From Acidobacteriota bacterium (lineage in GTDB: Bacteria > Acidobacteriota > Thermoanaerobaculia > Multivoradales > JAHEKO01): a stretch of 41,716 nucleotides of DNA. Both the position numbers and the translations under genes were made by a program. Location of the stretch: assembly GCA_029862975.1 (NCBI GenBank), contig JAOTWP010000022.1, positions 1 to 41,716 of the forward strand. Direction: 5' to 3'. Below the pieces are notes generated by a model. The model was not told the origin of the DNA. It saw only the letters and a list, made by a program, of their open reading frames with translations, and ran no database searches. Of this stretch, positions 1 through 41,716 are shown in pieces; the stretch's first letter is position 1; every line of letters begins with the position of its first letter.

Positions 1-230
1 AGGGCCGCCACGCGCTCGGTGGAGGGCCCCGGGATGGGCTCGGCGAGGTCGCGGGCCGCCTCGTCGCCCGGCCGCTGCGGGAAGAACCGGTCGAGGACGA
101 CCTCCGGAAAGGCCACGAGCCCGGCGCCCTGGGCGGCGGCGCCGCGCATCGCGTCCAGGCAGCGCTCGAGGTTCCGGCCGCGATCGGGCGAGGAGGAGAC
201 CTGGGCCAGGGCGATCTTCACGCGGCTCAC
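1..230 (-). CDS. Carbon-nitrogen hydrolase (nitrilase superfamily), N-terminal fragment
   Basis: Only the first 76 codons are inside the window; the gene continues past position 1. The protein begins VSRVKIALAQVSS and reaches FPEVVLDRFFPQ, where Glu43 matches the first catalytic Glu of the nitrilase Glu-Lys-Cys triad. The superfamily hydrolyses non-peptide C-N bonds of amides or nitriles in the cytoplasm; the substrate cannot be told from this part. The GTG start at 230 overlaps the stop of the upstream DUF2007 gene by 4 bp (GTGA), so the two are probably co-translated. The Lys and Cys of the triad are outside the window and could not be checked. Confidence 0.82.
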   Translation of the reverse strand, partial: MSRVKIALAQVSSSPDRGRNLERCLDAMRGAAAQGAGLVAFPEVVLDRFFPQRPGDEAARDLAEPIPGPSTERVAA

Positions 231-529
231 GGCTGCTCCTCCAGGACCGCCGGCGAGTCGTCGGCCGCCAACGCCTCCGCGGCCGGCTGCAGGAGAGCCC
301 GCGCGGCGTCCGCGTGCTCGGCGGGCACGAGGACCCGGGCCTCGAGGCCGCGGCGCGCGAAGAGCCCCGCGAGCGCGCCCGCCGGCAGCTGGGCGAGGGC
401 ATGCTCGCCCTGGACGACGAAGGGGATGCCGGCGCCGTGCAGCACGGAGCGCACGACCGGCAGGAGGCCCACCTCGGCCGTCGAGAGCACCAGCTCGTAC
501 CCGGATTCCGGTTCGCTCGGGTCGGACAT
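227..529 (-). CDS. DUF2007-type putative signal-transducing protein
   Basis: A 100-residue soluble protein. The core (about residues 10-75: YELVLSTAEVGLLPVVRSVL, then GIPFVVQGEHAL, then RVLVPAEHADAARALL) has the beta-alpha-beta pattern of DUF2007, a small ferredoxin-like fold of unproven function that is often annotated as a signal transducer. It is the first gene of a pair with the nitrilase-like gene, linked by a 4-bp overlap. There is no Shine-Dalgarno sequence; a TAGCCT hexamer sits 6 nt before the ATG, consistent with a leaderless message. The family call is made from pattern, without a search. Confidence 0.7.
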   Translation of the reverse strand: MSDPSEPESGYELVLSTAEVGLLPVVRSVLHGAGIPFVVQGEHALAQLPAGALAGLFARRGLEARVLVPAEHADAARALLQPAAEALAADDSPAVLEEQP

Positions 530-535
530 CGCGCA

Positions 536-541
536 AGGCTA
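536..541 (-). promoter_or_regulatory. Putative -10 box (TAGCCT) of a leaderless promoter
   Basis: TAGCCT read on the minus strand lies 6 nt before the ATG of the DUF2007 gene. The same TANNNT-N6-9-start layout recurs in this window. No convincing -35 is visible. Confidence 0.4.
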
Positions 542-715
542 TCCCACGCCGGGGCTTTCGGGATCACCGAATAAGGTCGGCGCCCGCGAGCGCCTGGAGT
601 CTTCTCCGACCCTGTGCGTCACGGCGATGCTCGCCTTCAGCCGCTCGCGACCGACGCCGGAGCCCGAGGATCCGTAGAATCCCGTGATCGCCCGCCTGGT
701 CGCGGGCCTCGGATC

Positions 716-1222
716 ATGACTCTCAAGAAATGGCTGCTCGCCCTCGTCGCCCTGGCCGTGGCCCTGGCGTTCGGGAGCTGGTGGAGCGGCGACCGGCAGC
801 GCATCGGCCGCCGGCTCCGCGGGCTGGCCGACGCGATCGAGAAGGGTCCCGGCGAGGGCCAGCTGGCCGCGGCGCTCCGGTCGCAGGAGGCGGTGTCGTA
901 CTTCGCGGATCCGTTCGAGTTCCGGGCTCGCCAGTTCGACTTCGAGACCCGGGACCGCCAGAGCCTGGTGCGCAACGTGGCGCTCTACCGGCTGCGCTCC
1001 GAGCGCATCGCCGTCCAGATCTTCGACCGCCGCCTCGACCTCGACCCGGCGGCGCGCAAGGCGACCATGGTGCTGTCGGCCCGCTTCGTGGGCGGCCTGG
1101 GTGGACTCGGCGGCCGCGCCGACGAGGCCTACCGGTTCCAGCTCAACTGGGTCGAGCAGGCAGGCGCCTGGAAGATCGAGTACGTCGATCTCCTCGCGAT
1201 CCTGCCCCCCGGCTCGGGCTAG
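716..1222 (+). CDS. Hypothetical membrane-anchored protein
   Basis: A 168-residue protein of unknown function. Residues 2-22 (MTLKKWLLALVALAVALAFG and on) form one hydrophobic anchor or uncleaved signal; the rest is a soluble domain with alternating strands (EAVSYFADPFEFRAR, RIAVQIFDRRLDLD, YRFQLNWVEQAGAWKIEYVDLL). The closing WKIEYVDL strand resembles NTF2-like or lipoprotein domains, but this is only a guess. An open frame extends upstream to 614, but that stretch is Arg/Pro-rich and would put the hydrophobic segment internally, so the ATG at 716 is preferred. A TAGAAT hexamer at 675-680 may be its -10. Its stop shares CTAG with the convergent DUF4097 gene. Confidence 0.7.
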   Translation: MTLKKWLLALVALAVALAFGSWWSGDRQRIGRRLRGLADAIEKGPGEGQLAAALRSQEAVSYFADPFEFRARQFDFETRDRQSLVRNVALYRLRSERIAVQIFDRRLDLDPAARKATMVLSARFVGGLGGLGGRADEAYRFQLNWVEQAGAWKIEYVDLLAILPPGSG

Positions 1223-2139
1223 TTCAGGCTTTTCAGGTGGATGCCGCCGCCCGAGGTGCGCAGGTAGATCTGCGGCCCGCCGCCGTTCATCACCGCCTGC
1301 AGGCTGCTGCGGCCGATCTCGCCCTGCACCGTGACGGGGAAGTCGACGTGCACGCTGCCGCCCGAGGTCTTGGCGTCGAGGTTGGCCGCCACCGACGGGT
1401 CGATCGTGAGCTCGACCCGGCCGCCGGAGGTGGTCAGGCGGCAGTCGGCCAGCGGCTGGCTGGCGATCGTGGCCCGCACGCTGCCGCCCGAGGTCGACGC
1501 CTCGATCGAGCCCAGGACCTCGTCGACGACGATGTCGCCGCCGGAGGTCTTGGCGACGACCGAGCCGCCCGAGCGGTCGATGCGGATGTCGCCGCCGGAG
1601 GTCTTCGCGAGCACCGTGCCCGCGACCTTGCCGATCTCGATGTCGCCGCCCGAGGTGCGGCAGTCGACCCGGCCGCCCACGTCGTCCAGGGCGACGTCGC
1701 CGCCCGAGGTGGCGCACGCGACGTCCCCCGACAGCGAGGCGACGGAGATCGAGCCGCCGGACGTCGAGAGGTCGACGCTGAACCCCGCCGGAACCTCGAC
1801 CTCGAAGTGGACCCGGAAGCGGTTGCCGGAGTTCCAGCCCCAGCTGCCGCCGGGGCGCGTCCCCGTGACGCGGACGTCGTCGCCGCTCTGGTCGAACGAG
1901 AGCTCGAAGTCCTCGTCGTCGCCGCTCCTGGCCTCGCGCTCGACGGTGACGAGCACCCGGCCGGCGGCGCCGGCGCGCACGTCGATGCCGCCGAGATCGG
2001 TATCGATCGCGAGCGTCCCGTCGCCGACGACGTCGAAGCTGCGCCGCACGGTGTCCGCCCCCGCCAGCGCGGGCACGAGCACGGCGAGGACGAAGGCGGC
2101 AACGAGGACGGCCTTGATGGAGTTCTCTGCACGGTCCAT
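1219..2139 (-). CDS. DUF4097-family beta-repeat protein (putative adhesin-like), exported
   Basis: A 306-residue protein with an N-terminal signal (hydrophobic stretch at about residues 9-27, ending ALAGA). From about residue 120 it is made of short beta repeats built round T-S-G-G (for example CRTSGGDIEIG, KTSGGDIRID, STSGGSVRA), typical of DUF4097, whose members fold as right-handed beta-helix-like sheets. No enzymatic motif is seen; a periplasmic or surface role is likely. A purine-rich Shine-Dalgarno (AAGGGAG) lies about 8 nt before the ATG. It converges on the upstream hypothetical gene with stop codons sharing CTAG. Confidence 0.82.
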   Translation of the reverse strand: MDRAENSIKAVLVAAFVLAVLVPALAGADTVRRSFDVVGDGTLAIDTDLGGIDVRAGAAGRVLVTVEREARSGDDEDFELSFDQSGDDVRVTGTRPGGSWGWNSGNRFRVHFEVEVPAGFSVDLSTSGGSISVASLSGDVACATSGGDVALDDVGGRVDCRTSGGDIEIGKVAGTVLAKTSGGDIRIDRSGGSVVAKTSGGDIVVDEVLGSIEASTSGGSVRATIASQPLADCRLTTSGGRVELTIDPSVAANLDAKTSGGSVHVDFPVTVQGEIGRSSLQAVMNGGGPQIYLRTSGGGIHLKSLN

Positions 2140-2344
2140 GATCTTGCTCCCTTCCTTCCGGTTCTGGAGCTACCTACGAGAAGGCCGATGGCGGGGTTTC
2201 AACGAGGCTGCTCGAGAGCGAATCCCTCCCCGGCGGTATTGAAAGCAGAGCTCCTCGGGGACGCCACGGCGTGAAGAGCCAAGGCGGGCGCGGCGCTCCA
2301 GGGACCGCCGTCAGAACGGGCCTCGAGCAGGCGCGGCGCCGTGC

Positions 2345-2350
2345 TAGCCT
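2345..2350 (+). promoter_or_regulatory. Putative -10 box (TAGCCT) of a leaderless promoter
   Basis: TAGCCT ends 7 nt before the ATG at 2358, and there is no Shine-Dalgarno sequence. A weak -35-like TCGAGC occurs 16 nt upstream. Confidence 0.4.
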
Positions 2351-2357
2351 CCCGCCC

Positions 2358-3059
2358 ATGGAACTTCAGGGAGCCAAGGCCCTCGTGACCGGCGGCGGCG
2401 AGGGGATCGGCAAGGGCATCGCTGCCGCGTTCAGCAGGGAAGGGGCCGACGTGGTCATCACCGGCCGGCGCGCGGACGTTCTCGAGGCGGCGGCCGCGGA
2501 GCTCGGGGTCGGCTGGAGCGTCGGCGACGTGGGCGACGAGGACGATGCGGTCCGCACGGTCCGCGAGTTCGTGGACGAGCACGGCCGGCTCGACGTCCTG
2601 GTCAACAACGCCGGCTTCGGGCGGTTCGCGCCGCTCGTCGACATGGAGCTCTCCGACCTCGAGGCGGTCTATCGCACCAACGTCTTCGGAGCGTTCCTGA
2701 TGGCGCGCGAGGCGGCCAGGATCTTTGTCCGCCAGCAGTCGGGGCATCTGATCAACATCTCCTCGACCTCGGGCCTCAAGGGCGGAAGCGGCAGCACGGC
2801 CTACTCGTCGTCGAAGTTCGCCCTGAGGGGCATGACCGAGTGCTGGCGCGACGAGCTGCGGCGCCACAACGTGCGGGTCATGCTGGTCAACCCGAGCGAG
2901 GTGCAGACCGGCTTCTCCTCGAAGGCGGGCTACGAGCGCGAGGGCTCGCCCAAGAAGCTGCGAGCCCGGGAGATCGCCGACGCCATCGTCGGGGCGCTGA
3001 AGATCGACGACCGGGGATTCATCCCCGAGTTCTCGGTCTTCGCGACCAATCCGTTCTGA
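2358..3059 (+). CDS. Short-chain dehydrogenase/reductase (classical SDR)
   Basis: A 233-residue cytoplasmic NAD(P)-dependent oxidoreductase. It shows the cofactor loop TGGGEGIG (from about residue 11), the NNAG motif, a catalytic Ser in ISSTSG, and the active-site pair Tyr149/Lys153 in YSSSK. The C-terminal EVQTGF segment is that of classical SDRs acting on carbonyl groups such as 3-oxoacyl thioesters or sugars; the substrate cannot be assigned. The frame is open upstream to 2271, but the domain starts at MELQGAKALVTGG and the TAGCCT box sits just before this ATG. It is followed by an S10 peptidase 39 nt downstream with its own Shine-Dalgarno. Confidence 0.88.
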   Translation: MELQGAKALVTGGGEGIGKGIAAAFSREGADVVITGRRADVLEAAAAELGVGWSVGDVGDEDDAVRTVREFVDEHGRLDVLVNNAGFGRFAPLVDMELSDLEAVYRTNVFGAFLMAREAARIFVRQQSGHLINISSTSGLKGGSGSTAYSSSKFALRGMTECWRDELRRHNVRVMLVNPSEVQTGFSSKAGYEREGSPKKLRAREIADAIVGALKIDDRGFIPEFSVFATNPF

Positions 3060-3098
3060 AGACGGCGCGACAGGGGAGGATTCGTTCCGAGGTAGAAG

Positions 3099-4667
3099 AT
3101 GATCGAAAGGGACTCGAGTACACCAAGGGCACTGCTGCTTCTCACGGGATTCCTGGCCTTGTCGGTCGTCTCGCCGGCACCCGCCGCGAGGTCCGAGGAG
3201 GGCGAGACCGCGGCTACCGAGAAGCCGGTCCCGGAGCCGACGCGCTTCGTCACCAGCCATCGCTCGACGTTCAATGGGAAGCTGATCGACTACGAGGCCG
3301 TAGCGGGCGAGACGTACCTGCGGGACGAGAAGGGCGAGCCGACGGCCACCATCTTCACGTTCGCGTATCTGGCGAAAGGCGTCGAGAACCCCGCGACTCG
3401 TCCTGTGACCTTCGTCTGGAATGGCGGCCCGGGCTCGGCGTCGCTGTGGCTCCACATGGGCACCTTCGGCCCCAGGCGGGTGTCCGTCCCGAGCGATGCG
3501 CAGCACCCGGGCGGACCGCCCTACGACCTGGTGGAGGCGCCCGAGACCATCCTCGACGTCACGGACCTGGTCTTCGTCGACCCCGTCGGGACGGGCTTTT
3601 CACGTCCTCTGGGCGACCATGAAGGCAAGGAGTTCTGGGGCCTCACCGAGGACGCGCGCTCGATCGCCCAGCTGGTCCACACCTGGGTGACGGAGAACGG
3701 GCGATGGAACTCGCCACGCTTCCTGATGGGCGAGAGCTTCGGCACGACGCGCGCGGCCGCCGTGGCGCGGATCCTGGAAGGCCGGCTGATGATGAGCCTC
3801 AACGGCATCATCTTCATCTCGCAGGCGCTCGACTACGCCGGCTCGAGCCCGTACGTGCGCGACAACATCATCTCGCACGTCACCTATGTGCCGACCATGG
3901 CGGCGACCGCCTGGTACCACGAGAAGGTGGAGCCACGGCCGGAGAGCCTCGAGGAGTTCCTCGAAGAGTCGCGAGCCTTCGCCATCGACGATCTGCTGCC
4001 GGCGCTCTTCAAGGGGAGCCGCGTGAGCGACGAGCAGAGGACGAGGGTGCGCGACCGGCTGGCGTACTTCACGGGACTCTCGCCCGAGTACATCGACCGT
4101 GCCGACCTGAGGGTGACCGGCGAGCGCTTTCGCAAGGAGCTGCTGCGCGACGAGGGACTGGCGGTCGGCAGGCTCGACAGCCGGTACACCCGTGACGACA
4201 TCGACGATCTCGACGCCGACCCCGAGAGCGACGCGACGAGCAACGCGATCTCGAGCGCTTTCAAGTCGACCGTCATGCACTACATGCGCAACGAGCTCGG
4301 CGTCGACTGGAGCCGTCCCTATCTCGCGCCGTCCGCCGCGGACCTCGGCCGGCAATGGCGCTGGTCGCCGCTTCCCGAGGGCGAGAGCTGGGAGCCCTGG
4401 CCGGTCAACACCGCCCAGGATCTCTCGGAGGCGCTGCGGCGCAATCCGAGCCTGCGGGTGCTCGTCGCCTCCGGCTACTACGACTTCGCGACCCCGTTCT
4501 TCGACGCGGAGTACACCCTGAACCGCCACAGCATCGGCGCCGACAGGATCGTCTACACCTATTACGGTGCTGGCCACATGATGTACGTCAACGAGCCGTC
4601 GCGAACGCAGCTGCTGGCGGACGTGCGGCAGTTCATTCGCGCTCAGAGCGGGCTCGCGGCGCAATAG
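3099..4667 (+). CDS. S10-family serine carboxypeptidase, secreted
   Basis: A 522-residue exported peptidase that removes C-terminal residues from peptides. A signal peptide (about residues 1-31, hydrophobic LLLLTGFLALSVVS) is followed by the family motifs in order: WNGGPGSASLW (oxyanion region), VDPVGTGFS, GESFGTTRA with nucleophile Ser213, SGYYDFATP with Asp462, and YGAGHMMY with His493. All three triad residues are present and the length fits the bacterial S10 group common in Acidobacteriota. A GAGGT Shine-Dalgarno precedes the ATG. It probably works in the periplasm or outside the cell in protein scavenging. Confidence 0.92.
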   Translation: MIERDSSTPRALLLLTGFLALSVVSPAPAARSEEGETAATEKPVPEPTRFVTSHRSTFNGKLIDYEAVAGETYLRDEKGEPTATIFTFAYLAKGVENPATRPVTFVWNGGPGSASLWLHMGTFGPRRVSVPSDAQHPGGPPYDLVEAPETILDVTDLVFVDPVGTGFSRPLGDHEGKEFWGLTEDARSIAQLVHTWVTENGRWNSPRFLMGESFGTTRAAAVARILEGRLMMSLNGIIFISQALDYAGSSPYVRDNIISHVTYVPTMAATAWYHEKVEPRPESLEEFLEESRAFAIDDLLPALFKGSRVSDEQRTRVRDRLAYFTGLSPEYIDRADLRVTGERFRKELLRDEGLAVGRLDSRYTRDDIDDLDADPESDATSNAISSAFKSTVMHYMRNELGVDWSRPYLAPSAADLGRQWRWSPLPEGESWEPWPVNTAQDLSEALRRNPSLRVLVASGYYDFATPFFDAEYTLNRHSIGADRIVYTYYGAGHMMYVNEPSRTQLLADVRQFIRAQSGLAAQ

Positions 4668-4741
4668 GGCGTCTGGGACCACTCCGGTTGGGCGCCCGCG
4701 CTGCTGCCGCCGGGGTATCGGCGACTGCCGATCCGCGTTGA

Positions 4742-4757
4742 CTGCGGAGATCCGCAG
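4742..4757. repeat. 7-bp inverted repeat (CTGCGGA-GA-TCCGCAG)
   Basis: A perfect 7-bp inverted repeat with a 2-nt centre lies just after a TTGACT (4738-4743) in the 190-nt gap between the S10 peptidase and the next gene. It could be an operator; there is no T-run, so a terminator is less likely. The rest of the gap shows nothing clear. Confidence 0.25.
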
Positions 4758-4857
4758 CGGGACCAACGGCGCGGGGAGGATGCCCCGACCGGCCCGGCGA
4801 AAAGGTCGTGGCGAAACATGCAGGGTGTCCGGCACGTCTTTCGAGTGGGGGCAATCG

Positions 4858-5613
4858 ATGAGGAAGCCGGTAATCATGGCGGTGACACTGCTCGCCGCGG
4901 GCGCGGCGGTCGCGGTCTGGTACTTCTCGGATCGCGGCCGCTTCACCACCGAGCCCGAGACCACGGGCCTCGGCCGCACCGTTGCGGGCAACGACCTCGT
5001 TTCCGATCACGATCCCGCGGTCGTCCTGCGGTTCGATTCGGCGTTCCGATACGCCGGCGGACAGAAGTTCGTCCTCTATGGCGTCGCCGACGCGGAGCAG
5101 CACTTCTTCGTCGAGACCACCGCCGACGATCGGCTGAAGAGCGTGTACTGGGTGCAGTACGAGGCCTATCTGCCCGGCAAGCGCGGCACCTACGACTACG
5201 GCGACTCGCCGATGCGGGTGACGCTCGACGACCACGAGTTCTACACGGACACCGACGTGGTCGAGTTCGACCCCGATCGCAAGAGACGGCGCGGCACCGA
5301 TGGCGCGATGGCGCGGCAGTTGCTCGCCGGCAAGGGCTACGTGCTTCCGCACGACTTCGCCTACGCGCGGCTGGTCTATCTCACCGACGAGTCGCGGCGC
5401 AAGGAGCTCATGATCATCTTCATCGACGATCTCGCCTCGCGCGGATGGACCGCGGCGGCGCTCCAGGAAGGCGGTGCGCATGCCTCGCGGCGGGCAGAGG
5501 TCGAGAAGGCGCACCTGGATCGGATCCGGGACACGCTGAGAGTCATCCCGCTCGGGGAAGCCGATTCCGTGCTCGCCTACCCGGCGCGATCGAGCTCGAG
5601 GGCGGCCCGCTAG
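4858..5613 (+). CDS. Hypothetical protein with N-terminal signal or anchor
   Basis: A 251-residue protein I do not recognise. Residues 1-22 (MRKPVIMAVTLLAAGAAVAVWYF) form a signal anchor. The soluble part contains KFVLYGVADAEQHFFVE and SVYWVQYEAYLPGKRGTYDY, a mixed alpha/beta pattern without known catalytic motifs. The open frame runs back to 4738, but the hydrophobic start and a GGGGG Shine-Dalgarno about 7 nt upstream favour the ATG at 4858. It converges on glpD with only 10 nt between the stops. Confidence 0.7.
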   Translation: MRKPVIMAVTLLAAGAAVAVWYFSDRGRFTTEPETTGLGRTVAGNDLVSDHDPAVVLRFDSAFRYAGGQKFVLYGVADAEQHFFVETTADDRLKSVYWVQYEAYLPGKRGTYDYGDSPMRVTLDDHEFYTDTDVVEFDPDRKRRRGTDGAMARQLLAGKGYVLPHDFAYARLVYLTDESRRKELMIIFIDDLASRGWTAAALQEGGAHASRRAEVEKAHLDRIRDTLRVIPLGEADSVLAYPARSSSRAAR

Positions 5614-5623
5614 GGCGGCGCGG

Positions 5624-7246
5624 CTAGCCGACGATGCCGGCCGGCGTCCAGGCCTCGGCGGCGGCGTGGAAGGACTCGAGCTCGGCCTCCCAGCGCTTGC
5701 CGTCCCAGCCGAGCTCCTGCGCGAAGAGCGGCCGCAGGCGCGGGGCGACCGCCGTGGCCGTCTCGGGCTCCCACATCCCGAGCCGAACGCGGCGCAGGAG
5801 CAGGTCCTCGAGACGGAGGACGGCCCCGAAGGCGAGGTGGCAGCGGACCTCCGCGGCGCAGAGGTCCGTGCCTTCGGCGACGGGGGCGAGCTCCTCGCGG
5901 TCGCGGGCCAGCCGCGGAGCCCACGAGGCGCTGCGCCGCAGCCGCCGCGCCATCGCCCGCGCCACCGGCTCGGCGAGGCCGTGGACGGCGGTGAGCTGCT
6001 CCGGCAGGTCGAGCGGCGCGTAGCCGGCCAGCGGCGTGCCCTTCGTGTAGCAGGGCGCCGCGGCGTCGGCGCGCTCGTCGGGCAGGTAGCGCACGACCTC
6101 GTCGACCGCCTCCTCGGCCGTGGGGCGCCAGGTCGTGAGCTTGCCGCCGGCCACGGAGACGAGGCCGCGCTCTTGCCAGATGTCCTCCTCCCGGCTGGCG
6201 TCCGAAGGGTTGTCCGTGTGGCTGTCGAGGATCGGCCGCAGCCCCGCGAAGACCCCCACGACGTCCGCGAAGCCGAGCCCGTGGTCCGGGAAGTGCGTCG
6301 CCATCGCCCGCAGCAGGTAGTCGACCTCGGCGCGGGTGGCCCGCGGGTCCCCGCGCGGACCGTCGTGGTAGATGTCGGTAGTGCCCACGAGCACGCCCTC
6401 GGGGTGGGGGATGAGGAAGATCGGGCGGCCGTCGTCGGGCGAGGGCACCATGGCGGCGGCGGCCACCGGCAGCCGGGAGGCGGGGAGCACGAGGTGCACG
6501 CCGCGCGAGGGGCGGACCCGCGGCTCGCCCAGGCCGCTTGCGGTGCGCAGGTCGTCGACCCAGACGCCGGCCGCGTTGACGACGACGTGGGCTTTCACCG
6601 CGTGCGAGCCGCCGCCCTCGAGGTCCTCGAGCACCACCCCGTCGATCCTGCCGGCCGCCGAGGCGGTGAGCTCGGCCACCCGGGCGCGGGTCAGCAGGAA
6701 CCCGCCGTAGGCGTAGCCGGTGGCGGCCACGGCCAGGGTGAGGCGGGCGTCGTCCGTCCGCGCGTCGCCGTAGGAGAAGGCCCGCTCGAGGTCGTCCGTC
6801 GCCATTCCCGGCAGCAGGCGCTCGACGTCCGCGACCTCGAGGTGGCGGTGGTGCTGGGCCTTGCGCGTGAGCCGGTCGTACATCCACAGGCCGAGGTCGA
6901 CCTGCCAGCTCGGCATGCGGTCGCCGCGGTTGGCCGGGTAGACGAAGCGCAGCGACTCCACGAGGCCCGGGTTCAAGACGGTCATGCGGTCGCGCTCGCG
7001 GGCGGCGATGGCGGTGATCCGGAAGTGCATCTGCTTGAGGTAGCGCAGCCCCCCGTGGACGAGCTTCGAGGATCGGGACGAGGTTCCCGACGCGACGTCG
7101 CCCTGCTCGACGAGGAGCGTGCGCAGGCCGCGCTGGGCGGCGTCGAAGAACACCCCGCAGCCCGTGATCCCGCCGCCGACGACGATCACGTCGAACGGCT
7201 CGGCCAGGGCGTCGAGGCTGCGCCGCCGCCAGTGGGGATCGAACAT
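5624..7246 (-). CDS. glpD: Glycerol-3-phosphate dehydrogenase, FAD-dependent (aerobic type)
   Basis: A 540-residue flavoprotein that oxidises sn-glycerol 3-phosphate to dihydroxyacetone phosphate and passes electrons to quinone at the inner membrane. The N-terminal Rossmann motif GGGITGCG (residues 24-31) is followed by TSSRSSKLVHGGLRYL, the signature after the FAD-binding region, then RPSRGVHLV and VAGGKLTTWRPTAEEAVD of the GlpD substrate domain and the C-terminal DAO_C region. Length matches the family. It stands alone, with no glpK or glpF adjacent. TAGAGT sits 6 nt before the ATG and no Shine-Dalgarno is seen. Confidence 0.93.
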   Translation of the reverse strand: MFDPHWRRRSLDALAEPFDVIVVGGGITGCGVFFDAAQRGLRTLLVEQGDVASGTSSRSSKLVHGGLRYLKQMHFRITAIAARERDRMTVLNPGLVESLRFVYPANRGDRMPSWQVDLGLWMYDRLTRKAQHHRHLEVADVERLLPGMATDDLERAFSYGDARTDDARLTLAVAATGYAYGGFLLTRARVAELTASAAGRIDGVVLEDLEGGGSHAVKAHVVVNAAGVWVDDLRTASGLGEPRVRPSRGVHLVLPASRLPVAAAAMVPSPDDGRPIFLIPHPEGVLVGTTDIYHDGPRGDPRATRAEVDYLLRAMATHFPDHGLGFADVVGVFAGLRPILDSHTDNPSDASREEDIWQERGLVSVAGGKLTTWRPTAEEAVDEVVRYLPDERADAAAPCYTKGTPLAGYAPLDLPEQLTAVHGLAEPVARAMARRLRRSASWAPRLARDREELAPVAEGTDLCAAEVRCHLAFGAVLRLEDLLLRRVRLGMWEPETATAVAPRLRPLFAQELGWDGKRWEAELESFHAAAEAWTPAGIVG

Positions 7247-7252
7247 GCGGCT

Positions 7253-7258
7253 ACTCTA
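7253..7258 (-). promoter_or_regulatory. Putative -10 box (TAGAGT) of a leaderless promoter
   Basis: Read on the minus strand, TAGAGT ends 6 nt before the glpD ATG. No clear -35. Confidence 0.4.
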
Positions 7259-7286
7259 ACCGGGGTGGCCGGCCGGGTGGCGCCCG

Positions 7287-8630
7287 TTAGTCGACGTAGC
7301 CCAGGGCGCGCAGCATCCGGAGCTCCTCTTCGTCCGGCGCGGCCGCCGCGACCTCGGCGCCCGCCAGCCGGGCGCGCGCGGCGTCGAGCCAGCGCGCCTC
7401 CTGGCTGCCCGGCTCGTAGAGGTTGGCCCCGTCGAGCTCGCCCGCGCCGCGCCCCAGCAACGTGCTCTCCTCGCCGTCCTCGTCCCGGTAGTAGACGGCC
7501 TTCCAGTCGCCGCCGTGCAGGGCGAGGCCCACGACCTCGGGCTGCTCCGGGTAGGCGCGGCGCTCCACGAGGCGGAAGGGCAGCACAGGCAGGGGCTTGC
7601 CGGCCAGGACGGGCAGCAGCGACCGGCCGGGCAGGGGACCCGGCGGCGCGAGGGCGAAGAGCTCGAGCAGGGTCGGCACGAGATCGACGGTCTCGACCGG
7701 CGCCGCGACCCGCGCGCCAGCCGTCTGGCCCGGCAGGCGGAGGAGGAACGGGACCTTGACGACCGGCTCGAGGAGCCGCAGGCCGTGGCCGAAGAAGCCG
7801 TTGTCGCCCAGGGCCTGACCGTGGTCGCCCACGACGACCACGACGGTGTCGTCCATCCCGCCGAGGGCCTCGAGCCGCGCGAAGAGCCGGCCGAGGTGCG
7901 TGTCGAGGTAGGCGATCTCGGCGTCGTAGAGGTCGGTGACGTGGGCGAGGTCGGCGGCCGACAGCGGCGCCGCCGCCGGGTCGTTGAACCCGACGAGGGT
8001 CTCCACGTCGAGGGCGCCGGACAGGGGGCCGGCGTAGCCGCGGTCGAACTGCCGGGCGAAGCCGGCGGCGGGCGCGTAGGGCTCGTGGACGTCGTAGTAG
8101 TGGACCCAGAGCGCGAAGGGCGCCGCGCGATGGCGCTCGATCCACGCGGCCGCGTGGTTCGTCACGTGCTTCGCCCGCGCCTGGTACTGCCGCTCGGAGC
8201 TGGGGAAGACGACCTCGTCGAAGCCGAGGCCCGCGAGATAGCGCTCGCCCATGACCCGCGAGCCGATGACGGCGGCGGTGGCCGCGCCGCGGGCGGCCAG
8301 CAGATCGAAGACCGTCGCGAGGTCGCGCTCCGGCACCTGGCCGTTGCGGCGCACGCCGTGCTGCGCGGGCCGCAGCCCGGTGAAGATCGAGACGTGCGAC
8401 GGCAGGGTCGTCGGCATGCTGCACGTGGCGTCCTCGAAGACGGTCGCCCGCGCGGCGAAGGCGTCGAGCGCCGGCGAGGTCGGCCGCGGGTAGCCATAGA
8501 CGCCGAGGTGGTCGGCGCGCAGGGTGTCGAGGGTGATCAGCAGCAGATTACGGGGGGGGGGCTCCCCTCCGGCGCAGGCGAGACAGAGCGCCGCGAAGAG
8601 AAGGCTGAGCAGGCGGGCCACGCGGCGCAT
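7287..8630 (-). CDS. Sulfatase-like hydrolase (alkaline phosphatase superfamily), probable lipoprotein
   Basis: A 447-residue exported protein. Residues 1-18 are a signal peptide and LAC (Cys19) is a probable lipid-attachment site. The sulfatase core begins NLLLITLDTLRADHLG, with Asp35 as a metal ligand, and contains VVVVVGDHGQALGDNGFFGHG. The nucleophile motif C-x-P-S-R is here T-L-P-S-H (residues 75-79), so the formylglycine Cys is replaced by Thr; this class may act on phosphoesters or phosphonates rather than sulfate esters. A short C-terminal tail (LRALGYVD) is typical of this Acidobacteria-type group. A run of ten C (8552-8561 on the plus strand as G) lies in codons 24-27, just after the lipobox. 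Confidence 0.88.
   Translation of the reverse strand: MRRVARLLSLLFAALCLACAGGEPPPRNLLLITLDTLRADHLGVYGYPRPTSPALDAFAARATVFEDATCSMPTTLPSHVSIFTGLRPAQHGVRRNGQVPERDLATVFDLLAARGAATAAVIGSRVMGERYLAGLGFDEVVFPSSERQYQARAKHVTNHAAAWIERHRAAPFALWVHYYDVHEPYAPAAGFARQFDRGYAGPLSGALDVETLVGFNDPAAAPLSAADLAHVTDLYDAEIAYLDTHLGRLFARLEALGGMDDTVVVVVGDHGQALGDNGFFGHGLRLLEPVVKVPFLLRLPGQTAGARVAAPVETVDLVPTLLELFALAPPGPLPGRSLLPVLAGKPLPVLPFRLVERRAYPEQPEVVGLALHGGDWKAVYYRDEDGEESTLLGRGAGELDGANLYEPGSQEARWLDAARARLAGAEVAAAAPDEEELRMLRALGYVD
8552..8561. repeat. Ten-base G/C homopolymer inside a coding region
   Basis: Ten consecutive G on the plus strand (C in the coding sense) encode Pro24-Pro26 and part of Arg27 of the sulfatase-like lipoprotein. 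A one-base slip would stop the protein shortly after the signal peptide. Confidence 0.9.
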
Positions 8631-8636
8631 TCTCCA

Positions 8637-8642
8637 ATCCTA
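8637..8642 (-). promoter_or_regulatory. Putative -10 box (TAGGAT) of a leaderless promoter
   Basis: TAGGAT on the minus strand ends 6 nt before the ATG of the sulfatase-like gene; TTGCTG lies 15 nt further upstream as a possible -35. Confidence 0.45.
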
Positions 8643-8686
8643 GCTTGGGCTCCCGGCCAGCAACCTGCCCGAGCGGCGAGACGGGG

Positions 8687-8715
8687 CTGACACCGGCCGC
8701 AGCCTGGGCTACGCT
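8687..8715 (+). promoter_or_regulatory. Sigma-70-type promoter of the aminotransferase group (CTGACA-N17-TACGCT)
   Basis: CTGACA (8687-8692) and TACGCT (8710-8715) are spaced by exactly 17 nt. The -10 ends 9 nt before the ATG at 8725, so the transcript would be leaderless or nearly so. Confidence 0.55.
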
Positions 8716-8724
8716 GCCCCCGCC

Positions 8725-10020
8725 ATGAGCGATTCCGACCAGCTGCGCGAGCCGATCGCCGCCGCGAGCCCGGCGCTGTGGGCGGCGCTGTCCCCCCTGG
8801 GCAGGCGGGTGGCGTTTCCGCCGGACATTCCCTTCCAGGCGGCCCAGGCGCGGGGCAAGCGGTTCAACGGCACGATCGGCCAGGTCACCGACGGCGGCGG
8901 GCGGCCGCTCGCCCTGGCGGCGATCGAGGAGGCGCTGGCGCTGGCTCCCGAGGCGCGCGACCGGGCGCTGCTCTACTCGCCGGTGCAGGGCATCCCGGAG
9001 GTCCGCGCCGCGTGGCGCCGCTGGCAGCGGCGCGGTCTCGGGGACGACGCGCCGGCGTCGAGCCTGCCGCTCGTCACCGTCGGCCTGACCCACGGCCTGG
9101 CCGTGGCGGCGGATCTCTTCGGCGGCGAGGGCAAGGCGATCGCCGTCCCGGCACCCTACTGGGGCAACTACCGGCAGACCTTCGCGGCGCGCACCGGCGC
9201 CCGCGTCCTCCCGGCGCCCGCCTATCGCGACGGCGCCTACAACCCGCAGGCCGTCTGCGAGGCGCTGGCCGGCGAGCCGCCGGGGGAGCCCGCCGTGGCG
9301 ATCGTCAACCTGCCCTCGAATCCCGGCGGCTACATGCCGACCGCGGGCGAGCGGCAGGCGCTGTGCGCCGCGCTCCTGGCCGAGGCCGAGCGCCGGCCGC
9401 TCGTCGTCCTGTGCGACGACGCCTACGCCGGCCTCGTCTACGAGCCCGGCGTCCCCGCCCGCTCCGTCTTCTGGGACCTGGCCGGGCGGCACCCCGGCCT
9501 CGTGCCGGTCAAGATCGACGGCGGCACGAAGGAGTTCTCCTTCTTCGGCGGCCGGGTGGGCTTCCTGACCTTTCCGTTCGCCCCCGGCAGCGAGGTCGCC
9601 GAGGCGCTCGAGAGCAAGGTCAAGTGCCTCGTCCGCTCCGTCGTCGGCTCGCCCGTGGCGACGAGCCAGATGCTCCTCCTGCGAGCCCTCGAGGCCGCCG
9701 ATGTCGAGGAGCAGGTGGCGGCCGTGCGGCGGCGCCTGGAGCGGCGCTGTCGCGTCCTCACGGCCGCTCTGGCGGGCGTCGACCGGGCGCTGCTGCGCCC
9801 CCTGCCGTTCAACGCCGGCTGCTTCGCCCTCGTCGAGCTGGCGCCCCGGCTCGACCCGGAGGCGGCGCGCCGCCACCTCCTCGCCGAGCACGACACCGGG
9901 CTCATCGCGATCGCGCCGAGCTACCTGCGCATCGCGTTCTGCTCCGTCAAGGCGGACGATCTGCCGGCCCTGGTCGCCAACCTCGAGCGGGGCGTCCGCG
10001 AACTGGCCGCGAGGGGCTGA
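8725..10020 (+). CDS. Pyridoxal-phosphate aminotransferase, class I/II
   Basis: A 431-residue cytoplasmic fold-type I PLP enzyme. Motifs in order are YSPVQGIPEVRAAWR, the cofactor-stacking region APYWGNYRQTF, NLPSNPGGYMPT (the NPxG motif), CDDAYAGLVYE with the PLP-ring Asp, and GGTKEFSFFGGRVGF with Schiff-base Lys269. This layout is that of aromatic or alanine-type aminotransferases; the donor and acceptor are not evident. It heads a likely three-gene group: the next start codon follows its stop directly, and a thioesterase-like gene follows that. Confidence 0.9.
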   Translation: MSDSDQLREPIAAASPALWAALSPLGRRVAFPPDIPFQAAQARGKRFNGTIGQVTDGGGRPLALAAIEEALALAPEARDRALLYSPVQGIPEVRAAWRRWQRRGLGDDAPASSLPLVTVGLTHGLAVAADLFGGEGKAIAVPAPYWGNYRQTFAARTGARVLPAPAYRDGAYNPQAVCEALAGEPPGEPAVAIVNLPSNPGGYMPTAGERQALCAALLAEAERRPLVVLCDDAYAGLVYEPGVPARSVFWDLAGRHPGLVPVKIDGGTKEFSFFGGRVGFLTFPFAPGSEVAEALESKVKCLVRSVVGSPVATSQMLLLRALEAADVEEQVAAVRRRLERRCRVLTAALAGVDRALLRPLPFNAGCFALVELAPRLDPEAARRHLLAEHDTGLIAIAPSYLRIAFCSVKADDLPALVANLERGVRELAARG

Positions 10021-10437
10021 GTGCGCCTTCTGGCCTATCTCTGGGCCGCGCCGAGCACGCTCCTGGGGCTCGTCCTGGGTGCGCTCTGCCGCCTCGGCGG
10101 CGGCGCCCTCCGGCTCACGGGGGGCGTCGTCGAGGTCGAGGGCCGCTGGCTGGCCTGGCTGCTGGAGCGGGCGCCCGTGCCGCCGGCCGGCGTCGAGGCG
10201 CTGACGCTCGGCCACGTCGTCCTCGGCCGCAGCCCGGGCTGCCTCGAGCGCTGCCGCGCCCACGAGCGGATCCACGTGCGCCAGTACGAGCGCTGGGGCC
10301 CGCTCTTCCTGCCGGCCTACGCGGCGTCCAGCCTCTGGCAGTGGCTGCGCGGCCGCGACCCCTACCGCGACAACCGTTTCGAGCGCGAGGCCTACGCGGC
10401 CGCACCGCCCGACGGCGGCGCCACCGCCAGGAGCTGA
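10021..10437 (+). CDS. Hypothetical membrane protein with HERIH (HExxH) motif
   Basis: A 138-residue protein beginning GTG immediately after the aminotransferase stop. It has an N-terminal hydrophobic stretch (about residues 3-24), then CRAHERIHVRQYERWGPLFLPAYAASSLW. HERIH fits the HExxH zinc-protease pattern, and similar small proteins exist under uninformative names. No third zinc ligand is obvious, so protease activity is not established. The last 20 residues are low complexity. The tight join suggests translation coupled to the aminotransferase. Confidence 0.72.
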   Translation: MRLLAYLWAAPSTLLGLVLGALCRLGGGALRLTGGVVEVEGRWLAWLLERAPVPPAGVEALTLGHVVLGRSPGCLERCRAHERIHVRQYERWGPLFLPAYAASSLWQWLRGRDPYRDNRFEREAYAAAPPDGGATARS

Positions 10438-10462
10438 TCGCTGGCCGAGGCCGCCGCCGACG

Positions 10463-10948
10463 ATGGACGGACGCTGGTTTGGACGGCTGCTGAGCTGGTA
10501 CCCGCCTTTCTGGGGCACGGGGATCCGCTTCCGCGTGGCCGCGGACTACTCCGCGGCCGAGGCGTCGATGACGCTGCGCTTCTACAACCGCAACTACTTC
10601 GGCACCCACTTCGGAGGCAGCCTCTACGCCATGGTCGACCCGGTCTACGTCCTGCTGCTGGCCAACCGGCTCGGTGCGGACTACTCCGTGTGGGACCAGG
10701 CGGCGGCGATCGAGTTCGTCAAGCCGGGCAGGGGCGTCGTCCGGGCCCGGTTCGAGGTCGGCGACGACCGCCTGCGGGAAGTGCGGGCCGCGACGCGCGG
10801 GGGCGCGACGTACCGCCCGGTATGGCCGGTCGAGGTCGTCGACGCGGCCGGCGAGGTCGTGGCCCGGGTGCAGAAGACGCTCTACATCCGCCGCCTGGCG
10901 GGAGACGGCCCGGAGCCGGCCGCGGCAGGCGACGACGCCGGGCGCTAG
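10463..10948 (+). CDS. DUF4442 hotdog-fold thioesterase-like protein
   Basis: A 161-residue cytoplasmic protein. The stretch MTLRFYNRNYFGTHFGGSLYAMVDPVYVLLL is the hotdog-fold core helix region as seen in DUF4442, a PaaI/YiiD-like thioesterase group, and KPGRGVVRARFEV is the following strand pair. The role is probably hydrolysis of an acyl-thioester; the substrate is unknown. It is the third gene after the aminotransferase, 25 nt from the previous stop, and its stop shares CTAG with the convergent SDR gene. Confidence 0.8.
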   Translation: MDGRWFGRLLSWYPPFWGTGIRFRVAADYSAAEASMTLRFYNRNYFGTHFGGSLYAMVDPVYVLLLANRLGADYSVWDQAAAIEFVKPGRGVVRARFEVGDDRLREVRAATRGGATYRPVWPVEVVDAAGEVVARVQKTLYIRRLAGDGPEPAAAGDDAGR

Positions 10949-11730
10949 AACAGCCCCTTGGCGTAGCCGCCTTCGACGGCGATCGACTGGCCGGTGACGT
11001 AGGAGGCCTCCGGCGAGCAGAGGAAGCCGACGACGGCGCCGATCTCCTCGGGCTCGGCGAGGCGGCCGATGGCGGCGTCGCGGGCCGGAGCGTCGAGGAT
11101 CTCGTCGAGCGGCTCGCCCGTCTGCTCGGCGCGCATGGTGGCGAGCTCGATCTGGCGGCCGGTGCGGGTGTAGCCCGGGAGCACGGCGTTGACGGTGACG
11201 CCCGCGGCGGCGACCTCGAGGGCCAGCGTCTTCAGGTAGCCGAGGACGGCGGGCCGCAGCGCGTTCGACAGCGTCAGGCCGGGGATCGGCTGCCGCGACG
11301 AGACCGAGTTGATGGCGACGATGCGGCCCCAGCCGCGGCGGATCATGCCGGGAAGCACGAGCCGGCACAGCCGGGGCACGAAGAGCAGCGCCAGGGGGAT
11401 CGCCGCCTGCCAGTCCGCGTCGTCGAGCTCGAGCGCCCGCTTGGCCGCGGGGCCGCCGCCGTTGGGCACGAGGACGTCGATCGGCCCGAGCGTCTCCTCG
11501 ACCTCGTTGACGAGCTCTTCGAGGTCGTCCTGGTGGCTCACGTCCGCGGCGACGGCGATCACCTCCGCGCCGTCGGCGGCCAGGCCGCGCCGCGCCGCGT
11601 CCAGCTTGGCGCCGCCGCGGCTCGACAGCGCGATCCGGGCGCCGCGGGCGGCCAGGGCGCGGGCGGCCGCCAGGCCGAGGCCGGAGCTCGATCCCGTGAC
11701 CAGGGCCACGCGCTCCTCGAGGCCCTTCAT
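10945..11730 (-). CDS. Atypical SDR oxidoreductase (beta-ketoacyl-reductase-like)
   Basis: A 261-residue SDR with cofactor loop TGSSSGLG (about residues 13-20) and the C-terminal PEASYVTGQSIAVEGG that is common in 3-oxoacyl-ACP-reductase-like proteins. Key residues are not classical: NNAG is NGGG, and the YxxxK site reads TLSNALRP without Tyr or Lys. This fits a described SDR subgroup that resembles FabG but lacks the standard tetrad. Activity is therefore uncertain. It overlaps the 3-hydroxyacyl-CoA dehydrogenase by 4 bp and is the last gene of that set, which suggests acyl-chain or degradative metabolism. Confidence 0.85.
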   Translation of the reverse strand: MKGLEERVALVTGSSSGLGLAAARALAARGARIALSSRGGAKLDAARRGLAADGAEVIAVAADVSHQDDLEELVNEVEETLGPIDVLVPNGGGPAAKRALELDDADWQAAIPLALLFVPRLCRLVLPGMIRRGWGRIVAINSVSSRQPIPGLTLSNALRPAVLGYLKTLALEVAAAGVTVNAVLPGYTRTGRQIELATMRAEQTGEPLDEILDAPARDAAIGRLAEPEEIGAVVGFLCSPEASYVTGQSIAVEGGYAKGLF

Positions 11731-12614
11731 CGCTCGTCTCCGGCGAGGCGCCGGCCGTTCTCGTCGTACGCGTAGACGCCGCGGCCGGTCTTGCGGCCGA
11801 GCCGGCCGGCCTTGACGTACTGCTCCATCAGCGTCGTCGGGCGGTAGGTGTCGCCGAGGGTGCGGTGCAGGAAGCGGAGGATCGAGAGGCGTACGTCGAG
11901 CCCCACGAGGTCGACCATCTCGAACGGTCCCATGGGGTGATTGAGGCCCAGCTTCAAGGCCTTGTCGATGTCCTCGGGGGTCGCCAGGCCGGCCTCGAGC
12001 ATCCGGAACGCCTCGTTGCCGATGAGCGCGTTGATGCGGCTGGTGACGAAGCCCGGCGACTCCTTGACGACGACCACCTCCTTGCCCATGCGCTCGCCGA
12101 CCGCGGCGAGCGCGGCGAGCGTCGCCTCCGCCGTCTCGAGGCCGCGGACGAGCTCGATCAAGCGCATCAGGTGCACGGGGTTGAAGAAGTGCATGCCCGC
12201 GAAGCGGTCGGGCCGGTCGGTGGCCGCCGCCATCTCGGTGATCGAGAGGCCGGAGGTGTTGGACGCCAGGAGCGCGTGCGCCGGGCAGGCGGCGACGACC
12301 TGTCCGAAGATCTCGAGCTTGAGGTCGATCGACTCCGGCACAGCCTCGATCACGAGGTCGGCCGCCGCGACGGCCGCGGCGAGGTCGACGCCGAAGGCCA
12401 GCCGCTCCTTGGCGCGGGCGGCGGCGTCGGCGTCGACCTTGCCCTTCTCGACCCCCCGGTCGAGATTGCGGTGGATCTGCGCTTCGGCCTTGCGCAGCGC
12501 CTCGGGCGCGACGTCGAAGAGCCGGGTCTCGTAGCCGGCGAGCGCCGAGACGTGGGCGATGCCGAGCCCCATCGTGCCGGCGCCGAGTACGGCGAGCTGT
12601 CGGATCTCTGCCAT
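11727..12614 (-). CDS. 3-hydroxyacyl-CoA dehydrogenase (3-hydroxybutyryl-CoA type)
   Basis: A 295-residue cytoplasmic enzyme that interconverts 3-hydroxyacyl-CoA and 3-oxoacyl-CoA with NAD(H). The N-terminal GAGTMGLGIAHVSALAGY is the dinucleotide loop; ASNTSGLSITEMA and HFFNPVHLMRLIELV follow, the latter containing the catalytic His. The C-terminal domain shows GFVTSRINALIGNEAFRMLE and NHPMGPFEMVDLVGLDV. Length is typical of the single-domain Hbd/PaaH group. A GAGAGGGA Shine-Dalgarno lies about 8 nt before the ATG. Its neighbours are the zinc dehydrogenase upstream and the atypical SDR downstream. Confidence 0.93.
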   Translation of the reverse strand: MAEIRQLAVLGAGTMGLGIAHVSALAGYETRLFDVAPEALRKAEAQIHRNLDRGVEKGKVDADAAARAKERLAFGVDLAAAVAAADLVIEAVPESIDLKLEIFGQVVAACPAHALLASNTSGLSITEMAAATDRPDRFAGMHFFNPVHLMRLIELVRGLETAEATLAALAAVGERMGKEVVVVKESPGFVTSRINALIGNEAFRMLEAGLATPEDIDKALKLGLNHPMGPFEMVDLVGLDVRLSILRFLHRTLGDTYRPTTLMEQYVKAGRLGRKTGRGVYAYDENGRRLAGDER

Positions 12615-12702
12615 GGTCGGTCCCTCTCGCTTGGATGCTCCCTGCCCGGATCGGCCCGGGTCGGGCCGTGAAGCTCGCCCCCCGGCGCCGCGCGCGCCGT
12701 CC

Positions 12703-13737
12703 TCAGTCCACGATCAGGACGATCTTGCCGAACTGCTCGCGGCTTTCGAGCGCCGCCTGCGCCGCGGGCGCCTGCGCGAGCGGCAACGTGCGGTCGATCA
12801 CGGGCTCGAGAGCTCCGGACACGACGAACTTTAGCAGGTGCCGCAGCTCCGCCAGCGACCCCATCGTCGAGCCGAGGATGGACTGGTTCTTGAAGAACAG
12901 CATCCGCAGGTTGACCTCGGCGGCCGCCGCCGCGGTGGCGCCGCAGAAAACGAGGCGGCCGCCGCGGGCCAGGACCTTCAGGCTCTTCTCGAAGGTGTCG
13001 CCGCCCACGTGGTCGAAGACGACCTCGACCCCCTTGCGGCCGGTGATCTCCCGCACGGCGGCGACGAAGTCGTGCTCGCGGTAGTTGACGGTGTGGGTGG
13101 CGCCCAGCCGCGTCGCCTTCTCGAGCTTGGCGTCGCTGCCGGCCGTGGCGATGACGTGGCGCGCGCCGAGCAGCTTGGCGATCTGCAGGCCGGCGCTCGA
13201 GACCCCCGAGCCCGCCGCGTGGACGAGCACGTCCTCGAGCGGCCGCAGGCGAGCCCGGGTGACGAGCATGTGCCAGGCGGTCATGAACACGAGGGGCAGG
13301 GCGGCGGCCTGCGCGAAGGAGAGCCCGGCGGGCAGCGGCAGGACGTTGCGGGCCGGCGCGACGACGTACTCGGCGTAGCCGCCGTCGCGGTGCTCGCCGA
13401 GGATCCCGTAGCTTTCGCAGAGCATGTCCTCGGCGCCGATGCAGCGGTCGCAGTGGCCGCAGGAGACGCCCGGAGCGAGGAGGACGGGGGTCCCGATCTC
13501 GTGGTCGCCGGCGCCGGCGCCAACGGCGTCGATCTCGCCGGCGATCTCGCTGCCGGGAACCAGCGGCAGCGGGAACTGATGCCCGGGGACCCCGTCGCGC
13601 ACCCACAGGTCGAGGCGGTTCAGGGCGCAGGCCCGGACCCGAACGCGGACCTCGGTGGGACCGGGCTCGGGAGTCGGCAGCTCGGTCCACTCCAGGGCCT
13701 CCGGTCCGCCGTGGCGACTGATTCTGAAGGCCCGCAC
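12703..13737 (-). CDS. Zinc-binding alcohol dehydrogenase / quinone oxidoreductase family protein
   Basis: A 344-residue MDR-superfamily enzyme. The N-terminal GroES-like half carries the structural zinc lobe CGHCDRCIGAEDMLC (Cys93, 96, 99, 107); the Rossmann half has HAAGSGVSSAGLQIAKLLGA and FDHVGGDTFEKSLKVL. It probably reduces or oxidises a carbonyl or enoyl compound with NADPH; the substrate is unknown. It starts with GTG, with TAGAAT 9 nt upstream, and is the first gene of a minus-strand trio with the acyl-CoA dehydrogenase and atypical SDR, 88 nt from the next start. Confidence 0.9.
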   Translation of the reverse strand: MRAFRISRHGGPEALEWTELPTPEPGPTEVRVRVRACALNRLDLWVRDGVPGHQFPLPLVPGSEIAGEIDAVGAGAGDHEIGTPVLLAPGVSCGHCDRCIGAEDMLCESYGILGEHRDGGYAEYVVAPARNVLPLPAGLSFAQAAALPLVFMTAWHMLVTRARLRPLEDVLVHAAGSGVSSAGLQIAKLLGARHVIATAGSDAKLEKATRLGATHTVNYREHDFVAAVREITGRKGVEVVFDHVGGDTFEKSLKVLARGGRLVFCGATAAAAAEVNLRMLFFKNQSILGSTMGSLAELRHLLKFVVSGALEPVIDRTLPLAQAPAAQAALESREQFGKIVLIVD

Positions 13738-13746
13738 GATGCCGTC

Positions 13747-13752
13747 ATTCTA
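13747..13752 (-). promoter_or_regulatory. Putative -10 box (TAGAAT) of a leaderless promoter
   Basis: TAGAAT on the minus strand ends 9 nt before the GTG of the zinc dehydrogenase. It is close to the TATAAT consensus; no good -35 is visible. Confidence 0.45.
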
Positions 13753-13856
13753 ACCGGCCCCCGGGGCGTCCGGTAGCCGGCCGGCGAGCGCCGGCCGGGC
13801 GCCCCGCGGGGGAGTGCCGCCGAGACCGAAAAACGCTGTGCCTGTGCACCTTTGGG

Positions 13857-13885
13857 TTGCATTCCCGCGAGGATTCGTCGACAAT
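13857..13885 (+). promoter_or_regulatory. Sigma-70-type promoter (TTGCAT-N17-GACAAT)
   Basis: TTGCAT and GACAAT are 17 nt apart, 51 nt before the start of the outer-membrane protein gene, which has its own Shine-Dalgarno. It lies in the 199-nt divergent gap shared with the zinc dehydrogenase. Confidence 0.5.
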
Positions 13886-13936
13886 CGCGCGAAGCGGATC
13901 AGCTACTGCCGACTGGGTGGAGACTGGAGGATTCAG

Positions 13937-14515
13937 ATGAAGAGCCGCACAAGACCTTGGACTCTCGCGCTGCTCGCGCTCGCGTTGTGCTCGGCGCCCG
14001 CGACTGCCAGCAGCATTGGATTCTTCGTGTCCTCGTACTCGCCGGACGACACGGACACCAGAGAGGGCGTCGGCCTCGACCTCGAGTTCGGCTCCGGACC
14101 GGTCGAGTTCGAGATCCGCGCGGCGTACTACACCGAGCTCGTAAGCAAGGCCAACCCCGAGATCTTCGAGCTCGAGGCGGTGCCGGTCGACTTCGGCCTC
14201 AACCGCAGCTTCGGCGGCGGCGGGAAGATCACCCCCTACGTCGGCGGCGGCTTCACCTACGCCGTCTTCGACTTCGTCGGCGACGTGACCATCGCCCCGG
14301 GCGTGCGGCGGGCCGTGGCCATCGACGCCGAGTTCGGCTTCTACGCCCAGGCGGGATTCGAGTTCGACATCGGCAAGAACTGGGAAGGCTCCGTCGAGGG
14401 GCTCTTCCGCCAGCTCGACGCCGAGCCCGAGGGCGACGACCTCGGCACGTTCCTCGACCAGCCCTTGAGCATGTCCGGCCCCGCCTTCAACGTCGGCCTC
14501 GCCGTCCACTGGTAG
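13937..14515 (+). CDS. Outer-membrane beta-barrel protein (OmpA/OmpW-like fold)
   Basis: A 192-residue exported protein. The signal peptide (MKSRTRPWTLALLALALCSAPATA) is followed by amphipathic strands typical of an eight-stranded barrel: VEFEIRAAYYTEL, KITPYVGGGFTYAVFDF, GFYAQAGFEFDIG and a final FNVGLAVHW that ends in an aromatic residue, the usual BAM targeting signal. No OmpA peptidoglycan domain is present. Function is unknown. A perfect GGAGG lies 6 nt before the ATG, which fixes the start although the frame is open further upstream. Confidence 0.82.
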   Translation: MKSRTRPWTLALLALALCSAPATASSIGFFVSSYSPDDTDTREGVGLDLEFGSGPVEFEIRAAYYTELVSKANPEIFELEAVPVDFGLNRSFGGGGKITPYVGGGFTYAVFDFVGDVTIAPGVRRAVAIDAEFGFYAQAGFEFDIGKNWEGSVEGLFRQLDAEPEGDDLGTFLDQPLSMSGPAFNVGLAVHW

Positions 14516-14587
14516 TCGGCTCCTCCCGACGAGGGAACTGGGCCCTCGAGGCGCGGGCGCCCCGAGCGCTCTGATCAGCGGGTCGGA

Positions 14588-15073
14588 TCAGTCGAATTCC
14601 TTGACAGGCTCTGCCTGGTGATCGCCCACTCGGCCTGCTTCGATCTCGGCCTTGAAGTAGTTCTCGCCCCGAATCGGCGCGTCCGCCAGCCGCCGGAGCA
14701 ACGCGATCTGGCCGATGTGGGTGAGCGCGTCCGCGATTGGGCCCTGGAACATCTTCTCCTCGGGAAACCCGGTCGGCTCGCCGCTCGCGAGGCGCCGGTC
14801 CAGAGCCTCGAGCGCGGCGAAGAAACGGGAAACCTCGTCTTCCCAAGAGCGCGTCTCGGAGTCGCGCCACACTTGGCGGCCCTCGGCCTGCGAGAGCGCC
14901 CAGTCCAGCAGATCCCCGACGTGCGCCAGAATCTGCCCCGGGGTCCGGGTGCTCGGACCGATGCGAAGCTCCGCAAAACCACGCGGCGCTCCACGAATCG
15001 CCTTGCCGCCGCGGTACGCCAGGGTCGCCAGGGTGTGGCGTAGGAACTCGGTCTTGATGTTGGGAATCGTCAT
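14588..15073 (-). CDS. DinB-like (DfsB) family protein
   Basis: A 161-residue four-helix-bundle protein of the DinB superfamily, which often binds metal through three His. Visible helices include TPGQILAHVGDLLDWAL, with His in the first ligand position, and ADALTHIGQIALLRRLADAPIRGENYFKAEI, with the C-terminal His motif and the ENYF stretch common in this family. Members act as thiol-dependent transferases or have unknown roles. An alternative GTG at 15085 has GGGAGGGG butted against it, so the ATG at 15073 with about 11 nt spacing is preferred. It is divergent from csoR. Confidence 0.78.
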   Translation of the reverse strand: MTIPNIKTEFLRHTLATLAYRGGKAIRGAPRGFAELRIGPSTRTPGQILAHVGDLLDWALSQAEGRQVWRDSETRSWEDEVSRFFAALEALDRRLASGEPTGFPEEKMFQGPIADALTHIGQIALLRRLADAPIRGENYFKAEIEAGRVGDHQAEPVKEFD

Positions 15074-15297
15074 TGGACGTCGCACCCCTCCCGGATCTAG
15101 TTCATCACAAAGACGAGGCAGCCCAGGGCAGCGCCTGTCTCGGTCCCAAGCGAACTCTCAGAGCTCCCTATTGTAGAGCCAAGCACCCTCCTCCCACCCC
15201 GCGTGCTCCGCGTGGAACCGGCGCTTCCCGACGACCGGCAGAGCCACTCCGGACCCGGAGGGAGACGACGGGAGGTCTCCGCTTGTCGTCGGGGGGG

Positions 15298-15303
15298 TTG
15301 ACA
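15298..15303 (+). promoter_or_regulatory. Perfect -35 element (TTGACA) of the csoR promoter
   Basis: TTGACA is exact consensus. Seventeen to 22 nt downstream lie weak -10-like hexamers (CATGCT at 15321, TAGATA at 15326), both inside the CsoR operator, so repressor binding would block the promoter. Confidence 0.6.
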
Positions 15304-15321
15304 GACGTCCCGGGCAGGTGC

Positions 15322-15352
15322 ATGCTAGATACCCCTGGGGGGTATCTAGCAT
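15322..15352. promoter_or_regulatory. CsoR operator palindrome overlapping the csoR start codon
   Basis: Perfect 14-bp inverted repeat ATGCTAGATACCCC / GGGGTATCTAGCAT with a 3-nt centre (TGG). The TACCCC-N3-GGGGTA core is the type of GC-tract operator known for CsoR-family repressors. The right arm ends in the AT of the csoR ATG (15351), so it covers the -10 region, the weak Shine-Dalgarno G-run and the start codon. Confidence 0.88.
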
Positions 15353-15638
15353 GAAGACCGCCACCAAAGACGAGCTGTTGAAGCGGTTGAGGCGCGCCGA
15401 GGGGCAGATGGCGGCGATCCGGCGCATGGTGGACGAGGACGAGGGCTGCGTGGACGTCCTCCTGCAGATCTCGGCGGTCCGCGGGGCGCTGGGCAAGGCC
15501 GGGCAGGTGCTGCTCGGCTCGCACCTCGAGACCTGCGTCTCGGACGCCCTGACGAGCGGCGACGCCGAAGAGCGGCGCCACCAGGTCGACGACCTGATGA
15601 AGATCTTCGGCCGCTTCGGCGGGATCACGGCGCGGTGA
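15351..15638 (+). CDS. csoR: CsoR-family copper-sensing transcriptional repressor
   Basis: A 95-residue all-helical DUF156 repressor. The metal ligands of the CsoR class are present: Cys33 (GCVDVLLQI), His58 and Cys62 (LLGSHLETC). There is no N-terminal His as in the nickel/cobalt sensor RcnR, so Cu(I) is the likely signal; copper binding would release the operator. The gene starts inside its own palindromic operator and is followed 10 nt later by a copper/zinc efflux permease, so it very likely autoregulates this two-gene operon. An upstream in-frame start at 15318 would disrupt the promoter layout and is rejected. Confidence 0.93.
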   Translation: MKTATKDELLKRLRRAEGQMAAIRRMVDEDEGCVDVLLQISAVRGALGKAGQVLLGSHLETCVSDALTSGDAEERRHQVDDLMKIFGRFGGITAR

Positions 15639-15648
15639 GGGCGCGGCC

Positions 15649-16848
15649 ATGGTGATGCTGGCAGCCGTCTGGCAGGTCCTCGTGCAGCTCGCTCCCTGGC
15701 TGCTGCTCGGCACCGTCATCGCCGCGGTGCTCCACGTCCTGCTGCCGCGCGACTTGATCCGGCGCCAGTTCCGCGGCTATGCGGGCGTCGCCAAGGCGGT
15801 GCTGCTCGGCGTGCCGATGCCGCTGTGCTCCTGCGGCGTGATCCCCGCCGGCCTGGGGCTCAAGAAGGACGGCGCCAGCGACGGCGCGGCCGTCGGCTTC
15901 CTCGTCTCGACGCCGCAGACGGGCGTCGACTCGATCCTCGTGTCGGCCTCCTTCCTGGGCTGGCCCTTCGCGCTCTTCAAGGTCGCGAGCGCCGCCCTGA
16001 CCGGGCTCGTCGCCGGCTTCTGGGTCGAGGCGTCGAGCCGGGGCGCGGCGGCGGAGCCGGCGGCCGTCGCGGAAGCGCCGGGCGGGCCGCGCGCCCTGCC
16101 GCTCGAGATGTGGAGCCACGGCATCGACATCCTGCGCAGCATCTGGCGCTGGCTGGTCTTCGGCGTCGTCGTCTCGGCGGCGATCGAGGTGCTCGTGCCC
16201 GACCAGGCGCTGGCGGCCCTGGGGCGCTTCGGGAGCCTCGGGGCGGGGGTCGCGGCGCTCGCCGTCTCGCTGCCGCTCTACGTCTGCGCCACCGCCTCGG
16301 TGCCGATCGCGGCCGCCCTGGTGGGCGCCGGCATGCCCGCCGGCGCCGCCCTCGTCTTCCTCATGGCCGGTCCGGCCAGCAACGTCGCCACCATCGGCGC
16401 CGTCTACCGCGCGCTGGGAAAGAAGGCCCTCGCGATCTACCTGGCGACGATCGTCGCCGGCAGCCTGGGACTGGGCGTCCTCTTCGACGGCGTCATCGGC
16501 AGCGCCGCCGCCCGCGCGGCCGTGGCCCACGAGCACGGCGCGGCCTGGTGGGGCGTCGCCTCGGCCGCCGCCCTCCTCGCGCTGACGGCCTGGTTCGCCG
16601 TCGAGGATCTGCGCCGGCTCGTCAAGCGCTACCTTCCGGAGGTCACGATGCCCGACAGTCGAGAGATCACCATCGAAGGCATGATGTGCGAGAACTGCGT
16701 CCGCCACGTCGAGACGGCCCTGCGCGAGACGGAGGGGGTGACCGCCGTCGAGGTCACCCTCGAGCCGGCGCGCGCCGTCGTCTCGGGGGCCGTCGAGGAA
16801 TGGCGGCTCCGCGAGGCGATCGCCGGGGCCGGCTACACGCCGGTCTAG
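15649..16848 (+). CDS. SO_0444-family Cu/Zn efflux permease with C-terminal HMA domain
   Basis: A 399-residue inner-membrane protein. About eight hydrophobic segments carry the DUF318/ArsP-like permease motifs PLCSCGVIPAGLGLKKDGAS and STPQTGVDSI, then AGPASNVATIGAVYRALG. The last 65 residues form a heavy-metal-associated domain with GMMCENC (residues 343-349), whose two Cys can carry Cu(I). The permease and the metallochaperone are thus fused in one chain. It sits directly after csoR with a GAGGG Shine-Dalgarno, so copper-induced export is the expected job. Substrate choice between Cu and Zn is inferred from the family and regulator. Confidence 0.9.
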   Translation: MVMLAAVWQVLVQLAPWLLLGTVIAAVLHVLLPRDLIRRQFRGYAGVAKAVLLGVPMPLCSCGVIPAGLGLKKDGASDGAAVGFLVSTPQTGVDSILVSASFLGWPFALFKVASAALTGLVAGFWVEASSRGAAAEPAAVAEAPGGPRALPLEMWSHGIDILRSIWRWLVFGVVVSAAIEVLVPDQALAALGRFGSLGAGVAALAVSLPLYVCATASVPIAAALVGAGMPAGAALVFLMAGPASNVATIGAVYRALGKKALAIYLATIVAGSLGLGVLFDGVIGSAAARAAVAHEHGAAWWGVASAAALLALTAWFAVEDLRRLVKRYLPEVTMPDSREITIEGMMCENCVRHVETALRETEGVTAVEVTLEPARAVVSGAVEEWRLREAIAGAGYTPV

Positions 16849-16907
16849 ACGGCGGCGGCCGCGGGTCCCGGATCTGGCCGCCGGGCTGGTGGTCACGGCC
16901 GCCGTCT
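16847..16907. terminator. Possible terminator/hairpin between convergent genes
   Basis: AGACGGCGGC (16847-16856) pairs perfectly with GCCGCCGTCT (16898-16907) across a 41-nt loop, straight after the permease stop. There is no T-run, so intrinsic termination is uncertain. Confidence 0.25.
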
Positions 16908-16996
16908 GCGCGAGGAGCGGCGTCAGCCGCCGCGAGCGCTGAGGGGGGCGGGTCCGGGAAGCCGCGGCTCCCCGCCACGAGCCGGCGCCGACAGGG

Positions 16997-17683
16997 TTAC
17001 CGACCGGAGCGCTCGGGGAGCACTCCGCGCAGCCACGCACCCACGGCCTGGATCTCTTCGAGGCAGACCTGGTGGGCCATGGGGTAGTCGTGGCTCTCGA
17101 CCGTCCAGCCGCGTTGGGTGAGCCATTCCCTCGTGAAGGTCCCGAGGGCGTTGGGGACCATAGGGTCGAGGGTGCCGTGGGCCTGGAAGATGGGGACGTC
17201 GCGGTTGGCGGGCGCGAGCTCGGCCGCGATGGCCTCGGGGGCGACGAGGAACGTGGAGAGAGCCATGATGCCGGCCAGCCGCTGCGGGTGGCGCAGGCCG
17301 GTGAAGAGCGCGATGGCGCCGCCCTGGGAGAAGCCGGCGAGGACGATCCTCGAAGGCGGGATGCCGCGGGCGTTCTCGCGGGCGACGAGCTTCGCGATCT
17401 CGGCGGCGCTGCGGCGGATCCCGGCTTCGTCGTGGCCCGCGCGGTCGAGGCTCTTGATGTCGTACCAGGCGGGCATGACGAAGCCGCCGTTCAAGGTCAC
17501 GGGGATGCGGGGGGCGTGGGGGAAGACGAAGCGCACCCCGTGGCCCGGCGGCAGGCCGAGCTGGGGGACGATGGGGGCGAAGTCGTGGCCGTCGGCGCCC
17601 AGGCCGTGGAGCCAGATGACGGCCGCGGTCGCGGCGCCGGGCGGCTCCTGCTCGATGCAGGGGAGGAGGGTCTCGGCGGTCAT
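16997..17683 (-). CDS. Alpha/beta-hydrolase carboxylesterase (phospholipase/carboxylesterase family)
   Basis: A 228-residue cytoplasmic serine esterase. WLHGLGADGHDFAPIV is the oxyanion region, GFSQGGAIALF holds the nucleophile Ser, HGTLDPMVP the Asp and YPMAHQV the His of the triad. The group hydrolyses short-chain esters or lysophospholipids. The frame is open much further upstream, but that region belongs to the xthA gene; the domain starts at MTAETLLPC. It follows xthA by 17 nt with GGAGA upstream, so it is probably co-transcribed. Confidence 0.9.
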   Translation of the reverse strand: MTAETLLPCIEQEPPGAATAAVIWLHGLGADGHDFAPIVPQLGLPPGHGVRFVFPHAPRIPVTLNGGFVMPAWYDIKSLDRAGHDEAGIRRSAAEIAKLVARENARGIPPSRIVLAGFSQGGAIALFTGLRHPQRLAGIMALSTFLVAPEAIAAELAPANRDVPIFQAHGTLDPMVPNALGTFTREWLTQRGWTVESHDYPMAHQVCLEEIQAVGAWLRGVLPERSGR

Positions 17684-17700
17684 CGGTCTGCGGTCTCCGC

Positions 17701-18477
17701 TCAGTCGAGGTCGGCGTAGACGGGGGCGTGGTCGGAGGCGGTGAAGCCGTCCTTCTTCTTGCGGTACTGGCGGGCGATGACGACGTCGCGGACCCGCGCC
17801 GCCAGCGCCGGGGTGGCGAGGACGAAGTCGATCCGCAGGCCGAGGTTGCGGTGGAAGGCGCCGCCGCGGTAGTCCCACCAGGAGTACATGCGGGTCTCGG
17901 GGTAGCGGTCGCGGTAGAGGTCGACCAGCCCGCCCTCGAGCAGCCGCCCGAAGCGCGCGCGCTCGGCCGCGGTGTGGAAGATGCGGTCGGCCGCCGCGCC
18001 CGGGGCGTGGTGGCTGTCGAGGTCGGCGGGGCAGACGTTGAAGTCGCCGCACAGGACGGCCAGCCGCGCCGGCGCTTCGGTGGCCGCCCAGTGGGCCGCC
18101 AGGCCGTCGTACCAGCCGAGCTTCCTGGGGTAGTCCTCGTGGCCGACGCTCTTGCCGTTCGGGCAGTAGACGGTCGTGAACGACAGCTCGCCGAAGCGCG
18201 CCGTGACGAGCCGCGAGCCGAGCTCCTCCTGCCCGGGCAGCCCGCGCCGCGTCACCTCGCCGGGCTCGCGGCTCAGGATGGCGACCCCGTTCCACGCCTT
18301 CTGGCCGTGGACCGCCGCCCGGTACCCCGCCGCGGCGAGCTCGTCGTAGGGGAACTGCTCGTCGGTGAGCTTCAGCTCCTGCAGCCCCACGACGTCCGGC
18401 TGCCGGGCAGCCAGCCAGTGCAGGACGAACTCGAGCCGCGAGCGCAGGCCGTTGACGTTCCAGGTGGCGATCCGCAT
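17701..18477 (-). CDS. xthA: Exodeoxyribonuclease III (AP endonuclease)
   Basis: A 258-residue DNA repair nuclease that cuts at abasic sites and removes 3' blocking groups. The N-terminus MRIATWNVNGLRSR (Asn7) and GLQELKL (Glu34, a metal ligand) are diagnostic; GDFNVCPADLD and the closing TASDHAPVYADLD supply the remaining active-site Asp and His residues. Length matches E. coli XthA. TATGAT lies 9 nt before the ATG with no Shine-Dalgarno. The carboxylesterase follows on the same strand. Confidence 0.93.
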   Translation of the reverse strand: MRIATWNVNGLRSRLEFVLHWLAARQPDVVGLQELKLTDEQFPYDELAAAGYRAAVHGQKAWNGVAILSREPGEVTRRGLPGQEELGSRLVTARFGELSFTTVYCPNGKSVGHEDYPRKLGWYDGLAAHWAATEAPARLAVLCGDFNVCPADLDSHHAPGAAADRIFHTAAERARFGRLLEGGLVDLYRDRYPETRMYSWWDYRGGAFHRNLGLRIDFVLATPALAARVRDVVIARQYRKKKDGFTASDHAPVYADLD

Positions 18478-18486
18478 GCGCCCGGC

Positions 18487-18492
18487 ATCATA
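18487..18492 (-). promoter_or_regulatory. Putative -10 box (TATGAT) of a leaderless promoter
   Basis: TATGAT on the minus strand matches TATAAT at five of six bases and ends 9 nt before the xthA ATG. Confidence 0.5.
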
Positions 18493-18656
18493 CCGGGTCG
18501 AAGACGCCGGCGACGCTCCCGCCTGCCTGGACAGCGGCCTTGGCAGTCTGCGGGAGGTCCACGGGGCGTGGGAGCCGAGGGGGACCCGCGCTCGGGCCCT
18601 AGACCGTCGAAACAGGCTGGCCGAAAGCGCGCCTCTTCCTGCCGTCAGCGGCTGTC

Positions 18657-18686
18657 TTGAGCCCTGCGGGCGGCAGGGGGTAGGAT
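18657..18686 (+). promoter_or_regulatory. Putative promoter of the OPT operon (TTGAGC-N18-TAGGAT)
   Basis: TTGAGC (18657-18662) and TAGGAT (18681-18686) are spaced by 18 nt; the ATG follows the -10 by 15 nt, giving a very short leader without a Shine-Dalgarno. Confidence 0.45.
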
Positions 18687-18701
18687 GGCCGCTCGCCGCC
18701 C

Positions 18702-20413
<1,712 letters not shown>

Positions 20414-20417
<4 letters not shown>

Positions 20418-20950
20418 AGAGCCCCGGCTACGTGCTGATCACCGCCGGCTTCCTCGTCGGCTCGTACTTCACGGTGCGGCAGACGGAGGGCGTGCCGTGG
20501 AGCTGGTATCTGGTCGCCCTCGTCGCCGGCGCGGCGGGGGTCGTGATGGTCCGCCGGGCGATCCACGGCGAGGCCCGGCAGGCGGACCGGATCGCCACCA
20601 ACCTCGACGCCATCGGCACGAGCCTCGAGACGGCCGTCGAGCGGGCCCGCGCCCTCGATCGCGAGAAGGGCGAGATCGACGTCTACGAGCTGCGGCACCG
20701 CATCGACCGCGAGTTCCCGGAGCACCTCGACGCGTTCGTCCAGGCCCGGGAGAGCTTCTCGCACCGCTTCGGGCTGCACGCCTACGCCGAGCTCATGAAC
20801 CCGTTCGCGGCCGGCGAGCGCAACTTGAACCGGGTCTGGTCGGCGTCGACCGACGGCTACGTCGACGAGGCGCACACCTACATCGAGCGGGCGCTCGCGG
20901 AGCTCGAGAACGCCCTCGCCGTCTTCCGTGCCCATCACCGGGCCGTCTAG
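20414..20950 (+). CDS. Small membrane protein of the OPT-PepT operon
   Basis: A 178-residue protein I cannot assign to a family. Residues 5-47 contain two transmembrane segments (VLITAGFLVGSYF and WYLVALVAGAAGVVMV); the rest is a soluble, helix-rich, charged domain (about residues 55-175) with SLETAVERARALDREKGEIDVYELRHRID. It starts inside the transporter stop (ATGA) and its end overlaps the earliest PepT start, so it is encoded between a peptide importer and a peptidase. An accessory role for the transporter is inferred from position only. Confidence 0.75.
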
Positions 20951-22235
20951 GGCCGCGGTCCCGGCACCCGTCGTGAGCGTCGCCCCACCACCCGAGCTGC
21001 CGGCCGTCGCGGCGCGCTTCTGGCGCTACGTCCAGATCGACACCGAGGCGGACCGCGACTCGACGACGACGCCGTCCACCGCCAAGCAGAAGGACCTCGG
21101 CCGGCTCCTGGCCCGGGAGCTCGCCGAGCTCGGCGTCGCCGACGCCGAGATGGACGCCCACGGCTACGTCTACGGCTCGCTGCCGGCGGCGCCGGGCGCG
21201 CCGCGGCTCGCGCTCCTGGCCCACGTCGACACCTCGCCCGACGCCCCGGGCGGCCCGGTCGTGCCCCAGCTCCACCGCGCCTACGACGGCTCCGTGATCC
21301 GGCTGCCGGGCGACCCGGAGGTCGCCCTCGATCCGGCGGTGAGCCCGGAGCTTGCGGCCCACGTCGGTCACGATCTGATCTCGAGCGACGGCACGACGCT
21401 GCTGGGCAGCGACGACAAGGCGGGCGTCGCGGTCATCATGCAGACCGTGGCGGATCTCGTCGCCGACCCCGAGCTGCCGCGGCCGGCGCTCGCGATCTGC
21501 TTCACGGTGGACGAGGAGATCGGCCGCGGCGTCGACAAGATCGATCTCGAGCGCCTCGGCGCCGACGTCGCCTACACGATCGACGGCGGCGCCGTGGGGA
21601 CCTTCTCGTTCGAGACCTTCAACGCGGCGGAGGCCACGATCCGGGTGCGGGGGGTCGGGGTCCACCCCGGCTACGCCAAGGGGGTGATGGCCAACGCGGC
21701 GACCATCCTCTCCGGGATCCTGGCCGCCCTGCCGGCCGCCGAGACCCCCGAGGCGACGAGCGGCCGCGAGGGCTACTTCTTCCCGCACGAGATCGGCGGC
21801 AACGTGACGGCGGCCACGGCGCGCGTTCTCCTGCGCGACTTCGCGGCCGACGGTCTCGAGCGCCGCAAGCGGCTCGTCGAGGAGCTGGCCCGGGGCGCGG
21901 CGGGCGCGCATCCGCGGGCGGACGTCGAGGTCGAGATCACGGACAGCTACCGCAACATGCGCGAGTACATCGAGCGCACGGACCCGCGGGCCATCGCGTT
22001 CGCCTTCGCCGCCGCGGAGAGCCTCGGGATCGAGCTCACGGCGGAGCTCGTCCGGGGCGGCACGGACGGCTCGCGGCTCTCGGAGATGGGGCTGCCGACG
22101 CCGAACGTGTTCACCGGCGGGCACGACTTCCACAGCCGCTTCGAGTGGAACACCGTCCAGAACCTCGAGGCCTCGCTGGCCTACGTCAAGGCCCTCGTCG
22201 GCTACTGGGCTCGGCACGGAGGAGAGCCGGCGTAG
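20928..22235 (+). CDS. pepT: Peptidase T (tripeptide aminopeptidase, M20 family)
   Basis: A 435-residue cytoplasmic zinc aminopeptidase that removes the N-terminal residue from tripeptides. Zinc-site motifs are in order: LLAHVDTSPD (His and catalytic Asp), LGSDDKAGVAVI (bridging Asp), TVDEEIGRG (catalytic Glu plus Glu ligand), TIDGG (Asp ligand) and the C-terminal GGHDFHSRFEW (His ligand). All are present. Two GTG starts are possible, at 20928 and 20973; neither has a good Shine-Dalgarno and the first overlaps the upstream gene by 23 bp. It closes the peptide-use operon. Confidence 0.93.
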   Translation: MPITGPSRAAVPAPVVSVAPPPELPAVAARFWRYVQIDTEADRDSTTTPSTAKQKDLGRLLARELAELGVADAEMDAHGYVYGSLPAAPGAPRLALLAHVDTSPDAPGGPVVPQLHRAYDGSVIRLPGDPEVALDPAVSPELAAHVGHDLISSDGTTLLGSDDKAGVAVIMQTVADLVADPELPRPALAICFTVDEEIGRGVDKIDLERLGADVAYTIDGGAVGTFSFETFNAAEATIRVRGVGVHPGYAKGVMANAATILSGILAALPAAETPEATSGREGYFFPHEIGGNVTAATARVLLRDFAADGLERRKRLVEELARGAAGAHPRADVEVEITDSYRNMREYIERTDPRAIAFAFAAAESLGIELTAELVRGGTDGSRLSEMGLPTPNVFTGGHDFHSRFEWNTVQNLEASLAYVKALVGYWARHGGEPA

Positions 22236-22363
22236 CCGGGTCGGGAGCAGCCCGGCCACGAGGCCCGGCGACGCGGATGGACGGCGCGGCGACCGCCCGC
22301 CGACGAGACCCGCGGGGCGGCGGCCCCGCGGCTGAACGCGAGCGAGCAAGGGAGAGGCGAGTG

Positions 22364-25300
22364 ATGGAGAAGCTCCGGAAGTGGATGTCGGTCCCGGGGG
22401 GCGGCGCGCTGGCGGTCCTGGCGCTCTGCGCCTTGCCGAGCGTGGCTCGCGGCGCGGAGACCGCGGAGACGGCGGGGGCGGCGGAGGACCCGTTCGCCGA
22501 GCTCGAGTTCCGGCACATCGGGCCGGTCGGCAACCGGGCTCCGGCCGTCGTCGGCGTGGCGGGCGACCCGCGCACCTACTACGCGGGATCGGCCTCGGGC
22601 GGCATCTTCAAGACCTCCGACGGCGGCGCCACCTGGGAGCCGATCTTCGACGACACCCCGGCCTCGTCGATCGGCTCGCTGGCCGTCGCGCCGTCCGATC
22701 CCAACGTCGTCTGGGCCGGCACCGGCGAGACCTTCATCCGCGCCAACATCTCGATCGGCGACGGCATCTACCGCTCGACGGACGCCGGCCGCAGCTGGGA
22801 GCACCGGGGCCTTGCCGAGTCCGGCCGGATCGGCCGCATCGTCGTCGATCCGCGCGATCCGGACGTCGTCTTCGCGGCGGCCCTGGGGCACGCCTACGGG
22901 CCGCAGCAGGAGCGCGGCGTCTACCGCACCCGCGACGGCGGCGCGACCTGGGAGCGGGTGCTCTTCGTCGACGAGAACACCGGCGCGATCGACCTCGTCA
23001 TGGACCCGAACAACCCGCGGATCCTCTTCGCCGCCATGTGGCAGCTGAAGCTGTGGACGGCGGGCCGGGAGAGCGGCGGGCCGGGCAGCGGCCTCTACGT
23101 CTCGCGCGACGGCGGCGAGAGCTGGGAGCGGCTGGAGGGGCACGGCTTGCCCGAGGGGCCGTGGGGCAAGATCGGGCTGGCGATGTCGGCGGCCGACTCG
23201 GACCGGGTCTACGCCCTCATCGAGACCAGCTCGAACCAGGACTTCGCGCCGTTCGACGACTTCCAGGGCGTCCTGTGGCGCTCCGACGACGGCGGGCGCG
23301 AGTGGACCATGGTCAGCGCCGACAACAACCTGGCCCAGCGGCCGCTCTACTACTCGCGGGCGGCCGCGGCGCCGGACGACGCCAACGAGATCACGTTCCT
23401 GTCCGTGCGCCAGTGGATCTCCCACGACGGCGGCGTCTCGGCCGAGGAGCAGAACTCGGGCTGGGACCACCACGACATCTGGATCGACCCGCTCGACGGG
23501 GACCGCCGGATCACCGGCCACGACGGCGGGGTGAGCATCAGCGTCAACCGCGGCGCGAGCTGGCTGCGCCCGCAGCTGCCCATCGCCCAGATGTACCACG
23601 TCGCCACCGACAATCGGATCCCCTACTTCGTCTACGGCAACCGCCAGGACGGGCCCACCGCCATGGGGCCGAGCAACACGCTGGCCGGGGACGAGATCCC
23701 GGTCGGCGCCTGGAGCACCGTCGGCGGCTGCGAGGTCGGCTTCACGGTGCCCGACCCGGAGGACCCGAACCTCGTCTGGGCGGGCTGCTACGACGGCATC
23801 CTCGACCTCTACGACCACCGCACGGGGCACGCCCGCAACGTCAGCGTGTGGCCGCAGGCGATCGAGAGCTGGGCCGCCGAGGAGCTCGAATATCGCATCC
23901 AGTGGACCGCGCCGCTGGCCATCTCGCCGCACGACCACGAGACCGTCTACTACGGCAGCCAGTACGTCCACCGCACCCGCGACCAGGGGCGCACCTGGGA
24001 GGTGATCAGCCCCGATCTCACGACCGCCGACCCGGAGCTGATGAAGCGCACCGGCGGCCTGACCCTCGACGACGCCGGGCCGACGCTCGCCCCCGTGGTC
24101 TTCGCCATCGCCGAGTCGCCCATCGAGCCGGGGGTGATCTGGGCCGGGACCAACGACGGGCAGGTGCAGGTCACCCGCGACGGCGGCGCGACCTGGAGCA
24201 ACGTGACGGCCGCCCTGAGGGGCGTGCCGCCGCTGGGCACGATCTCGAACATCGAGCCGTCGCGCCACGCTTCCGGCGCCGCCTACCTCACGGTCGACCG
24301 GCACCAGGAGGGCGACACCACGACCTACGTCTACCGGACGTCGGACTACGGCGCGTCGTGGGAGAGCCTGCGCGGCGACCTGCCGGAAAGCGTCTTCGGC
24401 TACGCCCACTGCGTGCGCGAGGATCCGCGCCGCCCGGGCCTTCTCTACCTGGGGACCGAGAACGCGCTGTGGGTGTCCTTCGACGACGGCGGCCACTGGC
24501 GCGAGCTCGGCGCCGGGCTGCCCCCGGCGCCGGTGCACTGGCTGGAGATCCAGCCGCACTTCGACGACCTGGTCGTCGCCACCTACGGCCGCGGCTTCTG
24601 GATCCTCGACGACGTGACCCCGCTGCGCGCCTACAGCGAGGCGGCGGCCGCGGACCAGCCGACGCTCTTCGCGCCGCGCCCGGCGTACCGGTTCCTCGCT
24701 CGCGAGGAAGCGTGGAGCGAGTACCAGAGCGCCGCCACGGGCAGCAACCCCGAGGACGGCGCCACGCTCCACTACTACCTGCCGGCCGAGGCCGCCGGCG
24801 ACGTCACGCTCGTCGTCCGCGGCCCGGACGGCGAGATCGTCCGCGAGCTCGAGGACCTCGAGGGGGCCGCCGGGCTCCACCGGACGCACTGGGACCTCTA
24901 CGAGGAGAAGACGACCCAGGTCAAGCTGCGCACCAAGCCCGAGGAGTCCTCCAAGGTGCGGCTGCCCGAGGAGGGGTGGCGGCGGCTGACGGACGGCGGG
25001 CGCTTCGCGATCTACGCGCCGCCGGGCCGCTACCAGGTGGAGCTCGTCGTCGGCGGCGAGGTCGCGGGCACGGCGAGCCTCGTCGTCCTCAAGGACCCGG
25101 GCGCGGCGGGCACGGAGGAGGAGCTCGCCCGCCAGATGGAGACCCTGCGCGAGCTGCGCGCCCTCATCGAGGAGGCCGCGGAGATCGTCAACGCGGCCGA
25201 ATGGAGCCGCCGCCAGCTCGGAGAGCTGCGCACCGTGTGGCAGGAGCTGCGCGCGACGGACGGGGAGAGCTCGGTGGACGGCGATGGAGCAGAGGTCGAG

Positions 25301-25756
25301 GAGGACGAAGGAGAGGATCCTCCGCGACGAGGCCGTGGCGCCGGCGGCCGGGGGAGCGCCGAGGAGGGCGCGGGCGACGCCGCCTCGGAGGCCGATTCCG
25401 ATACGGCGGGGGAGGCCGGCTTCCCCGGCGCCCTGGACGCTCTCGAGGAGCGCCTCGCGGCCCTCGAAGGCCGCTTCTTCGACCTCCGGCTGACCGGCGC
25501 CTACCAGGACTCCCTGCGCTGGAAGCGCCTGCTCTACGCCCAGCTGACCCGCCTGGCGGACACGATCTCCCGCACCGACCTGCCGCCGACGCGCTCCCAG
25601 CTCGAGTTCTTCGCCGCGGTCTCCGCCCAGGTGGCGGAGGCGCGCGCCGAGTGGCGGCGGCTGCGCGACGAGGAGATCCCGGCCTTCAACGCCCGGGCGG
25701 CCGGGGAGGGGATCGGCGCGGTGGTGCTCGCGGCCGCCGCCGACGAGACTCCCTGA
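22364..25756 (+). CDS. Secreted VPS10/sortilin-like BNR-repeat protein
   Basis: A 1130-residue exported protein. After a signal peptide (hydrophobic ALAVLALCALPSVARG) comes a large beta-propeller with at least seven Asp-box motifs (S/T-x-D-G-G-x-x-W: SDGGATWEP, TRDGGATWER, SRDGGESWER, TRDGGATWSN and others), as in sialidase BNR repeats and the sortilin VPS10 domain. Residues from about 800 form a beta-rich region, then a coiled acidic segment with a Gly/Arg/Glu-rich linker (about 975-1030). No hydrolase triad is visible, so catalysis is doubtful. The protein class is abundant in Acidobacteriota. GGGAGAGG precedes the ATG; an upstream open extension lies in noncoding sequence. Confidence 0.87.
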   Translation: MEKLRKWMSVPGGGALAVLALCALPSVARGAETAETAGAAEDPFAELEFRHIGPVGNRAPAVVGVAGDPRTYYAGSASGGIFKTSDGGATWEPIFDDTPASSIGSLAVAPSDPNVVWAGTGETFIRANISIGDGIYRSTDAGRSWEHRGLAESGRIGRIVVDPRDPDVVFAAALGHAYGPQQERGVYRTRDGGATWERVLFVDENTGAIDLVMDPNNPRILFAAMWQLKLWTAGRESGGPGSGLYVSRDGGESWERLEGHGLPEGPWGKIGLAMSAADSDRVYALIETSSNQDFAPFDDFQGVLWRSDDGGREWTMVSADNNLAQRPLYYSRAAAAPDDANEITFLSVRQWISHDGGVSAEEQNSGWDHHDIWIDPLDGDRRITGHDGGVSISVNRGASWLRPQLPIAQMYHVATDNRIPYFVYGNRQDGPTAMGPSNTLAGDEIPVGAWSTVGGCEVGFTVPDPEDPNLVWAGCYDGILDLYDHRTGHARNVSVWPQAIESWAAEELEYRIQWTAPLAISPHDHETVYYGSQYVHRTRDQGRTWEVISPDLTTADPELMKRTGGLTLDDAGPTLAPVVFAIAESPIEPGVIWAGTNDGQVQVTRDGGATWSNVTAALRGVPPLGTISNIEPSRHASGAAYLTVDRHQEGDTTTYVYRTSDYGASWESLRGDLPESVFGYAHCVREDPRRPGLLYLGTENALWVSFDDGGHWRELGAGLPPAPVHWLEIQPHFDDLVVATYGRGFWILDDVTPLRAYSEAAAADQPTLFAPRPAYRFLAREEAWSEYQSAATGSNPEDGATLHYYLPAEAAGDVTLVVRGPDGEIVRELEDLEGAAGLHRTHWDLYEEKTTQVKLRTKPEESSKVRLPEEGWRRLTDGGRFAIYAPPGRYQVELVVGGEVAGTASLVVLKDPGAAGTEEELARQMETLRELRALIEEAAEIVNAAEWSRRQLGELRTVWQELRATDGESSVDGDGAEVEEDEGEDPPRRGRGAGGRGSAEEGAGDAASEADSDTAGEAGFPGALDALEERLAALEGRFFDLRLTGAYQDSLRWKRLLYAQLTRLADTISRTDLPPTRSQLEFFAAVSAQVAEARAEWRRLRDEEIPAFNARAAGEGIGAVVLAAAADETP

Positions 25757-25774
25757 GCCCGCCCGGGCGGGCTC
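25755..25774. terminator. Perfect 10-bp inverted repeat at the end of the VPS10-like gene
   Basis: GAGCCCGCCC and GGGCGGGCTC abut without a loop and overlap the TGA stop. It could form a strong hairpin or cruciform, but no T-run follows. Confidence 0.35.
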
Positions 25775-25827
25775 CTGGCGCCGTCGCCCCGCCGGCCCGG
25801 GGAGCGCGGCGCCCGCGCGGGCGGGTG

Positions 25828-25856
25828 TTGTCGCGGCGCGGCGATCCCGCTATAAG
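25828..25856 (+). promoter_or_regulatory. mdh: Sigma-70-type promoter of mdh (TTGTCG-N17-TATAAG)
   Basis: TTGTCG and TATAAG are 17 nt apart; the predicted start near 25863 leaves a leader of about 55 nt with a strong Shine-Dalgarno (GGAGGGAG, 25906-25913), in contrast to the leaderless-looking genes around it. Confidence 0.7.
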
Positions 25857-25918
25857 AAGACTCCGGGCGCTTCGACCGCCCGCCACCGGCAACCGCCCCA
25901 ACCCTGGAGGGAGTCCCC

Positions 25919-26896
25919 ATGAGCAAGCCCGTTCGCGTCGCCATCACCGGAGCGGCCGGCAACATCGGCTACCAACTGTGCTTCCGCGTCGCGGCCGGCG
26001 ACATGCTCGGCGCCGACCGCCCCGTGGCGCTGTCCCTGATCGAGATCCCGCCCGCCATGGACGCCCTCGCCGGCACCGTCATGGAGCTGCGCGACGGCGC
26101 CTTTCCGCTGCTGGCCGACGTCGTCGCCACGACGGACATCGACGACGGGTTCGACGAGGCCGACGTCTGCCTGCTGGTGGGCGCCAGGCCGCGCGGCGCG
26201 GGGATGGAGCGCAAGGACCTCCTGGGCGCCAACGGCAAGATCTTCGGCCCCCAGGGCAAGGCGATCAACGACCACGCCTCGCCGGACGTGCGGGTCCTCG
26301 TCGTCGGCAACCCGGCCAACACCAACGCCCTGATCGCGGCCTCGAACGCCCCCCGCCTCGACCGCCGCCAGTTCATGGCCATGACCCGCCTCGACCACAA
26401 CCGGGCGATCTCCCAGCTGGCGGAGAAGACGGGCGCCCATCCGCGGGACGTCCGGCGCATGACCATCTGGGGCAACCACTCCTCGACCCAGTACCCCGAC
26501 CTCTCCCACGCCCTCGTCGGAGGCCGCCCGGCCCCCGAGCTGGCGGACGAGGATTGGGTGCGCGACACCTTCATCCCGACGGTCCAGAAGCGCGGCGCGG
26601 CGATCATCAAGGCCCGCGGCGCCTCCTCCGCCGCCTCCGCCGCCTCCGCCGCCATCGACCACGTCAGGAGCTGGTTCCACGGCACCCCGGAAGGCGACTG
26701 GGTCAGCATGGCCGTCCCCGCGGACGGCAGCTACGGCATCGCCGAGGGCGTCATGTACTCCTTCCCCTGCACCTGCAAGGAAGGCGACTACGAGATCGTC
26801 CAGGACCTCGACTGCAGCCCCTTCAGCCGCGACCGCATGGCCGCCACGGACGCCGAGCTGCGCGAGGAGCGCGACGCGGTGGCCGAGCTGCTGTAG
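25919..26896 (+). CDS. mdh: Malate dehydrogenase (NAD-dependent, cytosolic MDH2-type)
   Basis: A 325-residue TCA-cycle enzyme that interconverts malate and oxaloacetate. [15 protein letters not shown] is the NAD loop; [21 protein letters not shown] holds the substrate-binding Arg in the mobile loop; [26 protein letters not shown] and [13 protein letters not shown] follow, with the catalytic Asp-His pair in the last two. The Ala/Ser-rich [15 protein letters not shown] stretch is normal for this MDH branch and is not an insertion. The gene has a clear sigma-70 promoter and Shine-Dalgarno, as expected for a highly expressed gene. Confidence 0.95.
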
Positions 26897-26922
26897 GGGC
26901 GCCACTCACCGCCGAAGGCGGA

Positions 26923-26928
26923 TAAGGT
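26923..26928 (+). promoter_or_regulatory. Putative -10 box (TAAGGT) of a leaderless promoter
   Basis: TAAGGT ends 6 nt before the ATG of the MATE transporter; no Shine-Dalgarno is present in the 38-nt gap after mdh. Confidence 0.4.
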
Positions 26929-26934
26929 CGGCCG

Positions 26935-28287
26935 ATGGAATCGGCCGCGAGCGCGTGGCGCACCGACGCCGGGAGGACCGTTCGGCTGGCGTTGCCGCTG
27001 GTGATCGGGCAGCTGGCGAGCGTGCTGATGACCTTTGTCGACACGGTCATGTCGGGGCGGCTGTCGGCCGCGGCCCTGGCCTCGGTGGCGGCGGGGGCGG
27101 CGATGTGGCACGTCGTGATGCTGGCGGGGATGGGGGTGCTCATGGCGGTGTCGCCGGCCGTGGCGCAGCTCGACGGGGCAGGGCGGCGAGCGCCGATCGG
27201 GTCGCTGGTGCGGCAGGCGTTGTGGATCGCCGCGGCGCTGACGCTGGTCACGGCGCTCCTGTACTCCACCGCTGCGCCGGTGCTCGTGGGCCTCGAGATC
27301 GACCCGTCGCTGCACGCGACGATCCTGGGCTATCTGCGCGCGCTGCTCTTGGGGGCGCCGGCGATGTACGCGTTCCTGGCGCTCAGGTTCCTGTGCGAGG
27401 GGATGGGGCTGAGCCGGCCGGTCATGTACTTCGGGTTCGTCGGGCTGGCGGTCAACGTGGTCGGCAACTACGGCCTCATCTACGGGCGCTGGGGGCTGCC
27501 GGCGCTGGGCGCGGTCGGCTGCGGCTACGCGACCGCGGCGGTGTGGACGACGCAGCTTGCCGGGCTAATCCTCTACATCCGCCGCCACGAGCGGCTGGCG
27601 CCGCTCGGCGTCTTCGCGCGGCTCGATCCGCCGCGCTGGCCGGCCATCGCGTCGCTCCTGGCGGTGGGGGGGCCCATCGGCTTCAGCTTCTTCGTCGAGG
27701 TGAGCATGTTCGCCGGAGTGGCGCTGCTCATGGGGTCGATCGGGGCCGTGGCCGTAGCCGGGCATCAGATCGCCATCAACGTGGCGTCGATCACGTTCAT
27801 GGTGCCGCTGGGGATCTCGCTGGCGACGACCGTTCGGGTGGGCAACGCGCTCGGGCGCCGCGACGGGGAGGGGGTGCGGCGGGCGGGCTGGGTCGGCGTG
27901 CGGCTGGCGCTCGCCGGGCAGGTCGTCTCGGCGCTGGTGCTGCTCGCCCTGCCGCGGCAGATCGCGGCGATCTACAGCCGCGACGAAGGCGTCGTCGCGA
28001 TGGCGGCGCAGCTGCTGGTGCTGGCCGCGATCTTCCAGCTCTCGGACGGCCTGCAGGTGTCGGCGGCGGGCGCCCTGCGCGGCCTCCAGGACACCCGCGG
28101 CCCGATGCTGGTGACGGTCGTCGCCTACTGGCTGGTCGGCCTGCCGTTCGGCTACTGGCTGTGCTTCCACCGGGACCTCGGCCCGAGCGGGCTGTGGATC
28201 GGCTTCATCTGCGGCCTGACGGTGGCCGGGCTGCTGCTGGCCTGGCGCTTCGGCCGGCTCTGCCGCGAGCTTCCGCAGGCGCCTTGA
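26935..28287 (+). CDS. MATE-family multidrug efflux transporter (NorM type)
   Basis: A 450-residue inner-membrane protein with 12 hydrophobic segments in two similar halves. FVDTVMSGRLSAAALASVAAGAAMWH and GVLMAVSPAVAQLDGAGRR in the first half and GHQIAINVASITFMVPLGISLATTVRVGNALGRRDG in the second are MATE signatures. Such pumps export cationic drugs in exchange for Na+ or H+. It lies 38 nt after mdh but has its own TAAGGT box, so it is probably a separate unit. Confidence 0.92.
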   Translation: MESAASAWRTDAGRTVRLALPLVIGQLASVLMTFVDTVMSGRLSAAALASVAAGAAMWHVVMLAGMGVLMAVSPAVAQLDGAGRRAPIGSLVRQALWIAAALTLVTALLYSTAAPVLVGLEIDPSLHATILGYLRALLLGAPAMYAFLALRFLCEGMGLSRPVMYFGFVGLAVNVVGNYGLIYGRWGLPALGAVGCGYATAAVWTTQLAGLILYIRRHERLAPLGVFARLDPPRWPAIASLLAVGGPIGFSFFVEVSMFAGVALLMGSIGAVAVAGHQIAINVASITFMVPLGISLATTVRVGNALGRRDGEGVRRAGWVGVRLALAGQVVSALVLLALPRQIAAIYSRDEGVVAMAAQLLVLAAIFQLSDGLQVSAAGALRGLQDTRGPMLVTVVAYWLVGLPFGYWLCFHRDLGPSGLWIGFICGLTVAGLLLAWRFGRLCRELPQAP

Positions 28288-28289
28288 AC

Positions 28290-28307
28290 GGCGGCGGAGG
28301 CGCCGCC
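28290..28307 (+). terminator. Weak hairpin after the MATE gene
   Basis: GGCGGCG-GAGG-CGCCGCC forms a 7-bp GC stem directly after the MATE stop. No T-run follows, so termination strength is doubtful. Confidence 0.3.
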
Positions 28308-28363
28308 CGCCGGGGATTGCTGGTCCGGGGATTGCAGACGTTGGCGGACGGGGGGGAATCTAA

Positions 28364-28780
28364 GTGCGTCTTCTCGTCCTGGATGGAAGCCGGGTCCTGC
28401 CGTCATTGATCCGCCGGCTGGCGCCTCCGGAGGTGGAGGTGGTGTCGGTTCCGGCCTTCGAGGAGGCGGTGGCGAGCATCGCGGACGATCCGCCGGACGC
28501 CGCGATCGTCAACCTGACGCCGTGCGGGCTGCCCTGGAGGGAGCTCAAGGCGGCGTGCCAGCGACACGAGCCGCCGATTCCGGTGCTCTTCGAGTCCTGC
28601 GTCTTCCGCAGCCCGGACGAAGCGGGGCTGGGCCGGTTGGACGCGTCGGCCGCCTTCCTCACGAAGCCCTATCCTCTCTCGCAGCTGCGCCGCGAGATCG
28701 ACCGCCTGCTGCTGGCCGCCGCCGGCGACGAGCAGCCGCCCTTCCGATCCGCCGCGGCCCGGCCCGCAGCGAAGTCGTGA
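28364..28780 (+). CDS. Receiver-like protein lacking the phosphoacceptor Asp (pseudo-receiver)
   Basis: A 138-residue protein with the fold pattern of a response-regulator receiver domain: MRLLVLDGS (strand 1), DAAIVNLTP (strand 3), IPVLFESC (strand 4) and AAFLTKPYPLSQLRREIDRLL (strand 5 with the conserved Lys-Pro and last helix). The phosphorylated Asp at the end of strand 3 is Asn (IVN), and the acidic pair of strand 1 is reduced to one Asp, so normal phosphotransfer is unlikely. There is no output domain. It starts with GTG after a G-rich Shine-Dalgarno, and lies directly upstream of the sigma-54 regulatory region of the cytochrome cluster, to which it may be linked. Confidence 0.78.
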   Translation: MRLLVLDGSRVLPSLIRRLAPPEVEVVSVPAFEEAVASIADDPPDAAIVNLTPCGLPWRELKAACQRHEPPIPVLFESCVFRSPDEAGLGRLDASAAFLTKPYPLSQLRREIDRLLLAAAGDEQPPFRSAAARPAAKS

Positions 28781-28816
28781 CCCGGCCGCACTGCCTGGGC
28801 AGTCCTCGCGCGCGCC

Positions 28817-28830
28817 GGGGGATATGCCCC
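28817..28830. promoter_or_regulatory. Upstream activator-like palindrome, copy 1 (GGGGGATATGCCCC)
   Basis: A 14-bp site of form GGGGnATATnCCCC, palindromic except at the two n positions, centred about 137 bp before the predicted sigma-54 transcription start. It is 13/14 identical to copy 2 and starts 31 bp before it. Confidence 0.72.
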
Positions 28831-28847
28831 AATTGGCCGCTCGAATC

Positions 28848-28861
28848 GGGGGATATTCCCC
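28848..28861. promoter_or_regulatory. Upstream activator-like palindrome, copy 2 (GGGGGATATTCCCC)
   Basis: Second GGGGnATATnCCCC site, centred about 106 bp before the predicted start. The 31-bp spacing puts both copies on the same face of the DNA, as for paired enhancer-binding-protein dimers. Confidence 0.72.
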
Positions 28862-28934
28862 AGCTCGCGCTCGGGCTAGCCCCTGACGTCCCGTTGCGAC
28901 CTGCCCTAGCGGTCGCCGGACGCGGCTCCCTCCA

Positions 28935-28950
28935 TGGCACCTTCCTTGCT
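28935..28950 (+). promoter_or_regulatory. Sigma-54 (RpoN) promoter of the nanowire cytochrome gene
   Basis: TGGCACCTTCCTTGCT matches the -24/-12 consensus TGGCACR-N4-TTGCW at all positions but the R. The invariant GG (28936-28937) and GC (28948-28949) are separated by exactly 10 nt. The predicted start is near 28961, leaving a leader of about 54 nt with GAGGAG 6 nt before the ATG at 29015. Confidence 0.85.
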
Positions 28951-29014
28951 ACAGTAGCGGTCGAGGTTTGAAGTTATTCGAGACCTGTCCACCGAACCGA
29001 TAGAGGAGACCGCA

Positions 29015-30100
29015 ATGCGCACTGCCACCCGAATCCTGCTCCTGGCGAGCGTCGCAGCGCTCGTGCTGTGGGGCGTCCCGGCGCTGGCCTTCCACGACGA
29101 GGGCGTCGCCCACTGCAACGGCTGCCATACCATGCACAACAGCTACGAGGGCGAGCCCGTCGACCCGGATTCCCCCGACGGCAACCCGTGGCTGCTCGTC
29201 GACGCGACGCCGAGCGACACCTGCCTCGGCTGCCACAGCTCGGCCAACTCGTCGAGAGGTGTGTTCGACGGCGACTGCTCGGCGGGTCATTCGCTCGAGA
29301 AGGGCGCCGGCAACTACATCTTCCTGACCTGCCCCGACCTGCGGGAGTCCACTCGCGGCGCGGTCATTCCGGGAGAGCGGGCGGGCCACAACCTCGACGC
29401 CCCGGGCCACGGCCTCGTCACGGACACCACCCACATCTCGGCGCCAGGCGGCACCTTCCCGGCCTTGCTGATGGGCTGCACGAGCTGCCACGATCCGCAC
29501 GGCACGTTCTCCTTCCGGCTGCTGTACGGTGCCCGTGAGGTCCAGGGTACCTACAACTTCACCAACCCACCGCCGGTGGCCGAGAAGCTGGACAGCGGCA
29601 TCGGTGGCGAGGAGCCGAACAACCACACCGCCTACCAGAGCGGCATGAGCCTGTGGTGCGGCAACTGCCACACCGACTTCGAGGACATCGGCTTGACCCA
29701 CAAGCACGTCGCCGGGGAGCCTCTCGGGCCCGGGATCGCTCTGGCCTACAACCTCTACAACGGGTCCGACGACCTGATCGGCGGCGACCCGGCCTTCGCG
29801 TACTGGCCGGAAGTGCCGTTCGAGGACGCGGGCATGACGATCGACAACACGGCGGGACCGGCTGCCTCGAGCCAGGTGATGTGCCTGACCTGCCATCGGG
29901 CGCACGCCACCTCGGCGGCCTCCTCGGGGCGCTGGGACTTCAACGTCACCTTCAACGAGGAGGACGGCGACGCCTGGGGCACGTACGAGATGGCCCAGCG
30001 GATCTCGGACCTGAGTCCGAACGCGAACCGCTCGCTGTGCAACAAGTGCCACGTCCAGGACATCGACGACGAGGTCAAGCAGGACGGCGGTCCCTACTGA
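29015..30100 (+). CDS. omcS: OmcS-like hexaheme c-type cytochrome (extracellular nanowire subunit)
   Basis: A 361-residue exported cytochrome. Cleavage after Ala25 gives a mature start FHDEGVAHCNGCHTMHNS, matching the start of Geobacter OmcS (FHSGGVAECEGCHTMHNS, from memory). Six CxxCH motifs occur in OmcS order: CNGCH (34-38), CLGCH (70-74), CTSCH (155-159), CGNCH (215-219), CLTCH (290-294), CNKCH (342-346). Flanking pieces ERAGHN, APGGTFPA, CHDPHG, GMSLWCGNCHTD, CHRAHA and SLCNKCH also fit. OmcS polymerises outside the cell into a heme-stacked filament that conducts electrons. About 70 residues are missing relative to OmcS, mostly between hemes 3 and 5. Two extra Cys (88 in CSAGH and 106) are unusual. 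It is led by a sigma-54 promoter. Confidence 0.9.
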   Translation: MRTATRILLLASVAALVLWGVPALAFHDEGVAHCNGCHTMHNSYEGEPVDPDSPDGNPWLLVDATPSDTCLGCHSSANSSRGVFDGDCSAGHSLEKGAGNYIFLTCPDLRESTRGAVIPGERAGHNLDAPGHGLVTDTTHISAPGGTFPALLMGCTSCHDPHGTFSFRLLYGAREVQGTYNFTNPPPVAEKLDSGIGGEEPNNHTAYQSGMSLWCGNCHTDFEDIGLTHKHVAGEPLGPGIALAYNLYNGSDDLIGGDPAFAYWPEVPFEDAGMTIDNTAGPAASSQVMCLTCHRAHATSAASSGRWDFNVTFNEEDGDAWGTYEMAQRISDLSPNANRSLCNKCHVQDIDDEVKQDGGPY

Positions 30101-30139
30101 TCCCGGCTTCTGAGGGTCTCATCGGCCCCTAGCCTTCGA

Positions 30140-30173
30140 GGGCCCGGAGCGCCAGCGCGTCCCGGGCCCTTTT
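30140..30173 (+). terminator. Intrinsic terminator after the OmcS-like gene
   Basis: GGGCCCGG (30140-30147) pairs with CCGGGCCC (30162-30169), the loop holds a smaller GCGC pairing, and TTTTCTT follows. It lies 40 nt after the stop, so it may give a separate abundant cytochrome transcript with partial read-through into the operon. Confidence 0.78.
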
Positions 30174-30236
30174 CTTGTCTCAGCGATCGACGACGGGCAC
30201 CGAGCTTTCGCAGCGGCACGGCACGCGGGGCTCGCG

Positions 30237-32465
30237 ATGGAAAGTGTGGAGATGCGCGCCGCGGTATGCCATCCTTGCCGCGAAGGTTCTCCGAGGACGC
30301 TCGATGCCGGAAGCGCAGGGAACCACGGGAGAAGTCCGCTGAGGACAGCCGACGACGGTCTCGACCTGGGCGCCCTGCGGGCAAGGGCCAGGTTGCGGCG
30401 CCCGCTGCTGGCAGCCGCGGTGCTGTGGGCGGCGAGCACCGTTCCGGCGCGGGCCGTGGACGTCAACGGCAGCGTCCGGGCCTGGATCGGATCCGTCGAC
30501 GCCGGCGGGCTCCAGAGCGACGAGGAGGATCGGGCGTTCCGGTTGACGCTGACCCAGGAGCTGACGCCCTGGCTGTCGATCTTCGGGTCCTTCCGGGCCA
30601 CCAACTTCCGCACGACCTTCGGGCCGGGCCCGACGTTCGAGCGGACCTCCGAGCAGCCGGAGATCGGCCTCGCCTACAGCCGGAGGAACCTCAACGGGCG
30701 CCTGCTCTTCAGTGACCGGGCCATCCGAACGACGGACGAGAGCCAGGATCTCGACATTCGCACCTTCCTGGCGAGCCTGGATTGGCGTCCCCGGCGCGGC
30801 CCGCGGCTCGGCTTCCGCTTGCAGGACTCGACGAGCACCGCCGACGCCGTGCTCTTCGGCCGCGACACGGCGTCGCGCAGCCTCAACTTCCGCGCCGATT
30901 ACGCGAAGGCCACCTGGAACGCGCGCTACTTCTTCGATGTGACCGACATCACGAACAACAACACCGGCTCGAGCCTCGAACAGAGCCGGCACGAGCTGCG
31001 CACCGGCTATTTCGAGAGCCTGTGGGACGATCGCTGGTCGATCGTCCTGGACGCCAGGCTCGCCGACGTGCGCCAGGTCCAGGAGGCCGCGGCCGGGGCT
31101 ACGGTCGCCCTGCCGCTGCCGGCCGCCCAGGGCCTCTTCGCCATCGATTCGACCCCTGCTCTCGGTGAGCTGGAGCCGGCGCCACAGCTCATCGACGGCG
31201 ACACGGCGCAGCCGGCGGCGCCCGGCGTCGAGATCGGCGGTGCCAATACGTTTCGCAACATCGGCCTCGATATGGGGGTCAGCCGTCCGGTCAGCGCGCT
31301 GGAGGTGAGCGTCGACACTCCGTCCGGACCCGTCGTCTGGCAGGTCTGGCAGAGCCCGGACAACTCGAGCTGGTTCGAGGTCGGCCCGGTGGCGTCGGAC
31401 TTCGACGCCGGGTTTCTGCGCTACAACCTGCGGTTTCCAGAGACCACGGCTCAATACTTCAAGGCGGTCAACCTGTCGGTCAACCCGGTCCTCGACGTGT
31501 CCGTGACGGAGATCCGGGCGCTGCGGGCCGCCGGCGCGCTCGAGCGCACGGAAGGCACCGGCAGCGAGTACTGGCTGAATCTCCAGACCAGCTTGCAGGC
31601 CACCGAGAGGATCGAGGTCTCGGTCGGCGCCAATCTGCGGCGGGATCAGGACCTCGTCGCCACCGACGTGCGCCGCAGCTACGACGAGCGCGGGCTTTCG
31701 GCGCAGGTGCGCTCGGACCTCGGCGCCAACCTGCAGCTGCGCCTCGGATACCGGATCGCCGAGCTCGACGAGAAGGTCGAGCCCGCGCTCGAGCGCCGGC
31801 AGGAGACCGCGACCGCCGCGCTCGACTGGCAGCCGCTCGAAGCCGTCGGCGTGCTCTTCACGGCCCAGCAGCGCGATGAGACGGATGGCGCCCAGCTCTT
31901 GAGCGCCACCGATTCGCTGACCCTCCAGGCCGTCACCCGGATCTTCCCCGATCTCGTCCTCAACTCGACCTTCGGCGTCGCCGACACGAGCAACCTGCTC
32001 TTCGGCTTCTCGCAGGAGACCCGTTTCGTCGTCGAGACGGTCGAGGCCCGGCCCAACGACAGGTGGCTGCTCGGAGGGACGCTGTCGCGTCACGAGTACG
32101 ACTCGGCGGGGCGGGTCGTCGTCACCTTCCGCACCGGCGCCCGGCTGCGGGCATCCTGGTTCGCGACTCCCTTCCTGTCGCTGAGCGGGGAGTGGGGGAG
32201 GAGCGAAGACGACCTCGGCGGCACCACGACGCGGCGCCTCGGCGCGCAGTGGTCGCCGGGACCCAAGCTGGCGCTCGCGGCCAGCTTTTTCGAGACGGAT
32301 GCCTCCACGGGCGGCGGTACGTCGAACCTAGCCTTTGATGGCAGCTACCGGCTCAATCGATGGTTCCGGATGTGGCTGGCGCTCAGCGAAGCCGAGTCGC
32401 TCATCGCCACCCAGGAGCCGCAGACGACCGAAGCACTGAGGCTGGGTATCTCTGCGATATTCTGA
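30237..32465 (+). CDS. Outer-membrane beta-barrel protein of the cytochrome cluster
   Basis: Up to 742 residues. The long chain alternates amphipathic strands (FRLTLTQELTPWLSIFGSFRATNF, SLNFRADYAKATWNARYFFDV, LRLGISAIF) and ends in Phe, the usual outer-membrane signal. A soluble insert at about residues 330-430 (RNIGLDMGVSRPVSALEVSVDT, WQVWQSPDNSSWFEV) resembles a discoidin/F5-8 beta-sandwich. By position it is the likely porin or conduit partner for the cytochromes. The start is uncertain: ATG 30237 puts about 50 residues before the hydrophobic signal, whereas TTG at 30393 would begin a perfect signal peptide, MRRPLLAAAVLWAASTVPARA. I favour the shorter form but give the longer frame. It has no CxxCH. 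Confidence 0.78.
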   Translation: MESVEMRAAVCHPCREGSPRTLDAGSAGNHGRSPLRTADDGLDLGALRARARLRRPLLAAAVLWAASTVPARAVDVNGSVRAWIGSVDAGGLQSDEEDRAFRLTLTQELTPWLSIFGSFRATNFRTTFGPGPTFERTSEQPEIGLAYSRRNLNGRLLFSDRAIRTTDESQDLDIRTFLASLDWRPRRGPRLGFRLQDSTSTADAVLFGRDTASRSLNFRADYAKATWNARYFFDVTDITNNNTGSSLEQSRHELRTGYFESLWDDRWSIVLDARLADVRQVQEAAAGATVALPLPAAQGLFAIDSTPALGELEPAPQLIDGDTAQPAAPGVEIGGANTFRNIGLDMGVSRPVSALEVSVDTPSGPVVWQVWQSPDNSSWFEVGPVASDFDAGFLRYNLRFPETTAQYFKAVNLSVNPVLDVSVTEIRALRAAGALERTEGTGSEYWLNLQTSLQATERIEVSVGANLRRDQDLVATDVRRSYDERGLSAQVRSDLGANLQLRLGYRIAELDEKVEPALERRQETATAALDWQPLEAVGVLFTAQQRDETDGAQLLSATDSLTLQAVTRIFPDLVLNSTFGVADTSNLLFGFSQETRFVVETVEARPNDRWLLGGTLSRHEYDSAGRVVVTFRTGARLRASWFATPFLSLSGEWGRSEDDLGGTTTRRLGAQWSPGPKLALAASFFETDASTGGGTSNLAFDGSYRLNRWFRMWLALSEAESLIATQEPQTTEALRLGISAIF

Positions 32466-32486
32466 TCACGAATGGGAAGGTCCGCC

Positions 32487-33065
32487 ATGACAGAGTTGAG
32501 ACCCACGGTCGCCGCCTCGATCCTCATCGCCGGGCTGACGCTGCTCGGCTGCTCGGGCAATCTCGCCACGACCGAGTTCACGAACCCCCGCTTCGACTTC
32601 GGCTTCGTGGAGCGGGTGGCGGTGATGCCTCTCGAGGACCTGGCCGGCGATCGTCAGGCGGGGCTTCGCGCGACGCGGATGCTGATCACCGAGCTCCTGG
32701 CTTCGGGCGCAGTGGACGTCGTCGAGCCCGGCGAGCTGCAGGCCGTCGCCGATCGGGTCGTCCGCGGCCGCGGCCTGCCCTCCAAGGACGAGATCCTCGA
32801 GCTCGGCCGCCAGCTCGAGGTCCAGGCCGTCATCGTGGGGAGCGTGACGCAGTCCGAGGTGCTGCGCTCCGGCGCCGTCAGCGTGCCCGTGGTCACCCTC
32901 GACCTCCACATGCTGGAGACCGAGACCGGCACGGCGGTGTGGGCGGTGACCCACACCGAAAGAGGGTCGGGCGCTGCCGCGAAGTGGCTCGGGACCGGGG
33001 CGGAGCCGATCTCGGCGACGACCCGTAAGTGCGTCCAAGAGGCGCTGCGGAGCTTGTTTGGATGA
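32487..33065 (+). CDS. CsgG/FlgO-like outer-membrane lipoprotein
   Basis: A 192-residue lipoprotein: signal residues 1-21 end in LLGC with Cys22 as the lipid site. The domain reads RVAVMPLEDLAGDRQAG, ATRMLITELLASGAVDVVEPGEL, LEVQAVIVGSVTQSEV and VTLDLHMLETETGTAVWAVT, the strand-helix pattern of CsgG, FlgO and GNA1162-type proteins, which assemble at the outer membrane; CsgG itself is the curli secretion channel. A GGGAAGG Shine-Dalgarno 6 nt before the ATG at 32487 is better than the earlier ATG at 32472. It overlaps the next gene by 4 bp. Family assignment is by pattern; a channel role here is inference. Confidence 0.75.
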   Translation: MTELRPTVAASILIAGLTLLGCSGNLATTEFTNPRFDFGFVERVAVMPLEDLAGDRQAGLRATRMLITELLASGAVDVVEPGELQAVADRVVRGRGLPSKDEILELGRQLEVQAVIVGSVTQSEVLRSGAVSVPVVTLDLHMLETETGTAVWAVTHTERGSGAAAKWLGTGAEPISATTRKCVQEALRSLFG

Positions 33066-34213
33066 GGCCGGCCACCTTCGCCGGCTCCCTGCTCCTCCTC
33101 GTGGCCGCCGGACTCACCCCACCCGTGGCGGCGGAGCTGCCGCCCGGCCGCGGCGCTCTGCTGCCGGTACAGGACCGCGTCGGGGCAGCGCGGTTCGCCG
33201 GCCTCACCGAGACCCTGCTGCGACGGGAGCTCGAGCCGCTCCGCGACCTGGCCGCGAGCGACGCGGCGCGGGCCGTGCTGCGCTCCCTGCGAATCCGCGA
33301 TGCCGGCAGCGAGTCGCCGGAGCGACTGGCCGCGCTCGCGGACCGGCTGGGAGCCGAGTGGTTCTTCCTTGCCACGCTGCACGAAGCGAGATCCGGCCGG
33401 CGGTCGGCGCGCGACGGCGGCGGGACGCCGACCGATTCCGACTTCGACGATGCCGGCGAGCTTCCGCTCGTGGTCCTCTCGGCCCTCGTCTTGCGGCCCG
33501 ACTCCGAGGAGCTCTGGTGGGCGGGCTTCCACGCCGCGTCCGGTCTCGAAGGCCGGGGCGCCTTCGGTCGCGGGGGGATCGAGACCCTGGACGAGCTGGT
33601 CGCGACCGCGGTTCGCGCTCTCGTCGCGGCGGCCGATGGGCCGGAAGCGTCCCAGGAGCGGACGCGTCTGCGCCGCCGGAAAGGCGGGTTCTTGCGGGCG
33701 TCGCACGAACCCTCGCCGCCCGGCCGCGTTGCGGTGATTCCCATGGACTCGGCCGCCGTGACGACTCCGGGCGCCTCGGCCGCGGTGGCGACCGCGGCGC
33801 TGCTCGCCGCCCTCGAGGACTTCGGCTTCAAGGCTCTGCTGCCGGGTCTCGTGCGGACCATCCGGCAGCAGAGCGGGCAGGGGCAGCACGGGGCCGCGAG
33901 CCGCTCCGAATGGGAGGCTCTGGCTCGCGAGGGGGGTGCGAAGTGGGTGGCCACGGGCACCGTGGAGACCTATCGCGGCGGCCGGGGGGGGATCCCCGAC
34001 CCGGAGGTCGCCCTCGCCGTCCGTTTTCTCGACGCCGCAGACGGCAGGATCGCGTGGCTCGACGGGCTCGAGCGAACCGGCAGCGACACGGCGGTCGTCT
34101 TCGACCGCGGTCGGATCTACACGGCGGGCGGCCTGGCCTACGAGATGATGCGCGCCTTGTTCGGCGCGATGCGGACCGGCTCCGGCAACGCTGGGACGGC
34201 CGGGGGTAGCTGA
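33062..34213 (+). CDS. Exported protein with two CsgG/FlgO-like domains
   Basis: A 383-residue protein with a signal peptide (FAGSLLLLVAAGLTPPVAA). Each half repeats the same series seen in the preceding lipoprotein. Half one: GALLPVQD, LADRLGAEWFFLATLHEA, VVLSALVLRPDSEELWWAGF. Half two: RVAVIPMDS, LAREGGAKWVATGTVETY, VALAVRFLDAADGRIAWLDG. This suggests an internal duplication of a CsgG/FlgO-like domain joined by a basic linker (RTRLRRRKGGF). No lipobox is present. Its ATG lies in the upstream stop (ATGA), so the two proteins are made together and may form a complex. Confidence 0.68.
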   Translation: MRPATFAGSLLLLVAAGLTPPVAAELPPGRGALLPVQDRVGAARFAGLTETLLRRELEPLRDLAASDAARAVLRSLRIRDAGSESPERLAALADRLGAEWFFLATLHEARSGRRSARDGGGTPTDSDFDDAGELPLVVLSALVLRPDSEELWWAGFHAASGLEGRGAFGRGGIETLDELVATAVRALVAAADGPEASQERTRLRRRKGGFLRASHEPSPPGRVAVIPMDSAAVTTPGASAAVATAALLAALEDFGFKALLPGLVRTIRQQSGQGQHGAASRSEWEALAREGGAKWVATGTVETYRGGRGGIPDPEVALAVRFLDAADGRIAWLDGLERTGSDTAVVFDRGRIYTAGGLAYEMMRALFGAMRTGSGNAGTAGGS

Positions 34214-34217
34214 CGCG

Positions 34218-35948
34218 ATGATCTTCGATTCCCTCGCGTTTTCCAGGCCGGCCGCTCCCCTCGTGGCCGCCTGCGCCCTCTTCGGGGCCGTGGCGGCCGG
34301 TTCGCAGATGGAGCTTCCTCCGACGACGGTCGCCGTGGTCAACGGCGAAGCGATCACGATCGAGGACCTGGAGAAGAGCCTGGAGACCCTCCACGGGGAA
34401 GCGGAGACCGCCCAGCGGTCTCCCGCCCGCCTCGAGCGGCTCCTGTTCAAGGCCGTCAACGACGTGCTCATCGGCCAGGAGGCGCGGGTCCTCGGTCTCC
34501 ACGAGGAGCCCCCCATTCCGGAGACGCTCGAGCGCAACCGCCGCCGTCTCGCTCTCTCCATCCTCGAGCGCGAGGAGATCGAGGGTCCCGCCGAGCCGGG
34601 GGACGACGAGGTGACGGCGATCTTCGAGGAAAGGTACCGCCGGGCCAGCTTCCACGTCCTGACCGCCGGGGACTTCGAAGGCGCGGAGCGGATCCTCGAC
34701 GCGCTGCGCGCGGGCGTCGACATCGGAACCGTGGCGCGCGAGCAGTCGATCGATCCCTACCGCGAGCAGGGCGGCCTCGTCGAGGGCGTCGCGAGGAAGG
34801 ACCTGCAGCTCGTCATCGCCGACCTCGTCTTCACGCTGGCCCCCAACGAGGTCGCCGGTCCCGTGCAGACCGATCTCGGCTGGTCGGTCGTCGTCGCGCA
34901 GTCCTTCCAGGGCCCGGACCCGGAGCTCTTCGAGGAGGCTCGCCCGCTGCTCGAGCGCCTGGCCAGGCAGCGCCGCGAGTCGACCCTGCGCCAGGAGCTC
35001 CTGGCCGGGCTGCGTTCGCGCCACGCCGTCTGGATCGATCGCGACCTGGTCGATTCGATCTCGCCCGTGCGGCGCCGGGACGGCCGGCTGACCGCCGAGA
35101 GCCCCGGCCCGGAGACGGTGGTCGCCAGGATCGGCGACGAGATCACTCTGTCCGGCGACGAGTACGCGGTGGCGCTCGAGCGCCGCTGGCGGACGATTCC
35201 CGACGAGGAGGCGGCGCGGGCGGCCGGACCGATCATCCTCGAGAACCTGATCAACGAGCGACTGCTCCTCGCCGAGGCCTACCGCCGCGGCTATCACGAG
35301 CTTCCCGCGGTACGGCGGGCGCTCCACCGGCTGGAGACCGACCTGGTCGTCCCGAAGTACCTGAGCTCGGTGCTCGCCGCCGGCGTCGAGGTGTCCGAAG
35401 AGGAGATGCGCGCCTACTACGAAGAGACCAAGGCCGGCCTCAAGCGGCCGCCTCGCGTGCAGCTCGGGCAGATCACCGTTCCGTCCCTGGAGGAGGCCGA
35501 GAGCGTTGCCGCCGCGTTGCGCGGCGGCTCCGACCTCGGCTGGCTGGCCGAGCGGCACTCGACCGACGGGCTCAGGGACAAGGGAGGAGTCAAGGGCTGG
35601 TCGGTGGTCCGGCCGGGCGGAGCCGGGCTCGACGCGGCGCTCCTCGCGGCGGAGACCGGAGCGACTCTCGACCCGGTGCCGGGGGACGGCGATTCCTGGG
35701 TGGTCTACAAGGTGCTGGCGCGGGAGGAGCAGGGGGTCTACTCGTACGAAGAGGTGTCCGGCAACATGCGCGAAGCGGTCTTCCGGCGGGAATTCACGGC
35801 GGTGCTCGATCGTTTCATCCAGAGTGCCCGCAGCCGGTCCGAGATCGAGGTCCGGGAGGACGTCCTCGCGGCTCTCGAGCTCTCGGGCACGCAGGAGGTC
35901 GAGGACGGCTCGGGACATGGAGGACATGGGGTACACGGTGAGGGCTGA
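34218..35948 (+). CDS. Periplasmic parvulin-type peptidyl-prolyl isomerase (SurA/PrsA-like, two modules)
   Basis: A 576-residue exported protein with signal AAPLVAACALFGAVAAG. It has two similar modules, each a SurA-N-like helical part followed by a PPIC-like part: VAVVNGEAITIEDLEKSLE (from about residue 38) with the PPIC-like EQSIDPYREQGGLVEGV (about 170-190), and VARIGDEITLSGDEYAVALE (from about 303) with AERHSTDGLRDKGGVKGWSV (about 440-460). It probably helps fold or export the multiheme proteins next to it; isomerases of this kind occur with cytochrome filament genes. The C-terminal tail (GHGGHGVHGEG) is His/Gly-rich. It lies 4 nt after the previous gene and overlaps the next. Confidence 0.85.
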   Translation: MIFDSLAFSRPAAPLVAACALFGAVAAGSQMELPPTTVAVVNGEAITIEDLEKSLETLHGEAETAQRSPARLERLLFKAVNDVLIGQEARVLGLHEEPPIPETLERNRRRLALSILEREEIEGPAEPGDDEVTAIFEERYRRASFHVLTAGDFEGAERILDALRAGVDIGTVAREQSIDPYREQGGLVEGVARKDLQLVIADLVFTLAPNEVAGPVQTDLGWSVVVAQSFQGPDPELFEEARPLLERLARQRRESTLRQELLAGLRSRHAVWIDRDLVDSISPVRRRDGRLTAESPGPETVVARIGDEITLSGDEYAVALERRWRTIPDEEAARAAGPIILENLINERLLLAEAYRRGYHELPAVRRALHRLETDLVVPKYLSSVLAAGVEVSEEEMRAYYEETKAGLKRPPRVQLGQITVPSLEEAESVAAALRGGSDLGWLAERHSTDGLRDKGGVKGWSVVRPGGAGLDAALLAAETGATLDPVPGDGDSWVVYKVLAREEQGVYSYEEVSGNMREAVFRREFTAVLDRFIQSARSRSEIEVREDVLAALELSGTQEVEDGSGHGGHGVHGEG

Positions 35949-37875
35949 GCGCCGGCTCGGGGGCCTCGCGATCGCCTTCTGCGTGACGTTTCTCGGCCTC
36001 GCGGGCTGGCGGGCGGCCGAGGCGCAGCTGCGCCCGGGCGCGCGCTTCGAGGAGAAGGGCCAGTGCCTGGAGTGCCACGCCGAGGTGGCGCGCGCGGTCC
36101 GCGAGCCCCATGCGCCCGTGGGGAAGGGCGACTGCGCGGCGTGCCACAAGCCGCACGGACTCGTCGGCGCCTTGCGGCTGCAGGCGGAGGAGCCGGCCCT
36201 GTGTCTCGAGTGCCACTCGGGGCAGGCCGCGGAGCTGGCGGCGAGCCATCAGCATCCCGAAGCCGGCAAGTGCTCCGCATGCCACGATCCGCACGGCTCG
36301 GACCACCCGGCGATGCTCGTCGAGCCCGAGAGAGAGCTCTGTCTGAGCTGCCATGAGGACTCCGGCTTCACGCGTCCGGTCGTCCATGCGCCGGCGGCGG
36401 AGGACTGCTCCTCCTGCCACCTGCCGCACGGCGGCCCCAATCCGCGCCTCCTCGAGCTCGAGCAAGAGGCGCTCTGCGCTACCTGCCACGACGCCGGCCC
36501 GGGGGCGGACTTCGCGACCGCCCACGGCGGCTATGCGGCCGCCGGCTCCGACTGCTCGTCGTGCCACGTGCCGCACTCGGGCTCGACGGAGGCGCTGCTG
36601 CGCGCCTCGGTCCACCCGGAGATGACCTGCGACACGTGCCACGACCCGAGCGCACCGGCCGCTGCGCTCGGGCCGGAGCTCTGCCTCGACTGCCACGAGC
36701 TGCCCCTCGAGCCCGCCGGCGGCTCGCTGCACTACCCGGCCGCGGAGGGCGCCTGTCTCGACTGCCACGACCCCCACGCCACGGACCACCAGCCGCTGCT
36801 GCTCGCCGCCGAGCGCGAGCTGTGCACCGAATGCCACGACGACGTGGCGGCTGCTCTCGACCTGCCGAGCGTGCATCCCGTGGCCGGGGAGTGCTCCTCG
36901 TGCCACGCCGGGCACGCGGCCAGCCACCCGCTGCTGCTCGCGGCCGAGGGGCGGGAGCTCTGCGTGGAGTGCCACGAGGATCCCGAGACCTCGGGCGCAG
37001 CGGTGGTGCACCCGCCGGCGGCCGGCGACTGCCTCGACTGCCACGGCCCCCACGGGACGCCGATCCGCGGCCTGCTCGTCGCCTCCCAGGAAGACCTGTG
37101 CGGAGAGTGCCACCCCGGGGTCGGCAACCGCTCCGGCCTCCCCGTCGTGCACGCGCCTGTGGCCGCCGGGGAGTGCTCGGCCTGCCATCTGCCGCACTCG
37201 GGCGGCGCGCTGCTCCTGCAGGCCGAGGGGGCCGAGCTGTGCGGCGAGTGCCACGAGTCGACCCTCCTGGCGGTGGCCGAGAGCGACCGGCATCTGCCCT
37301 TCGCGGACGGGGACTGCGCAACCTGCCACGCCGCCCACGCGTCGGAGCTCGAGAACCTGATGGCCGCTTCCGTCGGCAGCGTGTGCTCCGAGTGCCACGA
37401 CGTCGAGACGACGGCGCCGGCCGGCGGCAGCGCCCACCGCCCCGTCGTCGAGGGCGACTGCACGGCCTGTCATCAACCCCACGGCAGCGCGATCGCGGGC
37501 TTTCTCCAGGCCAGTCCGCGCCCTCTGTGCACGAGCTGCCACAGCGAGGTCGAGACCCGGCTGGCGACCCTCGACGCGCATCCGCCGGCCGTCGATGACG
37601 ATGGCTGCCTGACGTGCCACGGAGCCCACGCCTCGCCGCACGCCAACCTGCTCGCACAGAAGGTCGACGCATTGTGCACCGACTGCCACGACGGCGAGTC
37701 CGAGGAGTTCCGGAGCCTCCATCTCGGCCTGCCGGCGACGGCGATCGACTGCGGTGGCTGTCACGATCCGCATGCCTCCGAGGGCTCCGGCATGCTGCTG
37801 CCGCGGCTCCACTTCCCGTTCGCCGAGCGCGAGTGCTCGCTCTGCCACGAGGACACCGGGGGGACCGCGCCATGA
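35917..37875 (+). CDS. 26-heme c-type cytochrome (doubled-CXXCH family)
   Basis: A 652-residue exported cytochrome. I count 26 CxxCH motifs, arranged mostly in pairs of the form H-x-P-x-x-x-G-x-C-x-x-C-H-x-P-H-G followed by LCxxCH, typical of doubled-CXXCH repeat cytochromes. No CxxCH is degenerate. The signal segment is LGGLAIAFCVTFLGLAG. Possible starts are ATG 35917, ATG 35926 and GTG 35938; all overlap the isomerase gene (by 32, 23 or 11 bp). It probably stores or relays electrons in the periplasm or at the outer membrane. It is linked to the next cytochrome by an ATGA overlap. Confidence 0.92.
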   Translation: MEDMGYTVRAERRLGGLAIAFCVTFLGLAGWRAAEAQLRPGARFEEKGQCLECHAEVARAVREPHAPVGKGDCAACHKPHGLVGALRLQAEEPALCLECHSGQAAELAASHQHPEAGKCSACHDPHGSDHPAMLVEPERELCLSCHEDSGFTRPVVHAPAAEDCSSCHLPHGGPNPRLLELEQEALCATCHDAGPGADFATAHGGYAAAGSDCSSCHVPHSGSTEALLRASVHPEMTCDTCHDPSAPAAALGPELCLDCHELPLEPAGGSLHYPAAEGACLDCHDPHATDHQPLLLAAERELCTECHDDVAAALDLPSVHPVAGECSSCHAGHAASHPLLLAAEGRELCVECHEDPETSGAAVVHPPAAGDCLDCHGPHGTPIRGLLVASQEDLCGECHPGVGNRSGLPVVHAPVAAGECSACHLPHSGGALLLQAEGAELCGECHESTLLAVAESDRHLPFADGDCATCHAAHASELENLMAASVGSVCSECHDVETTAPAGGSAHRPVVEGDCTACHQPHGSAIAGFLQASPRPLCTSCHSEVETRLATLDAHPPAVDDDGCLTCHGAHASPHANLLAQKVDALCTDCHDGESEEFRSLHLGLPATAIDCGGCHDPHASEGSGMLLPRLHFPFAERECSLCHEDTGGTAP

Positions 37876-39125
37876 CGACGTCGAGATCCCGCCTCGCGGT
37901 GCTCCTGCTGCCGCCGCTCGCCGCCGTCCTCTGGCTCGCGCCGGCGGCGAGCGGGGTCCCCGTGGATCAGGGCGAGGTCTGCCTCGAGTGCCATGACGAC
38001 GTCGCCGCCGAGCTCAGGCTGCCGGTCGAGCATCCGCCCGCCAAGGAGGCGGAGTGCTCCTCCTGCCACAACCCCCACGCGGCGCGCGACGCGGGTCTGC
38101 TGCTCGAGAGGCCGGCGATCCTCTGCGTCGAGTGCCACGCCGACGTCGCGGAGCAGCTGGGGCGGAGGGTCCTCCATCAGCCGGTGGCGGAAGGCCGCTG
38201 CACGAGCTGCCACCGGCCGCACGGCGCCGGCCACGAGAAGCTGCTCCTCGCGGCGGGCGCCGACCTCTGCGTGACGTGCCACGCGGACGTCGCCGGTTGG
38301 CGAGGACTCGCCAACCAGCACTCGCCGTTCGAGCGCGGGCGCTGCACCGACTGCCACGAGCCGCATGGCAGCGAGCACGAGCGCCTGCAGCGGAAGGCCG
38401 GCGGCGAGGTGTGCTCGAAATGCCATCCCGTGAGCGCCAAGTTCCGCTCCGATCACGGCGGCTACCCGGTGGAGCAGGCGAACTGCCGGCAGTGCCACGA
38501 TCCCCACGCCTCCAAGCAGGCCGGGCTCCTGCAGCCCAACGTCCACGAGCCCTTCGCGGCCGGCGACTGCACGCTGTGTCACGTCGCGGTCGGCTCGCCG
38601 GCACCGTTCGCGCTCCGTGTCACCCAGGACGAGCTCTGCGGCGACTGCCACGAGGACGCGGTCGAGGAGAACCGGTCGGCGGCGTTCCCGCACGTCGCGG
38701 CCGGCGGCTCGCGCTGCTCGGCCTGTCACAACCCCCATGGCGGGCAGGGCGGGAGCCTCCTGCGGCGCGAGACCAACGAGCTGTGCCTGTCGTGCCACGA
38801 CCCGGGGGGCAGCGCCACCGGCGGGGCGGGTCACTTCCAGACCCACTCCGAGCTCGGCTGCGATACCTGCCACGCTCCGCACGGCGGCGATCGGCCGGTG
38901 CTGCTGGCGGACGATCCCATCGAGCTGTGCGGCCTGTGCCACTCGCACCAGCACGCCATCACGCATCCGCTGGGCGAGGAGGTGCGGGATCCGCGCAACG
39001 GCCAGGCGCTGGACTGTCTGTCCTGCCACGGCATCCACGAGGCGACGGCGGACAAGTACCTCCACAAGAGCGGCACCCGCGATCTCTGCCTCGGCTGCCA
39101 CAAGGACAAGGGGGTGGTGCGTTGA
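37872..39125 (+). CDS. 16-heme c-type cytochrome (doubled-CXXCH family)
   Basis: A 417-residue exported cytochrome with signal RLAVLLLPPLAAVLWLAPAASG. I count 16 CxxCH motifs, from VCLECHDDVAAEL to DLCLGCHKDKGVVR, in the same paired layout as its 26-heme neighbour, including repeated SCHxPHG. The two probably arose from one repeat family. The ATG lies in the upstream stop (ATGA), and the next gene's TTG lies in this stop (TTGA), so translation is coupled. A role as an electron carrier between inner membrane and the filament or conduit is inferred from the cluster. Confidence 0.92.
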   Translation: MTTSRSRLAVLLLPPLAAVLWLAPAASGVPVDQGEVCLECHDDVAAELRLPVEHPPAKEAECSSCHNPHAARDAGLLLERPAILCVECHADVAEQLGRRVLHQPVAEGRCTSCHRPHGAGHEKLLLAAGADLCVTCHADVAGWRGLANQHSPFERGRCTDCHEPHGSEHERLQRKAGGEVCSKCHPVSAKFRSDHGGYPVEQANCRQCHDPHASKQAGLLQPNVHEPFAAGDCTLCHVAVGSPAPFALRVTQDELCGDCHEDAVEENRSAAFPHVAAGGSRCSACHNPHGGQGGSLLRRETNELCLSCHDPGGSATGGAGHFQTHSELGCDTCHAPHGGDRPVLLADDPIELCGLCHSHQHAITHPLGEEVRDPRNGQALDCLSCHGIHEATADKYLHKSGTRDLCLGCHKDKGVVR

Positions 39126-40042
39126 GACGCGGTGCGTCGAGACGCGAAGCCGCGTCGCTCGTCGGGCGTCGACTGGCGCTCCTCGTCGCCGTGGCGTCCA
39201 TCTGGGCGGCGCCGGCCGCCGGGCAGGACGGCGCGACGCTCTACGCCTTCGACGAGGCGGTCGCGGGCGGCGAGACGCTGCGGCTGCGCTGGCCGACCGC
39301 GGTCGCCGCCGGCGGCGCCGACGAGATCGCCGTCGCCGACGCCGAGGGGCCCTCGCTCGCCGTCTTCCGCGATCTCGGCGGCGGCGAAGGCTGGGTCGTC
39401 CACGCCGCGATCGAGCTTCCGGCTCCGGCCTACAGCGTGTCGTGCGGCGCCGATTTCTACCTGATCTCCACCCGCCGGCCAGGAGTTCTGCTGACCGTCG
39501 CCAAGAGCGACTACACCCTGCGCGAGCTCGCCCTGGCGCCGGGCATCACGCCGGGCGCCGCGACCTGCCTGCCCGACGACCGGCTGCTCGTCCACGATCT
39601 GGCCGCCGGCCGGCTGGTCGTTCTCGACGGCGCCGGGAAGGTGCTGACGGCGGTGGCGATCGCCGAGACGGTCGCCGCGCTGGCCCCCGGAGCGGGCGGC
39701 GGCTTCTACGCCGCCCTTCCCGGCGCGGGGGAGGTGCGGCGCTACGGCGCCAACGGCGAGCAGCTGTCGTCGCTGAAGCTGCCGGGGGTGGGTCCGACGC
39801 CCGCCTGGCCGGTGGGTCTGGCCGTCGAGGCCAACGGCGAGGTCGTCGTCGTCGATCGGCACGGGGGCAGGATCCTCGTCGTGGAAGCGAGCGGCCGCCT
39901 GGCAGGCTCCGGCTCGCGCAAGGGGTGGGAGCCCGGCCTGCTGCGCTTCCCGGCCAGCCTTGCCAGGCTCCCGGACGGCAGGGTCGTGGTCGCCGATCAG
40001 GGCAACGGGCGGGTCCAGCTGTTCCGCCGCCTCGAAGAATGA
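39122..40042 (+). CDS. Exported NHL/six-bladed beta-propeller protein
   Basis: A 306-residue protein with a signal peptide (RRLALLVAVASIWAAPAAG) and about six repeats with the NHL pattern, e.g. RWPTAVAAGGADEIAVADAEGPSLAVF, WPVGLAVEANGEVVVVDRHGGRILVV, FPASLARLPDGRVVVADQGNGRVQLF. Such propellers mediate protein contacts and are found beside extracellular cytochrome filament genes. The TTG start at 39122 shares TTGA with the previous stop; no other in-frame start would keep the full signal peptide. Its end overlaps the next propeller gene by ATGA. Confidence 0.85.
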   Translation: MRRGASRREAASLVGRRLALLVAVASIWAAPAAGQDGATLYAFDEAVAGGETLRLRWPTAVAAGGADEIAVADAEGPSLAVFRDLGGGEGWVVHAAIELPAPAYSVSCGADFYLISTRRPGVLLTVAKSDYTLRELALAPGITPGAATCLPDDRLLVHDLAAGRLVVLDGAGKVLTAVAIAETVAALAPGAGGGFYAALPGAGEVRRYGANGEQLSSLKLPGVGPTPAWPVGLAVEANGEVVVVDRHGGRILVVEASGRLAGSGSRKGWEPGLLRFPASLARLPDGRVVVADQGNGRVQLFRRLEE

Positions 40043-41716
40043 GGGCTCGCGGCGGCAGCACGGTGCTGGTCGGCGTGCTGGCGGGACTGCTCCTGCTCGT
40101 CGCGGACGCCTCCCTGGGCCAGCCGCCCGGCCCGATCCCTCCCCGCTACGCCCAGCGCCTGCGGATGCCCATCCGCGGCGATGACCTCCAGCAGCCGCGC
40201 GCGGTCGTCGCCGACCCGCACACCGGGGAGATCTTCGTCTGCGACGGCCTGCGCAACCGGATCGTCATCTTCGACGAGGAGGGCCGGTTCCGCTACGAGA
40301 TCCCGGGGGGCAGCGATTTTCAAACGCCGATCGACGTCGCCGTGGATCCCCAAGGGTACCTCTTCGTGCTGGGCCAGGTCAGCGGCCGGATCATGCTGCT
40401 CGACTTCGACGGGCGACTCGTCCGCGGACTGCCGCTCGAGGGCCTGCCGGAGGACGCCGGAAGCCCCGGCTTCGCCTCCCTGGCGATCTCGCCGAGCGGC
40501 GAGAGACTCTACCTGCTGGACGCCGAGAACGACCGCCTGTGGATGGCCGATCGCGAGGGCGCGATCCTGGGCGCAGTCGACTTCACGGCCGGCCGCACGC
40601 CAAAGGAGATCGACGAGCTGCGCTACGGCCACGTCGACGTCTACGGCGACACGGTGCTCGTCGCGGTGCCGAGCGACGGGCTCGTGCACCTCTTCGACCT
40701 GGAAGGCCGCGCCAAGGGGACCGTCGGCGCCCAGGGCGCCGCGGAGTGCCAGACCATGTTCCCCGTCGCCGCGGCGCTCGACGACCAGGGGAGGGCGATC
40801 ATCCTCGACCAGCAGCGGGCCCTCTTCATGACCTGGGACCTGGCGCGCAACGCCTGCCTGAGCGAGCACTACGGCTTCGGCAACGCGCCCGGCGCCTTCT
40901 ATCAGCCCAGCGACCTCGCCCTCGACGCCGCGGGCCGCCTCTGGGTCAGCCAGGGCTTCGAGGGACGGGTCCAGGTCTACGAGGGGGCTCGCCCGGCGCT
41001 CGCGCTGCTCGCGGCCGCGCCGCCCGCGCCGCCCGCCCCGGAAGCCTCCGCGGAGCCCTCGATCGCCGGCCTGGGGACGGGCGGGCAGGAGCCCGAGGAG
41101 CCCGGCGCCGCGGCCCTTCCGCCGGCAGAGCCCGCCGCGCCGGCGGAGCCCGAAGTCGCGACGGCCGAGGCGAAGCTGCTTCCGCCGGCAGAGCCCGCCG
41201 CGCCGGCGGAGCCCGACGTCGCGACGGCCGAGGCGAGGCTCCTTCCGCCGGTAGAGCCCGCCGCGCCGGCGGAGCCCGAGGTCGCGACGGCCGAGGCGAG
41301 GCTCCTTCCGCCGGTAGAGCCCGCCGCGCCGGCGGAGCCCGAGGTCGCGACGGCCGAGGCGAAGCTGCTTCCTCCGGTAGAGCCCGCCGCGCCGGCGGAG
41401 CCAGAGGTCGCGACGGCCGAGGCGAAGCTGCTTCCGCCGGTAGAGCCCGCCGCGCCGGCGGAGCCCGACGTCGCGACGGCCGAGGCCGAGCCCCGTCTCG
41501 TTGCGGGCGCTCTGCTGTCGGTCGCGAGGGCGCCGCGCTACGATCCCAGCTACGCCGAGCTCGCCTATCCGGGAGGCGACGTGGCGGCCGACCGCGGTGC
41601 CGCCGTCGACGTCGTCGTCCGCGCCTTCCGCCACGCGGGGGTCGATCTGCAGCGAGCGGTCCACGAGGACATCGTCGCCGCCCCCGCGGCCTACGGGATC
41701 GCGGAGCCCGACGCGA
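40039..41716 (+). CDS. Beta-propeller (NHL) - repeat linker - DUF1287 fusion protein, C-terminally cut by window
   Basis: At least 559 residues; the 3' end is beyond the window. A signal peptide (VLVGVLAGLLLLVADASLG) leads to a propeller of about residues 40-330 (LQQPRAVVADPHTGEIFVCDG, TPIDVAVDPQGYLFVLG, YQPSDLALDAAGRLWVSQG). A Pro/Ala/Glu linker follows with six copies of a 21-residue unit (LPPxEPAAPAEPxVATAEA; residues about 360-483). From about residue 495 the sequence RYDPSYAELAYPGGDVAAD and DLQRAVHEDI matches DUF1287 (E. coli YijF type). The family's conserved Cys in GVCTDVV is Ala522 here (GAAVDVV). The domain pairing is unusual; function unknown. It is translationally coupled to the previous propeller gene. 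Confidence 0.85.
   Translation, partial: MRARGGSTVLVGVLAGLLLLVADASLGQPPGPIPPRYAQRLRMPIRGDDLQQPRAVVADPHTGEIFVCDGLRNRIVIFDEEGRFRYEIPGGSDFQTPIDVAVDPQGYLFVLGQVSGRIMLLDFDGRLVRGLPLEGLPEDAGSPGFASLAISPSGERLYLLDAENDRLWMADREGAILGAVDFTAGRTPKEIDELRYGHVDVYGDTVLVAVPSDGLVHLFDLEGRAKGTVGAQGAAECQTMFPVAAALDDQGRAIILDQQRALFMTWDLARNACLSEHYGFGNAPGAFYQPSDLALDAAGRLWVSQGFEGRVQVYEGARPALALLAAAPPAPPAPEASAEPSIAGLGTGGQEPEEPGAAALPPAEPAAPAEPEVATAEAKLLPPAEPAAPAEPDVATAEARLLPPVEPAAPAEPEVATAEARLLPPVEPAAPAEPEVATAEAKLLPPVEPAAPAEPEVATAEAKLLPPVEPAAPAEPDVATAEAEPRLVAGALLSVARAPRYDPSYAELAYPGGDVAADRGAAVDVVVRAFRHAGVDLQRAVHEDIVAAPAAYGIAEPDA
41116..41487 (+). repeat. 63-bp in-frame tandem repeat, about 5.9 copies
   Basis: Units begin at 41116, 41179, 41242, 41305, 41368 and 41431, each exactly 63 bp and 21 codons, encoding a Pro/Ala/Glu-rich linker. 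Copies differ by only a few bases (gca/gta, gag/gac, aag/agg), so the array expanded recently. Confidence 0.95.

Follow-up and report, generated by a model that had tools for sequence, protein, structure and literature searches.

The locus at 29015-41716 of the DNA analysed here is very probably an acidobacterial osc (omcS-companion) operon, a system also named oetABI/omcS. Based on fold and synteny, the operon probably produces an OmcS-type cytochrome nanowire, exports it and provides its electrical connection. The window, i.e. the whole stretch of 41,716 nucleotides, is the entire contig C220 of an assembly (G000) of 4.49 Mb, which is 93% complete and consists of 309 contigs. In the window the operon comprises nine same-strand genes, A to I, which are listed here together with an upstream candidate regulator and the remainder of gene I.

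28364..28780, + strand: candidate regulator, a small protein like a degenerate response-regulator receiver; operon membership uncertain
29015..30100, + strand: gene A, OmcS-type hexaheme filament cytochrome; 6 CXXCH; PDB 6ef8, E 5e-38
30237..32465 (start 30237 or 30420), + strand: gene B, predicted outer-membrane beta-barrel, OscE/OetI position; AlphaFold model
32487..33065, + strand: gene C, PelC/LpoB/CsgG-like lipoprotein, OscF position; Pfam LpoB, CsgG
33062..34213, + strand: gene D, tandem PelC-like periplasmic protein, OscG position; hhalign and model
34218..35948, + strand: gene E, PpiC/SurA-type prolyl isomerase, OscH position; Pfam Rotamase families
35917..37875 (alternative start 35926), + strand: gene F, 26-heme periplasmic cytochrome, OscI position; 26 CXXCH
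37872..39125, + strand: gene G, 16-heme periplasmic cytochrome, OscJ position; 16 CXXCH
39122..40042, + strand: gene H, NHL beta-propeller; Pfam NHL, E 2e-13
40039..41716 (cut by the contig end), + strand: gene I, NHL beta-propeller, Pro/Glu repeats and DUF1287; Pfam NHL, DUF1287
G000:C114:1-876: remainder of gene I with a second DUF1287 copy; C114 sequence

Gene content and heme count

Six-frame translation of the whole window gives 48 CXXCH motifs, all within three plus-strand ORFs: 29015-30100 has six, the frame that ends at 37875 has 26 and 37872-39125 has 16. None is found outside these ORFs or on the minus strand. The ATGA overlaps at 33062, 37872 and 40039 and the TTGA overlap at 39122 are exact. 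The 48 heme sites and the single-strand arrangement with 4-bp overlaps given in the initial annotation are thus confirmed, and the parts it named are also recovered (the OmcS match, and the PpiC, CsgG/LpoB, NHL and DUF1287 domains). For two of them the support is of a different kind: the barrel is a predicted one of about 28 strands with no Pfam match, and of the CsgG-like pair the first protein is recognised by Pfam, while the second lacks a Pfam match and is placed by profile and fold comparison. The nine genes are all present in the set described as ending at 41716, but this position is the end of contig C220, so that the DUF1287 gene is incomplete in the window; a second OmcS-like gene is found on contig C114.

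The protein at 28364-28780 has Asn where receivers usually have the phospho-acceptor Asp, and the Pfam search gave no match for it. A conserved counterpart adjoins the operon of G011 (L032) and G008 (L034), two further genomes of the family; beside the remaining operons no homologue was found.

Identity of the operon

In Geobacterales the gene order is omcS, YVTN propeller, B, C, D, E, F (26-heme) and G, from which genes B to G map by position to OscE to OscJ. The letters E to H were assigned by the order in Geobacterales loci (Geobacter, Geomonas, Citrifermentans), not by G. sulfurreducens sequence. The osc operon of G. sulfurreducens (GSU2494-GSU2504) has the same order, omcS, OscE, OscF, OscG, OscH, OscI and OscJ, with an NHL propeller nearby, as here. 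PMC13194489 names GSU2501 as oscC, GSU2495 as oscI and GSU2494 as oscJ; citing Shen et al. 2025, it attributes folding to OscH, secretion to OscE/F/G and morphology to OscD. GSU2495 has 26 hemes (PMC12977616), and the YVTN propeller GSU3586 has been placed with the omcS region (PMC3495685, PMC10599522). In contrast to G. sulfurreducens, the locus studied here is without the OscD YVTN propeller, has its NHL propellers on the downstream side, closes with a second divergent omcS and carries DUF1287 on the last propeller. It is a variant of a known machine, marked by the absent OscD, the two divergent OmcS genes and the DUF1287 domain.

The oetABI cluster has been read as a porin:cytochrome conduit adjoining OmcS/OmcX in sulfate reducers (Murali et al. 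2023, PMC10553843). The oetABI/omcS-like/omcX cassette of syntrophic sulfate reducers combines a barrel, multiheme cytochromes and OmcS-like proteins, as here; it is described as an electron conduit and is likened to our locus by gene content, not by OetA/B/I sequence. From this content and the G. sulfurreducens region we infer that the osc and oetABI names cover the same genes. The general reading of a locus for extracellular electron transfer had already been given in the initial annotation, which missed the osc/oet name, the absence of OscD, the second OmcS and the second DUF1287 copy.

Distribution across bacterial lineages

A scan of 84,980 species genomes returned 77 OmcS-like loci, which span Krumholzibacteriota, Calditrichota, Zixibacteria, Delongbacteria, Gemmatimonadota, Desulfobacterota, Nitrospirota, Myxococcota, Schekmanbacteria and others. 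The same gene order is found in at least seven phyla, including loci of Geobacterales, Nitrospirota, Myxococcota and Krumholzibacteriota, and this rules out a chance grouping of genes. The proposal of a coupled OmcS-type nanowire locus is upheld by this conservation across many phyla. The neighbours of OmcS homologues keep their order, also in Geobacterales, and CcmC/CcmF-type genes for c-type cytochrome maturation are present in the genome; both of the refuting conditions named in the initial annotation are thereby excluded.

The barrel is found in 57 loci of the combined sets. Among the barrel loci with enough flanking sequence, C and D are each present in 52 of 53, including those of Geobacter, Geomonas and Citrifermentans, E in 43 of 48 and the OmcS gene in 42 of 43. 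The CsgG-like pair, which had been regarded as new to such a set, is ruled out as a novelty by these counts. Within the Acidobacteriota, a strong OscF-like match (E below 1e-50) is seen in 17 of 396 sampled genomes; the 16 besides the window genome were all retrieved and contain the cluster.

Six relatives (G006, G011, G014, G055, G001 and G012), drawn from the family of the window genome and a neighbouring family, were compared. The order A-B-C-D-E-F-G-H-I with a nearby A2 recurs in G006, G011, G014 and G055, and partly in G001 and G012. Their F and G proteins have 26 and 16 hemes where complete (for F of G014, L051, 26 are counted on the open frame). G006 (L036 = G006:C200) is a close relative within Thermoanaerobaculia (Acidobacteriota), belongs to the same family and has the same cluster, which makes an acidobacterial origin of the window probable.

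A YVTN propeller gene separates omcS from the barrel gene in 38 of the 47 loci with enough upstream sequence and is absent from nine. The window lineage lacks this OscD-position propeller, with only about 0.3 kb between A and B in the window, and the same is seen in some other Acidobacteriota and a few unclassified genomes. Because all other parts are kept, OscD is taken as variable and not as defining. G008, a genome of the same family, contains a Geobacter-type operon with a YNCE/YVTN-like propeller; the two operon versions in one family probably result from transfer.

The OmcS-type subunits

The match of gene A to OmcS (PDB 6ef8, phmmer) covers residues 26-314 in two stretches. Its six heme-motif His, like six further ones, are invariant in 12/12 family sequences and conserved in at least 113 of 122 homologues. 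The His of CHTMHNS (OmcS mature residue 16) is found in 113/122 homologues and in 12/12 family sequences; in the 2019 OmcS structures it is reported to ligate a heme of the next subunit. The retention of this presumed inter-subunit ligand, together with that of the assembly genes, argues against the view that the OmcS-like proteins here are soluble or surface electron carriers which never polymerise, and we consider that view improbable.

Two divergent OmcS-like genes, A and A2, bracket the operon. In a tree of 122 sequences they fall in different clades, both within a group of 41 (support 100) that also contains Krumholzibacteriota, Calditrichota and Zixibacteria and is apart from the Geobacter group. 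L037 and L038 likewise hold one OmcS-like gene per clade. In three genomes the gene tail to tail with the second OmcS gene encodes a membrane protein whose C-terminus is TPR-like (L006:2034-3902, L026:2796-4568 and L028:8407-9513).

The barrel and the PelC-like proteins

The model of gene B (pLDDT 90) shows about 28 barrel strands by a count on the DSSP line; a beta-sandwich inserted at about 241-383 resembles CBM32/F5-8C. Pfam and NCBIfam searches gave no match for genes B and D. The top structural match of B is MtrB (Z 17.9, rmsd 7.7), with other barrels reaching up to Z 17.0.

PelC, CsgG and FlgT form rings in the cell envelope. Gene C has a lipobox-like LLGC at its N-terminus, and its profile matches PelC (5t11) at E 3e-10. 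PelC ranks first in PDB profile searches for both C and D (D profile: E 3e-13); a plain phmmer search of D against the PDB gives marginal matches only. The two proteins align with each other in hhalign (probability 99.5%, E 4e-22), C pairing with the second half of D. In the model of D (pLDDT 84) one helix-strand order occurs twice, giving two like domains; the second aligns to PelC of PelBC with Z 14.2 and rmsd 3.5 over 140 residues, and CsgG, FlgT and LpoB score lower. C and D belong to one superfamily and are placed in the PelC family, and D is a tandem duplication of a PelC-like domain. The PelC-like folds of C and D are supported, and B is a large predicted barrel. In G008:C13 (L034:6179-8023), the OscG-position protein has a coiled coil as well as an NTF2-like domain, Cds6_C, which is the accessory domain of the last propeller in other genomes.

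The locus can be compared with two known envelope systems. As in PelBC exopolysaccharide export, PelC-like proteins are encoded beside an outer-membrane barrel, but the barrel here is larger and has a sandwich insert, the second ring-type protein is tandem-duplicated, and the cargo would be a cytochrome and not a polysaccharide. As in MtrCAB, a large outer-membrane barrel and multiheme cytochromes share one operon, and MtrB is the top structural match; F and G, however, with their 26 and 16 hemes, belong to the paired-CXXCH type, and the PelC-like and PpiC genes are extra.

The second comparison bears on the Oet model, in which barrel B would sheathe part of the 26- or 16-heme cytochrome, as MtrB does around MtrA, and would move electrons and not protein, with OmcS filaments docking outside and being exported otherwise. 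This is how Murali et al. 2023 (PMC10553843) read the homologous oetABI, and both the MtrB match and the presence of multiheme cytochromes in the operon of the barrel are consistent with it. MtrB is ahead of other barrels by just about 1 Z unit, however, and the barrel is nearly always accompanied by two PelC-like proteins and usually by a prolyl isomerase, an export-type set which is foreign to MtrCAB. A pure conduit is possible but rather doubtful. An export role for B, C and D, which follows from the analogy with PelC and its barrel, appears reasonably likely.

The multiheme cytochromes

Of 37 complete F homologues, 35 have 26 hemes. Among the complete G homologues, 18 have 16 hemes and the rest are mainly 42-heme fusions with F. 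Four of these fusions have 42 CXXCH motifs (L052:5239-8532, L058:5368-8598, L089:11115-14303 and L159:1339-4632), with F on the N-terminal side and G on the C-terminal side, and L160 is a truncated fifth case. The natural fusions suggest that F and G act as a single wire, which would cross the periplasm.

With such a wire, secretion and conduction could also be combined: the barrel would export OmcS and then stay plugged by the filament base, which would touch the F/G wire, so that the secretion channel becomes the conduit. One operon does hold the export-type genes B, C, D and E together with the F/G pair, which can be a single 42-heme protein, and the predicted 28 or so strands would make a wide pore. 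We regard this combined function as a tentative and rather doubtful alternative.

The window genome contains a second multiheme cluster (L162, G000:C102, about 743-13800), with ORFs of 21, 4, 7 and 13 CXXCH interleaved with NHL propellers, one of which has Cds6_C; stop codons lie within some of the motif matches.

Gene I, DUF1287 and the continuation on contig C114

In gene I, six near-identical 21-residue Pro/Glu repeats (LLPPVEPAAPAEPEVATAEAK, window 41116-41490) join the propeller to DUF1287. Contig C220 breaks off inside a DUF1287 matching the one at the start of C114, and the break is attributed to the near-identity of the DUF1287 repeat. On C114 (3.9 kb) the order is the DUF1287 end, a linker, a second complete near-identical DUF1287 and then the second OmcS-like gene (A2), whose start overlaps the DUF1287 gene by 4 bp; DUF1287 on this contig matches PF06940 at E 1e-48. 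In G006 and G001 the last propeller gene is directly followed by the second OmcS-like gene, and on this basis C220 was joined to C114. We infer that the two contigs adjoin, which gives a complete operon of A-B-C-D-E-F-G-H-I-A2 and 54 hemes.

The C-terminal domains of the last propeller are variable: G006, G001 and G011 have the NTF2-like Cds6_C. DUF1287 was found fused to this propeller in just two genomes, that of the window, with two tandem copies, and that of its congener G001. The fusion, which the initial annotation had taken as new together with the CsgG-like pair, is by the sequences compared a genus-level addition. The tail of gene I of the window genome (SWKILAERVVGVQGE) resembles the end of an NTF2-like domain, which suggests that DUF1287 replaced such a domain.

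The presumed catalytic Cys of the G-x-C-T-D motif is absent from the NlpC/P60-like DUF1287 of gene I, which reads GAAVD (GASVD in G001). Stand-alone DUF1287 proteins of the order retain GVCTD, whereas the fused copies examined are all without Cys (GAAVD, GASVD, GSGVD, GNAAD); for this comparison L117 and L118 were taken from full ORFs. Other Cys-less copies in the order are fusions with unrelated proteins of the envelope or of ParA-like type (L124, G000:C48; L116, L117, L118, L119 and L122). The domain sits on AAA_31/ParA-like proteins in L118 and L122 and, in L124 of the window genome, on a protein matching T2SSB weakly, below the Pfam cut-off. Its presence on various envelope proteins hints at a peptidoglycan anchor, and an anchoring role for DUF1287 on gene I is conceivable, if unlikely.

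Proposed mechanism

The sequences show the gene content and order, a homologue for every gene in the Geobacter-type locus and an OmcS homology in which the heme-ligand His are kept; the roles of the individual proteins are taken from fold and synteny. Apo-OmcS would leave via Sec and receive its heme from the Ccm system, and the PpiC protein E would assist its folding. C and D may stack as periplasmic rings beneath barrel B, an arrangement modelled on PelC under PelB and much like that of CsgG for curli. The resulting B-C-D channel would pass OmcS to the surface, where it would polymerise. F and G, placed end to end, could form a 42-heme wire across the periplasm that feeds electrons to the filament base. 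The propellers H and I may be assembly or docking factors, and the Cys-less DUF1287 of gene I may hold the machine to peptidoglycan.

The Geobacter-derived roles, including the importance of OmcS, are themselves disputed: PMC11077965 reports that Fe(III) oxide reduction persists in a strain deficient in omcS.

Significance

How cytochrome nanowires exit the cell and link to their electron supply is still open, and the secretion mechanism has been termed speculative (PMC12307469). The placement of the OscF- and OscG-position proteins with PelC, together with the 26+16 fusions, gives a testable ring-and-barrel exporter with a periplasmic heme wire. The form without OscD and the arrangement with two OmcS genes are natural experiments on dispensable parts.

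For the lineage, a speculative and rather improbable picture would have Cys-less DUF1287 as a peptidoglycan-binding anchor used on the osc propeller, on a GspB-like type II secretion protein and on ParA/tyrosine-kinase-like proteins, with an OscD-less osc variant whose nanowire combines two divergent kinds of OmcS, perhaps one for the shaft and another for the base or tip. The locus marks nanowire potential in uncultured Acidobacteriota.

Follow-up and report, generated by a model that had tools for sequence, protein, structure and literature searches.

In Geobacter sulfurreducens, an eight-gene block, GSU2500–2493, comes after the gene for an OmcS-like cytochrome, GSU2501 (oscC), and one report links this block to nanowire maturation and secretion (PMC12977616). 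A second report, citing Shen et al. 2025, gives the proposed roles of the products of this osc ("omcS companion") cluster as folding for OscH, OmcS secretion for OscE, OscF and OscG, and morphology for OscD, and equates GSU2495 with oscI (PMC13194489); GSU2495 contains 26 heme motifs (PMC2996986). In the Pel system, 12 subunits of PelC make up a collar beneath the barrel of PelB, which has 16 strands and holds the PelC ring through TPR domains (PMC12141448).

The original prediction for the locus described here was a CsgG-type pore for the export of cytochrome nanowire subunits, on the premise that no export route for them was established. That premise is partly out of date: osc-dependent secretion of OmcS is already proposed (PMC13194489, PMC12977616), although the secretion mechanism of nanowire cytochromes, and with it the crossing of the outer membrane by a folded, heme-loaded cytochrome on its way to the nanowire, is still described as speculative in a 2025 review (PMC12307469). 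The export hypothesis plausibly stands in a modified form that is largely known already, to which we add a clearer assignment of the parts. What we add is the placement of the CsgG-like proteins nearest to PelC, the barrel as the probable pore and the conservation of the module across Acidobacteriota.

An osc-like gene cluster in Acidobacteriota

The stretch of DNA analysed (the window) is one whole contig of 41,716 nucleotides (G000:C220). A run of genes on the forward strand extends from 29015 to the contig end, and many of its junctions are ATGA or TTGA overlaps, which suggests a single operon (Table 1). The gene set and order are those of oscC followed by oscE-F-G-H-I-J: a hexaheme OmcS-like gene comes first, then secretion genes and a prolyl isomerase, and after these two multiheme cytochromes, the first of which has the same count of 26 hemes. 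The OmcS-like cytochrome in the cluster (5.3e-38) bears out the link to nanowires made in the original prediction. The locus differs from the osc cluster in belonging to Acidobacteriota and in having propeller genes downstream; the last two genes of the window encode NHL proteins, recognized by Pfam NHL, which are candidates for OscD-like propellers. The second of these is an unusual fusion of an NHL propeller to DUF1287, in which the linker consists of 5.9 copies of a 63-bp unit.

Because the 26-heme protein of the window matches the heme count of OscI, the remaining assignments could be made by following the gene order backwards. Counting in this way, solely from gene order and content, OscH would correspond to the prolyl isomerase, OscG to the double-domain protein, OscF to the lipoprotein and OscE to the large barrel. 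The abstract of Shen et al. is said to call OscEFG channel-like.

Table 1 Features of the window, with osc counterparts where gene order suggests one
Feature	Position	Strand	Osc counterpart (by gene order)	Evidence or remark
Two copies of GGGGGATATNCCCC, 31 bp apart; candidate operator	28817..28861	+		Upstream of cluster
Six-heme OmcS-like cytochrome; candidate filament subunit or exported cargo	29015..30100	+		6 CXXCH; PDB OmcS 6ef8, E 5.3e-38
Large outer-membrane beta-barrel with galactose-binding-like insert; candidate pore	30237..32465	+	OscE	AlphaFold, Foldseek
PelC/LpoB/CsgG-superfamily outer-membrane lipoprotein	32487..33065	+	OscF	Pfam, profile, AlphaFold
Periplasmic protein with two PelC/GNA1162-like domains	33062..34213	+	OscG	Profiles
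Parvulin-type prolyl isomerase/SurA-like chaperone	34218..35948	+	OscH	Pfam Rotamase_2 7.3e-22, Rotamase 6.8e-12
26-heme cytochrome (start approximate)	35938..37875	+	OscI	26 CXXCH
16-heme cytochrome	37872..39125	+	OscJ	16 CXXCH; ATGA overlap with preceding gene
NHL-repeat beta-propeller protein	39122..40042	+		Pfam NHL 2e-13
NHL protein with 63-bp tandem-repeat linker and DUF1287 domain	40039..41716	+		NHL 8.5e-10, DUF1287 2.5e-18; cut by contig end

Across Acidobacteriota we found the same module with a fixed gene content. All 26 loci examined (the window, 11 from its class and 14 from elsewhere in the phylum) combine the genes for the barrel, the lipoprotein, the two-domain protein and the prolyl isomerase. 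These loci were chosen by a match to the lipoprotein or the double-domain protein, so it is the linkage of the remaining genes that carries information. Almost all of these loci also contain multiheme cytochromes, mostly with six, 26 and 16 hemes; in two of them, a single 42-heme ORF replaces the 26-heme and 16-heme cytochromes (L107, 7579–10905; L106, 5339–8632). Of 396 genomes from the phylum, 17 have full-length lipoprotein matches (above 175 bits), with scores clearly apart from those of generic superfamily members. Within the class, all eight genomes in which an OmcS-like protein was matched at 1e-8 fall among the 13 with a full-length lipoprotein (hypergeometric 3e-10, uncorrected for kinship). 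A contig scan returned a single close relative of this gene cluster, which came from a Thermoanaerobaculia metagenome assembly and places the source of the window in that class of Acidobacteriota.

Relationship of the two proteins to PelC

Both ORFs singled out in the original prediction, and their coordinates, were correct. The first encodes a lipoprotein of 192 residues with the lipobox LTLLGC and Cys22, and a lipobox-like Cys is present in 13 of 13 orthologues. Its membership of the CsgG superfamily is confirmed by Pfam, in which matches to LpoB (1.6e-5) and CsgG (4.4e-5) both exceed the curated cut-offs; 11 of the 13 orthologues match CsgG. When a profile of the 13 orthologues was compared with the PDB, PelC came first (4.5e-11), followed by GNA1162 (2.6e-4) and LpoB (1.5e-3), and CsgG was absent from the matches listed. 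Most of the core of the AlphaFold model has a pLDDT of ~90 or more, and PelC was top-ranked for this model by both Foldseek and VIA-align. The VIA-align Z scores were 14.9–16.7 for PelC, ~9 for LptE and about 10–12.7 for a group comprising FlgT (12.4; together with the flagellar LPHT ring, 12.4–12.7), CsgG (up to 11.7), GNA1162 (11.6) and TolB.

The second ORF, of 383 residues, opens at 33062, where its start codon overlaps the end of the first ORF in ATGA, and runs to 34213. In the window copy, the protein has a signal peptide and no lipobox. As originally predicted, it carries the same domain twice: in hhalign comparisons, its halves align to the lipoprotein family with probabilities of 98.6 and 99.6%, and to each other with 99.5%. 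The window sequence alone matched no relevant Pfam family, and the 11 orthologues (limit E 1) matched GNA1162 (7 of 11), LpoB (6 of 11) and CsgG (3 of 11). The profile of the double-domain protein found PelC at 2e-13, over the second domain; its assignment comes solely from profiles, and the structure models cover the lipoprotein and the barrel.

Judged by these profiles and by the predicted structure, the closest solved relative of both proteins is PelC, a collar lipoprotein that is not a pore, and CsgG is more distant. The superfamily fold expected from the original prediction was recovered, with PelC nearer than CsgG (Z of 14.9–16.7 for PelC versus up to 11.7 for CsgG). The predicted likeness to FlgO proved marginal, consisting of a weak Pfam match (E 0.12) in a single one of the 11 orthologues of the double-domain protein. 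We rejected FlgO as the identity of either protein on this match and on the lack of flagellar genes among the window ORFs scanned.

The barrel and the proposed export route

The gene directly upstream of the lipoprotein gene encodes a predicted large outer-membrane barrel that ends in F. Its AlphaFold model (pLDDT 86, with confident strands) lists 29 strands outside an insert, 11 before it and 18 after, from which we estimate a ~28-strand barrel; the true number should be even and close to 28. The galactose-binding-like insert spans approximately residues 210–345 of the mature barrel and carries many of the invariant residues of the family, and its family profile resembles the F5/8-type domain of galactose oxidase (3.2e-4). 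On the predicted structures, this barrel, rather than the CsgG-like proteins, is the likelier pore.

Given that PelC forms a collar under PelB, a barrel and a PelC-like lipoprotein make a suggestive pair. As in PelBC, an outer-membrane lipoprotein of the same fold is encoded beside a barrel gene, and PelC (5t10, 5t11, 5t0z, 9h80) is the best match in both sequence and structure. The two systems differ in that the window barrel has ~28 strands and no TPR, compared with 16 strands and TPR domains in PelB, in the presence of a second, double-domain relative, and in the surrounding genes, which form a cytochrome operon rather than a set of polysaccharide genes. Export of a Pel-type polysaccharide was rejected because no polysaccharide genes were found among the ORFs scanned.

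We favour, as rather probable, a reading in which both proteins belong to an osc-type system for nanowire secretion and assembly and serve in it as PelC-like collars in the periplasm. Lipidation would anchor the single-domain protein in the inner leaflet of the outer membrane. We infer that it probably oligomerises in a ring around the periplasmic mouth of the ~28-strand barrel and contacts it, with the double-domain protein probably providing a second periplasmic tier. The prolyl isomerase would hold or fold the heme-loaded OmcS-like cytochrome, which would then pass through the collar into the barrel and polymerise outside. We put forward more tentatively, and with some doubt, a specific arrangement in which the three PelC-type domains on the two proteins build a stacked periplasmic collar on the ~28-strand barrel and the whole acts as a dedicated exporter of folded, heme-loaded filament subunits; if this is true, a PelBC-like architecture has been reused for protein nanowires. 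Taking the barrel to be the likely pore, with the PelC-like proteins as its collars, frames nanowire export in terms of concrete, testable complexes.

Several observations argue against a collar. The barrel model contains no TPR-like helical part of the kind found in PelB. Trp149 of PelC, which is required for ring assembly and for seating at the membrane, has no conserved counterpart: Trp167 of the window lipoprotein aligns at this position, but most orthologues have Leu or another residue there. In addition, in two of the 26 loci (L117 and L119) the lipoprotein gene lies away from the barrel gene and adjoins the 26-heme gene.

An unlikely alternative to the collar is that the barrel is an MtrB-like porin–cytochrome conduit for electrons, with a multiheme cytochrome inside, and that the lipoproteins help to build it or close it as a plug, in the way that LptE serves LptD, without any export of cytochromes. 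MtrB, the porin of MtrCAB (6r2q), is the best Foldseek match to the barrel model (1.7e-10), and the operon encodes two large multiheme cytochromes; however, the TM-score is low (0.41), the gene set is not the same, and the Pfam family MtrB_PioB is touched by only 1 of 12 barrel orthologues, at 0.023. The similarity of the lipoprotein model to LptE (Z about 9) is likewise far exceeded by that to PelC, and the osc cluster has been proposed to act in secretion (PMC13194489).

We also consider improbable a ring of the two proteins that serves as an anchor or scaffold, in the manner of FlgO, FlgT or LpoB, at the base of the filament or around the barrel and has no role in translocation. FlgT, FlgO, GNA1162, LpoB and LptE share the fold class, which recurs in periplasmic lipoproteins and rings, and both the Z scores for FlgT and the flagellar LPHT ring (12.4–12.7) and the Pfam matches to LpoB and GNA1162 are consistent with such a ring. 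These proteins differ from those of the window in gene context, they score below PelC, which is the better match by sequence and by structure, and no flagellar gene was seen among the window ORFs scanned.

A pore formed in the manner of the curli channel CsgG (4uv2, 4uv3, 4q79) would require the lipoprotein itself to build a membrane-spanning barrel. The window lipoprotein shares with CsgG the superfamily fold, the lipid anchor and the context of an extracellular filament, together with the Pfam match (4.4e-5) and Z scores of up to 11.7. The CsgG pore is made of two long hairpins per subunit. At the site of the first hairpin (TM1, Gly118 to Thr137), there are 19 residues in 13 of 13 lipoprotein orthologues, compared with 32 in a clear CsgG homologue from the same genome, and mostly 14–20 at the same Gly–Thr spacing in the halves of the double-domain protein, in a comparison that covers the TM1 site, as the control alignment ends before the TM2 region. 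An insertion of TM1 length is absent; by inspection, the lipoprotein residues around 119–137 are not amphipathic. The span aligned by VIA-align is 197 residues in CsgG (4q79) and 152 in the lipoprotein model, and the AlphaFold monomer has no strands beyond the PelC-like sheet and no extra hairpin pair. Because the TM1 spacing is short and these residues are not amphipathic, and with a fold nearer to PelC and a dedicated barrel gene adjoining, we rejected a CsgG-type pore made by these two proteins as very unlikely.

Candidate operator and related genes in the genome

The sequence GGGGGATATNCCCC is a 14-bp near-palindrome, and the two copies upstream of the cluster are its only exact matches in the 4.49 Mb genome. 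In two other genomes (those of L031 and L112), its 13-base core likewise precedes the cluster, and the pair is, on sequence grounds, a candidate operator for the nanowire genes. A promoter scan found no sigma-70 site, and Rfam and tRNA scans gave no matches.

A second gene for an OmcS-like six-heme cytochrome is present in the same genome on a short contig (G000:C114:903-1937; L123). In several relatives (L023, L111 and L115), a second OmcS-like copy lies at the 3' end of the cluster, and the short contig may therefore continue the window. The genome also encodes, on another contig, a tandem pair of CsgG-family genes (G000:C112:50436-51579).
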